Source of the DNA: Erodium maritimum
Taxonomy: Eukaryota; Streptophyta; Magnoliopsida; Geraniales; Geraniaceae
Direction: 5' to 3'
Assembly (NCBI GenBank): GCA_963921825.1
Contig: OY997596.1
Location: 8,747,001 to 8,811,000, forward strand
DNA length: 64,000 bases
The notes below the pieces were generated by a model, which was not told where the DNA came from, searched no databases, and worked only from the letters and a program-made list of their open reading frames with translations. Every line of letters begins with the position of its first letter. Positions within the stretch are counted from its first letter, which is position 1. Positions 1 to 64,000 of this stretch are shown piece by piece. The translations under genes and the position numbers were made by a program.

Positions 1-502
1 TGTCTGTAGGCATGGAGGAGACTGACATGGCCTGAGGATGATGGCCGAGTATGCCATGTTGCTGTCCGGGTTGGTGCTGACCGGAAGGAGACTTGACAGG
101 TGCTCTAGGGGAAGAACTGGCCCACGGCTGAGATGGATAGGGACATGGAGGTCCATACCAAGGCTGCTGAGGCCAATATGCCCACTGGGGAAGAGTTGAG
201 CCGTGTCTAGCGGTGGGTCGGTACTGAGCTTGGTGAGACCTGCCACCTCGAGAATTAGAGCGACCACCACCGCGTCGGTTTCGGGAGCCACGACCAGCAT
301 GGTCAGTAGTAGGATATTTTGGTCCAGTCGAAGAATCAGAACCCGTGACTGAAAGAGCAGTGGCCGAAGATAAGGTTCCAGATGATTCCTGCTTGAGCTT
401 CCTTGTCTCCTCCATGATTAATCAAGACCTCGCATCATAAAATGATGGTAAGGGATTGCACTGCTGGATGAGAGTAGAAATACCATCATAAGCGTCAGAT
501 AA

Positions 503-1273
503 TCATGTTACAAGCTGGAGAACAAGTCGATAATTTGAGACCCGAGCCCCAACATTAGAAATCTTATCAGACAACGATTTAAGCTCTTGGAAATAAGCCG
601 AGACATTCGAAAAAATTTCCAAACGAGTCGAAGAAAATTGATGCTCGAGATAAACAGCACGAGAGTGCCTGTTGTCCTGAAAAATGTTACTCAAGGCTAA
701 CCAAGCACGAGCAGCTGTCGTATCAGGCTCTATAATTGTTTGCAACAGATCATGGGAAATAGTGTCGTAAATCCATTGAAGTATAGCAACATCTAAACGA
801 TACCAGAGAGCAGGAGATACCGAACCTGATGCACCAAATGGAACTGGTGCAAGTGGGACTGGTGCAATTGGAGGAGCATATGCATGGGCGGCCTTGCTGG
901 AACCATAATGCGCTGCCGTGCCTGTGTCCTTTCCGGAATCAGAGGCGGGAGTTTTGCCGGAGCTGGAGCCGGAGCCATCAGTAGCATCATCCGTGCCTGT
1001 AACAGGATCAGTGAGAGTGCTTTCGGTCGAGACGGAGTCAGTAGGAGATGCTGGTGGAGGGATCACACGCGTAGCAGCAACCACAGCCGGCGCCGGTGCG
1101 GAGAAAGTCGCCGGAGGAGGGAGTATATGGTGCAACACATCATACACTCGGCAGTGGATTTTAAACAGTTCCGACCACGTACCATACCGTCCCTTTTCCA
1201 TCTCCAATGTAACTGGAATGGCGCTGCGGATGTTTGCAACCAGAAGAGCAGGATGAAGACGTTGATCAGCCAT
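503..1273 (-). CDS. Copia gag region (RE1/RE2-type), fossil
   Basis: Open stretch of 256 codons starting [12 protein letters not shown]. The N-terminal part ([20 protein letters not shown]) and the C-terminal part ([14 protein letters not shown], then [17 protein letters not shown] and [21 protein letters not shown]) match the gag core of plant RE1-like copia elements. In that family gag packages the element RNA in the cytoplasm. A Ser/Thr/Ala/Pro-rich linker of about 85 residues separates the two conserved parts, which is longer than I would expect. Recognition rests on remembered family motifs, not a search. The gag tail appears to continue in 1-500. Confidence 0.75.
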
Positions 1274-1401
1274 GGAAGAGTATCGCAGTAGAGAAGAAAC
1301 CAGAGAACGTGACTTCTGCAGAAAAAAAACGCAAACTCAGGTGGGACTGGGACGTGCGTGACTTCTGCAGAAAACGCGAGTGCATGTGGAGGGGATGAAG
1401 A

Positions 1402-1475
1402 AACGCGATCGCAAGCCAAAGGCGCAGAAAAACGCGATCGCAAGCCAAAGTTGTAGAAAACGCGATCGGATGGAG
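1402..1475. repeat. Short tandem array, period about 29 bp, in the copia-0 leader
   Basis: The word AACGCGATCGCAAGCCAAAG is repeated at about 1402 and 1431, with a partial third copy at 1460. Each unit carries the palindrome GCGATCGC. The array lies in the untranslated leader of copia-0, between LTR and gag. I see no coding role. Confidence 0.7.
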
Positions 1476-2146
1476 AGCTGCAGAAAGTGCGATCGCAAGA
1501 GAAAAATAGGGAATAGGTTTAGGGTTAGATCGTATTAGGAATCTGATACCATGTTGGAATAGGTTGCTTGCTATTCTCATTGATGTCAAGTGAACAAATA
1601 CACGTTAATCTGGTTTCAAATACAAGATATACATCACATTTGAAATACAAAATAAAACAGATAAGTATATCTAACACTAAGCACCGAGCGTTCGTTGCTC
1701 TTGCAGGCCCGGTAGAGACGGTGGCACGGTGGACTTGATTGCTCTTCATGGTGGACTCGGCTGCTCGGAGCTCTTACAGATCTAGTGAAGCCTCATGATC
1801 TACCGAGCAAGCTCTCCGGCGAGCTGGGAAAGAGGGAAGAAGCGCGGTGGCCGGCTAATCAGAATTATGATGGGGCGGCTGTCGGCTGAAGGAGAGAAAG
1901 CATGAGGCAGAATTTGTGGAGTAATTGTGTAATATGAGATTGTACGAGTGTTATCGGGGTTTGGTAAAAAATGGATAAGAAATTACATAAATGCCTTTAC
2001 ACCATGTAAAATTACAAAAAGATAAATGAAGTTGGCGTTAATTACGCATGTATGCCATTGTATCTACCACCATTGGATGAACTTAGTTCAATGGCTTATA
2101 TTTAGGTACCATGTAATCACTTAAGAATAGGTAACACTTAAAAGTG

Positions 2147-2182
<36 letters not shown>

Positions 2183-2184
<2 letters not shown>

Positions 2185-3224
2185 AGTGTGCTCACGTGTT
2201 ACCCCATGCTTAAATTGTTATCTGTTACCTAATTTTAGACCTTTAGATCTGATTAATCCAACAGTTGAGAAATCAATGGCACCAGCTATAATTATATCGA
2301 CTTTCATTTTTTTTTACCGTAATTATGTATTAACTAAGGGTACAAAAGACATTTTATATTCAATATTTACCTAACCCTAGCTTCTCATTTCTTATCTCAG
2401 CCTTCCCCAACCCAATCTCACTCTCTTGTGCCTCTCTTCTCTCCGTGGAGCAGCTACCGCCATCAAGCTCCTTTGTGGCTACCAAAGTCCGTCGCCCGTC
2501 GGGATTTCTACTCTTCCCTCACCATCGTTATGGAGCTCAGGAAGACGTCGTGGGTTTGTCTTAAGCCCTCCATATACGTCGTTGTGAAGTTGCAGTCATA
2601 ATATGTCCACTACAGGTCCTCGCTGGAGAAGATTATTGTTGCTCATCCTGCTCGGCCGCACGATTTGGCTCTGAGCTCCGGCCTCCGTGCTGCTATGGAC
2701 GGTGGAGTGCGATGGCGGTTGAGGACTCAGGGAGCTGAGTCGGCGGTGGCTGATGAAGCCTCCTCAACAGTGTCGATCAGATCTGTCGTGCCTCCGCCGT
2801 GCGTCGCGTAAATCGGTGTGCCCAGCTCAGGAAATTATCGACGGCGTCCAGATCGGGTTCACGAATAAACATGTCTCTCGAAATCTAGTTTAAGGTGAAA
2901 GCAAAGATTAATAATATCAGCCGTTATTTTCTATATTTTTGCCGTCCTTTTCCCTTTGCCGACATCCTCTGTTTTTTTACAAATTCCTTATTTTGCGTAT
3001 ATGTTTTTTTTTGTAGATTTCTGATACGAATAACAATGGGCTCACCGACAAATATGGTTCTCCAAGCCGAGCAAAAATCATGTTCTTAGGTTAATTTTTA
3101 TCGTTGTTCATGAGATTGAGGTTCTAGGCTTTGTAAATGAAAACGATTGTTATTTCCTAACTTGGTACTGTTTGGGATAGTGTTATTATGTTTAAACACA
3201 ATACATTGAAAATTTCTGAAATAT
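2183..3224 (+). repeat. Left terminal inverted repeat of the Mutator-like element
   Basis: The arm is about 1042 bp. The outer 300 bp match the right arm at roughly 95%, the middle (about 2460-2880) less well, and the inner 330 bp (about 2890-3224) differ at only about four sites by eye. The arm holds a gene-like 5' region: pyrimidine-rich leader, short GC-rich coding-like stretch (about 2640-2880), and a possible intron with donor AAG/GTGAAAGC near 2893 and acceptor TTTTTTTTGTAG near 3017. No function is recognised. MULE arms often carry such promoter or leader sequence, or captured host fragments. Confidence 0.8.
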
Positions 3225-3305
3225 AAGGGCACGCTCACGTGTTACCATGCTTAAGTTGTTACTTATTACCCAAATCTAGACCATTGAATTCTAAAATCTA
3301 ATGGT
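3225..3305 (+). repeat. Third, diverged copy of the element terminus inside the left arm boundary
   Basis: Directly after the left arm the sequence GGGCACGCTCACGTGTTACC, followed by ATGCTTAAGTTGTTACTTATTACC, repeats the outer terminus of the element in the same orientation with many changes. It marks either a nested relative whose other end is lost, or an older terminus inherited by a composite element. No matching inverted copy was found before 5756. Confidence 0.6.
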
Positions 3306-3637
3306 TCTAGATTTTCAACCTCAATTGTCCATTATATTAAATAGAAATATCAACAAAATGGTGGTTTTGTAATTTTGTCATCCTTGAAAAAGTTACTGCA
3401 TAATTATTCTTTACTATCTCGATCTGATTTTTTACTTAAAAAAAATTAATTATCTATTTTTTATTTCAAATTTATATTATTACATAAATTTATTATACAT
3501 TACATAATGTTATGCATAATATTACATAAATTTGTAGAAAAGGTTATAGAAATTTTATATTGAAATTTCAAATATTTTATGTCAGAGATTTAAAATTTTA
3601 AATTGGTAAAATCTTACTAAAAGTTACATAAAAACTT

Positions 3638-5460
3638 TTTTTTTGATAGGCGAAATTTTTTTATAGAACAAAGCAAGAAAAGATCCAAAAAGATCTCTTC
3701 CTCAGACCATTACAACTCCGAAGAGCAAACAAAGAAAAAGAAAAGCAAAAAATACATCTTGCCTACTTTCTTTCCGGGTTGAAACAAATAAACCGGTTAG
3801 AAACCGAAACATGAGTTAGTGTTGAAGTTGAATCCTTGACCTTCCTACTCTCGACGTCCTTTTCCAGCGCCAAAGCACAAAGGTCGACGACTTTATGACC
3901 AACTTTCGAACTGTAACTCCAGTTGCCCGTGCTATCCTTTTTAGCAATGTCCACCGTGAAGCGTCCCATTTTAACCTCTTTATCAGAGGTCCTAGCTCGG
4001 GTATGATAAACAACGATTGGTTGAGCAATCGCCCACGAGTGACCCTTCTTTGGACGTCCACGTTTTTTTGGCTCGGCCCTAGATACCGGTTTCTCCAAGG
4101 CCTCTTTCCAAGGACTTCCTTTAAACCTGTCTTCCAAGCTTGGTTCACCGTCCCGAGGCAGGTTATCCTTTACCACGAAGTCCGAATTTAACGGGCCAAT
4201 ATCACTCCCAATACGATTGAAGACCGTAACCAGACTTGGGTCTTCACGGGCCGGCAAAAGTGGTTTTTCAGATGGGCATAAAATTGACTCATCCAAATCA
4301 GGTCCAGCACAAAGGCCCAATCCGATTGTCCTATCCTCTTCGTGTATAATTTCCGGCCCATTCTGAATAGCTTCGCAACCACCTGCAAGCCCAATATCCT
4401 GCAACTGAATCACACGCGAGATCGTCTCTACTGGAGCCGTGATCGTCGATGAGATCACTCCCGAATCAGCGCAATTCGAAAAAGGAAACCCAGGCACAAT
4501 AGGGATTTCCTTGGATATCACCATCCCTTGAATCGCAGAAACAGCAGCGTGGTCTATTTCGCCGCCGGCACTCTGAATCGACAGAGTGGTCGCCGACGTA
4601 GAAAAGGGTACCTGAGAAGAGGGTACCTGATTGTTGGAGTCTTCTCGATGTTCCTTTCCTTCGCTACTCGCCGGAAGTATCTCTTCGGATCGTATTTCCG
4701 GATCGACACGCAGAACAGAGCATGTGCTCTGTTTTGCAGTCCGGACTGAATCGATCGTCGGCGAACTCGCAGGACGTCGTGAAAAAGCCACAAAAAGGAC
4801 GTGACCATTCAGATTGAATCCATTCCACAATTTAATCGCCTCAGAAGCAGCCAAAGGCGTTTAGAAACGAACGAAACCAAAAAAACACCCTGTCTTGTTT
4901 GGTCGCTTTAGCAAGGAGAAATCTTCAATGTCACCAAAAGGGAGAAACATGCTCTTGAAGGATTCATCTGATGTAGGATATGGCATATTACGCACATATA
5001 CCTCAGTTGTACTCTCCACATAACGAGCTCGTGTTCGTCGCCGGTGCTCTGTGTCATTTTCCCTACGCGCAACATCACCTGTGTTTGCATATACAAGCTT
5101 CACAGGAACAGATGGAAAAGTCTCATCCGCATGGTTCCCCTCCTCTGAGCCCAAAAACGCCTCAGTGCTTTGTTCGACGCCATCAACCACACAGGCGGGT
5201 TTGACTGGACGTTTCGGGGCTTGACCTCGTAGCTGTCCTTCAGAGGCTCCATTTCCTCCCTGCTTTGATTTGGCTGGAGGTTTGTCCACCTTCCTATCGT
5301 TGCAGATGGCTCGGTAATCTCGATATAAAGATAGGAGGGTCGAGCAGAAGGAGAAGAAAGCCACGGGATCACCCTTACTCCCTCCGGAATATAGCTTCCG
5401 GCCAGCCTGAAAAGGAAAACGCTTTTGAGAGCTTTTAGGCATGGAGTTACGTTTCTACCA
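3638..5460 (-). mobile_element. Retroposed RRM-ORF element (ORF1-only, half-LINE-like)
   Basis: A minus-strand insertion of about 1.82 kb inside the Mutator-like element. Seen: a 14-bp direct repeat TTACATAAAAACTT flanks it (3624-3637 and 5461-5474). Its 3' end carries a poly-A tract (plus-strand T run at 3636-3645), preceded by a LINE-like tail (TTCTATAAAAAAATTTCGCCTATC). A single long reading frame fills 3763-5442, with only about 18 bp before the ATG and about 120 bp of 3' untranslated sequence. There is no reverse transcriptase. Duplication plus poly-A is the signature of LINE machinery (target-primed reverse transcription). Inference: an ORF1-only relative of plant RRM-type LINEs, mobilised in trans. 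A processed host mRNA is the alternative. Confidence 0.8.
3763..5442 (-). pseudogene. RRM plus AT-hook protein, LINE ORF1-type, one in-frame stop
   Basis: The reading frame runs from MPKSSQKRFPF (ATG at 5442) to FICFNPERK (stop near 3763), about 560 codons, with a single in-frame TAA at 4861-4863. The N-terminal region has FFSFCSTLLSLYRDY. An RRM follows: RNP2-like VYVRNMPY, RNP1-like CFFGFVRF, then, after the stop, the last helix and strand (AIKLWNGFNLNGHVLFVAF). The C-terminal half is acidic and serine-rich, with an AT-hook-like KKRGRPKK followed by a basic tail. Related ORF1 proteins bind element RNA. The order N-box, RRM, long tail is shared with the element at 22.1-24.1 kb. Only one stop in 560 codons suggests a fairly recent insertion. 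Confidence 0.75.
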
Positions 5461-5756
5461 TTACATAAAAACTTGATACATAATACAATAACAAAAGTTA
5501 CATAACTTAAAACATCCCAAAAATATTACTAAATTAATTACAGAATATTGCACACCCAGTTATAGAAAATAACTCAAATAGATACAGAAAATTACAGTAT
5601 ATTATATCAAAGATACATAAAAATACACAACAAATTACATAATCCTACATCTAAAAATACAGAAATACTATCAGCAGTTACAACCTAAGTCCGTAACAAT
5701 CTTTCTCCATAACTGTTACAAAAATATATACTCGTTGTTACATAATTTGTACATGA

Positions 5757-6788
5757 ATATTTCAGAAATTTTCAATGTATTGTGTTTCAACAGAATAACA
5801 CTATCCCAAACAGTACCAAGTTAGGAAATAACAATCGTTTTCATTTACAAAGCCTAGAACCTCAATCTCATGAACAACGATAAAAATTAACCTAAGAACA
5901 TGATTTTTGCTCGGCTTGGAGAACCATATTTGTCGGTGAGCCCATTGTTATTCGTATCAGAAATCTACAAAAAAAAACATATACGCAAAATAAGGAATTT
6001 GTAAAAAAACAGAGGATGTCGGCAAAGGGAAAAGGACGGCAAAAATATAGAAAATAACGGCCGATATTATTCATCTTTGCTTTCACCTTAAACTAGATTT
6101 CGAGAGACATGTTCATTCGTGAACCCGATCTGGACGCCAGCGATAAATCCCGAGCTGAGCACACCGATTTGCGCGACGCATGGCGGAGGCACATCGGATC
6201 TGATCGGCAAAGTTGAGGAGGCTTCATCAGCCACCGTCGACTCAGCTCCCCGAGTCCTCAACCGCCACCGCACTCCACCGTCCATAGCAGCACGGAGGCC
6301 GGAGCTCCGAGCCAAATCGCGCGGCCGAGGAGAATGAGCAAAAATAATCTTCTCGAGCGAGGACCTGTAGTGGACATATTAGGACTGCAGCTTCATAACA
6401 ACCTATATGGAGGGCTTAAGACGAAGCCACGACGTCTTCCTGAGCTCCGTAACGATGGTGAGGGAAGAGTTGCAATCCAACGACCAATAGACTTTGGTAG
6501 CCACAAAGGAGCTTGATGGCGGCAGCTGCTCCATTGAGAGAAGAGAGGCACGAGAGAGTGAGATTGGGTTGAGGAAGGCTAAAATAAGAAATGAGAAGCT
6601 AGGGTTAGGTAAATATTGAATATAAAATGTCTTTTGTACCCTTAGTACAAAATTACGGAAAAAATTAAAGTCGATATAATTATAGTTGCTGCCATTGATT
6701 TCTCAACCGTTGGATTAATCAGATCTAAAGGTCTAAAATTAGGTAACAGATAACAATTTAAGCATGGGGTAACACGTGAGCATACTCC
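5757..6788 (-). repeat. Right terminal inverted repeat of the Mutator-like element
   Basis: Reverse-complement partner of 2183-3224, about 1032 bp. It keeps an open reading frame of 75 codons (6088-6315, minus; MARSSGLRAAMDGGVRWRL...) that the left arm has lost through changes. The right arm is therefore probably closer to the ancestral state in that part. The ORF matches no family I know and may be a captured host fragment. Confidence 0.8.
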
Positions 6789-6862
6789 TATATATATATG
6801 ATGTATTTGTAATCCTTTCCTAAGTTTATAAACTAATGTAATACATTTTTTTATGAAAGGAT

Positions 6863-8432
6863 ATGGATCCCTACTATGGGTCACGTATTTGTAGAAATGA
6901 TGGAGACTTATGTATTGTTGATTGCGCGTCGACGCACACAATATTAAGAGACAAAAAATATTTTTCTTATCTAAACTTGGTCAAAGAAAATGTCAGCACA
7001 ATTATTGGTATTGAAAATTTGATAGAAGGCTCCAGAAGAGCTACCTTAATATTAGAAAATGGAACAAGATTAAGTACCCATAATGCTTTATATGCAAGTA
7101 GATTCAGGAGAAATCTACTTTGCTTCAAGGATATTCATGGCAACGGATATCATGTCGAAACTAGAAGTGAAAATGAGACCGAGTTTCTCTGTATCACTTT
7201 TAATAAATGTGGTGAAAAGCGCGTACTTGAAAAATTATAGGTTCTATCATCAGGTTTGTATTATACAACAATAAGAACCGTTGAAACCTACGCAACGATG
7301 AACCAGGAGTTCATTAATCCAAATGCTTTTATGCTTTGGCACAATCATCTTGGTCATCCAGGATCGACCATGATGCGTAGGATTGTTGAAAACTCATGTG
7401 AACATTCATTAAAGGGCCAGAAGATCCTAATGTCCCATGAGATATCATGTATAGCTTGTTCACAAGAAAAATTAGTGATCGACCATCGCAAATCAAGATT
7501 AACATTTAAATGCCATCTTTCTTGCAGAGGATTCAGGGAGATATATGTGGCCCTATACATCCAGTTAGTGGACCATTGAGTTATTTCATGATCCTGATAG
7601 ACGCATCCGGCAGATGATCTCATATTTGCTTATTGTCAATGTGAAATGTTGCATTCGCAAAATTGTTGGCACAAATCATTAAGTTGAGTGCACATTTCCC
7701 TGATCATCTCATTAAGTCTATTCGTCTTGATAATGCTGGTGAGTTCACATCAAGAGCGTTTGATGATTATTGCATGTATTTAGGGATTGATATTGAACAT
7801 CCCGTTGCACATGTCCATACCCAGAATGGTTTAACGGAATCGTTTATTAAACGTATACAAGTAATTGCACGTACATTACTAATGCAATCACAATTACCTA
7901 TTTCTGCTTGGGGACAAGCTGTATTACACGCTGCATCTTTAATTCGTATAAGACCAAGTGCATATAATCAATATTCTCCTGTGCAACTTGTGTGTGGACA
8001 CCAACCTAATATATCCCATTTGAGAACTTTTGGTTGTGATGTGCAAGTTCCTATTGCACCTCCCCAACGCACAAAGATGGGACCCCAACGTCAATTGGGG
8101 ATATATGTCGGTTTTGATTCACCGTCCATTATAATGTATCTTGAACCTCGGACGGGTGATTTGTTTACTGCAAGATTTGCATATTGTGACTTTGATGAAA
8201 CAACATTTCCACTTCTATGTGAGAAAGATAAGCCTCCTGAAGTAAGACATGAACTCTCTTATAAGCCTCCTAAAGTTGGGCATGAACTTTCTTGGAAAGT
8301 GAGTTCCTTGTCTCATTTAGACCCACGCACATCACAATGTGAAACAGAAGTACAAAGAATAATTCATGTGCAAAATGTTGCAAATCAAATGTCTGATGCA
8401 TTTGCAGTCACGTCAAAGATGACAAGGTGTTA
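6863..8432 (+). other. copia-1 protease, pre-integrase and integrase regions (fossil)
   Basis: Protease is indicated by CIVDCASTHTILRDKKYF, the copia aspartic-protease signature. The pre-integrase zinc-binding part shows FMLWHNHLGHPGSTMMRRI and a CIACSQ box. The integrase core shows IRLDNAGEFTSRAFDDYC, HTQNGLTESFIKRIQVIAR and LRTFGCDVQVP. These domains insert element cDNA into host DNA in living relatives. The region is a decayed remnant and ends at the target duplication of the nested gypsy solo LTR. Confidence 0.8.
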
Positions 8433-11400
8433 TGTCACGCCCCAATTTCAGTAAACCGAACTCGGGACGCGAACATTTAAAATCATAAAACATTTGAAAC
8501 CTGTTTTGGATAAACACTTTGAAATTTTCATTTAGTTAACCAAAATAATATTTACAACTCCAAATAAGTCCCAACAAGTGGACAAAAACAAGGTATCCGT
8601 CACTAGACTCAAAAGTAAAACCCAGAATCCCGCTCCTAGCTCTTCAAGCTTCAGAAGCTCACCTAGTCCAACTTGCGACCGGTACCTGTAGGAAAAGCAG
8701 CTAGGGGTGAGCGTTCGCTCACCACCACGGATATAAGACTGAATACGGCATAATTAGCAGACAATGCCGGTAACACCAACAACACACTCAACACCGGGGA
8801 TATCTATCCCCAACTCAAGTAACTCAACTGACACTCAACCCGTTACTTTCCTCAACCGACTCAACACTCGGACACGTAAAGTAGACCCGACACAACGATT
8901 GACGACCTCCTCCAAAGACACGACAGAAGACTACGCAACACCAAACAAGACCACAAAGGATCGCACACCAAACAAGATCACAAAGGATCGCACTCCTGTC
9001 AGCTGCTCAGTGCCGGTTGCTAACCGGCTGGGCTCGAGCCTGCCCCACGCGCTTTGCCGATCCCTATCAAGCTCCAGGCGGTCGACCTGTTGGCGATATA
9101 TACAGCGCTGCTTTTCTGATAGCTAGTCGGAAGGGGAGCTGCCCTCTCATCGCCTAAAAACGCTCACAACCTCCCGAGACTCGAACTCGGTCAGGCTAGC
9201 CAAAGAACGCTCGCAACTTCCCGAGACTCGAACTCGGTCAAGCCAGCCAAAGAACGCTCGCAACCTCCCGAGACTCGAACTCGGTCAGGCCAGCCAAAGA
9301 ACGCTCGCAACTTACCGATCCCTGTCAGGTAAGCCAGCCAAATTCCACACCACTTCCCGACACAAAGTCGGGTCACTAACCTCGGGCAAACACAATCACA
9401 ATCACAAGCAAGGTTCAACAAACAGCAACAAGACCGGTTCAACACTCCACAGGCACTCATGGCAACCTAAGACACCAACGGTGAAACACGGACTCAACAA
9501 CCCCACGGGCACTCACAGCCTCCCAAGTCACACCAACCATAACTCACGGGATCAACAACCCCACGGGCACTCACGGCCTCCCAAGACACACCAACCATAA
9601 CTCACGGGCTCAACAACCCCACGGGCACTCACGGCCTCCCAAGACACACTAACCATAACTCACGGGCTCAACAACCCCACGGGCACTCATGGCCACCCAA
9701 GATACACCGATAGTAACGACACGGGTTCAACAACCCCACAAGCACTCATGGCCACCCAAGACACAACAGTAAAGTACGGGCTCTCATGGCCACCCAAGAC
9801 ACAACAGTAAAGTACGGGCTCTCATGGCCACCCAAGACACAACAGTGAAGTACGGGCTCTCATGGCCACCCAAGACACAACATACACCATCAACTTCCGG
9901 CATAACCAATGCCTCCAACAGTCCTAATATCAACAGTTTCACAATCAACCTCCGGGCGTGGTCATATGCCTCCAGTACTCCTAATCTCGATAAGTTCGCA
10001 ATCAACCTCCGGGCATGGTCATATGCCTCCAGTAATTCTAATAACGCTAAGTTCTCTGCTCCTAGGACACTACTAAGTGTCACATACATTTCCAATATTC
10101 TCTACGTTCCCGTATCATGCCTTTCTAATATTCGATAACCTACTTAACCCACGACACCCCGGTGTCACATGCAATTTTACTGTTAACTTTCCCTAGTCAG
10201 GGCCGAGATCCGGCTACTTTTCCCTACCTCTTGAAGCGTGTCAAACCTGATATTCATACTCCGGAAAAGCTCCATAATTCCCGCTTAGCCTCCTATTTCC
10301 ACGGTAGGGGACACGGTCTACAATCATTATAATTAACACACTTTTTAAGTAAGCATGCGAAACCCGAATTTAAAGAACTAAACGCCCAAATGCAACCCCG
10401 ACAATGTCGATCACTCCCAAACCTCCCAGTTACTCGACATTGTCGATAATGGGCTCGGAAAAGCCCGATTCGCCCGACATGGCGAATCTGCCCGGGTTTT
10501 GAAAACGCCCTTCCGGGGCTCCGAAAATTCCCGTTTTCATTTCTACGGTTTTAGAATAATTCAAGGGTTCCTAGGCACTCGACGGAATCAAATTCCGACT
10601 TCCGAGTCATTTAATTAGCGTTTAAAGTTTCTAAACCCGCCAATTACAACTTTTACAATTTAATTCCAAATTTCGATCCGGTTGTAGATTAATGACTTGG
10701 GGAACGTTCTAAACCACCCGAACACGAAAACCCGTGACCCGAGCACGTGGGCCCCACATGGCCACAATGGAAAAATTCCCTTTTTGCCCCAAAACGTTCC
10801 TAACGAACCCCAAACCTCAACCATTCATCTTTAAACCAATTCTAACCAAAACCCAACCATAATCAAACCGTTTAAACTCAAACCCTAAATTTCAAACGTA
10901 CCAAAACGAAAATCGGTTAGGTGCTCACCGTAGAGAATGACGGTGTGATCTTGAATCTTCTATCGTTGAGACGATCCAACGGCTTGATGAACGAGAAACG
11001 TCACAAATTCCTCAAGCCTCTTCTCTTTTTCTCTCCTCCTTCTCTCTTCTTTTCTCTCTCTAAAAGTCTATTTTTTTTCTAATTTGTGAAGTGTTGGCCG
11101 AACACACCATTTCATTCCCTTTTTAAATTTGTTTCAAACCACACAATTTTATCATAATTACAAAACTAACCCACATGTCTCATCTTTTGTTTTGTTCAAT
11201 AAACCTAACACCACTACATTGGTGACATGTGGCAAGTGGGTCCCACACCTTTTTGGAAAATATCTTCTAGATATTTTCAATCAGATTCGCGAAATTCGTA
11301 CGTTTCGAGACCCCGAACGGGCACTTTTTCCAAGAAATTACGAAACTTCACGGGCTACAAGGAAACGGCTTAACTAAGACCGTTGCGACGACGACTAAGC

Positions 11401-11657
11401 TTTTTGGATCCAAACGGACCTTGAATGGACCAAAACGTCGCTCGGTTGACTTTTCCAACAAAAAGTCAACATTCTCCAAATTGGTCAGAAACTTGCCCTG
11501 AGTCCCCCGGATCTCACTTTGGTCGATAATGGGGTCAACTTAAGTCCGGTATGACCCTCGGGGTCAAATTTAGGTTCATTTAAGTGCCTGCCCAAAAAAT
11601 TTAAATTTTCCCGTTTTTCGCAGATTTGACTGGCGTTGACCGTGAGTGGTTATTACA
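8433..11657 (-). mobile_element. Ty3/gypsy solo LTR, 3,225 bp, nested in copia-1
   Basis: Read on the minus strand it begins TGTAATAACCACTCACGG and ends GGGGCGTGACA. A 5-bp target duplication TGTTA flanks it (8428-8432 and 11,658-11,662). There is no internal region, so it is a solo LTR left by recombination between two LTRs. Its ends match the other gypsy LTRs here (31,069-34,162; 39,887 onwards; LTR ending at 60,129). Most of its middle is tandem repeats (9161-10,040). A flowering-plant chromovirus of the Tekay/Del type is my best guess for the lineage, from LTR length and the tRNA-Met primer of its relative at 60 kb. Confidence 0.85.
9161..10040. repeat. Four successive tandem arrays inside the gypsy solo LTR (47, 58, 38 and 57 bp periods)
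   Basis: 9161-9348: 47-bp units beginning CGCTCGCAAC and containing CGAGACTCGAACTCGG, four copies. About 9494-9746: 58-bp units with CAACAACCCCACGGGCACTC, five copies. About 9747-9884: 38-bp units with TCATGGCCACCCAAGACAC, about three and a half copies. About 9893-10,040: 57-bp units with CAACCTCCGGGC and TGGTCATATGCCTCCAGTA, two clear copies and one degenerate. Relatives of the 47- and 38-bp units recur, reverse-complemented, in the leader of the gypsy element at 60.8-61.1 kb. Confidence 0.85.
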
Positions 11658-13617
11658 TGTTATATAGATGCAATCAATGTTAGAATTAAGGTCACTGGTG
11701 ATACTGCAAAAGCAGCTATCGATTCCTCTAGTGCATGCCTGAAGCGTGAGAAACCAGTTACCAAAAGACATTGTTCCCCGAAAATGAAAATGTCAGACGA
11801 ATATAGGGGATCAGAAAGCAGTGGTTCCAGAAGGACCAGCCTATGAGAAGGCCTCATTACCAGAAGTAGTTCCAAAAGAACTACCAGAGCCGGTTCCAGA
11901 GGGACCAATCGGTCTAGAAGTACCAGAAGACTCTAATAATCCTGAAGAGTTAAGAAATGAAAAAATTATTGTTGATGAAGTTTTTGCATTCACAGTGGCC
12001 AATGAGATCATAAATGAGTTTGATTTTGAACCCTGAAGCATTGACGAATGCCGTCACAAGGATGACCGGCCCATGAGGGAAGAAGCAATTAAGTCAGAAT
12101 TGCCCTCATTGGCGAAACGCCAAGTTTTTGGGCCCGTTTCCAAGACACCAGAAGATGTCAACCCTATTGGTTACAGGTGGATATTTATAAGGAAACGAAA
12201 TGAGGAAAATGAAGTTGCCCGATATAAGGCTAGACTTGTGGCCCAAGGATTTTCTCAACGAACAGGAGTCGATTTTGATGAAACATATTCCCTAGTAATG
12301 GATATGATCACTTTCGAATATTTTGATCAACATATCGGTCTCTGAAGGACTTGATATGTGTATGATGGACGTTGTGGCTGCTTATCTGTATGGTAACTTG
12401 GACACTGATATCTATATGAAACTCCCCGACGGGTTGAGATTGCCTGAAGCAATGATAGATATCCCTAGAGATATGTGTTCAATAAAGTTACAAAAATCTC
12501 TTTATAGACTAAAGTAATCTGTTAGGATGTGGTAACATCGCCTTAGCGAATACCTTACCAAATAAGGCTATAACAATGATGTTATATGTCCATGTGTGTT
12601 CATTAAGAAAACAACCTCCGAGTTTGTTATTATAGCAGTATACGTTGATGACATCCTCAAAGCTGCAGAGTACCTGAAAAGAGAATTAAAAATGAAAGAT
12701 TTGGGAAAGACTAAACATTGTCTCGGCCTGTAGCTCGAGCATCTATCTGATGAAATTTTGATCCATCAATCTGCATATGTTGAAAAACTCCTTAAGCGTT
12801 TTAGCATGGATAATGATCATCCTCTCAGTACTCCAATGGTCGTCTGTTCTTTAGATCCTAGAAGAGATCCATTCCGTCCAAAGGAAGCATATTAAGAGAT
12901 ACTTGGTTCTGAAGTACCATATTTAAATGCTATTGGGGGGTTCTTATAATTGGCACAATGTACGAGACCTGACATAGTGTTCGCAGTAAATGTACTTGTA
13001 AGGTTCATTTCAGAACACACTCGACGACATTGGAACGGTATCAAGCATGTACTTCGTTATCTGAGCGGAACCAAGATTTGGGACTTATGTATTCTAAGTC
13101 CAGGGGGAGCATTGGCCTAGTTGGATATGCGGATGCATGCTATTTATCAGATCCTCACAAAGCTCGCTCCCAAATATGATATGTTTTCACCTGCAGTGAA
13201 ACAACCATCTCCTGGCGCTCTACAAAGCAGACTTTGGTTGCGACATCCTCGAACCACTCGGAGATTGTGGCCCTACATGAAGCTAGCCGAGAATGTGTAT
13301 TCTTGCGATCCATTGTCAAGCATGTGTTATGCTCAATCGGCATTCCTCCTCCAAGATCTCCTTCCATTATATATGAAGACAATGCAACTTGTATTACTCA
13401 AGCCAGAGGAGGCTATATCAAAGGAGACAGAATCAAGCACTTCTCTCCGAAATTCTTTTATACTCATGAACTCCAGAAGAGTCATGAGATACATGTTAAG
13501 CAAATTCGGTCTAGCGTAAATCTTGCCGACTTATTTACTAAGGCCTTACCGACATCTACGTTTGAGAAACTAGTGTTCAAGATCGGGATGCGTCGACTCA
13601 ACCAACAGTCAAAGTGA
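11658..13617 (+). other. copia-1 reverse transcriptase and RNase H regions (fossil)
   Basis: Reverse transcriptase motifs are visible in pieces: YKARLVAQGFSQRTGVDFDETY, MMDVVAAYLYGNLDTDIYMK, and VYVDD-type residues near 12,640. RNase H and the C-terminal tail follow (ATSSNHSEIVALHEASREC, IYEDNATCITQARGGYIKG, LADLFTKALPTSTFEKLV), as expected for copia. The region aligns with 43,566-45,581 in copia-2. It is heavily decayed. Confidence 0.8.
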
Positions 13618-13787
13618 TCCCGACAGTCATTAGGGGGAGTAAAGATCAGGGGGAGCTAGGACCGTTTTGTTGTACTCATTTTTCCTTTATTCGGGTTTTG
13701 TCCCACATGATTTTCCTGAAAATGTTTTTAACGAGACAGCTTAAAGCACGTCCGGTATATTTACAAATAGTGGTTCAAGGGGAGTAG

Positions 13788-15206
13788 TGCGGAGCGGAAA
13801 GGAAGAATTCTTGACCGAATTCGTTGATTCAAAGTGAATACCGAATAAGATAGAAGTTGAGTAGAACTCGTTTTTGGTTTATTTCATCAAAATCTGAATT
13901 ACAATGGAGAAGAACAAGTGCTTAAATAGAGAAACTAGTACCCAAAGTCCTAATACAATAAGGAAATTATTACCCAAAACCCTAATTCGAAAATAAAGGA
14001 AATATGAAAAACAGGAAATAATATCTGGATTTCTAAAAACAAGAATTTAACCCTCCAGATGAACTCGAAAGGCCGAAAACCATTGGGGCTCATGGCAAAG
14101 ACATGAGTTTTGCTTGGAAGCCCGTTTCGACCCAAAATAGACTAGGAATTTGTCGAATTCGGACACCGATACCTTTTCTGTTCTCAGTTAGGACTGCATC
14201 ATTCTCTCCGGTGAAGAGAGGATTCGTCCTCGAATCCAGACCTGCGCCAGTCTTGGGCTTGGATGGTAGAAAGACAATGTGTGTACCCCGGAATGAGAAG
14301 GAAAATGTGTTAGCACAACCAACATGAACAACATGAGGAACAAATATGAGGTAACCAGCAACTTCGTTTATTGCAGACTTTGCTCTTGATGCAACCACGA
14401 TCTTTACAACCACGTTCTCACAATTGCCACTATTGATGAATTGATTGCAGAATTTGCTCTTGATGCAAAGCACGTAATCATCACCATAGTCATCATAAAC
14501 CGGAGCTGAGTCAATTTGGAAAAAAGACTCAGGATTACTAACCTCGATAAACAGGTTGGTATCCAGGGTGAAGGGATAGTCAACGTCCGTGACAGTCACG
14601 TCATCGCGACGAAGCATATAATCCATTCACTGGGATAATAACTCGACCTGACGCCTCAGATCATCGTTTTCACGACGAACTGTTGCAATCTCCTCAGCAA
14701 AATCAGCAACATCATCGTAGGTGGCGGCCTGGCAATTCTGTCTGCAAGGCGGCATCTTCCTGGAACGGTGAGGCTCTGATACCAAATGATGCAGAGTGCG
14801 GAGCGGAAAGGAAGAATTCTTTACCGAATTCGTTGATTCAAAGTGAATACCGAATAAGATAGAAGTTGAGTAGAACTCGTTTTTGGTTTATTTCATCAAA
14901 ATATGAATTACAATGGAGAAGAACAAGTGCTTAAATAGAGAAACTAGTACCCAAAGTCCTAATACAAAAGGAAATTATTACCCAAAACCCTAATTCGAAA
15001 ATAAAGGAAATATGAAAAACAGGAAATAATATCTGGATTTCTAAAAACACGAATTTAACCCTCCAGATGAACTTGAAAGGCCGAAAACCATTGGGGCTCA
15101 TGGAAAAACCATGAGTTTTTCTTGGAAGCCTGTTTCGACCCAAAATAGACTAGGACTTTGTCGAATTCGGACACCGATACATTTTCTGTTCTCAGTTAGG
15201 AGTGTT
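13788..15206 (-). mobile_element. Miniature gypsy derivative with 411-bp LTRs
   Basis: Two direct repeats, 13,788-14,198 and 14,797-15,206, bound a 1.42-kb minus-strand element; they differ by about 3%, suggesting a young insertion. Between them, beside the LTR at 14,797, is a tRNA-Met primer-binding site (plus-strand GGCTCTGATACCA, 14,773-14,785). At the other end is a purine-rich tract (minus-strand GGAGAGAATGA) against the LTR at 14,198. The internal 600 bp begins with a gag-like start (MPPCRQNCQAATYDDVADF) and has an open stretch of 178 codons (14,090-14,626), with text resembling the gag-protease junction of plant gypsy elements. It is a non-autonomous, TRIM/LARD-like element at the 3' LTR junction of copia-1. 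A duplication of about 4 bp (GTAG) is possible. Confidence 0.8.
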
Positions 15207-15413
15207 GTAGAAAGTGGTGGCCCACTGTTTATGTGGCTCAAAAAGAGCAACTTGCTCTGTACATTTAATGTAAAATAGCTTTATTAAATGGTAATGTACT
15301 TGGCTGCCTATATATATGGCATTCATATTGTATTTGAGAGTGAATGAAACCACAAGTTCTTGAATTCTCTCTCAGCCCACAGAGCATCAATTCCAAATTT
15401 TGTAATCACAACC
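15204..15413 (+). repeat. 3' LTR of copia-1
   Basis: It begins TGTTGTAGAAAGTGGTGG, like the copia-2 LTR start TGTTGTAAAACACG. It holds a TATA-like TATATATATGG near 15,310 and ends near GTAATCACAAC, matching the copia-2 LTR end AATAATCACAACA. Its outer end is approximate, since no target duplication can be paired with a lost 5' end. Confidence 0.6.
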
Positions 15414-15914
15414 TAATATATACAAGCCTCCACAACACAATATATACAAGTCTTTATGTTTGTAGTAAACAAATTACAACACTGAATGATATATCTGGTT
15501 GTATCTCTGTTTTGTTTATTACTCTCCAACTAAATATGGATCCATCTTGTCCACCCCTGAACTAAGAGACAATATATCTTGACAAGATTGTAGAACGTGG
15601 TGCGGATTAGTAGTAGAGTGATTGATAGTTTTAGTTGGAAGAAGTTAAATTAATAGTAGAGAAGAGGTTGGATCATGTCTAGTAGTTTGTACTATATAAG
15701 TGATCGTATATAATTAAGCAAATGGCAAGACAATTTCATTTTAGAAAAGAAGAAGTACAGTTAAAAAACAAGAAGCCATTTTCTTAGGGAGCACGATTGC
15801 ATTTACCATATTCAATAAGCCTTTTAAACCACTAAATGTTGATTCAGTGGACGATTGAAGTCTCGTGAAGGTTTGAAAGGTTAACCCACAATTAGAAAGG
15901 AATTGAAATTAGCA
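15414..15914. other. No gene recognised
   Basis: About 500 bp of AT-rich sequence between the copia-1 LTR and the lectin pseudogene. It contains dispersed ATATATACAAG words near 15,420-15,460. Nothing coding or structural is supported. Confidence 0.5.
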
Positions 15915-16779
15915 CTAGCTCGCACGAATTGGATCGATCTCTCTGGAAGGAGCAAGGTCAGTAACTCGGAGACTAGCGTGCACGGAAATAGTGGGGTCAT
16001 CGGCTTTAAGGCCGCTATATACTCCGACTGTGGTGAACCTCTTACAGAAAAGATCATTGTCCATACTACGAAGGGCGGCGATGCCTTGGTCTACCCAGAC
16101 ATGCCAAAAGAGGGTGCTTTTGTCGTTGATGCTAGTGTCGTCTGAGTCGGAAAAATCCAGTTGGAGTCACTTCTCCAGAATTGAACGAAATGGGTTGACT
16201 TGAGCCGAATACTTCTGTCCGGGTTCTAGAAGACCTCGTGCGCTACGGTCTCGTCTGCAATGTCTGATGACGCGAACTGCAGGAAATGTTGACCACTGCC
16301 AAGACCATTTGGATTGGTCTTCCTCTGGTTGGTCGGCTTCAGACATGATCCAGCGGGATATTCGGGATTCTGCCCTCAAGTACTTTGTTGTTGTAGCTAC
16401 TCCTGAGGTGAACTAGCTGTTAGTTGTTCAAATGAGTTAGTGGGGTTAGAAATTCAAATCAAGAGAGTCGGTGTCATGGCTTCGTGGTCTCTGAAAGTCA
16501 TGACCTCCTCATATTTAGGCGGTAATTAAATTAGTGGGTATTAGATCTATAATTAGTGTTGGGTAGTTATTTTTATTTCCTATTTGAGCAATTCAATTAA
16601 GCAATTCTCATTCTCTTGTTATTCTACTTGTTCTCTATTTTTAGTTGTCATCCTACATGGTATCAGAACAACAAAAGGAGAGACAAATATTAGTAGAGAA
16701 ATTACCTCCACTAGCAGGGGAAAGGAATCAAGAGAGAAGTGAGAAGTAAATTGAGTGGCACAAATTTGAGTGATACACA

Positions 16780-17454
16780 GTGAGAATTGCGAACAATGGA
16801 GGTGGATCGCAACCACTAATTCCGATGTTCAAAGGTGAAAATATCATCTTTGGAGCCATGTTCAGATCTCAGGAGCTATGGGAGATCGTTGAGAATGGGT
16901 ACAGTGAACCAGTAGAGTCACCAGCAGAACTTGATCAAAGGTTGTGTGATAATCGCAAATGGGATGCCAAGGCGTTGTTCTTCATCCAAACTGCAGTGGA
17001 TGATGATATATTTCCCAAGATTTCATCCGCCAAAACAGCAAAAGAGGCATGGGAAATTATCAAACATGAGTATTTTGGCGATAAGAAGGTAATTGCCGTT
17101 AAATTACAAACTCTTCGCTCTGATTTTGATTCTTTGTAAATGAAAGATAAAGTGTTGGTGCAAAGTTATTTTTCCAGAGTGTCTGAAGTTGTTAATCAAA
17201 TGAAGTCCTATGGTGAAAATTTTACCAATGAAGTTGTTGTTGGTAAAGTGCTAAGGAGCTTAACGGCAAATTACAATCATGTGGTTGCTGCAATTGAGGA
17301 ATCTAAAGATCTCTCTGTTTACACATTTGATGAATTAATGTGTTTCTTGTTAGCACATGAAGTCAGGATTAGTAAGGATGATGAGAAAGCGGAGGAAAAA
17401 GCCTTTCAGGTGAAGGCTGAATCGTCCTTTCAAGGAAAGTTTGAATACTCTTGA
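16780..17454 (+). other. copia-3 gag region (fossil)
   Basis: Gag of the UBN2/DUF4219 type: SQELWEIVENGYSEP, KALFFIQTAVDDDIFPKI, AWEIIKHEYFGDKKV, then VNQMKSYGENFTNEVVVGKV and LRSLTANYNHVVAAIEES. This is typical of TNT1/Tork-like copia elements. An Arg/Gly-rich segment and a CCHC-like knuckle follow near 17,455-17,600. Confidence 0.8.
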
Positions 17455-18365
17455 GGCAGAGGAAGAGGTCGTGGTGGCTATCGTGGTCGGGGTCGAGGCC
17501 GCGGTAGAGGTCGAATTCAGTTTTCAGGTGAATGCAATTACTGCAAAATATTTGGCCACGGAAAAGCTGACTGCTGGTCAAAACATAGGAGTGAGCAGAA
17601 GCAAGCAAATTTCACTTCCACCATTGTTGATGAAAACAACGAAAGCAGGTTATTTATGGCTCACTCATCTACTGAAAGTAATACAAAATGCAGCTCTATG
17701 TGATTCCTTGACAGTGGCTGCTCCAACCACATGTCTATGTCAAAAGAACTGTTCAAAGATCTTGATGAGTTGAAAACATTCATTGTTCGACTTAGAGACG
17801 ATAAGGAGATGCGAGTTGAAGGCATGAGAATAGTTGCAATCAAAACCATTCAAGGTGATGTTAAATTACTTTATGATGTGCAATATGTTCTTGATTTGGC
17901 CCATAATTTGTTGAGTTTGGGGCAATTGATGCTTACTGGCTATCGTATTGAATTTGATAATAGTATGAGCTGTGTGATTGATAAGAAATCAGGCCATTGC
18001 ATTGCAAAGATCACATGACTCCAAATAGAATGTTTCCTCTTGATATCTCTAATGTTATGCCATCTAATGCCTTGATTGTCAAGCAACTCAGTGAGTCTGA
18101 ATTATGGTATTTGAGATATGGGCATCTACATGCCAAGGGGCTAAGAATTCTGAGTCGTATGGTTGCTGGTCTTCCAAGAATAGAAGACATTTATTTTTGT
18201 GAAGGGTGTGTTTATGGTAAGCATGCTAGAGCTTCTTTTCCTGATGGAACATCTTGGAGAGCCTCTGTAAGTTTGGAACTTGTACATGAAGATTAGTGCG
18301 GGCCTATGAAAACTGAATCTTTGGGAGGTAGTCGATATTTCTTATTGTTCACTGATGATTTTTCC

Positions 18366-18710
18366 GCTCTGCAACTCCATTTATCTCAGGAGAATATGGA
18401 TCAGTGAGTTCTCTGTGAATGTCATGCTCATTACAAAAGTTAGTGAAATCATCAGACACAAATTCACCATTATCAGTTCGAAAAGCGGTTACCACTTTGA
18501 TTCTCAACCAGTGCCTTGAATTTCTTAAAGTTATCAAAAGCTTCAGATTTGCACTTTAACAAATACACCCAACTACTTGATTACTCTTCGAACTGATAGA
18601 GGTGGTGAATTTGTGTCTGATGATTTCACTAACTTTTGTAATGAGCATGACATTCACAGAGAACTCACTGCTCCATATTCACCTGAGCAAAATGGAGTTG
18701 CAGAGCGGAA
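18366..18710. repeat. Inverted repeat of about 120 bp inside copia-3
   Basis: 18,366-18,488 is a near-exact reverse complement of 18,587-18,713 (integrase segment), with about 100 bp between. A transcript of this copy would fold into a long hairpin. The two arms differ at only a handful of sites. Confidence 0.85.
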
Positions 18711-20864
18711 AAATCGTACAGTTGTACAGATGGCAAGATGTATGTTGAAAACAAAGGGGCTTCCAAATAAGTTGTGGGGAGAAGCAGTTGCAACAGTAGT
18801 GTATTTGTTGAATATCTCTCCAACAAAGGTCGTTCTTAATCGAACACCGTATGAGGCATGGAGATGCAAAAAGCCATCAGTAAGTCATTTAAAAGTTTTT
18901 GGTTGTATAGTATATACTTTGGTAAACTTTCGATCCAAACTTGATAAGATATCTGATAAATGCATCTTTATTGGTTATTGTCAACATTCCAAAGCATATC
19001 GTCTATATAATCCAATTACTGGAAAAGTTGTGATTAGCAGAAATGTCGTGTTCAATGAAGAAGGCAATTGGGAGGAGATAGAAAAGAATTTAACAACCGA
19101 TGATGTTTATGCAGTGGAGAGTGAAAATGTTGCATATTCTCCTCCAACAATTACTCCACCGAGTACATCTCCGTCTACTCCGTCAAGTACAGCTCCATCT
19201 ACACCTGATGGAAGTAGCAACATGTCTCCATCTACTCCACATTCAAGTAGCAGCAGTGAAACACCACCAAGGAGGTTCAGAGAGTTATAAGATATCTATA
19301 ATTCCTGCAACTTTGCTTTATATGTTTCTGACCCATTTTATTATGAAGAAGCTGTAGAAATACCATAGTGGCAAAATGCAATGAATGAGGAGCTACAAGC
19401 CATTGAGAAGAACTCAACATGGGAGTTAGTTGATTCTCCCAAAGACAAGAACATTGTTGGGTTGAAGTGAGTGTTCTGAACAAAGTATAATGCTGATGGA
19501 AGCATTCAGAAAAGAAAGGCTCGACTAGTAGCCAAAGGATACTCACAGTTGCAAGGTATTGATTTTGATGAGACTTACTCTCCGGTTGCTCTATTTGAAA
19601 CCGTAGGAGTATTCTTGGCTTTAGCTGCTCAGTTGAAATTTCCTGTGTACCAATTTGATGTTAAATCTGCCTTTTTGAATGGTACGTTAGAAGATGAAGT
19701 ATATGTTTCACAACCAGAAGGCTTTATTGTTTGTGGCAGTGAAAACAAAGTCTATAGGTTGAGGAAAGCTTTGTACGGGTTAAAACAGGCCCATCGTACT
19801 TGGTACAACAAGATTGATGCTTTCTTTCATGATAATGGGTTCTCCAGAAGTGAGAATGAGCCTACCCTTTATCTGAAGCTATAGAAAGATAGAGAATTTG
19901 TGGTGATATGTTTATATGTTGATGATATGATTTATATGGGATACTCTCAATCATTAGTTGATGAGTTTAAAACAAGCATGATGAATGAGTTTGAAATGAC
20001 TGACTTGGGTATGCTGCAATATTTTTTGGGTTTTGATGTGAAACAATCAGATGAAGCAATTTTTGTTTGCCAGAAAAAAAATATGCCTCTTATTTGTTGA
20101 AGAAATTTAATATGAGCAGTTGTGATGTAGCAGTGACTCCTATGAATACCAATGAGAAGTTACAACGTGGAGATGGGACAGAGAATGCCGATGCAAGACA
20201 CTTTCGAGACATTGTGAGTGGTTTGAATTATCTTACACACACTCGACCTGATATCTGCTTTGCTGTCAGTGTGGTGTCAAGATATATGCATAGTCCATCC
20301 AAACAACATCTTGGTGCAGCCAAAAGGATCTTGCGTTATGTAGCTGGAACAACTAACTATGGTCTTTGGTATTATAAGGTGTCAACTTGCAGGTTGTTCG
20401 GGTTTACTGACAGTGATTTGGCAGGAAACTTGGATGACAGAAAAAGCACTTCAGGAGATTGCTTCAGGTTTGGTTCTGGAATGGTAACATGGAGCTCGAA
20501 GAAACAAGAGACGGTGGCCTTGTCATCTTGCGAAGCTGAGTATACCGCTGCAACTGTAGCAACGAAACAAGTTATGTGGCTGCGGAAGTTGTTAGCTGAT
20601 TTCAACTTTGAGCAAATCGGCGCAACAAAAGTATACTGTGACAACATATCAACAATAGCTATCACAAGGAATCCTTTCTTTCATGGGAGAACAAAACACA
20701 TCGATATCCAACATCATTTCATACGACAACTTGTGGTTGATGAGAAGATCAAGTTAGCTTTCTGTGGCATGAATGAACAAGCAGCCGACATCTTCACAAA
20801 ATCTCTTCCACCGGCTAAACATCAATTCTTCATGACAACATTAGGAGTGTGTGACTTTGAATAA
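18577..20864 (+). other. copia-3 integrase, reverse transcriptase and RNase H regions (fossil)
   Basis: Integrase: LRTDRGGEFVSDDFTNFC and HRELTAPYSPEQNGVAERKN (core D and E residues), followed by a Ser/Thr/Pro-rich linker near 19,140-19,270. Reverse transcriptase: [37 protein letters not shown], and CLYVDDMIYMG near 19,910. RNase H: DSDLAGNLDDRKSTSGDCF, LSSCEAEYTAATVATKQVMW and ADIFTKSLP. The order protease-integrase-RT-RNase H defines Ty1/copia. Confidence 0.85.
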
Positions 20865-21401
20865 AGGGGGAGTGTTAGTTGATTCAAATGAGTTAGTGGG
20901 GTTAGTGATTCAAATCAAGAGAGTGTGTGTCATGGCTTCGTGGTCTCTGAAAGTCATGGCCTCCTCATATTTAGGCAGTAATTAAATTAATGAGTATTAG
21001 ATCTATAATTAGTGTTGGGTAGTTATTTTTATTTCCTATTTAATGTTGTAACCGTGAATCAATTCAATTAAGCAATGCTCATTCCCTTCTTGTTATTCTA
21101 CTTGTTCTCGCTCTATTTCTATTTGTCATTTTACACCAGCTGGGAATCGCTCTTGGCCACTTCCTCCTCAAACTTTGATATTGGACTCGCAAAATCGTCT
21201 TTGCTGAACTGGAGGAATCCTTTCGCTTCTCCTTCGTCTTTCACGTACTCTAAGTATTTGTCGTTGTACCTTGATTTCAGCAGCACTTCCAAGGGCAACG
21301 ATGATGCTGCCATTTTCTTATAACTTCTCAACACTTATTTTTATATGAATATTGCTATTGATCTTACAGCTGGTGCTGCTTTCTATGGCTCGTCTATTAC
21401 C

Positions 21402-21414
21402 CTATTTATACACA
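21402..21414 (-). promoter_or_regulatory. TATA box of the lectin pseudogene
   Basis: The minus strand reads TGTATAAATAGGG about 90 bp upstream of the chosen ATG at 21,313. This is the spacing expected of a plant core promoter plus a short leader (transcription start would fall about 30 bp further in). It supports the reading that piece 1 is a genuine first coding exon. Confidence 0.6.
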
Positions 21415-21654
21415 CACCATCGATCCCTTGCGCTTCTTCTATGTGAAAAATGTGTTCGTCCTATCTACTAGGCCGTGTTTTTACTTAAAAATGCCCACGT
21501 CCTCATGCTCTGATATGCATGCATCACGTGCTCATGAACATTTCGTCATCATCCATATATTGGTAGTTATCTTCTCCGCTTCATCTTCGCTTCCTCAATC
21601 TCCCTATATGCTTCCAAATAATTGTTTGAACGTTATCACAGTAATTTTTTTTTT

Positions 21655-21985
21655 GAATATAGGATCAACTCAATTAAAAACTTAACCTTATAGTTAAAGA
21701 CTCAATTATAGTTATATTTTAACACGCACTTTTAAGGACAAGTCCGTTTATGGGTTTAAAGATGAATTATTTAGAAGAGAGAGATGAGCTCATTGAAAAA
21801 AGTGATAAGGGCTGACCTATTTTGGACAAATTTGATAAATAGAAAATAAATTAGAATTTTTATAGAGAATGGTGTTTGAACCCGGGTCCATTAGATAACA
21901 AACTCTGATACCATATTAGATTATCAACTCAACTAAAAGCTCAAACATAAGTTGAAGACCGAATTATAATTATATTCTACTACTT
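21655..21985 (-). mobile_element. TRIM-like element with LTRs of about 75 bp
   Basis: Two related direct repeats lie at about 21,661-21,735 (ATCAACTCAATTAAAAACTT...) and 21,922-21,985 (ATCAACTCAACTAAAAGCTC...). Beside the second is a tRNA-Met primer site on the minus strand (plus TCTGATACCA, 21,904-21,913). The internal part is under 200 bp and non-coding. This text (minus strand, ending GATTATCTAATATGGTATCAGAG) resembles a TRIM type I have seen widely dispersed in plants. The repeats are only about 75-80% alike, so it is old. Confidence 0.55.
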
Positions 21986-22105
21986 CTTCACGTCTTATAC
22001 TTATGAGATTTTATCCCGTCATTATCTTGTTTTTATTTTGTCTCACTTAATTACCATTGTTTTGAATTGCCTTTTCAATTCATGCTTGTTTTAAGATAAG
22101 AAAAT

Positions 22106-24095
22106 CGTTCCAAAACTAACTAATCACCATCCCTGGATTCCTCAGATTCCTCTGTGTCCTCTTCGTGAAGATGTTCTTGGCATCCATTTTTCTTCTTCTT
22201 CTTCTTCTTCTTCTTTGAATCGGTATAAGATCCATGCTCATTTTTAGCAATGGATCCGGAAAAGCTCTCCCTCTTCTCTTTTGGCTCCGAGCTCCACTCT
22301 TTGTATGGAGAGTACTGCAAACTTATAACTGGGTTAACAACTCCTCCGGCCATGGAGGTTGGGGGTCCAATTCGAGCTCCGGGGAGCAGGGAAGAAGTCT
22401 TCTGCCGGTGGAGGTCGACGAGCCCGGCGGAATGGGTCGTTGGGCTCAGCCGGTGGAGGTCGTCCCTTTCAGAAACAGAGGAGGAGGCATGGCTTGCCTG
22501 TCACTAGTGTTGAATCCCAGAAGTTGGGTCTGCAGGGTGAGCTTAGTCCTTTAGAGACGAGTTCTGATTTTGTGCCGACTTCAGCTCCTGCTCATGAAAC
22601 AGAGCAAGTGATCTCAGTAAAAGGAATCAAGCCGTTCAGGCGGAGACGTGTGAGGACAGTGGGTGAAACCTTAGAGGACGAGGTTTTTTGTATGTAACCT
22701 GCCCTATAATACCACGGAGGATTGGCTTCGTCGCACGATGGGTTCTTATGGAGAAGTCGTATCAGCCATGGTGCTTCGTCGTCCGAATCATAAAGCTCAG
22801 ATCTTTGGCTTTGTGAAGTTTAGATCAAAACTTGCGCCTACTCAGGCTGTTGAAAGTTTGAACGGATTCAAGGTAAATGGACATATTTTGTTTATAGCCC
22901 TTGCTCGTAGCCGGAAAAACAATCGTGCTCTGGGTTGTGTAAATCGAAGTTTTGCTTCTGAGCTCCGTGAGAAAGATAGAGGAAAGGTTGCCCCTGTTCT
23001 GCAGATGGAGAATCTTTGCTCGAGGGAAGATTTGGATGAGGTGGGTGCAATCGAAGGATAGATACGTCCTGTTGCAGCCCATCATGCTTCACCGGAGTTC
23101 ACTCGGGATGGTGATCCTCGGGCTAGTGGGATTCCCGTGATTCTAGTAAATCTAGTAACTGTTTCGACGATGACGTTTGAAGGAGATCGGGTTCAAATTC
23201 AACTTCCTAAAATCACGTTGGTGAATCGCATTGAATCAGGCATTGCAGTCGATGGGGATTCATTTTCCAGGTTGGGCGCGTCACTTCCATCGCAAGTTGA
23301 TGTTGTTGGGCCGAAAGGCTTAGATATTGTATTGTCTGATCCTGGGCCGCAAGAAACAAGCCCAATGGTAAGTTCAGTTGGGCTTGTACCAATGGCCTTG
23401 TCCATGTTGGCAAGGGACGGATCAGAGCAAAGGAATGACAAGCACATTGAGGGTGGGCTTGCGATGGGCTTAATTAATGGGTCGGTAGCCCAGGTGTGTG
23501 AGATTGATGTTGGGGTCGACATTATGGAGGTTCTCAAGGTCTCTAACGAGGGTGTTCTCGTTGTGGAAGTTTCAGATTAGGCCCGAGATCCAACAACTTC
23601 GGTTAATACCATACCTTTTGAGGGAGATCCGATCGGGGTTCTTCAAAGTAGTCCGTTGAAGAAGGTTCTCCTTAAACCTCCGAATCCTAAACCTTTGAAC
23701 AAGGGCCAGCATTCGAAGCAACCTCCTATAACTTTGAACCGTCAAAGTCAACCTCCCAAGTTCTTAGGGGATTACTATACCGCTCATATCAAACCAGCCC
23801 ATTCGAGGAGTCGAGAGAGATTTATAAATCCATTGGACATTGGAAAAAAGATTCAAGTTGCTCAGCTGGCTCATGCAGCTAAAGCTTTTGATGATCCAAC
23901 CTTGACTTCAGAAGATGAAGAGTGGGTCACTGATGGGTGATTGTGTGTTACTTTTGTTTTTATTTCGGGTTTTGTTCCCGCAGCTCCTTCTGAGAGATCT
24001 CCTGTAATGATTGTTTTTGGTTAGATCCTGTTTGGATTTTTTTTAATAAAATTTTTCGAGCTTATCCAAAAATAAATTCCTGGATTCATCCTTGA
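22106..24095 (+). mobile_element. Second RRM-ORF retroposon (ORF1-only, half-LINE-like)
   Basis: A 15-bp perfect direct repeat TTAAGATAAGAAAAT flanks this 2-kb stretch (22,091-22,105 and 24,096-24,110). Near the 3' end is a LINE-type tail (TTTTTTTTAATAAAATTTTTCGAGCTTATCC) and a short A-rich tract at 24,068-24,077. Immediately after that comes CCTGGATTC, which also occurs at 22,132-22,140 near the 5' end, so a second, nested pair of direct repeats exists. The body holds a decayed ORF related to that at 3763-5442, and no reverse transcriptase. The leader contains a (TTC)n microsatellite (about 22,190-22,215). Confidence 0.7.
22250..23940 (+). pseudogene. RRM protein of LINE ORF1 type, frameshifted
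   Basis: Starts MDPEKLSLFSFGSELHSLYG at 22,250; the box FSFGSELHSLYGEY matches FFSFCSTLLSLYRDY in the element at 3.8-5.4 kb. The frame changes around 22,350 into an Arg/Gly-rich linker (22,359-22,690). A further change falls in the T run at about 22,683-22,690, before RNP2 (FVCNLPYNTTEDWL). RNP1 is AQIFGFVKF, and the RRM ends VNGHILFIALARS. There are stops at 23,059 and 23,578. The C-terminal part (ESGIAVDGDSFSRLGASL, then PKFLGDYYTAHIKPAHSRS) ends DDPTLTSEDEEWVTDG at 23,938. At least four breaks, so it is older than its relative at 3.8 kb. Same likely role: RNA binding by a LINE-type ORF1 protein. Confidence 0.7.
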
Positions 24096-24335
24096 TTAAG
24101 ATAAGAAAATTGCGTATGTGGGAAACGGCTTGAATAAGGGCTCACTTAAAGGCCACGTAAACATGGTGTGATAGGTTTGCATGATTTTGATTTCCTTTTT
24201 GTCATTAGATCGATGGGACCTCGTTCGTAAGGGGCGGCCCTTGTATTTGTAATTCATCTCCGTCCATCTCTACCTGATTCCAAGTAATTCTATAAACAAT
24301 TAGGAGCTACAACATATAGAGGAGAAATGCATGTT

Positions 24336-24762
24336 TTTTTTATCAGCGAGGTTTTATAAATACACAATTTCCAAAGGGAGGAAAAGGGAAGCTGCAAAAA
24401 TGCAGTCGAAATACAGAATCAGCTCAAAAGAAGAGCATGAAAACAAAGAAACAAAATACAATGGGAGTGCAGCTAACAAGGACTGCACAGAGAAACAAAC
24501 AAAAAAACCAACTGGAAAACAAATGAGGCAGCAACACTATAAAGAACCAACGAGAAAGAGACTACTGGAAAACACTAAGGGCACCAAGAGGGAGAAAACC
24601 GAGCAATAGACGCTTCAAGAGTTAGGGTCCCCTTGGTCGGACTCTCCACCCATATCCTCAACGAAAGCATGCCAGTTATTCTTGCTCACGAGAATTCAGG
24701 TGATCTCTCAACAGATGGTCATTCCCTTTAGTATTGAACCCCATTTCCTTAACGGTTTTAAT
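24336..24762 (-). mobile_element. 5'-truncated LINE 3' tail with target-site duplication
   Basis: A 427-bp minus-strand insertion flanked by a 13-bp perfect direct repeat AGAAATGCATGTT (24,323-24,335 and 24,763-24,775). It ends in poly-A (plus-strand T run 24,334-24,341) after TTATAAAACCTCGCTGATAA, a LINE-type tail. It holds only 3' untranslated text and perhaps the last codons of an ORF. Insertion by target-primed reverse transcription is clear; the parent family is unknown. An open frame on the opposite strand (24,331-24,609) is antisense to this tail and not believed. Confidence 0.8.
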
Positions 24763-24829
24763 AGAAATGCATGTTACGCATGAGTTTCTATGGTTTTTTT
24801 AGGAGTAATGGGAATATTATCAAACCATT

Positions 24830-26330
24830 AAAGTGTTCGCAAAACTGCTACCACTATACAATCCAAGGAAACTACAATAATATTGAAAAGCAAGAATCGA
24901 AATGTAAATTTTTCTCTTAGTCATAGGGTGGGGGGGGGGGGGGGGGGTGGGGGAACTGCGGTAGCATCCAGAGACACTGATACAGCATACTCCAACCAAA
25001 AGCACTGATCGAGTAGACCAAGTGAAGATTTTGTAATGGTGGACCGATACCTCCCCCGGGAAATCAGCGTGTGTCGTCCTCCCTTGACTGATACTGGTAT
25101 GGCTCCTAAACGCGGGTGTGCTGACCCCCAACTGGTAGGGGAGAATCATGTCGACTATTGGCGGAACCATCCCCACCATACGTCCAGAGAGGTGGTGCAG
25201 TCGACCGACCCCTCCCTGGACCCCCAGGGACTCATTCCTGGAGGCGGAGTGCTTGTGGCCCCCCGCCGCTGCTGTGTATGATGCCCCATCGGATGCTGTC
25301 GAACCCTCTGTTTCCTCAGGCTCCCCTTCCCTCTTTAGCCGTTTCTTCCCAGAGAGCGATGTGGTAGGCTCTCTAGGAAGCCATTCAGTCGAGACATCCT
25401 CTTGGTGGTCCTCCTGACCCATATGCCCCCTTTCTCTTGGCTCTGCCGAGGCGCCGCTGGATTAACGGATCGACGCGCCACTCCAAAGGCCCCTCCCAGA
25501 TATGCCCATTGTGTCCCCAGGGTAGCCTTCCCATGTTTAGCCTTTTCCAAGGCTGGTCTCAATCCTCGAACACCCCCAGGAACCGGACAAGCCGGAAATA
25601 GATGCCCCGGGGCTTGGCACGACCCGATCCAAGAGTCCTGACCCAACGCCTTTCCTGGCAGTGCCTGCGTCAATTTCTTGGCCCTTGGACAAGGACCTAT
25701 CGTCGGCGTGCGGCGTATGATCCCGTACGCCATACCCTGAGACCTCCGACCGCCCAAAACCGCGTCGGACCTCATGTTCTTTGCCGCCTTGCTTGTAGAG
25801 AACACCATCTCCATACCTTCCTTGCTCCCTTCCATACCGTTCGCCGCAGAGGAGAGTGGGGGAGATCAAGAACCAACTCGAGACATGGTGACGCCGGTGC
25901 GGAGAGATTCGTCGACCTTATCCCATCATTGGTGCTCGAAACACGGTTTCCATCGGTGGATTCAATCATCCTTGCCGCTAAAACTATGAAAATGAAAAAC
26001 CATACTCGAGGGAGAAGGTTGCAGGTCTACTTTACCGCCATATTATTGTCACGCCGACGGCTACCATCTTGGACATGGAGTTGAAGTCTCGCACATCCAT
26101 CAGAACTCTGGCCTCTTTCCTTCCTTGAACCCGTTCCATGACCGAGCACCGCCACGAAGTACAAAGCATTCCACAGTCTGTACACATGAGCCATGGTGAT
26201 CCATCCCCTATACTGAACCAGCCGGTGATCAATCACCAAGCAGTCACGGTGATCAATCACCAACAACCCAAGGCGGCGGAGAGCCAAACCTATGGTATCG
26301 CTCCGCATGTTTATTTTATGGGTTTCTATG
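24830..26330 (-). other. Decayed GC-rich, coding-like sequence, possibly LINE ORF1 remains
   Basis: Several overlapping minus-strand open stretches (25,335-25,835; 25,537-25,869; 24,820-25,422; 26,027-26,308) suggest a former coding region with many frame changes. Text such as RKEARVLMDVRDFNSMSKMVAVG near 26,080 and Pro/Gly/Arg-rich text downstream recalls the linker region of plant LINE ORF1 proteins, but no domain is certain. The block ends near a 22-base G run. I do not assign a function. Confidence 0.3.
24929..24951. repeat. Poly-G run
   Basis: About 20 consecutive G residues, followed by TGGGGG. Runs like this are mutable and are also a common place for sequencing or assembly length errors. 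A matching poly-C run lies at 32,110-32,126. Confidence 0.9.
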
Positions 26331-26339
26331 GTGATGATG

Positions 26340-27385
26340 CTATTATTATCTATATTATAATTATAATTAACTAAAACATGAGATCAATTATTTCCTATTG
26401 AGTTAGATCATGGAGAAGAAATCAAATAGTTTATTTTATCAACACTAAACTCTAGTTTATCACTAAATTACATGTGTTTTATCATTCATCACATGTTTTT
26501 TTATCAACACTAAACTCTAGTTTATAACACTTACTATCAAATTTGTACACGTTTTTATCACCTCATTAATTGTTTTTCATCACCTCAGTACATGTTTTTT
26601 TATCAGCATTTAGCACTAGTTAGATACTCCGGTATAAAACATTTGTTAATGAAAATTTATCAACATTGAACATTATTTTTATCACCCTGATATGACTTTT
26701 TATTTTCGTGCTTCAAAATATATTCATGACGGATCTTGATTTAAAGCCCTTGAAAAAATAAAAATATTCGTGCAACTTTGAAGCTAATCGGAGTTGAAAC
26801 GAAGCAGGAATGATTAAATTAGTGAATTGGTGAAGAAAAAAAATGGACACTTGTCCACATGACACCATGCTATTACAATTATGCCCTTTCTTGTGTGAGA
26901 AAGGAAGAAAGTGATGTGAGTTTTGGATGGGATGAGGGTGATGATGTGACATTATGATGAATGTTGGACCTTAAGAGTGTATGGCTAGAATTGGTTCACA
27001 TAGTTTTTTAGGATAATATGGGTTTCTATTAGATTTCTCCTCTTATAATGTACATTAAAGAACTCACATTTATGGGATCAAGATTCGGAATTCATATGGT
27101 GACTAGGATGAATTGTGATGCAAACCCCTAAAATTGAGAAAGCACCACATCAAAGAGATCATGATTTGTGAAAGTGCTGAGTGGATGTTGATTGGATAAT
27201 TAATTATTCTTTTGCTGAGTTTATTAAATTCATATTTAAAACCGTATATACTAAATAAAATTGATAAAATAAATAACTAAATTAATTAATTAACTAAAAT
27301 GAAAATTAAACTTGGACTTGTAATTAATAAAAAAATCAATAAAAACCAGATAATACATTCATTCATAATAAAAAGTATTTACAAT
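26340..27385. other. AT-rich stretch with degenerate repeats, no gene
   Basis: 26,430-26,640 holds degenerate repeats: TTTATCAACACTAAACTCTAGTTTAT occurs near 26,434 and again near 26,500, and ACATGTTTTTTTATCA-type words recur at about 26,487, 26,549 and 26,591. The rest (26,700-27,385) is AT-rich single-copy-looking sequence with no supported ORF. The repeats look like the subterminal part of an old DNA transposon, but no termini were found. Confidence 0.5.
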
Positions 27386-27389
27386 TTTA

Positions 27390-28778
27390 ATTTTGGAGGT
27401 CGTCAATTTGCTTCTGGAGCCTGTCAATTTGTGCGTTGTACACAGACAACCGTTTTACGTGCATGACTTGTTCCTCGCCTCTCCATTTCTTCATTTTTAT
27501 ATAAGTATGTCCCAATTTTCTCGTCGAGAGCGCACACAAGCTTGGCCTTCTCATACCTTGCATTATCTATTTGGGCGATAGCTGTTTCTCGTCTATGACA
27601 CCCTTCCCCTTCCTCTTCACGGCCTTGTTGCCAATTGGGCGCTCTTGTTCACGCGGAGTGGCAATTGGGGCAATTGGTGCACTTGGGCCAATTAGGGCAC
27701 TTGAGTCCTCGATCGGATCGTTTGGATCCCCCACCAACTTCGGACTCACCACCGAGAGCTGTAACATTGTCATGATCTGTGGGAAGTGAATTGAGTTCAG
27801 TTGTGCTGTAACTACCAGCCTCGTTCAATCGCCGTCGTTGAGCCCCAGTCGTGCCTTCCTCTGCCTAGTATTTCTTATCATTTTCCAATGGTTCGATCCA
27901 CTAGAAGAGGTTGAATTTCTTCGGTTTGTTGGGCTGGCACCCTAGTCGAAAGATTTTGGCTACCCGCTTCATGTACATTGTTTCGTCCCAACCTCTATGG
28001 TCCTCCTCCTTCTCCTTCCTCATAAAAGTGATCCACCTCCGCATTCTAGGAGCAGTTCGGTTCCAATGGCTCTTGACAATTTGCCACATCTACTCTTCGG
28101 GCTTAAATTTCCCATCTTTAAGGAACCTTTTGGTCACAATGCCCCAAAACGTCTTTAAGGAACCTTTTGGTCACAATGCCCCAAAACATCTTTAAGGAAC
28201 CTTTTGGTCACAATGCCCCAAAACGTGGTGGCGGCTTGGGATTTTACCTTGATGGGGTCTTTGGTTGTGCGGAGCCACGCTTTGATCATGAGCTTTTCCA
28301 CCTCAGGGTGCCATTTGGTGCGCTTGTCTACAACCAGCTTCTTCTGTTGTCCACCTTGGGGGCCAACAGAGGACGACGTGGAGGAAATCTAGGTCCTGCT
28401 ACTGCCACCAACGTGTTGTTGGTGGTACTCATATTAGTTGTGGCGGGGTTGTACGACGGGGGGTTGAAAGTCACTGGCCGAAATTGAACGGTTGTTGGAT
28501 TGGATCTATGTTCAAATGTATTAATTAACATACATAATAAAAAATTAATTAATAAAACTAAATTCATTTAACGACATGTATAATAAAAAAATTAAAAACG
28601 ATAAGTTCAAAATATCGGTGTTCCAATGTTGTAACACAAATTGGTTGAAAGTATTTTCGTTCAGCATTTGTTGGTATCCCCCTCCTAGAGGTATGTTGAC
28701 CTCAGGAGTCAGATTGTGTTCATCCGACGTGTACTCTTGTTGCTCCGGTGTCGCCGGTTGAGTCGAATCGTCGGACAT
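27390..28778 (-). pseudogene. PIF/Harbinger-like Myb/SANT protein gene, broken
   Basis: Start MSDDSTQPATPEQQEYTSDE at 28,778. A Pro/Asn/Thr-rich N-terminal region is followed (about 28,195-28,320) by a Myb/SANT-like block: TKWHPEVEKLMIKAWLRT, then KDPI and a FWGIVTKRF box. Further along come KPKKFNLFHWWNH, and a C-terminal stretch, QLSVVSPKLVGDP to AVKRKGKGVIDEKQLSPK (27,567-27,773). Such proteins act as the DNA-binding partner of the transposase in PIF/Harbinger elements; host-domesticated relatives also exist. No DDE transposase is nearby, so this is an orphan ORF1 or a decayed host gene. A 37-bp tandem array (28,116-28,226) sits just after the SANT block and disrupts the frame. Stops occur near 28,090, 28,000 and 27,800. 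Confidence 0.55.
28116..28226. repeat. 37-bp tandem repeat, three copies, in the Myb-like coding region
   Basis: The unit AAGGAACCTTTTGGTCACAA plus TGCCCCAAAACGTCTTT begins at 28,120, 28,157 and 28,194. Copies are nearly identical (one base differs in the second; the third changes at its end). 37 is not a multiple of three, so two added units shift the frame by two. Confidence 0.95.
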
Positions 28779-28984
28779 TTTGATCGGATTTTGTAAAGTT
28801 GAGAGAATATGGAGAGAAATGGTGTGGGTTGGATGAATGGGGGAAGGGGTATTTATAGGTAGAGAAGTTTTTTTGAATTAAATTTTTATTGAATTTAAAT
28901 AAAAAAGAAAAATAATTGTTGTAAAATTTGGATCGTTGTTAACGGTTCGATTCTTTTTACCATTGCCGTGCCACATGGCACATT

Positions 28985-29250
28985 GTGATTGGACCTCGCC
29001 GACTCACGATTCGCGAACATGCGAACCACAATCGTGCTTCGCGGTTCGCAAAATCATGGTTTGCGGTTCGCGAATCACACGACCCACATAATGCGATTCG
29101 CGAACCACAATTTCGCGAATCGTGGTTCGCCGCTTAGTTCGCTCGATGTATCTGCTCTTAACAGGGTGTTCAATCGCAAACCACAATTTCGCGAATCGTG
29201 GTTCGCCACTTAGTTCGCTCGATGCATCTGCTCTTAATCGGATGTTCAAT
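28985..29250. repeat. Cluster of palindromic TTCGCGAA / GGTTCGC words and a 77-bp direct repeat
   Basis: Between 28,990 and 29,215 the words ATTCGCGAA, GGTTCGCG, CGTGGTTCGC and their complements recur many times, so single strands can pair in many ways. Two direct copies of a 77-bp unit start AACCACAATTTCGCGAATCG (about 29,104 and 29,179) and run through TCGCTCGATG.ATCTGCTCTTAA to GTTCAAT. This may be the subterminal region of a PIF/Harbinger element, since minus-strand TTAAGAGCAGATGC looks like a common PIF terminus, but the partner end was not found. Confidence 0.65.
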
Positions 29251-31888
29251 AAGATCTCCACATCCTTGTAGTCTTGCACTGCTGTGGAAACCCCTACTTG
29301 TTGACTGTAGGGGTCTAGTAATTGGGAGACATGTAGTTTGTATAATGTGGTTTGCTTCACATTGATTAGTTATTACATAAATAATGTATATTTATGAAAA
29401 TATTTTTCTACTCTAATTAATTTTTTTTTGAAACTTGAACGTACTTTATTACTGCAGCAAATCGCTGTTTAGAACAGGTAATAGTACATCCGGAATTGGC
29501 TCAACGTGCCAATCATAATGCTCCCAAGTCAGGGCATTTTTAGCTAAACAATGGGCTACCCCGTTTGCTTCTCTTCTTACAAATTGTAATTTAAAACCCC
29601 TCAAACCTCCGAGTAAGCCCCTGCATTCAGTAATAACATCCGCGAAAGGCGACACCATAACCAAATCGCTGAGTACTGCCTGAACCACTCCAAGACAGTC
29701 TGCTTCTATAATACCTTGGTCATGTCCCACCTCCGGTATCCATTTCAAGACTTCTCTTAATGTTAGAGCTTCAATCAGCTCTGGATCCCTGATACCTGCG
29801 AAACTGAAACATTTAGCATTCAGTACTTTGCCCCTTGCGTCCCGGCATACCACCCCTCCACATCCACCTCCGGTCCCCCCCAGAGTCCCATCTAAATTTA
29901 CTTTCACTTCTCCCTCCTTTGGTGGTATCCACGATGTTCTCTGAATTTGTCTTCTTTCTTTCGTCTCATGGACACTTTTCCAGTCAGTAAGCATAGTGGC
30001 TGCCATTATTTCCATACCCACTGCTGAGCTCTGCTTTTGCTCCCAAATTATCTTATTCCTTCCATGCCATAGCACCCACCACAGAATCACTATACTTTCC
30101 ACTATGTCCCTCGGTCCCTGCTGTATTTGGGCACTCAACCATTCCTTCGGGCTCACTCCATCCCCCGGTCCCAGCTCGCCTCTTCTCCTCCAAATTTCAG
30201 CCGCTTCCTTACATGCGAATAAAGCATGTTCTTCCGTCTCCGGTACCCGACATACATCACAGTCAATCTGAATATCAACCCATCTTGCTTTTAGGTTTAC
30301 CTTTGTCGGAAGAGAACCGGAGCATATACGCCACACCAAATGCTTGACTTTGTGCGGAACATAAAGCTTCCACATCGAGTTCCAAAAACCGTCCCCGGCG
30401 TGTTACTCCATCTCCCACTAGATCGGACCAGCACCTTGTAAGCCTCACGTACCTTATACTCTCCATCCCGTGCACCCCACCAATACCAACGTAAGAGGCT
30501 ACGGGTAGAGGTGATGGGCGCCGCCTCCACCGCTTCTGCAAGGCGTCCCGGTAGTACTGCTCGGACCCGGTCCAAGTCCCATTGAGCCCTGTCATCCCGT
30601 ATCAGTGACGCCACCGGCTCTCCCCCCAGCATGCTAGTGTCTGCGTGCTGGCTGGATGGGTCGATCGGCGCCCAGTACGGGTCAGACAGAGGTATGCCCA
30701 ACCCGTCTTCTAGCTCCCATACGAACTACCTTTTGACCGGCCATAATACTGCTCCATGCATAGCTACATCCCCCCTTCAACTCGGCGTCAATGAACTCCG
30801 AGTTGGGGTAGTATTTTGCTTTAAACACTCTGGCCACTAAACTATTCGGGTGATGTAGAAGCCGCCAACCTTGCTTGCCAAGCATAGCTAAATTAAAGTC
30901 ATGTAGATACTTGAAACTGAGTCCCCCCTGAGAACGATGTTCACATAAAGCACCCCGTTTCCTCCACCTTATTCTTTTCCCAGTCTTATTATCATGACTC
31001 CACCAGTAGCGGTTCATGATCACTTCAATTTCCTTGATAAGGTTACTCGGGAATAAATACACCCCCATTGTCACGCCCCAAATCCGGTTTTGACCGGATT
31101 CGAGACGCGACTCGAGTTAAAATAAATTAAGTAATCAACGATTGATAAAATACTGGAATCACATAAAAACTCCATCAAAACGATATAAGTAAATGTTCGA
31201 AATCCTCAATGAGTCACAGCTCGGAGTACAAAGTAAGATATAAAATGTTTAATAGGAAAGAACAACACAAATCCAAAACGAATCCCAAAATGAACTGAAG
31301 CTCCCAAGCCTCGCCCACTCTAGACATCTGGTACTCCTGTAAAACAGTAAGAGAAACAAAGGGGATGAGCTTACGCTCAGTAGGAAAAATCTCAATAACT
31401 CCACCTTTAGATCAATACTTAAAATGTTCAAACGGATAAACAAATGGCATGATAACACGATTAACAATGTAGTACTAATGAATAAAAGATATAATCATAG
31501 CAATATCGCACTCTTAAGATAATCGTAGCTTAAACGAGTGTATAAAAAGTTCCATAACGAAAAGATAAGAGTAAAATGGGAGTAATTAATATCATGCCAA
31601 CCACTTGCTTTCTCAAGCCTCCGATCCATGGATAGATTCTGGGATCACCTCGGTTCCCATAATTTCGATCCACCAGAGTACCCATATCATATCAGATTTT
31701 CCCTCGATCCAGAGGAAGCACATGCGTTGGGGCACCGGAAACAATCCCAATTGGGCGCTTATCATCGGGATTCCCAGAATTGCCTCCAAAGGACCATATG
31801 TCATAGGGAACCAAGGTGGTGCTCCACTGGGACGCACGCCCTTGGGTGAAACCTCAGTAACCATCTCTCAAGAAATAACCCAAATTAA

Positions 31889-32010
31889 TATCCCGCAGGA
31901 TCTGCTCATGATCAATCCATATCCCGCAGGATCTACCAATCATCAATAAATATCCCGCAGGATCTGCCAATAATCAATAAATATCCCGCAGGATCTGCCA
32001 ATAATCAAAA
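31889..32010. repeat. 31-bp tandem array, four copies, in the solo LTR
   Basis: The unit TATCCCGCAGGATCTGCCAA plus TAATCAATAAA begins at about 31,889, 31,920, 31,951 and 31,982. Each unit has the palindrome ATCCCGCAGGAT at its head. It lies in the R/U5 side of the LTR in element orientation. Confidence 0.9.
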
Positions 32011-32109
32011 CTCGTAATATCCAGTAATCAATGCCCTCAGGCTCCAATTTTCAACCAATAACCCACTGTATCTGTCAAACTCCACCTTTACCACGGCACC
32101 AGATTACCA

Positions 32110-32126
32110 CCCCCCCCCCCCCCCCC
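32110..32126. repeat. Poly-C run
   Basis: About 17-18 consecutive C residues within the solo LTR. The length may be unreliable in the assembly. Confidence 0.9.
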
Positions 32127-33006
32127 GGTGTAGTACCGAACCCCGAACAAGCAAACAATTCAAGAATAAGAATAAAGGAAACACGCCATAACTTGGTCAC
32201 CAATCAACACTCATCGAATCACACTTTCATCACAACAAAGGCATCCAATACACTCCACACTTACCGTATACTTACCTGTCACGAACCAGTGGTACATCGA
32301 TCACCTGATTGTACCCCATGGCACAACTAGTCATACTCGATCATCCGTTCAATCAACAATTATATCAACACAAACACTCGATCAACCGAGTACGCATTCA
32401 ACCAATTAATCATCATGTGAACGACTAATTAAGTATTCAATCATACAAGCTAATCTAGTTTCATTAGACTCTTATGTTAACCTAATAACTAGCAATCAAG
32501 CATGTGAACCTAGCACACAACTAATCCGAGAGCTCTTCATAGCCTCTCTACCAGTAAATCAATCCCAAGTATTGAAAGAAAGCTTCACTAATCGTCATCA
32601 TCCTAAGCATGCACACTAGACTCATCCATTTATTAGTAATTGAAGTACGATTATTCTAGTTATTCGCATCCTATAGGCAAATCTAGGACCTTTCCGATTT
32701 TATTATCCTAATCATGCATACTAAGCGTTAATTAAGAAATTAAGACTTTCCCTACCTCGCGGTCTTCCTCTCAACACTCTGATGTCACAATCGATAGTCA
32801 CCACACCGTTCTTCACACGGGTATCGGCAAGGTCTTCGGTCTCCAAGATCTTTGTTCTTCAAGGTCTTGTGGTCTTTGAACAAAAAACAACTCTAATTAG
32901 ACTCTACTTAACAGTAACAAAAGTCCCCAAAACCCTTCCAAAAGTTAAGCTCCAAAACAAACTCCAAACGGTGGAAAAACCTTCAAAAAACCCCAGAACT
33001 GGTCGG

Positions 33007-33174
33007 TCACGGACACTGTCACGGAGCCGTGACACCGACCCTCACGGAAGACGTCATGGAGCCGTGACGTGTGCCGTCACGGTCTCCCTCACGGAGCCGT
33101 GACGTGTGCCGTCACGGTCTCCCTCACGGAGCCGTGACGTCATCCGTCACGGGATCCGTCACGGATCCGTGACG
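33007..33174. repeat. TCACGG..CCGTGA palindrome cluster in the gypsy solo LTR
   Basis: The imperfect palindrome TCACGG(A/C)(T/G)CCGTGA and its halves (GTCACGG, CCGTGACG) occur about ten times in 170 bp. Part of it is a 35-bp duplication (33,071 and 33,106). Equivalent clusters occur at 40,770-40,900, 54,484-54,596 and 55,059-55,191. Confidence 0.9.
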
Positions 33175-36100
33175 CTTCAGGGCAGTTCTGCCCTTCTTCA
33201 ACCTCAAGCTCCTTTTCTCCGAAAATCCACAACCAAACTCCAATTTTAGCCCTTTCCAGCTCCCAAAACAATCAAATACCTTCAAAACTCCTCTACCCAT
33301 GGTAGGAATCAACAAATAAACAAGTTTCCAAGGATTCTCCAAATCACAATCAAATCAAACACTCCAAAAGTTCATCCAAAGTCACCCAACAACAACACAC
33401 TCAAATGGGTTCATCAAAGCTTCAACAAGAGCACAATCCAAACCTTCTACTTCACTACTTCTTCTCTAAATAACCAATACAAAGCTAGTTTATCAACTTC
33501 AAGCCAAAAACCCATAAAACCCAAGGAATGAGAGTAGATGAAATGGAGAGTTGTGAGTATCCATACCTCTAGGAGAATGAGTTGATGAAGATCAAGGTAT
33601 TTTGGAGAGGATTTGGGTAGAGATTGATACAAAAGGTCTCTCTTTTCTCTTGCTTTCTCTTCAAGACACCATGGAAGCTCCAAGCTCTCCCTCCTCTCTC
33701 AATTTTCGGCTGCCACTAGAGAAATGAGCTGAATTTGTGTCATCTAATGCCATAAAAAGACCTAGAGGTGAAAAAGACCAAAAACACTTTAGTTCTTATC
33801 CCTTTTATGGACAACTAGTAAGGGTAGAGATGACATTTGAGCCTCTTTCCTCTCCTCCAAGCCATTAGTGACACTTGGCATAGTGGGGACCACTCTCTTC
33901 CATTTAAAAATCCAGCAATCCAAATTAAATGTAATTACTCGATAAAAAGGCTCGGTTTCGACCAAATTTGACTTCCTTCGATATTATACTCAAATGAATG
34001 GAAACGGCCCAATTAAGCCAACCGTTATGACAGCTAAGCTTTTTGGGCCCCGGAAAAGTCCTGAGTGACCTCCTGAGTCCATAGTTGACTTTTCCGGCAG
34101 AAAGTCAAACTTGTCTTAAAAGTCACCGGTTCGACCGGGATCGACTGGGAGCGGTTCTTACACCCATCGTGTAAGTTGGCAACGCCTGTATCACTGCTTT
34201 TAAAAGCACTTCTTTGCCAGCCTTACTCAGGTATAACTCATCTCATCCCTGTAATCTTTTGACAATACGATCTTTGATGTAACACAGGCTCTTGTATCTG
34301 CTCCTCTGCATAACTGCCGGTACTCCCAAATAAATTCCCGGATCAGTTGCTTCCTGCATTCCCAGTATGTTCAACACGGTCTCTCTGACTTCCTCCCCCG
34401 TGTTCGGACTGAAGGATATCGAGGACTTTTCAAAATTGATTCTTTGACCGGACGCCTCTTCGTACTCCTTCAAGACTCTCTTCCATGCCTCCGCTCCCCT
34501 GCGAGATGCCTCAGAGAAAAGGAAACTATCATCAGCGAAAAACAAATAGGAAACTCTTGGAGCTCTCGCTGCCACTTGGATCCCTGAGATTCCCCCATTC
34601 TGTTCCACACTTGCAATGAACCGGGAGAGCCCTTCTGCACATATGATAAATAGGTATGGGGAGAGAGGGTCCCCTTGTCTGATTCCTCTTTCCGACCTCA
34701 ACGGTCCTACCCTTCTCCCTTCAGCTGCTACCCATAACTTCGCTGTTCTGACACATCTCATAATTAGCTCCACCCATTATATAGCAAACCCCAACTTCAG
34801 CAAGATCTTCTCTAGAAAATTCCATTCAACCCTGTCATAGGCTTTGCTCATGTCCACTTTCATGGCCATTTCCCCCTGTTGCCCCTGCCGTTTGGATTTA
34901 AGATGATGCGGTATTTCCCCAAACAGAAGTATATTATCAGTAATGAGCATTCCTTTAAGGAACGCACTATGGGACTCAGAGATAATACATGACAGTAAGC
35001 CTTTCATCCTGTTGATGATCACTTTCGTAATGAGCTTATATAGGACATTACATAAGGCGATTGGTCTGTAGTCACTAACCCGTTCCGGTCTGCTCACCTT
35101 GGGTATCAGAACCACGTTCGTGTCGTTCAGGCCTTCCGGTAGTTTGCCCGTTTGAAACACGTCCTGCACCATTCGAACTACATCCTCCTGGACCACCTCC
35201 CAATAAGTTTGATAGAAACCCGGGTTGAATCCGTCCGGTCCAGGCGCTTTAAGTGGTTCCATGCTGAACGCTGCCACCCGAACTTCATCCGGGCTAACCG
35301 GCCTTAGCAGCGCCGCGTTATCCTATGCGGTAATCAATGGCCCTATCAATTCGGTTACAGTGTCCATACCAGTTCCCTGAGAACGAAATAGATTGTTAAA
35401 ATATGTCTCCAAAACCGTTCCCAGGCCGGTCTGCCACGTCCTCTCCACTCCCGCCTCATCTTTTAACCTTCTTATTCTGTTCCGCCTCTCCTTGTCTTTT
35501 CCTTCCTGTGGAAATATTTTGTATTCACGTCTCCGTGCTTCAGCCAGAACTGTTTGGCTCTCTGCTTCCACCTCAGGTTCTTCATACACAGTAACTCGTT
35601 CATGTGTCTACGAGTTGCTGTAATTTCCTCTCCTACATGCGCTCCCCCCCCCCTCTTCAATAAAACGTTCATGCGCCTATGACAATCTCTTATTTGATTG
35701 TCCAATTCTGCATATTGTGTCCGGGCCCACTTGCTTAAGTCTCGAGCCATTCTCTCTCCTCTTTCTGCAATTGGAGCCCTCGAGTGTCTTAACCAACTTT
35801 CTCGAATCACTTGTCCACAACGATCATCTCTGGTCCAACTCTGATCGAATTTAAACTGCCACCCCCTTTGTTCCTCCCTCTCCAATCCTGCCGTGAGAAT
35901 GATCGGAACGTGGTCCGACGACGACAGGCCCCCGTGGGTCAGTATGGTATCCGGGAACCTACTTTCCCATTGCCGGTTAACCACGGCCCTATCATGTTGT
36001 ATCTCCATTCCGCTGCTCGCGTTTCTCCCCTTCTCCCACGTATACCGGTGTCCATGTATCTCCACATCCCTTAATTGGCAGTCCTCCAACGCTTCGCGAA

Positions 36101-36577
36101 AGCCAGTCAATAGGTTCTGTGGATATGGATTTGCACCTTTGACGTCCTCGTTACTGATAACATTATTGAAATCACCAAACATCATCCACGGGACGTCCTC
36201 CCCGGTATCCAGACTCCTTATCAGTGCCCAGGTAATATACCTCTTCTCCCTTTTTGGTTCTCCGTAAATACCAGTAATCCGAACCACTTCCCCTCCGTCC
36301 ATCTCAAATTGCATGTCAATATGATTATTTTAGAACATTTTCAGGTTCCCATCCTTCTCATTTTTCCATAACATAGTTATTCCTCCACTAGCTCCCCTAC
36401 TATTCACCGAAAAACAGCCTTCCATCCCCAAACTTCTCTTCAGCACCTCGATAGTGTTTCTTGCACACTTGGTTTTACACAAAAATAGAACATTGGGTTT
36501 CTTTCGAGCTACAAACTCTATTAGGAACTGTGGTGCCCAAGGGTTCCCAAGCGCTCGGCAGTTCCAAGCTATCGCAT

Positions 36578-37680
36578 TCATTGGGCTTGGCGGGACTGCT
36601 TCGCAGCCCTCGCCATGAACTCCGTCTCATCCTCCCCTAAGTTAGGAACAACTGTTCCAGGCTCTAGGTTTAGATCAACGTACTCCGCCCCATCTTTCCG
36701 CTTCCCCAGCACGCTAGCTACCACCACTTCCTCCTTTAAGCTTCCTTTCTCCGCACGATCCCGTCGCACAAATTTTCCTTTCTTTGGTTTGGGATCCCTT
36801 CTCTCTTCCACCTCCATGTGGACTGTCATCGGCTCTGTGATTGCCCCTTTCTCGCCCCCAGCTAAAGCACTTTTTATCGTGTCCATAATTCTTCTCACAG
36901 CAACCTCTTTCTCCCTCCTCGCCCCATCCACCATCACTGTTCCATCCCCGTCCCCATGTACGGACACTCTCACTTCTCTGGGTGCTGCTACCTTTTCTAT
37001 ACGTAGCTCACTCGTTCCCCCGCCCATGGCCTGTTTGACTATGGCCCCTTTCTCCTTCCCGCCAACTTCCATCACCCCGTCTTTCCTCCCCACTGCTACT
37101 TCCATCAGCACTGAGCTTCCCTTTGCCTCCTTATTCTCCTTCCCAGCATTAGCAGTCCGACCTCCTCCCCCATTCCTCATGCCTCCCATAAATCCCGGCG
37201 GTTCCACTTTCATATGAGAGCCATACCGGCCCTTTTATTTTCTCCCGTTCACTTCCTTCCTCCCACTCTTTCTCCGTGTGCCCTAAGCGTCCACAAGTGT
37301 AACAAAATTCAGGCAGCCTCTCATACTGCAACCTCACAATAGTTGGTTCAGCGTTCCAACCCAGCGTTATGGTTACCATGTTCTTCAGTGGCTTATCAAG
37401 TAGCCATCGCACCCTTATTCGAAGATAGTCCTCCGTTGCTCGGCCTTCTTCATCGCAGTCCACTTCAATAAACTGACTCAATTTATCGCCAATCACTTTA
37501 CCCACTATTTCCGCTGCGATAAGTGCTTTACTAGGCAAATTTGACGCATGAATCCAAATGGAAGTATAATCAAATCTTACCTCCGTTGCCTTGCGCTCCG
37601 TAGAGAATTTTTCCATAGCCACTAACGCCTTATTGAACTGCCATGGCTCCATCTCCACCACCCTATTCCTATCCCTCTCC
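36578..37680 (-). pseudogene. LINE ORF1 (DUF4283-like plus CCHC knuckle)
   Basis: Text from VEMEPWQFNKALVAMEKF near 37,655 through VRFDYTSIWIHASNLPSKAL and LGWNAEPTIVRLQYERLPEF is the DUF4283-type domain of plant LINE ORF1. It is followed by a zinc knuckle CYTCGRLGHTEKEW, in which the last cysteine of CX2CX4HX4C is tryptophan. A frame change near 37,200 leads into the second half (MKVEPPGFMGGMRNG...), a charged low-complexity tail ending FMARAAKQSRQAQ. ORF1 proteins coat the LINE RNA. The stop TGA overlaps the ORF2 start as ATGA (36,578-36,581). The missing upstream part of DUF4283 suggests 5' truncation of the whole LINE. Confidence 0.75.
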
Positions 37681-37690
37681 TATTCGAAAA

Positions 37691-37939
37691 AGAAACCCGT
37701 AAGTGGAGTGTAATGTGTGAATTTATTATTGGATCTTTACAATTATTATTAATCAAGATTATGACATTAGGCACTTGACGTGATTGTGTCGGTCTGATTC
37801 ATTTTATTTTTAGATCATTCTGAAATACTTACCAACTGTTACAATATGAAGAGACGTACCTATCATGAAGAGCCACAAATTCCATTTGTATATAACATGC
37901 ATTTTGTTCAGAGTAGTTCATTTATTTTTGTAAATCCAT
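37691..37939. other. No gene recognised
   Basis: About 250 bp of AT-rich flank between the LINE start and copia-2. It ends in ATAAG, the left copy of the copia-2 target duplication. Confidence 0.5.
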
Positions 37940-38584
37940 ATAAGTGTCGTAAAACACGTGTCTCATAATGTGTCCACCACTTTTCACCTTTGATACACAT
38001 GGCTAATCATAAGATGACTAAGCCATATAAGTATAGGCTATATATACATCATTTTGTTCAGGTAAAAGATATAGTTACAGAAACACAGAAATACAAAAAG
38101 AGAGTGAATTCAGTTTGGTTCAATAAGTTTGGTTCGATCATTCAGTTTCAGTTCTGATCGTTTGAGAAATAATCACAACACGTTATCAGCACGACTCTGC
38201 TCCGTTGTAATCGTTAAATTTTCTCAAATCGTTATTCAGTACGAACGCTCTGTTCTACTGCTCAGGTATCAGATATTCAAATTATCGTTAATTTATTGAT
38301 ATCTGATTCATGCTCATTTATATAAGTTTATTTACGGTTTTTCCGATAAGTATGCTCTGTGACTGTCAATGTATATTGGATCTTTCACATCAGAAATTTG
38401 ATATTTACCGTATTCTTGTATTTTATCGTTAATACCTGAATTTAAAAATTCGTTAAAACCGAAACGTTTGGACCGGAAGTTCCAAATACATTATACTAGC
38501 GACCCGATATGTATTGGACCAGAAGTTCCAAAATAAAAACGACCTGAAGTCGAGAATGATCCTGACATACAATTATTTTGATCA

Positions 38585-39625
38585 ATGTTCAGGATGGATA
38601 ACTTGGCAAAGCTTAATTATGCTCCCCTTAGACTAGACGGGAAAAACTATTATGAATGGGCGCTAGACACGACTCTCCACTTGAGATCTCAGAATCTTGG
38701 AGACGTCATAAAAGAGGGGAATAACGAGTCAGTCAAAAACAAAGCCATGGCCACAATATTAATCCGTCATCACATGCATAGAGACCTACGACTTGAGTAT
38801 ATAATTGACGAAGACCCTCTTAGTTTATGGGTTCAGCTCAAGGAGAGGTTTGAGCATATGAAAGTAATAGCTCTCCCTCGTGCCCAATATGACTGGTCTA
38901 ACTTCCGGTTCCAGGACTTTAAGTTTATAATTGAGTACAATTCGGCTATGTTTAAAATTGTTTCCAAGCTTCGCAGTTGTGGTGAGAAAATAACTGACGA
39001 ATCTATGCTTGAGAAAACATTCTCCACGTTCCATCCCTCGAATATGCTCCTGCAGCAGCAATATCTAGAAAAAGAGTTTAAGAAATTTACAGATCTGATT
39101 GCTTGTTTGCTCGTTGCAGAGCAAAACAGTGAATTATTAATGAAGAACCATCAAACTCGCCATGTAGGCAGTGCTCCATTCCATGAAGCGAATGTGACAG
39201 GATATGATGGTACCTCTGGACCCAGACGAGGCCGAGGACCCTTTAGATGTCGAGGTCGAGGTCGTGGACGTGGTCGCAGTCAGGGATATGGGCATAATAA
39301 TTTACAACCTTATAAAAGAGATGATAGGGTGTACCACAAGAAGTGGACCCGATATGAGAAAGGAAAAGGCCCACATAACCCGACTCCCAGAAATGCCGAA
39401 AACATATGTTACCGTTGTGGAGGGACTGATCATTGGTCACGTGTATGTCGTGTGCCAAACCACTTGGTAAAGTTATACCAAGAGTCAATCAAGGGAAAAG
39501 AGAAGGTCGTTGAGACAAATTTCATTGATCACATGAACCTTGAAGATGCTCCGATCAAGCTTACAATCTCCGACTTCTTTAAAGATGATGACGGAAATGT
39601 GGACCGTGATGAAAATGTGGATTGA
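38585..39625 (+). CDS. copia-2 gag (fossil part)
   Basis: An open stretch of 346 codons. It starts with MDNLAKLNYAPLRLDGKNYY (second methionine), continues EWALDTTLHL, WVQLKERFEHMKVIALPRAQ, LEKTFSTFHPSNMLLQQQYL and LIACLLVAEQNSELLMKNHQ, then an Arg/Gly-rich linker (RGRGRGRGRSQG). A zinc knuckle CYRCGGTDHWSRVC and a tail with ETNFIDHMNLEDAPIKLTIS complete it. This full set is the usual gag of this copia group, so this part looks whole. Gag forms the particle in active relatives. Confidence 0.88.
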   Translation: MFRMDNLAKLNYAPLRLDGKNYYEWALDTTLHLRSQNLGDVIKEGNNESVKNKAMATILIRHHMHRDLRLEYIIDEDPLSLWVQLKERFEHMKVIALPRAQYDWSNFRFQDFKFIIEYNSAMFKIVSKLRSCGEKITDESMLEKTFSTFHPSNMLLQQQYLEKEFKKFTDLIACLLVAEQNSELLMKNHQTRHVGSAPFHEANVTGYDGTSGPRRGRGPFRCRGRGRGRGRSQGYGHNNLQPYKRDDRVYHKKWTRYEKGKGPHNPTPRNAENICYRCGGTDHWSRVCRVPNHLVKLYQESIKGKEKVVETNFIDHMNLEDAPIKLTISDFFKDDDGNVDRDENVD

Positions 39626-39886
39626 ACTTGTGTCATTATGTATTCCCATACTTTTAATCAATGTGAAATATATATATATAATGTTTTTGTAATCATTTCC
39701 TAAGTTTATAAACTAATATAATCCTTTTTTATGAAAGGATATGGATCCCAACTATGAGTCACGTAGTTGCAGAAATGATGGCGACTTATGTATTGTTGAT
39801 TGCGCGTCGACGCACACAATCTGAAGAGATAACAAATATTTCTCTTATCTAATCTTGGTTGAAGCAAATGTTAGGACAATTACGGG

Positions 39887-42420
39887 TGTAAGACCCGCTT
39901 CCGGTCGAACCGATGACTCAAGAAGTCACTCGGGACTTTTCCGGAACCCAAACGAATTAGCCATCATCACGGTTGGCTTCAGGGGAGAAATCCCTTTCGT
40001 TTGAGTATAATATGGGAGAAAGTCAATTTTGGTCAAAACGAGACTTTTTATCGACTAAAAGCATTATTTTATTGTGCTGGAATTTAATTCGGGAAAAAGT
40101 AAATAACCTTTGGACACTTGTCTCCTTTTGGTTGAAAGAGAGAAAAAGGGATAGTCATAGACCCTTTTACCCTCCCAAAAGCTACTACAAGGAATTCTAG
40201 CTCAAGGGCTTTTTGGACATTGCTACATCTAGGTATTATATGAGATTGGAATAGCAAATTCAACTCATTTTTGTTGGTGTAGCCGAATTCTAGAGGAGGA
40301 GCAAGGGAGAAGAGCTCCCATGGAGGTTTGAAGGAAAATCAAGGAAGAAGAGGCCACTTGAAGTCTTCTTCTAGCCATCCCTCCTCAAGACCACTACCAT
40401 CTTCTTCATCTCAACATTCTAGAGGTAATGGAACTCTCTAATCCTCATTTCTCTTCATCTCTTTTCATGGGTTTTGGGTGAAAATTGCTAGATGTTGTTG
40501 GGTTTGAGTAGAAATGGTGGGAGATGTTGTTGATGAGAAGCTTTGTTGGTTTTTGTTGAGAAATCATTGGTTTGTTGGAGATTTTGAGTTGGGTTTGATT
40601 TGATGAATCATTGGAAACTTGTTTGTGTGTTGATTCCTAACATGGGTAGAGGAGTATTGAAGGATTTGGACTGTTTTGGGAGTTGGAAGGGGTAAAATTC
40701 TGGGTTTGAAGGTGGTTTTTCGGAGAAAATGAGCTGGAGGTTGAAGAAGGGCGAAACTGCTCTGGTGCGCCACGGATCCGTGACGGATCCCGTGACGGGC
40801 GACGTCACGGCTCCGTGAGGGAGTCCGTGACGGCACTCGTCACGGCTCCGTGACGGTAACCGTGAGGGTTAACGTCACGGATCCGTGACCAGGTCCGTGG
40901 CAGACCAGGGTGGGGGTTTCTTGAGGGTTTCTTGAGGGTTTTGCATCTTGGTTTTGAGCTGAACTTTGGAAGGGTTTTGGGAGTCTTTCTTGCTGTTTAA
41001 GTGGAGCCTAATTAGCGTTTCTTTGTGTCCAAGACTTTGGGGATCGAGCTAGAGGAGCAAGGATCACGCCGGGACCCGAGTGAAGAGCGAAGTGGTGACC
41101 ACCGGGCTTCATCAAAGTGTTGAGAGGAGGACCTTGAGGTAGGGAAAGCCTTAACCTCTCGTTTATGATGTTTAGTATGCATGTTAGGTTAATAAAATTG
41201 GAAAGGTCCTAGAAATGCCTATAGGACGCGAATAACTAGCATAATCGTCTTTCAATTTCTAATAATCGGAAGTGTCTAGTGGTGACCGATTAGGATGCCA
41301 ATCACTAGTGTAACTCGCTTTCAATACTTGGGAATTGCTTGTCTGGTAGAGGAGCCTTGGCAAAGCCCTCGGATTAGTTGCGTGTTAGGATCACATGCTT
41401 GGTTGTTGGTTGCTTAGTGGATAGGCTAAAGAGTCTAACGGAACTAGTTGAATTGCATGTGTGAATGCTCCTTTGAAGGTTTTTTATGATTAGTTGATTA
41501 CACTCGTACTTGCTCGTTGATTGTATTCGAATGATTACTTGTTTTACTTGAATGATTGTTTGGAGCATCGAGTATGACTGGTTGTACCGAGCGGTGCAAT
41601 CAGGTGATCGATGCTCCGGTGGTTCGAAACTGGTAAGTGAACGGTAAGTTGGGATTGTGTGATTGGTGTGCTATGATTACGTGATTCGTGTACTGCGTGT
41701 TGTGGTGTATTGGTGATGTGTGAGCTATGTGTGGAAATGAATTGGTGGTTGTTGAGATTGGATTATTTCGTGTTTCGGTTGAGTGCGTTATTCAATTATT
41801 AACTGCTTATTATTGAATTGTCCAAGTGTATGCTCCCTATGGGAGTAATACCTTGGTTCCCGAGGACATAAAATCCCTTGGAGACGTTTCTGAGAATCCC
41901 GATGATAAGCGCCCCGAAGGGTTGTTTCCGGTCGCCTCAATGTTATGCGTCTCCTCTGGATTTGAGGGAAAATCCGAGAGGACACATCATGTGGATCGGA
42001 GGGTGGAGACTTCATGTGCCACGGCATTGGCTGATTTATCGATTAAATGTGTTTGTTAAGATGTATTTGGTTGACTTTGTTGTTGATCTTATTGAGTTGA
42101 AGGTCCACCTTGTTATGTGTTTTCCCTACTGAGCGCAAGCTCACCCCTACGAGTTTATTGTTGTGTTTACAGGCTTGATAGAGGAGTAGAGGCTCGGCAG
42201 CTTCTCGGTGTGGGTGTCCTTAGAGACTTCGATTTTATCTTTATTTCTGTTGAACCAGATTTTGTGGAGATATATTATTACACCCCTGGAGGGTTATTCA
42301 TGTTTTAAACTAGATCATGTGGATTGGAGTTTTTCTATTGGAGGTTTTCAGGATTTAAATGTTGTTTTAATACTTTATTGTCATTTATTACTAGTCATGC
42401 CTCAGGTCCGGGCGAGAACC
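39887..42420 (+). mobile_element. Ty3/gypsy solo LTR nested in copia-2, 3' terminus incomplete
   Basis: It begins TGTAAGACCCGCTTCCGG, as in the LTR at 31,069-34,162 read on its own strand. It aligns closely with 58,640-60,129 from CGAGCTAGAGGAGCAAGG (41,047) onward. It runs to GGTCCGGGCGAGAACC, which lies just inside the expected LTR end, so no clean target duplication can be read. It contains a TCACGG..CCGTGA cluster at 40,770-40,900. Same clan as the other gypsy LTRs here; it is the shortest at about 2.5 kb. Confidence 0.85.
40770..40900. repeat. TCACGG..CCGTGA palindrome cluster in the copia-2 nested LTR
   Basis: Words CACGGATCCGTGACGG, GTCACGGCTCCGTGAGGG, GTCACGGCTCCGTGACGG and GTCACGGATCCGTGACC follow each other with short spacers. 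It is in the same relative place in the LTR as the cluster at 33,007-33,174, so it was inherited within the gypsy clan. Confidence 0.9.
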
Positions 42421-45400
42421 GTTGAAACCTACGCAACAATGAACCAGAAGTTCATTAACCCAAATGCTTTTATGCTTTGGCACAATCGTCTTGGTCATCC
42501 GGGATCGACCATGATGCGTAGGATTGTTGAAAACTCATGTGGGCATTCATTAGAGGACCAGAAGATCCTAATGTCCAATGAGATATCATGTACATCTTGT
42601 TCACAAGGAAAATTAGTGGTCCGACCTTCTCTAACCAAGATTAACATTGAAATGTCATCTTTCCTGGAAAGGATTCAGGGAGATATATGTGGCCCTATAC
42701 ATCCAACTAGTGGACCATTTAGTTATTTCATAGTCCTGATAGACGCATCCAGTTGATGGTCTCATATTTTCTTGTTGTCAACGCTAAATGTTGCGTTCGC
42801 TAAATTGCTGGCCCAAATCATTATGATGACGGCACATTTCCCTGATCATCCCATTAAGTCGATTCGTCTTTATAATGCTGGTGAGTTCACATCAAGAGCA
42901 TTTGATGATTATTGCATGTCTTTAGGGATTGATATTGAACATCTCGTTGCACATATCCATACCCAAAATGGGTTAGCAGAATCGTTTATCAAACGTATAC
43001 AGGTAATTGCACGTACATTATTAATGCAATCACAATTACCTATTTCTGCTTGGGGACATGCTGTATTACATGCTGCATCTTTAATTCGTATAAGACCAAG
43101 TTCTTATCATCAATATTCTCCTGTACAACTTGTGTGTGGGAACCAACCTAATATATCCCATTTGCGAACCTTTGGTTGCGCAGTGCAAGTGCCGATCGCA
43201 CTTACTCAACGCACAAAAATGGGACCCCAACGTCGGTTGGGGATATATGTTGGTTTGGATTCACCGTCCATTATAAGGTATCTTGAACCTCGGACGGGTG
43301 ATTTGTTTACTGCAAGATTTGCAGATTGTCATTTTGATGAGACAACATTTCCACCTCTAGGTGAGAAAGATAAGCCTCCTGAAGTAAGGCTTGAACTCTC
43401 TTATAAGCCTCTTGAAGTTGGGCATGAACTTTCATGGAAAGTGAGCTCGTTGTCTCATTTAGACCCACGCACGTCACAATGTGAAATAGAAGTATAGAGA
43501 ATAATTCATTTGCAAAATGTTTCAAATCAAATGCCTGATGCATTTGCAGACACGTCAAAGATGACAAGGTCTTATATAGATGCAATCAATGAACCATCTA
43601 GAATTAAGGTCACTGGCGATACTGCAAAAGCAGTTATCGATTCCTCTAGTGCACGCCTAAAGTGTGGGAGACCAGTTGGATCAAAAGACATTGTTCCCCG
43701 GAAGCGGAAATGTCAGACGAATGTAGGGGATAAGAAAGCGGTGGTTCCAGAAAACCAGTCAATTAAAAAGCCTCATTACCAGAAGTAGTTCCAGAAGAAC
43801 TACCAGAGTCGGTTCCAGAAGAACCAATCAATCGAGAAGTACCAATTGGTCCAGAAGTACCAGAAGACTCTAAGGCTCCTGAAGAGTTAAGAAATGAGAT
43901 AATTATTGTTGATGGAGTCTTTGCGTTCGCGGTGCCCAACGAGATCATAAATGAGTTTGATTTCGAGCCCCAGAGCATCGACGAATGCCGTCACAGGGAT
44001 GATTGGCGTATGTGGGAAGAAGCAATTCAGGCAGAATTGGCTTCATTGCCGAAACGCCAAGTTTTTGGGCCCGTTTCCAAGACACCAGAAGATGTCAACC
44101 CTATTGGTTACAGGTAGGTATTTGTAAGGAAACAAAATGAGAAAAATGAAGTCGCTCGATATAAGGCTAGACCTCTGGCCCAAGGATTCTCTCAACGACC
44201 AGGAGTCGATTTTGATGAGACATATTCCCCAATAATGGATATGATCACTTTCAGATATTTGATCAGCCTATCAGTCTCTAAAGGACTTGATATGTGCATG
44301 ATGGACGTTGTGATTGCTTACCTGTATGGTAATTAGGACACTGATATCTATATGAAACCCCCTGATGGGTTGAGATTGCCTGAAGCAATGATAGATATCT
44401 CCAGAGATATGTGTTCAATAAAATTACAGAAATCTTTGTATGGACTAAAGCAATCTAGTAGGATGTGGTACTATCGCCTTAGCGAATACCTTACCAAAGA
44501 AGGCTATAAGAATGATGTTATAAGTCCATGTGTGTTCATTAAGAAAACAACCTTCGGGTTTGTTATTATAGCAGTATACGTTGATGACATAAATTTGATT
44601 GGGACTCTAGAAGAGATCCTCAAAGCTTCAGATTATCTGAAACGAGAATTCGAAATGAAAGATTTGGGGAGAACTAGACACTGTCTCGGCCTGCAGCTCG
44701 AGCATCTGTTTGATGATATTTTGATCCATCAATCAGCATATGTTGAAAAGCTTTTGAAGCGTTTTAGTATGGATAAAGCTCACCCTCTCAGTACTCCAAT
44801 GGTCGTCCGTTCTTTAGATCCCAGAAGAGATCCATTTTGTCTCAATGAGGCAGATGAAGAGATACTTGGTCCTGAAGTACCATATCTCAATGCTATTGGG
44901 GGTTTGTTATATTTGGCACAATGTATGCGACCTGACATAGCGTTCGCAGTAAATGTACTTGCCAGGTTTGGTTCAGAACCCACTCGACGACATTGGAACG
45001 GTATAAAGCATGTACTTCGTTATCTGAGCGGGACTAGAGATTTGGGACTTATGTATTCTAAGTCCAGGGGGAGCGTCGGCCTGGTCGGATATACATATGC
45101 AGGCTATTTATCAGATCCTCACAAAGCTCCCTCCTAGACAGGATATGTTTTCACCTGCAGTGAAACAGCCATCTCCTGGCGCTCTACGAAGCAGACTTTG
45201 GTTGCGACATCCTCGAACCACTCGGAGATTGTGGCGCTACATGAAGCTAGCCGAGAATGTGTATTCCTGCGATCCGTTTTGAAGCATGTGTTATTCTCAA
45301 TCGGAATTCCTCCGCCAAGCTCTCCTTCCATTATATATGAAGACAATGCAGCATGTATAGCTCAAGTCAGAGGAGGCTATATCAAAGGAGACAGAATCAA

Positions 45401-45581
45401 GCACATCTCTCCGAAGTTCTTTTATACTCATGAGCTGCAGAAGAGTAATGAGATAGATGTCAAGCAGATTCGATCCTGCGAGAATCTTGCTGATTTATTC
45501 ACTAAAGTCTTGCTGACTTCTACCTTTGAGAAGCTAGTTCACAAGATTGGCATGCGTCGTCTAAGAAAGCAACCAAAGTAG
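42421..45581 (+). other. copia-2 integrase, reverse transcriptase and RNase H regions (fossil)
   Basis: Pre-integrase: FMLWHNRLGHPGSTMMRRI with a CTSCSQGK box. Integrase: IRLYNAGEFTSRAFDDYC, HTQNGLAESFIKRIQVIAR. Reverse transcriptase: LYGLKQSSRMWYYRLSEYLT and IAVYVDDINLIGT, then RHCLGLQLEHL. RNase H: IKHVLRYLSGTRDLGLMYS, IYEDNAACIAQVRGGYIKG and LADLFTKVLLTSTFEKLV. Domain order is that of Ty1/copia. It is much better preserved than in copia-1. Confidence 0.85.
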
Positions 45582-46102
45582 CCTGCCTGAAGTCGGGGAG
45601 ATAAATTTTGTGCGCTGCACTCTTTTTCCCTTATCCAAGTTTTGTCCCACAGGGTTTTCTTGGAAAGATTTTTAACGAGGCAGCATCAAGCACAACATCA
45701 AGGACGTTTTTGCGCGTTACATTCTTTTCCTTACAGGTTTTGTCCCACCGGGTTTTCATGAGGAGGTTTTTAACGAGGAAACTTAAGGCGCATTTGATAC
45801 ATTCGTAGATGGTGGTGTCCAAAGGGGAGTGTTGTAAAACACGTGTCTCATAATGTGGCCACCACCTTTCACCTTTGATACACATGGCTAATCATAAGAT
45901 GACTAAGCCATATAAGTATAGGCTATATATACATCATTTTGTTCATGTAAAACATATAGTTACAGGAACACAGAAATACAAAAAAAGAGTGAATTCAATT
46001 TGGTTCAGTAAGTTTGGTTCGATCATTCAGTTTCAGTTCTGATCGTTTGAGAAATAATCACAACAATAAGGCTATTATAGCAGTATTAAATATCTAAAAG
46101 GA

Positions 46103-46972
46103 ATTGATCAAATGATTAAGTGATTGATACAAAGAGCGAGCCCTGCGAGAACCCTCTCCCAAAAAACCCTAGTTGTAGACGGTTTCATGGCTTTGGCCTT
46201 GGAGGTTGTCGACGTAGTTTCCTCTTCCTTCTTGTCTTGCGGCCCTTTCTCAACAATCGTCCTCGCCTACAAAATAATTGTATTTCTTCTCCGCTCACGT
46301 ACTGCCGCCGCCGTCATTGTCGTGTTCCTCCACCGTTGCCGGATCTACGCTTCAATCAGGTCTGCCGCTGGTGGTTTATCTCCCCACCATCATCTACCAA
46401 GGTAACACAGAGTCAAAAAGACTATGCTGCACCTTCGGTTTATACTGAACCCTCAGGGGTATTTCCGAACCGACCTCCATAGTGTATCCACTTGGAGAAG
46501 GTTGAACTTTTAGTTAAAACTGAACCCTCCGGGGTAATCACGAACCGACCTCCACAGTCTATCCACTTGGAGAAGGTTTTGAAGCATCAGTGGAATTGGG
46601 ATCCGGGACCTACCCATCATGACTCGGGACAGACGTTGCTCGGCCGTCCTGGAAAGGATCAAGGAATCATATTGTTTTTTCTGTTTTAGATTGGAGTCAA
46701 TTTTAGTTTCAATTCTGAATTGCGAGTATTGTTTTAGTTGAATTCTCTGTTTCTGGTTTGTTTTCGTTTTTAGGATCAATAAGCTGAAACGATGTGTAAG
46801 AGGATGTCCTCAGTTTGTATCTACGGTAAAACGTAGTTTCTTATACGGAACCGTGAGAGCTTGGTCGCCTACAGGAGGCCCGGACAAAAATCTGGTATCC
46901 AGGGCCGGTAGGCTGTACTCTGTAACCGTTTATTTGGTATAATACCCTTCTTCTTGTTTCAAAAAAAAATAC
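46103..46972 (+). mobile_element. Poly-A retroposon of about 870 bp
   Basis: Ends in poly-A at 46,961-46,969 after TATTTGGTATAATACCCTTC. Near-identical 11-bp words flank it, ATCTAAAAGGA (46,092-46,102) and ATCTCAAAGGA (46,973-46,983), a plausible target duplication with one mismatch. The body has a GC-rich 5' part and a 75-bp tandem duplication (ACTGAACCCTC at 46,444 and 46,519). No reverse transcriptase is seen. It could be a 5'-truncated LINE or a retroposed transcript. A frame of 120 codons (46,120-46,482) has no recognisable domain. Confidence 0.55.
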
Positions 46973-46983
46973 ATCTCAAAGGA

Positions 46984-47609
46984 TATGCCTAATATAGTGG
47001 GCATAAATTCTATACGAAATAGCTCTATTTATTACGAATTTTTGATTTTAGCTTTCATGAAAATACCCGACAGGGTGTTTATTAACCAGCACCCGACGGG
47101 GAACTCATTAAGAATAAACTTGTAACTTCGCAAAAAATAAAATTGAGAGTTGGATGCTGCAATATGGTTTCACAAGAAGACTATTTCACAAATCACCTAA
47201 TATATAGGGATTCACATCAAAAATTTTATGTTGTTCAGGATGAGAGTTTAAGAACCATTGTACTATATTTTTTCTCTCTACTCACACTCTCAACCCTAGC
47301 TCCTCAGTTGTCGCCACCTCTCCCCTCCGTTGGTGACGATACTGACTACCTAGTCATTATTGCCACTAGCAGTGGCCGTTATCCTCTCCTCAGCTTTTTC
47401 TCCCCCCTTTTTTTCCACCTCTACTTCTCCTCCTTGTTCCCTCTTTCGATCTCCATCAGAGTTCGTCGTTTGGTGGGCGCTGGAGTTCGAGCCACTGTCA
47501 TAGCTACACCGCATGTCGCTTTCATGTTGTTGGAGAGGTGATGCTCGCTCCAACGTTGTGTAGCTCCCTCCGGTGTCATGGTGATGCTCGCGTTGTAGTT
47601 CATGTGGTT
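46984..47609. other. No gene recognised
   Basis: Mixed sequence with a pyrimidine-rich, Ser/Leu-rich open frame (47,143-47,541) that I do not believe is a gene: low complexity, no domain, no clear start context. The word CACCCGACGGGG near 47,090 partly repeats ACCCGACAGGG near 47,067. Confidence 0.4.
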
Positions 47610-48150
47610 AACTGGTTGTTGAAGATGTGGTTAAGGATTCTAAACCAAAGTCGGATGGGCCTCAGTTGTCTCAGACTTCCTCTCATAAACTGAGTACAAG
47701 TTTCGATCATGAATTTCCTGCTCTGTCGCCTGAAACTGTGAAGAAAGTTAAAGGGAAAAGAAAGAAGAAACCACTGTAGCCTTATGCAATGAAAACTCGA
47801 TGTCAATTCCAGAGTAATAGTGAAATTCTTGAAGCTAAACTTAGAAAATAAGCTTGGAGACATTTTGTCACTACAAGAGCTTTGCTGAATATAGGAACTG
47901 AGGATGCAGTCCTATCCTTATCTTCTTTGGGACGTTTCAAGTGTCTTTTCTTTTTATAAGGGTCTTTTCTTTTAATTTTTGATTGGTGTTTCCTTTTGTT
48001 CGGTTGTTTTTTGTGTTTAAGGTAGATTCTCTTGCTATTTTATGGTAGAATTTCTTTGAAGCTTTCTTGCGGATAGCTTTTCGATAGTCTTTCTTTTCAT
48101 CTTGGGGTAATATTTTTTAATAAGACCATCATTTATAAAAAAAAATCATT
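47610..48150 (+). mobile_element. 5'-truncated LINE 3' fragment
   Basis: A decayed coding stretch (KDSKPKSDGPQLSQTSSHKL, then FDHEFPALSPETVKKVKGKR) is followed by T-rich 3' untranslated text, TTTTTTAATAAGACCATC and a poly-A at about 48,137-48,145. The charged Ser/Lys text resembles the C-terminal tail of LINE ORF1 proteins. No target duplication was found. It is several stops old. Confidence 0.5.
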
Positions 48151-48171
48151 TGTATATTTTCCGCCAAGACG

Positions 48172-48765
48172 CCTTTTTTTTAATCAGCAAATTTTATTAA
48201 AACAACCAAGTTTTCAAAATGAAAACAAGGCCAAGGATCCACCCTCATAACACCTTACAAAACAGAGAATGCTCAGTGCACCTCACAACCAGAGTACAAA
48301 ACCTAGATTTAGCATACATGAAGAACAACTGATACCAACGCAGGGGTCGGGACTCTTACCCAAGTTAATTTAACACCCTTTAAGTAAACAAAACGCCAAC
48401 AAAGGCAACAGAAAAAAAAACCCAAAAAGCAAAACAGCGAAAAATAAAAATCCCACAACAAACGAGCCCCATCACCAATCCAACTGCAATCCGATCCTTG
48501 GGAAGTACATTCTCCACTTAGTCCACCGAAACTAAGTTGTGTATCATCTAGCCAGCACTAAGAACGATTGAAGTAGGGTGCCTAAAGTACGAGTGGAGGT
48601 CGAGGTAACAGAGCTCTGAACCTTGTTGAGCAAGGAAGATATTTGGGACATGTCTATGAGGGGATTTAGCAATCAGATACTTCTGACTACTCCCACTGAC
48701 GGTATGTCTGTGGGAGAACAATTGAGGACCAGGCTTATAAATTGATATGATTTGGAAAATTGTTC
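48172..48765 (-). mobile_element. 5'-truncated LINE 3' fragment, opposite strand
   Basis: On the minus strand the sequence ends TTGGTTGTTTTAATAAAATT, then TGCTGATT and poly-A (plus-strand T run 48,173-48,181), a LINE-type tail. Upstream is a long T-rich 3' untranslated region. Before that comes a short coding-like end, ISSLLNKVQSSVTSTSTRTL to LGTLLQSFLVLAR and a stop near 48,550. It abuts the 5' end of the Athila element, where an LTR would be expected. No target duplication was found. Confidence 0.6.
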
Positions 48766-48869
48766 AGGCGATATTGTGCGCCGCCGTTGCCGGGGAGCAA
48801 TTGAGCCAACCCTTTCTATAAAAGTTGTGTTTCGACTATTTCACTTTTTAATTTTTGCTTTTTAATTTA

Positions 48870-50283
48870 TGCTCACAAGATCTAAATCCACTCCAAGTGA
48901 TTTGCTTAGTGATACAGATTTACGAGAAGCAGGACAATTGAAGATAAGAGCTTTAAAGAAGAAACTTGGTGAGGGAAGTGTCAATTCAGACACAATGGAA
49001 AATGTGGGCACTGATGCCACTAGGTAAAATGAAGGAGGTGGACAGCAGAATAACCAGGTGGTCCAAAGAAATCAACAAGAGGAACCTATAACTGTCGTGG
49101 AGCCACCAAGATATCTCTGTGACTATGGAACACCTCATACCAATAACCTACATTAGAGCATTCTCCACCCACCAGTGGAAGCTCACACCTTCGAGATTAA
49201 AACCTCTAACATCCAATTACTCCTACAAAATACATTTAGCGGGAATCCAAACACGGATCCCGATCCTGGTGCACATTTGACGAAATTTAATGAGATTTGT
49301 GCTACTTTCAGGTACAATGGAGTGTCAAACGAAGCAATTATATTGCGGGTCTTCAAGTTTAGTTTAAGGGATGAGGCAGCTGACTGGATTTCAAGCCTAC
49401 CTAACCACACACTTACAACATGGGCTGATCTATCAAAGAAGTTTCTAGCTAGATTCTACTCGCCAAGGAAGACTAAGGAGCTCAGAGTCAAGATCCAGAA
49501 TTTTGCTCAATCGAACTTTGAATCACTAGCAGAAGCTTGGGCGCGATATCAAGGACTCATGAGGAAGTGTCCCCACCATGGACAAGAGTTGTGGTTGCAG
49601 TTACAGACATTCTACCAAGGGTTAAACAGATCAAGTCAAGCAGAGCTGAATGCCGCATCTGGTGGTTCGTTCACCAAACACACTCTACAGGAATGCCAAG
49701 AGATTCTAGATAATATAATGGCCAATGATGCTTGGCATTCAGAAAGAGCCCCTGGAGGACCTACAGTCAATTCAGCAGCAGAAATAAATCAAGTCATGGA
49801 GCAATTGAAAGAAATGAAGCTGATGATGGCAGGCATGCAGGGACAACCACCACAGCCTAGTCCAATAGACTATGAGGAGGCTAACTGGGTGAATCATAAT
49901 AGCAACCAAGGGAGGAAGTATGATCCTTATTCCAACACTTATAATGAGGGTTGGAAAGATCGCCCCGAGCTAAAATGGGAGGAGATCAGAATCAAAGAAG
50001 CCAAAATCCCACACCTCCCGGATTCAATCAGAGACCTCAAAATCAGGCCAGCCAGCAGAGAAATCCTCAACCTCAGCAAAATCCAGGTAACCAACAATCT
50101 TCTTCTGACCCAACTTCTTTAATTTTAAAAATGTTGCAGGTACAGGAGGAGAAGAATAGGATACGGGACGAGGAGAATAGGAAAATCCATAAGCGGTTGG
50201 AGGAAAAAGATCAGCAGATAAGGGAGCTGCTTAGGAAACAAGCTGAAGCAGATAACAACTATAAATCAGTAAATCTCAACTAG
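48870..50283 (+). other. Athila element gag region (fossil)
   Basis: Begins MLTRSKSTPSDLLSDTDLRE near 48,870. The core gag domain (49,230-49,700) shows HLTKFNEICATFRYNGVSNE, LRDEAADWISSLP, WADLSKKFLARFYSPRKTKE and LWLQLQTFYQGLNRSSQAEL, the Retrotrans_gag pattern of Athila elements. A Gln/Pro/Asn-rich region and a charged coiled-coil-like stretch (QVQEEKNRIRDEENRKIHKR) follow. Confidence 0.85.
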
Positions 50284-50669
50284 GACAAGTTGCCACAGCA
50301 GCAAACTACAGACCTTTAGAATCCTAGAGAAAATGCACATGCAATTACTACAAGGAGTGGTAAGGTGGTGGAACCAGAAGAGAAGGAGAATGAGAAAGAT
50401 CTACCCTCAGAAATCTCTACTGAACAAGTTCAAGATCAAGAGCAAGAAGATTTAATAAAGGTAGTAAGCAGAGAGCACTCCACAGGTAAGAAGGTAAGGG
50501 AGCCCGTGGTTGATTCAGAAACCCGGACTCCACATCTTCCTTTCCCCCCTATTGTTAAGAAATCTAAACATGATGATCAGTATGCTAAATTCTTGAATGT
50601 GTTTAGGAAACTTGAGATTAATATTCCTTTTCTTGATGCAATTAAAAACATGCCTATCTATGCAAAATA

Positions 50670-53033
50670 TTGAAGGATATTATATCTAATAAAAGGAAAT
50701 ACCAAGAGCATGAAAGGGTGAATTTAAGTGAGGAGTGTTCTGCTATCTTGCACAATAAACTGCCTCCTAAATTGAAAGACCCGGGTATCTTCACTATACC
50801 ATGTGAAATGGGTTCCCTTTCATTTGCAAAAGCTTTGTGTGATTTAGGGGCTAGTATAAATTTGATGCCTTTAAATACTTTTAAGCAATTAGGATTGAAA
50901 GAGGAATTAAAACCAACTTCTATGTCCCTACAGCTAGCTGATAGATCTATTAAGTACCCTAGAAGGATTGTGGAAGATGTGTTGGTGAAAGTTGACAAAT
51001 TTATTTTCCCTGCTGACTTTGTTATCTTGGACATGCAGGAAGATTATGAGATTCCCCTAATCCTAGGAAGACCATTCTTGGCCACAGCCCGAGCTCTAAT
51101 TGATGTAGAGCAAGGGAAATTGACCATCAGATATGGAAAAGATGAAGTGGTTTTTAATGTTTTCAGATCCCTTAAACATGCTATAATTGATGATACTTAC
51201 TATAGGATTGATTTGATTGATTCTGTAGTGCAGGAAAATTTTATCCCTAATGATCCTTTACTGTCATGTTTAATTAATGAGGATACAACCACTTGTGATC
51301 TTATGCAGGATAAGGAAGCAGAGATGGTCAATCTCTTGGAGGCATGCCCTCCAAGAAAGAGGGATAGACCCCACACTCGTCTCACCTTGGAGGCGAGGCA
51401 AGTGCTTATGCTAAAACCCTCTGTTGAGCAAGCCCCGGAGCTTGAATTAAAACCCCTCCCAGATAATTTAAAATATATGTTTTTAAATGAAGACAATACT
51501 TTACCTGTAATAATTTCTTCTGAATTGTCTTCTCTACATGAGGAAAAGCTGATGAGGGTGCTCAAGGAACATAAAAAGGCCTTTGGATGGACAGTAGCTC
51601 ACATTAGAGGAATCAGCCCGTCAACATGTATGCACAAGGTTTTAATGGAAGATACCTACAAACCAACTGTGCAACCACAAAGGAGGCTCAACCCATTAAT
51701 GCAAGAGGTAGTAAAAAAGGAAACTATAAAGCTACTCGATGCAGGTATTATCTATCCCATCTCTGATAGTGCTTGGGTTAGTCCTATTCAATGTGTCCCT
51801 AAGAAAGGGGGGATGACGGTAGTAACAAACGATAAGAATGAACTAATTCCTACTAGAACTGTTACAGGGTGGAGAGTATGTATAGACTATAGAAAATTAA
51901 ACGATGCCACCCGAAAAGACCATTTTCCCTTGCCTTTTATTGATCAAATGTTAGAAAAATTAGCTGGTCATGAATATTATTGCTTTCTAGATGGATATAG
52001 TGGGTATAATCAAATAGCTATAGCTCCCGAGGATCAAGAGAAAACTACTCTAACTTGCCCTTATGGAACATTTGCATATAGGAGAATGCCATTCGGTTTG
52101 TGTAATGCACCTGCTACATTTCAAAGGTGCATGACTGCTATTTTTCATGACATGATCGGTGATTACCTTGAAGTATTTATGGATGATTTCTCTATATTTG
52201 GTTTTTCGTTTGATGATTGTTTAAATAATCTGCATAAAGTGTTGACTAGATGTGAAGAAACAAACCTTGTTCTTAATTGGGAAAAATGTCATCTTATGGT
52301 ACAACAGGGAATTGTTTTAGGCCATAAAATCTCATCTAAAGGGATTGAGGTAGATAAGGCCAAAGTAGATGTAATAGGTAAATTGCCTCCACCTATTAAT
52401 ATAAAAGGAATTAGAAGTTTCTTAGGACATGCAGGGTTTTATAGGAGATTTATAAAGGGATTTTCTGAAATCTCTAAACCATTATGCAATTTGCTAGTAA
52501 AAGATGTCCCTTTTAATTTTGATGACGCATGTTTGAAAATCTTCTTAACCTTAAAAGAAAAATTGGTAAATGCACCTGTAATGGTCAGTCCTGACTGGTC
52601 TCTACCCTTTGAATTAATGTGTGATGCTAGTGATATAGCGGTAGGAGCAGTTTTAGGACAAAGGAAAGATAAGGTTTTTCATACCATATATTATGCTAGT
52701 AGAGTTCTCAATGAGGCTCAATTAAATTATGCTACTACTGAAAAAGAACTTTTAGCTGTGGTATTTGCATGTGACAAATTTCACCCATATCTTGTCTTAT
52801 CCAAGGTTATAGTATACACTGATCATGCAGCTCTTAAGTCCCTGTTTAGCAAGAAGGATGCTAAGCCTAGATTGCTAAGGTGGATCTTACTACTACAAGA
52901 ATTTGATTTGGAAATACGGGATAAGAAAGGAGTAGAGAATGTGATAGCAGACCACCTGTCTAGGATTGAGAATCCATATGAAGAGCTTAGTAAGCCTATA
53001 AATGAGGAGTTTCCAGATGAGCACCTATTCTAG
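50670..53033 (+). CDS. Athila element protease, reverse transcriptase and RNase H (fossil part)
   Basis: 787 codons open. Aspartic protease: LCDLGASINLMPLNTFKQL (about residues 56-74) and LILGRPFLATARALIDVEQG. Reverse transcriptase: TVQPQRRLNPLMQEVVKKE, CIDYRKLNDATRKDHFPLPF, RMPFGLCNAPATFQRCM and the catalytic box EVFMDDFSIFG. RNase H: PFELMCDASDIAVGAVLGQR, TTEKELLAVVFACDKFHPYL, VYTDHAALKSL and NVIADHLSRIENP. This part looks whole. Confidence 0.9.
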   Translation: MKDIISNKRKYQEHERVNLSEECSAILHNKLPPKLKDPGIFTIPCEMGSLSFAKALCDLGASINLMPLNTFKQLGLKEELKPTSMSLQLADRSIKYPRRIVEDVLVKVDKFIFPADFVILDMQEDYEIPLILGRPFLATARALIDVEQGKLTIRYGKDEVVFNVFRSLKHAIIDDTYYRIDLIDSVVQENFIPNDPLLSCLINEDTTTCDLMQDKEAEMVNLLEACPPRKRDRPHTRLTLEARQVLMLKPSVEQAPELELKPLPDNLKYMFLNEDNTLPVIISSELSSLHEEKLMRVLKEHKKAFGWTVAHIRGISPSTCMHKVLMEDTYKPTVQPQRRLNPLMQEVVKKETIKLLDAGIIYPISDSAWVSPIQCVPKKGGMTVVTNDKNELIPTRTVTGWRVCIDYRKLNDATRKDHFPLPFIDQMLEKLAGHEYYCFLDGYSGYNQIAIAPEDQEKTTLTCPYGTFAYRRMPFGLCNAPATFQRCMTAIFHDMIGDYLEVFMDDFSIFGFSFDDCLNNLHKVLTRCEETNLVLNWEKCHLMVQQGIVLGHKISSKGIEVDKAKVDVIGKLPPPINIKGIRSFLGHAGFYRRFIKGFSEISKPLCNLLVKDVPFNFDDACLKIFLTLKEKLVNAPVMVSPDWSLPFELMCDASDIAVGAVLGQRKDKVFHTIYYASRVLNEAQLNYATTEKELLAVVFACDKFHPYLVLSKVIVYTDHAALKSLFSKKDAKPRLLRWILLLQEFDLEIRDKKGVENVIADHLSRIENPYEELSKPINEEFPDEHLF

Positions 53034-53078
53034 GCAAAGCACATCGAAGCCCCGTGGTTTGCAATTTTTGCAAACTAC

Positions 53079-54356
53079 TTGGCAACTGGTGCTCTAATTC
53101 CTGACATGAAACCCTACCAGAAGAACAAATTCTTACATGATGTAAAAAATTATTTTTGGGATGACCCTTTTCTGTTTAAAATTTGTGCAGATCAAATGGT
53201 GAGAAGATGTGTCCCCGAAGAGGAGCAAGAAGCTATTTTGCATCAATGCCACGGGGGTGATGTAGGAGGTCATTTTGGACCACAGAGGACAGCTCAAAAG
53301 GTACTTCAATCAGGTTTTTATTGGCCTGGCTTATTTCATCATGCTATTCGGTTTGTTGAGCAATGTGACAAGTGCCAAAGAATAGGAAATATATCAAAGA
53401 AGCATGAGATGCCTCTGAATGTGACCATAGAGGTAGAGTTGTTCGATGTGTGGAACATCGATTTCATGGGTCCATTCCCTAGATCTAACCGTATGGAATA
53501 TGTTCTAGTTGTAGTAGATTATGTGTCTAAATGGGTAGAGGCGATAGCCTTACCCACTAATGATGCCAAGCCGGTAGTTGCTTTCCTTAAGAAGCACATT
53601 TTTTCCCGGTTTGGCACACCCAGGGCAATAGTAAGCGATGGTGGGAAACACTTTTGCAATAAAATATTTTGGAAACTTCTAAATCAATATGGAGTCACCC
53701 ATCGCTTAGCTACACCCTACCATCCCCAAACTAGCGGGTAGGTGGAAGTTACCAATAGGGAATTAAAAAGTATTTTAGAAAAGACTGTTGATATGTCTAG
53801 GAAAAATTGGGCACAAAAGTTAGATGATGCACTTTGGGCATATAGAACAGCATATAAAACCCCTATTGGAATGTCACCGTATAAGATGGTGTATGGGAAG
53901 TCATGTCACTTACCGTTAGAGTTACAACATAAAGCATATTAGGCGCTTAAGTTTTTAAATTTTGATGCTAATCTGTGTGCTGAAAAGAGGTTGATGCAGA
54001 TTAATGAGTTGGACGAGTTTAGGTCCCTTTCTTATTTCAGCACTGAGTTATACAAGGAGCGCACCAAGATCGCCCATGATAAGAAAATTGTGCAAAGGGA
54101 GTTTAGAGAAGGAGATAGGGTCCTTCTTTATAACTCTCGGTTGAAGATCTTCTCCGGAAAGCTCGTGTCCAAGTGGAGCGGGCCCTATAAAGTAACTCGA
54201 GTCTTATCAAAAGGGGCGGTAAAGATTTGTGATGGAACACGGCCCCCATTTTTAGTCAATGGACATCAAATTAAGCATTATTATGGGGGACCGTTGGGAC
54301 CAGAGGAGTGCCTATACCTGGAGGAGCCAGACTATGAGGATGAAGAGGCGGCCTAA
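53079..54356 (+). other. Athila element integrase region (fossil)
   Basis: The zinc-binding N-terminus shows [20 protein letters not shown] and CDKCQRIG. The core shows [38 protein letters not shown] and TPYHPQTSG, then the glutamate-bearing part near 53,745 and [20 protein letters not shown]. The C-terminal part (KIVQREFREGDRVLLYNSRL, SGPYKVTRVLSKGAVKI) ends at 54,356. Confidence 0.88.
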
Positions 54357-54370
54357 AGCCGCCTTTTGAG

Positions 54371-54418
54371 TCGAGCTAACGATGTTAAACAAAAGCGCTT
54401 CTCGGGAGGCAACCCGAG
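54371..54418 (+). promoter_or_regulatory. Conserved hairpin motif, copy 1, just after the integrase
   Basis: TCGAGCTAACGATGTTAAAC at 54,371-54,390, then AAAAGCGCTT, then an 18-base hairpin CTCGGG-AGGCAA-CCCGAG (54,401-54,418) with a perfect 6-bp stem. The same arrangement with the same spacing recurs at 56,761-56,808, with a different but still perfect stem. Confidence 0.85.
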
Positions 54419-54483
54419 GTTATTTTGTGTTTATTTTCTTTGTTTTTCGTGAACTACAGAGGGTCGGATCCATGAGGAACTCC

Positions 54484-54596
54484 GTCACGGAGTCTGTCAC
54501 GGACCCGTGACGAAGCAGAGGCGGAAATTAAAAACTGTAGCTTCATCACGGCTCCGTGAGGGAAGACGTCACGGTAATGATCACGGGTCCGTGATC
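54484..54596. repeat. TCACGG..CCGTGA palindrome cluster in the Athila element (first)
   Basis: GTCACGGAGTCTGTCACGG, ACCCGTGACG, ATCACGGCTCCGTGAGGG, GTCACGG and ATCACGGGTCCGTGATCG lie in 113 bp between the integrase and the envelope-like ORF. Confidence 0.85.
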
Positions 54597-55058
54597 GAGC
54601 AAGGAGAAGAAAAAAATTAAGGATCAGGTCGGGTGGCCCAATCAAGCAGGCCCAACCCGAAGCCCAAGTTCCAAGCCCGGTCCGAGGCTCACCCAATCCC
54701 ACTCGCCCATTTGCCCATCCTGAGGCCCACTTATACAAACCCTTGGTTCATCTTCTTCTCCACACGCCTCTATCTTCTCAACTTCCCCTTCTTCACCTTC
54801 ACTTTCGAGCTCCACACAACCAGTTCACCACAACCCTAACTACACCCCTCCATCTCCTTTTGTTCTTCCCCTTCAATCCCCCACTTGCCCAAACGCCTCC
54901 ATCCTCGAAACCTGCTGCTCCTCTTCACCTTCGGTTTCAAGCTCTGAACCTTCATCTTCAAACACCATGGGCTTCGGGTTGGCCTCGTCGCCGGCGTTCA
55001 GTGAAGGACCGCCGGATTTCCAGTTGCCGGAAAGCGATAGAGCTCCGGTGTGCAACGC
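54597..55058. other. Non-coding spacer of the Athila element
   Basis: A pyrimidine-rich stretch (CCTC/CTTC-rich at 54,740-54,960) between the two palindrome clusters. Open frames here are low-complexity Pro/Leu/Ser text and are not supported as genes. Such polypyrimidine text could hold a splice acceptor for an envelope-like message, but I cannot show one. Confidence 0.4.
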
Positions 55059-55191
55059 ATCACGGATCCGGCCTGTAAGCCGTCACGGACAGTGTCACGG
55101 CTCCGGCCTGTGCTCCGTTGCGGGACTTCTCACGGTTCCGTCCAGCTCGCCGTCACGGACCGACTCACGGATCCGTGGTGACTGCCGTGAC
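55059..55191. repeat. TCACGG..CCGTGA palindrome cluster in the Athila element (second)
   Basis: ATCACGGATCCGGCC, CGTCACGGACAGTGTCACGG, CTCACGGTTCCGTCC, CGTCACGGACCGACTCACGG and ATCCGTGG lie just upstream of the envelope-like ORF. Confidence 0.85.
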
Positions 55192-55233
55192 TGAACAGTG
55201 AAGGCTGAATTTTGAAAAAAAAAAGGGTTTTCA

Positions 55234-56442
55234 TTGTCTATTTTGATCTTTTCTCGGTTGTTCTATTTCAAATGGCACCTGCTAAGAAGCGGAAGCAGTC
55301 ACAGGGAGGGGCATCCGAACCCGAGCTCTGATTCGGACAAGGCGGACCAGCGACCTCTTAACCCTCCACACTCGGCCATAAGTACTCCAAATCAACCTTG
55401 CCTGATTTTTAGACATGAATTGCGAATTAAGCTGCTCAAGCAAAACAAGAAACGTGGCACTATGCAAAATCGTTTCTTGGATACCAAGTTCGTCACACGA
55501 ACTCTGGGTTTTGCGGATGAGCTATGGGCAAAACTGGAGGCCTTTGGGTGGCCTAGACTTTGGGGATGGGAGCCCCGACATTATGAGAAATTCACTCTTG
55601 AGTTTCTCACGTCGTATTGTCGGTTACACGTGTGTGACAAACCGGTTGAATTTAGACTGTGTGGGCGAGTGTTTAAACCCTCCCTATCTGAATTTAGAGA
55701 AGCCTGCGGGTTTGCTCCTATTGAGAGGGGTTACCCCGATTATTGTCTGATCGAGGATGCTTGGGCAAAAATTAGTGAGCCCGACATAGCCCTGACCTCG
55801 AGTCCCCAGGCTAAGCACCTCAAGTCCGTTATGCTCAAATACATGCATAGGGTGTTAAGTTACACTCTTTTTAAATGGAGTGATAACTTACATATCGTGA
55901 ACCATGGGGAGATTCGGCTTCTTCACTGTTTCAAAAAGGGAATTCCAGCCCCCTTTGAGAAACTCCTTTTGGATCACCTTGACCAGCATGCTATTAGGCC
56001 TAATGGAAGGATTAGTTGTGCAGCGATTGCCACACAACTAGCCCAGTTTTATGGGGTTTGGGACAACCCACATGAAGCACCCACACGCTTTAAATCCAAC
56101 TTGGTTAGTCGGGAAGTTTTTAAGGGTACCGACATGCGCACAGCGGGCCCCGAGCCAAGAGAGGAAGAGAGGGAGGAAGATCCTAGGTTTGCGGCCATGT
56201 CGGCCCAGATCACTACTCTCCGAGAGGAGATGCGCGCGGGTTTCCAGAGACAGGAGACCCGCCATGAGGACTATATTACCCGATTTCAGGGTATCTCTAC
56301 TCGGTTCGACGGGGTCGAGACCCGGTTTGGGGGGATGGATACTCAGTTTGACAAGGTTCACACCCGATTCGACACGATGGACTCGACTCTTGTCCACCGT
56401 GCCTATGACTGTTGGCTGGATCCAGACACGCATGGGGTCTGA
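55234..56442 (+). CDS. Athila envelope-like ORF (ATHILA ORF-1 family), fossil part
   Basis: Open for 402 codons. The conserved part begins near NRFLDTKFVTRTLGFADELW and continues LEAFGWPRLWGWEPRHYEKF, LEFLTSYCRLHV, EFRLCGRVFKPSLSEFREA, YMHRVLSYTLFKWSDN and LLDHLDQHAIRPNGRIS. This is the ATHILA ORF-1 family, found downstream of pol in Athila elements and often called envelope-like; its function is unknown. The C-terminus is a repeating amphipathic stretch (ITTLREEMRAGFQRQETRHE, then TRFDGVETRFGGMDTQFDKV) with clear heptad-like periodicity, so a coiled coil is likely. The true start is uncertain; the first 60 codons look non-family. No membrane segment is obvious. Confidence 0.75.
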   Translation: MSILIFSRLFYFKWHLLRSGSSHREGHPNPSSDSDKADQRPLNPPHSAISTPNQPCLIFRHELRIKLLKQNKKRGTMQNRFLDTKFVTRTLGFADELWAKLEAFGWPRLWGWEPRHYEKFTLEFLTSYCRLHVCDKPVEFRLCGRVFKPSLSEFREACGFAPIERGYPDYCLIEDAWAKISEPDIALTSSPQAKHLKSVMLKYMHRVLSYTLFKWSDNLHIVNHGEIRLLHCFKKGIPAPFEKLLLDHLDQHAIRPNGRISCAAIATQLAQFYGVWDNPHEAPTRFKSNLVSREVFKGTDMRTAGPEPREEEREEDPRFAAMSAQITTLREEMRAGFQRQETRHEDYITRFQGISTRFDGVETRFGGMDTQFDKVHTRFDTMDSTLVHRAYDCWLDPDTHGV

Positions 56443-57573
56443 CTGGTGGGGTAGTGGCCGGTCCGGATAGTCTGGCCAACCCTCTGACCTCCCTCCTGGC
56501 AACCCGCAGTGAGCGGGTGCATTTGCATCTTGTATATATGTGTTTTACGCTTTCCCATCATTTATTTTATGCATGCTGCGTGGTTTCTGAGCTTTATCTG
56601 ATTTCAGCATCGCTAGGGCTTGATGGATTTGGGAAAGCGTAATTTGTGTTTTTATTTCCCATGCATTTTATGTTTTTGTTTGAGTCTGTGTCAGCATTAG
56701 CTCTGCCGATCAGTGGCTTCTGGAGCGGTGCTTGGGTGGCTTCTGTGGCCACCCCTTTCGTCGAGCTAACGACGTTAAACAAAGGTGCTGGTTGGGAGGC
56801 AACCCAACACATGGCATTGGGAGCGAGATGAGTTCAACGGAGCAGATTATGGCGCCGAACCTCCTGGAGGCTCTCTCGGGCGAAGAGCTCTCCATCCATA
56901 CATGCGTGAGGATATCCACAGACAATACAGTTCACGTAGCGGTTCTTCGAGGGGCAGTATCTCTACCCTTCCTATTTTACATGGTTATCGCTATTTACAG
57001 CCTTTATGCTATTTGGTGGGCCATGAGTGCCCGAATTGCCGTGCTGATAGACTATGCATATAGGGTTGTGTGAATTGTATACCTGCTGACTTTAAGTGTG
57101 GGGTGCTACATTGTTATCATTTATCATGTGCATGCGTATATATGTGTTTAGATTGTAAATATGTGTTTAAGGTCGCACTGGGGACAATGCTTAGTTTTAA
57201 AGAGTGGGGTGGGGTATGCCTTGCATTGCATTGCTTTGTGTTTTCTTTTGTGTGCTCATGCATCATTTCGTGTTATAAACTTTTCGAAAAATCCAAAAAA
57301 ATTGAAAAAATCAAAAAAATCAAAAAAAATATTTTCTGGTGATATGCAAGTCTAGTGTTTATGTTCCTAAGGATTCGATAATTGAATTGTCGCTATTGCT
57401 TATTTCTTGCATAAATCAAGGTTGTATATGAGCATGAGTGAATCAAATAAGTAGTGAATGTGGAACCCGCTTTGTTTAAAAGTGTAATAAAGCGTAACTT
57501 GAAACGTCGAGGGGTGAAAGTGCATCAATTAAAAGCTTTGAGAATGGAAATTCAAAAAAAAAAAAGGGACAAA
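56443..57573 (+). other. 3' untranslated region of the Athila element
   Basis: No gene. It holds the second hairpin copy (56,761-56,808), a poly-A-rich tract at 57,290-57,340 and a purine tract, CAAAAAAAAAAAAGGGACAA and AGG, near 57,555-57,573 that could be the polypurine tract. Short frames here are not believed. Confidence 0.6.
56761..56808 (+). promoter_or_regulatory. Conserved hairpin motif, copy 2, after the envelope-like ORF
   Basis: TCGAGCTAACGACGTTAAAC at 56,761-56,780, then AAAGGTGCTG, then GTTGGG-AGGCAA-CCCAAC (56,791-56,808). The loop AGGCAA and inner GGG/CCC are as in copy 1. The outer three stem pairs differ (GTT/AAC versus CTC/GAG) and still pair perfectly. Confidence 0.85.
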
Positions 57574-58640
57574 GGTGCTGGACTTTAGAGATGGACCGGA
57601 CTTGGCCCATTTAGAGGCTCAGCCGGCCCATTCAAACTGATGCACTCGGCCTGGCCCAAAGAGCAGCTATAAGTGGGAGGAAACCCTAGATGAGGGTACT
57701 GTTCATCTTCCCCTTTCCCTTTCTCTCTCTGCGCGAACCCGAGCAACACTCGTCGCCGCTCCTCACGTCCCCGTCTTCTCGCCGTCCTCCCACCGCCGCG
57801 CAGCAGAGGCGTCCTCAGCCTCCTCTCCACCTCCATCAGTACCCTCGTCTCCGTCTACAAGCCGAGCAGGAGCGAACTCGAACCAGGCGCCGGAGACCCG
57901 TCCGCTCGGATTCGTCCTCTCCGGGCAGAATCGAGCCCTCTCCCTCCTGTCTTCTTCTTCTCCGGCCTCTCTCTTCTCTGTTCCGAGCTATCCCGAGCTC
58001 AATGCGTGAGAGTTCGGTCGGAAACCCTCGCCGGCGACCTCGAGTCGTCGGATCTGGACGAAGGACGAGCCTTGGCTCTTGCCTGAGCCACCGCCGCCAC
58101 GACACCAGTCTCGCCGTGGACTCGCCGCCTTCCTCCGCTTCTTCCCCTCGTCGGCGCACCTCACCTGCCACCGTGGAAGACCGCTGGAGCGACCCGTGCT
58201 CACCCGCGTCACGTCCAGCTCCGGCCGACCTTACCAGGCCAAGCTGGGCAGAGCAAACCGGGCTTGGGCCAAGCTTCGGTCTTGGGCCAGAAGAGAACTG
58301 GGCCAAGAAGGGCCTTGGGCCAGACGAGTTTTGGGCCGAGTGGGCCTTGGGCCTGGGGAGAGATCTGGCCGGACAGAACAGAAAATGGGCTTTGGCCCAT
58401 TGCGGACTCGGGCCTTGGGCCCATTTGGACTTCAGGATCGGGTCTGGACCGGGTTCGGGTTCGGATCCGGGTCAACCGGACTTTAATGGAAACCGTTTTA
58501 AAAGCAGATTTAATTAATCGGTTTAACGAACTCAAGGTGAGATGTTGGACTGGGTAAATTGTGGTTAAATCAGAGGAACTTGGGACTTTTATCCTTATTG
58601 ATTTGGACATTTTATGTGTCAACCTAGACGGGACTTCGCC
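57574..58640. other. GC-rich block: Athila 3' LTR remnant or U3 of the next gypsy LTR
   Basis: Starts TGCTGGACTTTAGAG directly after a purine tract. It carries a TATA-like CTATAAGTGGGAGG at 57,667-57,680 and a C/T-rich leader-like stretch (57,700-57,850). Then come many GGGCCTTGGGCC-type words (58,255-58,440). A frame of 275 codons (57,690-58,517) is Arg/Ser/Pro-rich with no domain and looks like composition, not a gene. It either begins the 3' LTR of Athila, or is the U3 of the LTR ending at 60,129; the length from 57,574 to 60,129 (2,556 bp) would fit the latter clan. Confidence 0.45.
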
Positions 58641-60129
58641 CGAGAGCGAAGATTTTGGACCCGAGCTAGAAGAGCAAGGATCACGCCGGGACCCGAAGGA
58701 GGAACGAAGTAGTGATCACCGGGCTTCACCAAAGCGTTGAAGAGGAGGACCTTGAGGTAGGGAAAGCCTTAACCTCTCGTTTAAGATGCTTAGTATGCAT
58801 GCTAAGTTAATAAAATTGGAAAAGGTCCTAGACATGCTTATAGGATGCGAATAACTAGCTTAATCGTCTTTCAATTGCTAATAACCGGAAGAGTCTAGTG
58901 GTGACCGATTAGGATGCCAATCACTAGTGTAATTCGCTTTCAATACTTGGGATATGATTGTCTGGTAGAGGAGCCTTGGCAAAGCCCTCGGATTAGTTGT
59001 GTGCTAGGATCACATGCTTGGTTGTTGATTGCTTGTGGATAGGCTAATGAGTCTAATGAAACTAGTGGAATTGCATGCTCGAATGCTCTTTGAAGGCTTA
59101 TGATTTAGTTGATTACACTCGTACTTGCTCGTTGATTGTATTCGAATGATTACTTGTTTAACTTGATTGGTTGTTGGGAGTATCGAGTATGACTGGTTGT
59201 ACCGAGCGGTGCAATCAGGTGATCGATGCTCCGGTGGTTCGAAACTGGTAAGTGAACGGTAAGTTGGAATTGTGCATTTGGTGTGCTATGGTTGCGTGAT
59301 TCGGGTACTATGTGTTGTGGTGAATTGGTGATGTTTGAGCAGTGGGTGGACTTGGATTGGTGGTTGTTGAGCTTGTATTACTTCATATTTCGGTTGAGTG
59401 CGTTATTCAATTATTAATCGCTTATCATTAAATTGCCCACGTGTGCGCTTCCTATGGGAGTATGGCCCTGGGTTCCCGAGGATCTAAAATCCCTTGGAGA
59501 CGTTTCTGAGACTTCCGACGATATGTGCCCTGAAGGGTGTTTCCGATAGTCTCAATGATATGCGTCTCCTCTGGATTGGAGGGAAAATCCGAGAGGACAC
59601 ATAAGATGTGGATCGGAGGGTGGTGACTTCATGTGCCACGGCATTGATCGGTTTATCTATTACCTGTGTTTGTTAATAGCTATATGTTAACTTCACTGAG
59701 GAATTTACTTGTAATGTTACGAACTACCTTGTTGATTGTGTTGGTGAATTTATGGATCTTGTGGACGTTGCCGTTGATTCTTTGGAGTTTAAGGTTTACC
59801 TTGTTTTGTGTTTTCCCTACTGAGCGTAAGCTCACCCCTGTGAGTTCATTGTTGTGTTTACAGGCTTGATTGAGGAGTAGAAGTTCGGGAGCTTCTCAGG
59901 GTGGGTGCGTGATAGAGACTTCGTATCTTTACTTTTAATGTTTTGAACCAAAACTTGTTGAGATTTATTACTACACCCCTGGAGGGTTATCGTATTCTGA
60001 ACTCGGTTTAATGGATTATTTTCATTATTGGAGATTTTCAGGAAGTAAATGTCGATTTATCTTTCTTTATTGTTTTCTATTACTCGTCATGCCTCGGGTC
60101 CAGACGATAACCGGATTTGGGGCGTGACA
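58640..60129 (+). repeat. 5' LTR (at least its 3' two thirds) of a Ty3/gypsy element
   Basis: From CGAGCTAGAAGAGCAAGG (about 58,661) it aligns with the solo LTR at 41,047-42,416 and ends GGATTTGGGGCGTGACA at 60,129. A tRNA-Met primer-binding site, TGGTATCAGAGCC (60,133-60,145), follows, which proves this is a 5' LTR. The start of the LTR is unclear: the TGTAAGA terminus of its relatives is not found, so either the U3 is different (beginning near 57,574) or the LTR is truncated. Confidence 0.8.
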
Positions 60130-63100
60130 ATTTGGTATCAGAGCCTGGTTCCATTTGAAACAGGTGTCTTGGTGAACTTGTTTTCAAACCTCGGACTGAA
60201 GTCATTTAGGTGGGTAGAGTTAGGTGGTCTAAGTCGTAAACTCAGTGACGCAATTTGAGGCGTAGAGTTGGAACGACCCAAGTCTTGATTGTTTCAATGT
60301 TTAATTAAGTTTGACTCTTTCGTATGTATACGACTGTTACGTTGCTTGATTAGCATCCTTGCCCCATTGACTGTAAGTTACAGTGATCGGTGACGTCGAA
60401 CGGTTGAGATCGGGATTGGACTAACGAGTAATGATCGAACCATTATGATTTGGTTGTTAAGTAAATCCATTGGTAAGTAAGAGTGTTAATGGGAGTTTTG
60501 CGGGTGGTTGTAGCAATATTGTGAATTGCTAAGCTAGGAGTGTACTACAACTGTTTTAATATGTTCCTCTTTTATAGGTGTTTTGTTAAGGTGTACCTAC
60601 CTTCCGATAAAGTGTCGGTAAAACGAGCTATGAACCGTAGTAGGGTGCGCTTTCCCTCTGACCGAGTGTCGGTGAATAGTGCTATAGTCGTGAGGTCCGG
60701 CGTGTTAAGGGAGTCTAGTTATGGGTGGATTGCTATTGAATCATTGCGTGATCGTCATTGCTTCCATGTGTGTTGATGTTGAGTGTTTTGGGTGGGGCAC
60801 GAGAACCCCGTAACCCGTTGTATGAGAACTATGAGTGGGGTCGTCGAACCCGTGTCTTGACCTTTGATGTTCGGGAGGCCATGAGAGCCTTGTTAGACTG
60901 TTGAGTCTGGAGTGGCCATGAGAGCCGTGTTATTATTTGTGTTTGGGTGGCCTTGAGAGCCCGTGCTATTAATTGTGTTTGGATGGCCATGAGAGTCCGT
61001 GTATTAAAGTGGTGTATGTGGTTGGCCTCGGGGAGGTTGCGAGCATTCTTTGGCTGGCTTACGAGTTGAGGACTCGGTAAGTTGCGAGCGTGGTTTATTG
61101 TTGATTTTGGGACACGAGTATCCCCTATGCCCGCTGAGGTGGCGATTTTGGAACACGAGTATCCCGTATGCCCGATGAGGTGGCGAATTTGGGACACGAG
61201 AATCCCGTATGCCCGTTGAGGTGGCGAGTTTGGGGCACGAGTACCCCGTAATATCTTGGGAGCACGAGAACTCCGTTTATTGATTGCATCGTGTACTTTA
61301 GGAGCATGAGAACTCCGTTATTCTGACTGTGTGACGTCTTGAAAGAGCATGAGAACTCTGTGTACTTGTACCTTGTGAATTTGTATTGGGGGTTGTCCCG
61401 CTTAAGCGGAGGGTTATGGGAAGATGCGAATGGGTCATACCGAATTTTCAATAGAACTAAAATATTTACACCATCACTGGTTAACTCAGGGGCGCCACTG
61501 TAGTTGAGCTTGGTGGTTCGATGTCCAGTTGTTACAATGAGGTTCGGGGACGCCTGAATCAGGTTGTAACAACATGAGATCGACAAGAAAAGGTTTGGGT
61601 AAAAGTTAAGAAATGGGAATTCATGGAAGGGAAGGACAGGTTAAGGGTAAATTTTGAATTGAATGGTGTTAAGTACTAAACCTCTCTCTGTGAAAGGATA
61701 CCCGAGCAAGGGGTATGCCTGTTGCGTGTGCCTTTTGTGTGGTGTGCTTGAGTTTGAATCCTCCTGTAGGAGTGGATTTCTTTGACTTGGTTGAACCCTC
61801 CTGTAGGAGTTGGTGGTTGATTGCTAAATCGCTGGTTGTTGCTGTGTGACGCATAAGGATGCGAACTTGGTTGCTATATTATATGAGTATATATATATCT
61901 ACTAGTGTGAGGGGCGTATCTGTGGGTGACTTGCGAGACGCGCGTGTACGTTCTTGTACTTGATCGAACCTTTGGTTTGGGGTGAGACGCACGAGGTGCG
62001 GGTCTCTGGTTTGCGTAAGTGTTATGTTTGACGTTACGACTTACTTTTGGTCCAAGTGGGATCCGGTAGAGACGCACGAGAACATCATGTTGTGGTGAAT
62101 CGAACCGATTGGGTTAAACCAAGATTGGAACCTTTAGTGCTAAAGGCAGTGAGATGGCGAGATGTCCCGAGTTTATATCCGGGAGAGTACCAAGAGCCGT
62201 CCAATTGTGGGGCAGAGCCAGATATCAGCTATCGTTCTGACAGGGGCAGTGAGCGCCCAGGGAGCTACGTCCGCAAAGCACGAGAGTTTTGGGATTAGAC
62301 CGGTAGGGTCATCACCTAGAGTCCCTTCGGTCGCAGAGCCGACTCGAGCGGCTCGACTGAGGAGGTGGTTCGCGCGGTGTTAGATGTGCTCAGCATGAGA
62401 GTACAACGCCAGTACAAGAGCCTGTGCCTACCGCCGACGCGGTCGCTACCGAGATGCCAAGCCAGGTGGATGGTTACACGGCCCAGGCACTCAGGAGTTT
62501 TCTTCAGTTGAGTACACCAGTTTGATCCGGGAATTTAGACCCCGAGGCAGTTATATTATGCTTGGAGTGGAGTGCCCACAACCGCAATGCGGTTAGAGTA
62601 TTCGGTTATTCGTTGGAGATTATGTTCCGCGACCCCCCGCCTGAGAGAGAAGCACAGTATTAGTGGCAGTGTGTGCAGACCAGATTTGGAAATGGCTTCC
62701 ACCCGTTCAGCGGACTGTCCTTGGGACAATATGTCCTTTGATCTACTCGAGATGACCGACACCAGCAGTTTTGGATCTGCATGGGAAAGAGATGACCGTC
62801 TATGAGTATTAGGCGAGGTTATTGTCCCCGTATCGCTTCGCACCCGGGATGCTGCCGACCGAGGAGAGCCGTCGTAGACATTTGAGAAGGGACTCCGTTC
62901 CCGTGGCACAGAGTGAGTCTTTGCTTCAGAACCATGGACGATTCAACACTAGTGGAGCCAACACTAGCGTTAGAAAGGCAGATTGGGAAACCGCCAAGGC
63001 GCGGCAGACCAGGCCGAGGCCGAGGGGCTTCTTGAGGCACGATGGGCTGGAGAAGTAGCGTCCGTTAGACCTGCCTCGATGGCATGGGTTACTCCTATGC

Positions 63101-64000
63101 AAACAGTTGGAACGTTTAGGCCATGAAGGCAGTTGAGTGATGGATCTACGAACCGTTCCACAGGTCGACCTACGAGAGTCGACAAGGGAGTATGCTGGCA
63201 TAGCAGTGAATTCTTTCATCCCTTCGAGAGGAGGACATCCGATGTGGCGAGGCCGAGCCCGAGTAAGGACTTGATACCGATCTTGAGATCGAGTAGAGTA
63301 CTTGTGACCATCTGCATTTTGGAGTTCGTGTCAGCCGACACTTGAGCATTGCAACTGGTGTATCGGGTCGTGGTGACGTATTGATCGGGCAAGTTTAACA
63401 CTGGTAAGACCACCGATACTTTAACCACATCGATTAGAAGTATGGCAGTACCGACGAGCATCAGTGGGAGTTGGGAAGTGGAGTAACAAACTCAGTTAGA
63501 CTTAAGGTCCTTTTCTTCTCCGATAGTGCGGATCGAATTTTAAGAACCGAGAGTTGAAAGAGCAAACGTTCATCGAGCGCCCTCGGCGACGAATGCCGAA
63601 GCAGTGAAAGGCTACAACCCCGACCAGTAAACGGTCCGACCGGTCACCAGAGATGACCGAGCGACGACAAGATCAGAGTAGCGCGACGGAAGCGTGGTGG
63701 GCCCATACCCACAGTAGTCGTAATCGACAGTTTCTTCTAACCCCGCTACAGGATTTAAGTTATAAGTTTTGAACCGGCGAGACGATGTTGTTTCACGTCC
63801 TTGTTAGCAAGCGAAGATTGCACGAGTGTGTGCCGTGCGTGGGGAAATAAATGAAGGTGTGTTTCTTACGTTATCCCTAGAAGGACTAAGTTTAACCATG
63901 GGGTTATGTCCTAGAAGCGAGAGCAACTCGCGTTGAAGCCCAGCTACAGGTAGCTGAGGACGACTCCCACCAGATTTCAGGCCAGTAACAAGATGGCACC
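60130..64000 (+). mobile_element. Internal region of the gypsy element: leader, repeats and decayed gag, running off the right edge
   Basis: The primer site at 60,133-60,145 is followed by a long leader (60,146-about 62,350) with tandem repeats (60,860-61,330). Gag-like text is visible only in scraps: YTAQALRSFLQLSTPV near 62,480, and LSPYRFAPGMLPTEESRRRH near 62,830, which resembles the RFAP..EE..R gag motif of plant chromoviruses. It is badly broken, with many breaks, and clearly older or more damaged than copia-2. Protease, RT and the other LTR would lie outside the window. Confidence 0.7.
60860..61330. repeat. Tandem arrays in the gypsy leader
   Basis: About 60,907-61,015: units with GTTTGGGTGGCCATGAGAGC-like text, about three copies. 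About 61,105-61,250: 41-bp units with GGGACACGAGTATCCCGTATG, four copies. 61,250-61,345: units with GGAGCATGAGAACTCCG, itself a near-palindrome. Text at 61,021-61,090 (GTTGCGAGC, TTCTTTGGCTGGC) is the reverse complement of the 47-bp array in the solo LTR at 9161-9348. Confidence 0.8.

Follow-up and report, generated by a model that had tools for sequence, protein, structure and literature searches.

A hairpin-flanked core at both ends of an env-like cassette as a putative module joint of Athila-type retroelements in Erodium maritimum

The window analysed here, a 64,000-nucleotide stretch of the Erodium maritimum genome, carries on its forward strand a retroelement with the Ty3/gypsy domains Retrotrans_gag, RVT_1, RT_RNaseH, Integrase_H2C2 and rve, in that order (Pfam). 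A primer-binding-site-like sequence at 48778–48797 is close to that of other loci and is presumably of the tRNA-Asp type (PMC1142308). It is a variant of the word TGGCGCCGTTGCCGGGGA, which seven of the 20 ten-kb loci contain. A sequence at 57554–57572, regarded as polypurine-tract-like from its position and composition, precedes the presumed 3′ LTR. Between pol, whose integrase C-terminal reading frame ends with TAA at 54354–54356, and the 3′ LTR lies an env-like open reading frame (55216–56442, 408 aa from stop to stop), which has no match in a Pfam search and resembles the counterparts of other families among the elements compared. Judged from its sequence, the element is an Athila-type Ty3/gypsy retroelement with an env-like gene, a name that none of its 120 listed relatives, all plant proteins, bears.

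The cassette that contains the env-like frame is flanked by two copies of a motif, part of which had been described in the first-pass annotation as a repeat followed by a hairpin. The placement of that repeat is borne out, with position 54371 as the first base of TCGAGCTAACGAtGTTAAAC and 56761 as that of TCGAGCTAACGAcGTTAAAC, and in both copies a 10-base spacer is followed by an 18-base hairpin (H2) with the loop AGGCAA and the inner pairs GGG/CCC in common. The outer pairs, as described, are CTC/GAG in copy 1 (CTCGGG-AGGCAA-CCCGAG, 54401–54418) and GTT/AAC in copy 2 (GTTGGG-AGGCAA-CCCAAC, 56791–56808), paired in each. By contrast, copy 2 does not directly follow the env-like frame, as had been stated, since its core starts 320 nt past the first base of the stop codon. 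The two copies share 81% identity across a 58-nt repeat, and GGGAGGCAACCC, allowing up to one mismatch, occurs three times in the window (two of them exact) against 0.14 expected from shuffling. In addition, a second hairpin (H1), absent from the earlier description, lies upstream of each copy: GAGGCGGC-CTAAA-GCCGCCTT at 54345–54365, with the pol stop within its loop, and GGGTGGCT-TCTGT-GGCCACCC at 56734–56754. Folded in isolation, H1 of copy 1 has a predicted energy of -14.1 kcal/mol (z -3.9). The full motif consists of H1, a conserved 30-base core (54370–54399 and 56760–56789) and H2, and the repeat described previously is only a part of it.

All motif copies examined come from this one plant genome, where a 15-base core word has 454 matches against 3 for a reversed control, and a diverged core pattern has 117 against 0. 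The core letters are nearly identical across distant families and between both copies. One locus (L285) is a chance match without hairpins and was kept out of the 111 distinct copies used below. Of 12 env-bearing elements, 11 have the motif twice, at the pol stop and again past env, in a set that includes the window's own element and of which 11 members were located through the motif itself; the one element without two copies is interrupted. The possibility, raised earlier, that most relatives lack the second copy therefore does not hold for this set. Env-less and non-autonomous elements have a single copy, which is kept even in the short non-autonomous L224, where about 1.2 kb separates the primer site from the motif. 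No further copy was found in 34 sources; the window and seven of the loci among them contain a primer-site-like sequence.

In all 20 rows that show similarity to integrase on the upstream side, which stand for 17 distinct elements, copy 1 directly follows a stop codon, with the pol stop beginning 13–32 nt upstream of the core. Copy 2, in turn, is located 136–619 nt past env stops (20 rows), and some 800 nt separate copy 1 from the opening of the env-like frame. The idea that translation reads through the pol stop into the core was rejected, as the reading frame beyond this stop varies among families. An open frame with a hydrophobic end that spans copy 2 was likewise rejected as a gene, since its three codon positions vary alike (0.078/0.092/0.078), and no bias by codon position is seen past the motif, whereas the env control gives 0.100/0.063/0.119.

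Among the 111 distinct copies, 88 have a stem of at least 6 bp where H1 is expected and 94 where H2 is expected, compared with 12.2% and 15.7% of random stretches, respectively. For H2, 94.0% of cells are paired and 31 are double-changed, values that none of 500 shuffles reaches when kinship among copies is ignored, as it is in all shuffle statistics for both hairpins, and when 3 of the 73 listed rows are removed for indels (L200, L208, L212). The percentage paired, the double-changed cells and the covariation score lie above those of every one of the 500 shuffles and of each of the six slid versions. The number of pairs with a double change is reached by 36 of 500 shuffles and that of further pair types by 18 of 500, and slid versions tie both. 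The covariation of H2 comes mainly from one old split, CTC/GAG against GTT/AAC, with single cases added. In L235, an outer stem is TTC/GAA and pairing is retained.

For H1, the arm of one family (f, GGGACCC/GGGTCCC) forms 7 of 7 pairs with its own partner and 3–5 of 7 with the arms of nine other families. One H1 family has a stem of its own, set apart from that of the family closest to it by two inner pairs and by the loop; a separate H1 stem is present in L231, L235 and L290, and one mismatch is found in 2 of 10 family representatives. Whole-arm shuffles approach the observed pairing (largest 252 against 257 of 308) in a test that leaves 4 of the 111 copies outside any family and that is tilted towards pairing because arm offsets were set per family. 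As for the core, the idea that it forms a hairpin of its own (TAAC/GTTA) was rejected for lack of covariation. Folding predictions suggest that the core tends to be unpaired, with a mean percentile of 0.77 among 30-nt windows (26 contexts), and place the H2 stem with its context below 0.4 in 8 of 10 copy-2 contexts, where strong alternative folds compete with it. Taken across the families of this genome, these patterns support selection on RNA pairing for H2 and, less strictly, for H1. To this extent, the selection on RNA structure proposed in the first-pass annotation stands, but its argument from two copies diverging within one molecule was incomplete. The arms differ at least in part because H1 and H2 go along with separate modules, between which recombination takes place at the core.

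Evidence for such modules comes from the positions where similarity between elements ends. Joints were mapped by local alignment, and global identities were discarded, since an alignment with gaps yielded 72% in a case for which blastn reports no match. The DNA of L231 and L235 is 94.0% identical along 2,051 nt up to c1+47, within the first motif; their env cassettes give no DNA alignment, and similarity returns at the second motif, from c2-43, with 83% identity. At the protein level, their pol sequences are 91% identical, whereas those of env reach 40% across only 124 aa. The env-less L192 can be aligned with L216 across copy 1 over the interval -1488 to +45 and across copy 2 over the interval 0 to +501, and L189, L199 and L213, also env-less, have the same joining pattern. 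In these four elements, the left flank of copy 1 is fused to the right flank of copy 2 at the core. In a tree, the env-less clade falls with the env-bearing group of the window and is separated from the second env-bearing clade, with a support of 100. The right-hand joint is loose, as similarity returns 43 to 251 nt upstream of the copy-2 core, and between the window and L219 or L218 it changes at c1+82, past H2. Only L231/L235 is recent enough to be decisive as an env swap; in older pairs, rapid env evolution could mimic one, and conservation of the motif itself could explain where crossovers are located. In sum, both flanks of env show a break in similarity at the motif, more loosely in older pairs, and on these alignments the motif is a module joint where elements have swapped or lost the env gene.

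We consider it probable that H1, the mostly unpaired core and H2 form one cis-acting RNA element of Athila-type Ty3/gypsy elements, and that the core is the crossover place of env cassettes. In this genome, the motif is a seam between three modules: gag-pol, env and 3′UTR-LTR. In the one clear env swap (L231/L235) and in the env-less elements, the crossover falls at the core or its hairpin edges, so that the hairpins sort with modules: pol keeps H1 of copy 1, env takes along H2 of copy 1 as well as H1 of copy 2, and the 3′UTR keeps H2 of copy 2. In this way, recombination between motif copies swaps the env cassette or deletes it, leaving one copy. The exchange may take place by template switching while co-packaged RNAs are reverse-transcribed, with hairpins that stall reverse transcriptase and a core that supplies an identical acceptor. 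With less assurance, the motif may be kept for an RNA task near the stop codon that recombination exploits; as a first guess by analogy, the likeliest such task is to shield RNA with a long 3′UTR from decay, as the RSV stability element does. That the motif is a dedicated strand-transfer site, where the hairpins stall reverse transcriptase and the near-invariant core steers the nascent strand to the other copy or a co-packaged RNA, seems rather unlikely; if true, env would be a cassette of plant retroviral elements that is open to exchange, with a programmed joint on either side.

A related possibility, which we hold tentatively and find less convincing than the cis-acting joint, is that the motif serves first of all to stabilise RNA, as an NMD insulator placed after open reading frames, and that recombination there is incidental. 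The pol stop in or just upstream of H1 in 20/20 rows, the tendency of the core to be unpaired and the presence of the motif in env-less and non-autonomous elements would all fit, as would the RSV element after the gag stop, perhaps with others after pol and src (PMC2925335, in part), and the unstructured start of the TCV 3′UTR, which confers NMD resistance in a plant (PMC6277124, in part). Nevertheless, copy 2 sits 136–619 nt from the env stop, and the core is conserved in sequence, whereas analogous carmovirus regions share none in the available part of the latter account. A packaging, dimerisation or nuclear-export signal of genomic RNA is unlikely: retention in short non-autonomous elements such as L224 is expected of a cis signal, but such a signal would not need two copies at frame ends, the 34 sources hold no further copy, and the H2 loop is, by inspection, not self-complementary.

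It is quite improbable that the repeat has no RNA function and persists only through recombinational homogenisation, with hairpins that are chance or leftover palindromes. The near-identity of the core across distant families and both copies, the location of junctions at the motif and the small margins in the H1 arm shuffles are as this account would have them, yet stems stay paired with different letters, including H1 of L231, L235 and L290 and the outer TTC/GAA stem of L235. Direct support is lacking for the roles in splicing, translation or 3′-end formation that the first-pass annotation proposed, and these appear very improbable. Copy 1 is upstream of env, an invariant AG sits in the H2 loop, and CTAAC in the core resembles a plant branch-point word; however, core variants carry CCAAC instead, inspection revealed no pyrimidine tract, env opens some 800 nt away, copy 2 has no fixed place relative to the env stop, and env-less elements carry the motif too. 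The family-dependent frame past the pol stop and the lack of codon-position bias in the frame over copy 2 also speak against these roles. A duplicated polypurine tract was rejected by inspection, as the core is not purine-rich.

Outside this genome, an Rfam search of window positions 47000–60500 gave no match over either motif copy (E up to 1), and peptides that cover the motif, compared twice with known proteins as a proxy for other plants, had no match elsewhere. The pol protein has no relative in IMG/VR. Pattern scans of IMG/VR and GTDB returned 0, 67 and at least 118 matches; the core was in none of 17 filtered contexts from the latter two, and 7 matches of another contig scan had, by inspection, no flanking hairpins. 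Thus, no relative of the element was found among the viral or prokaryote contigs looked at, and none of the titles and abstract openings listed from the open-licence literature reports it.

Several known systems share some of these features. The RSV stability element also comes immediately after the stop codon of a retroelement, and its authors suggest that the pol and src 3′UTRs may act similarly; compared by description only, it differs in a minimal length of 155 nt and, in the portion of the article at hand, in having no flanking repeats or module exchange (PMC2925335). Sireviruses, plant elements of which some have an env-like gene, likewise possess non-coding motifs that are conserved, as well as an inverted repeat close to the 3′ LTR, but they are Ty1/copia elements whose motifs, in the excerpted description, are polypurine tract copies and CGG-CCG boxes, not H1, core and H2 around env (PMC2829016). 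In retroviruses, env is also replaced by copy choice between co-packaged RNAs; the sections available name no structured repeat at both env ends, unlike the case presented here (PMC10536682). With named joints, the exchange of Athila env and its coming and going would become a testable physical model, the motif could serve as a marker for env swaps in plant genomes, and plant retroelement work would gain a small, well-bounded RNA element as a candidate for decay protection, packaging or strand transfer. The closest parallel is found in Arabidopsis, where env and pol of different Athila families are likewise reshuffled into new lineages and env-less and pol-less elements are common; the accessible part of that report describes no breakpoint motif and nowhere uses the word hairpin, whereas in E. 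maritimum the joints fall at a structured repeat (PMC2410132).

The duplicated hairpin-bearing repeat that the first-pass annotation had described after pol and after the envelope-like ORF of an Athila-type element is confirmed exactly as stated, and it extends to a larger unit. A second hairpin (H1), found by reading the flanks, lies upstream of both copies in the window, at 54345-54365 in copy 1 (GAGGCGGC-CTAAA-GCCGCCTT; isolated fold -14.1 kcal/mol, z -3.9) and at 56734-56754 in copy 2 (GGGTGGCT-TCTGT-GGCCACCC; isolated fold -15.7 kcal/mol, z -3.7). In the unit, a linker of about 5 nt joins H1 to a 30-nt core, and a single base separates the core from the previously described hairpin (H2) downstream; the H1 loop of copy 1 contains the pol stop, TAA. 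The surrounding element has Pfam matches for gag, RT-RNase H and integrase and a tRNA-Asp-type primer site. A 408-aa ORF without a Pfam match occupies the place where Athila elements carry env. No LTR pair around the element (primer-site-like sequence at 48778-48797, 3′ region at 57554-60000) was found by blastn of the window against itself, and one LTR may have been replaced or lost.

Other features of the window were also noted. A TCACGG...CCGTGA-type unit recurs in eight irregular copies at 54462-55194, in the stretch that separates copy 1 from the env-like ORF; parts of these also match 33089-33174 and 40803-40853. An open frame at 56684-57073 spans copy 2 and has, by eye, a hydrophobic C-terminal stretch; it is probably not a gene, since codon-position bias is absent between relatives. 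Inside gag, on the minus strand, 49478-49583 resembles plant snoR71 below the threshold (32.9 bits, against a gathering score of 40), probably by chance. Elsewhere, 43572-45693 is 85% identical over 2.1 kb to 11660-13749 and has RT/RNase H-like open frames, presumably copia-like.

In the 763-Mb genome to which the window belongs, a 15-base core word matches 454 times, against 3 for the reversed word, and a pattern that demands another base at one position of the core matches 117 times, against 0 for its control. Stretches were fetched for the first 100 of the 454 places and for 12 of the 100 listed places of the diverged pattern. The analysis covered 111 distinct copies with at most 8 core mismatches. 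Core conservation in this sample is partly built in, because most places were picked by the exact word; the copy-1 motifs of four loci found only via their partners (L221, L226, L231 and L235) nevertheless agree with the core at 25-27 of its 30 positions. Of the 111 copies, 88 have a stem of 6 bp or more at the H1 position and 94 have one at the H2 position, as compared with 12.2% and 15.7% of random stretches from the same loci. Against shuffles of their own letters, 85 copies reach p <= 0.05 for H1 and 92 for H2.

Covariation was assessed for H2 in 70 distinct rows (73 listed, three with indels left out). Paired cells (94.0% versus 86.0% in shuffles), cells changed on both sides (31 versus 7.7) and covariation score (0.237 versus 0.098) were matched by none of 500 shuffles and by no slid version. 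Two coarser measures gave weaker results: the number of pairs with a double change (3) was reached in 36 of 500 shuffles and in the versions slid +1 and +2, and that of further pair types (8) in 18 of 500 shuffles and in the +1 version. Pair types are GC 45, CG 14, GU 3 and UA 1 at columns 32/49, UA 48, CG 15 and UG 2 at 34/47, and GC 64, AU 1 and GU 1 at 35/46. Most of this covariation is a single old difference between copy-1 H2s and other H2s, with additional cases in L235 (TTC/GAA) and L205 (one A-U). For H1, 107 of the 111 copies were assigned to ten families, some with identical arms, and 92.1% of cells are paired (83.4% in 44 distinct stems). Eight family representatives pair at 7/7 positions and two (g and h) at 6/7; pair 4 is A-T in 29 copies, T-A in 27, C-G in 21 and T-G in 13, and does not pair in 17. 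Family f (L231, L235 and also L290) has arms GGGACCC/GGGTCCC, with C-G at pairs 5 and 6 where other families have G-C, and an unrelated loop; its 5′ arm makes only 3-5 of 7 pairs with the 3′ arms of other families. The distinct stems pair at 257 of 308 cells, compared with a mean of 239 and a largest of 252 in 1000 shuffles of whole arms, a modest difference, since GC-rich arms are common to most families. Within one genome, the reading of the hairpin as selected RNA structure is supported; the functions suggested with it (3′-end formation, splicing or translation) are not.

When folded with context, the mean H2 stem probability is 0.50; it exceeds 0.7 in six of ten copy-1 and five of six single-copy contexts, and is below 0.4 in eight of ten copy-2 contexts. 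The core is predicted to be mostly unpaired, at a mean percentile of 0.77 among 30-nt windows (26 contexts), and an internal core hairpin was without support. The best fold of window copy 2 (56732-56812) is one long imperfect stem (-32.7 kcal/mol), not two hairpins, with the 5′ arm of H1 cross-pairing with H2; switching between folds is possible.

Where integrase similarity lies upstream, taking the first in-frame stop near its end, the pol stop starts 13-32 nt before the core in all 20 rows (17 distinct elements). By the same rule, copy 2 follows the env-like stop at 136-619 nt (20 rows). Both copies occur in 11 of 12 env-bearing elements of this genome (the window, L216, L217, L218, L219, L221, L225, L226, L231, L234 and L235); except for the window they were found via the motif, so that one copy is given but its partner is not. 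In the twelfth, L220, the stretch includes copy 1 and no more of env than its start; the following motif (L281) is some 10 kb further on. A single copy occurs in env-less L223 (gag, RT and integrase present; L192 is its motif part), in the partly seen env-less L189, L199, L211 and L213, and in non-autonomous elements that retain little of pol (L186, L191, L207, L224, L228, L230 and others). L227 has one motif, of the copy-1 kind, without an env match. The core profile found no additional copies in 34 sources (primer-site-like sequence in the window and seven loci). L224 (1-9901) contains a tandem array of non-autonomous elements (period 4,849 nt; 5,052 nt at 100% identity), which is either very recent or an assembly effect.

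In this genome, the junctions between modules lie at the motif. Between L231 and L235, an alignment of 2,051 nt with 94.0% identity runs through pol and copy 1 and stops 47 nt past the copy-1 core start (c1+47); no DNA alignment spans the next 2.3 kb, and similarity resumes at c2-43, relative to the copy-2 core (83%, 1,583 nt). Their pol proteins are 91% identical and their env proteins 40%, over only 124 aa, with the L235 env nearer to that of the window (42% over 387 aa). In copy 1, H1 and core are the same or nearly so and the H2s differ (CTCGAG..CCCGAG versus TTCGGG..CCCGAA); in copy 2, the H1s are unlike and the cores alike again. In six older between-family pairs, similarity stops at c1+47 to +74 and resumes 60-251 nt before copy 2. 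For these, fast env evolution is an alternative to an env swap, and L231/L235 is therefore the decisive case. Within families the edges vary: the window and L219 are 95.7% identical to c1+82 and then 79% (env 76%, 3′ UTR 91%), the change between the window and L218 is likewise at c1+82, and L226/L221 align to c1+233. Window and L221 are 71% identical in pol versus 85% in 220 nt of 3′ UTR. Env-less L189, L192, L199 and L213 align to L216 up to +45 at its copy 1 and from 0 at its copy 2; as they match through both, the single motif of each is where the two sides join. The 3′ end of L235, from its copy-2 H1 onward, is matched at 90-92% by L186, L207 and L230. The hairpins fit travel with modules: copy-1 H1 with pol, copy-1 H2 and copy-2 H1 with env, and copy-2 H2 with the 3′ UTR.

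A maximum-likelihood tree of pol residues (LG+G4; outgroup of 13 proteins from a protein search) joins the env-less clade to the env-bearing group of the window (support 100), with L221, L226, L231 and L235 as a separate env-bearing clade (support 95). The history is shorter with a single loss of env in the lineage that lacks it; env may instead have been gained repeatedly. The junctions would arise by template switching during reverse transcription, the route that such elements usually take; pausing of synthesis at hairpins beside an identical acceptor would promote such switching. As for the job of the conserved element, a first guess is that it might stabilise RNA near a stop, because it sits at the pol stop, has a core predicted to be unpaired and is found in env-less and non-autonomous elements as well. 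Two points speak against this: copy 2 is set apart from the env stop, and the core is conserved in sequence.

Athila-like repeats of other plants probably carry similar hairpin-bearing sequence. The motif has no Rfam match, and in open-licence literature nothing was found on such an element, the sole appearance of the H2 word being in an unrelated article about a bacterium. RNA stabilisation near a stop has precedents in the RSV stability element (PMC2925335) and an unstructured region of TCV (PMC6277124). Recombination between env and pol has been published for Arabidopsis Athila families (PMC2410132), where, unlike here, a breakpoint motif is not described in the excerpted text; the main new point is a structured RNA element that marks the joints of env cassette exchange.
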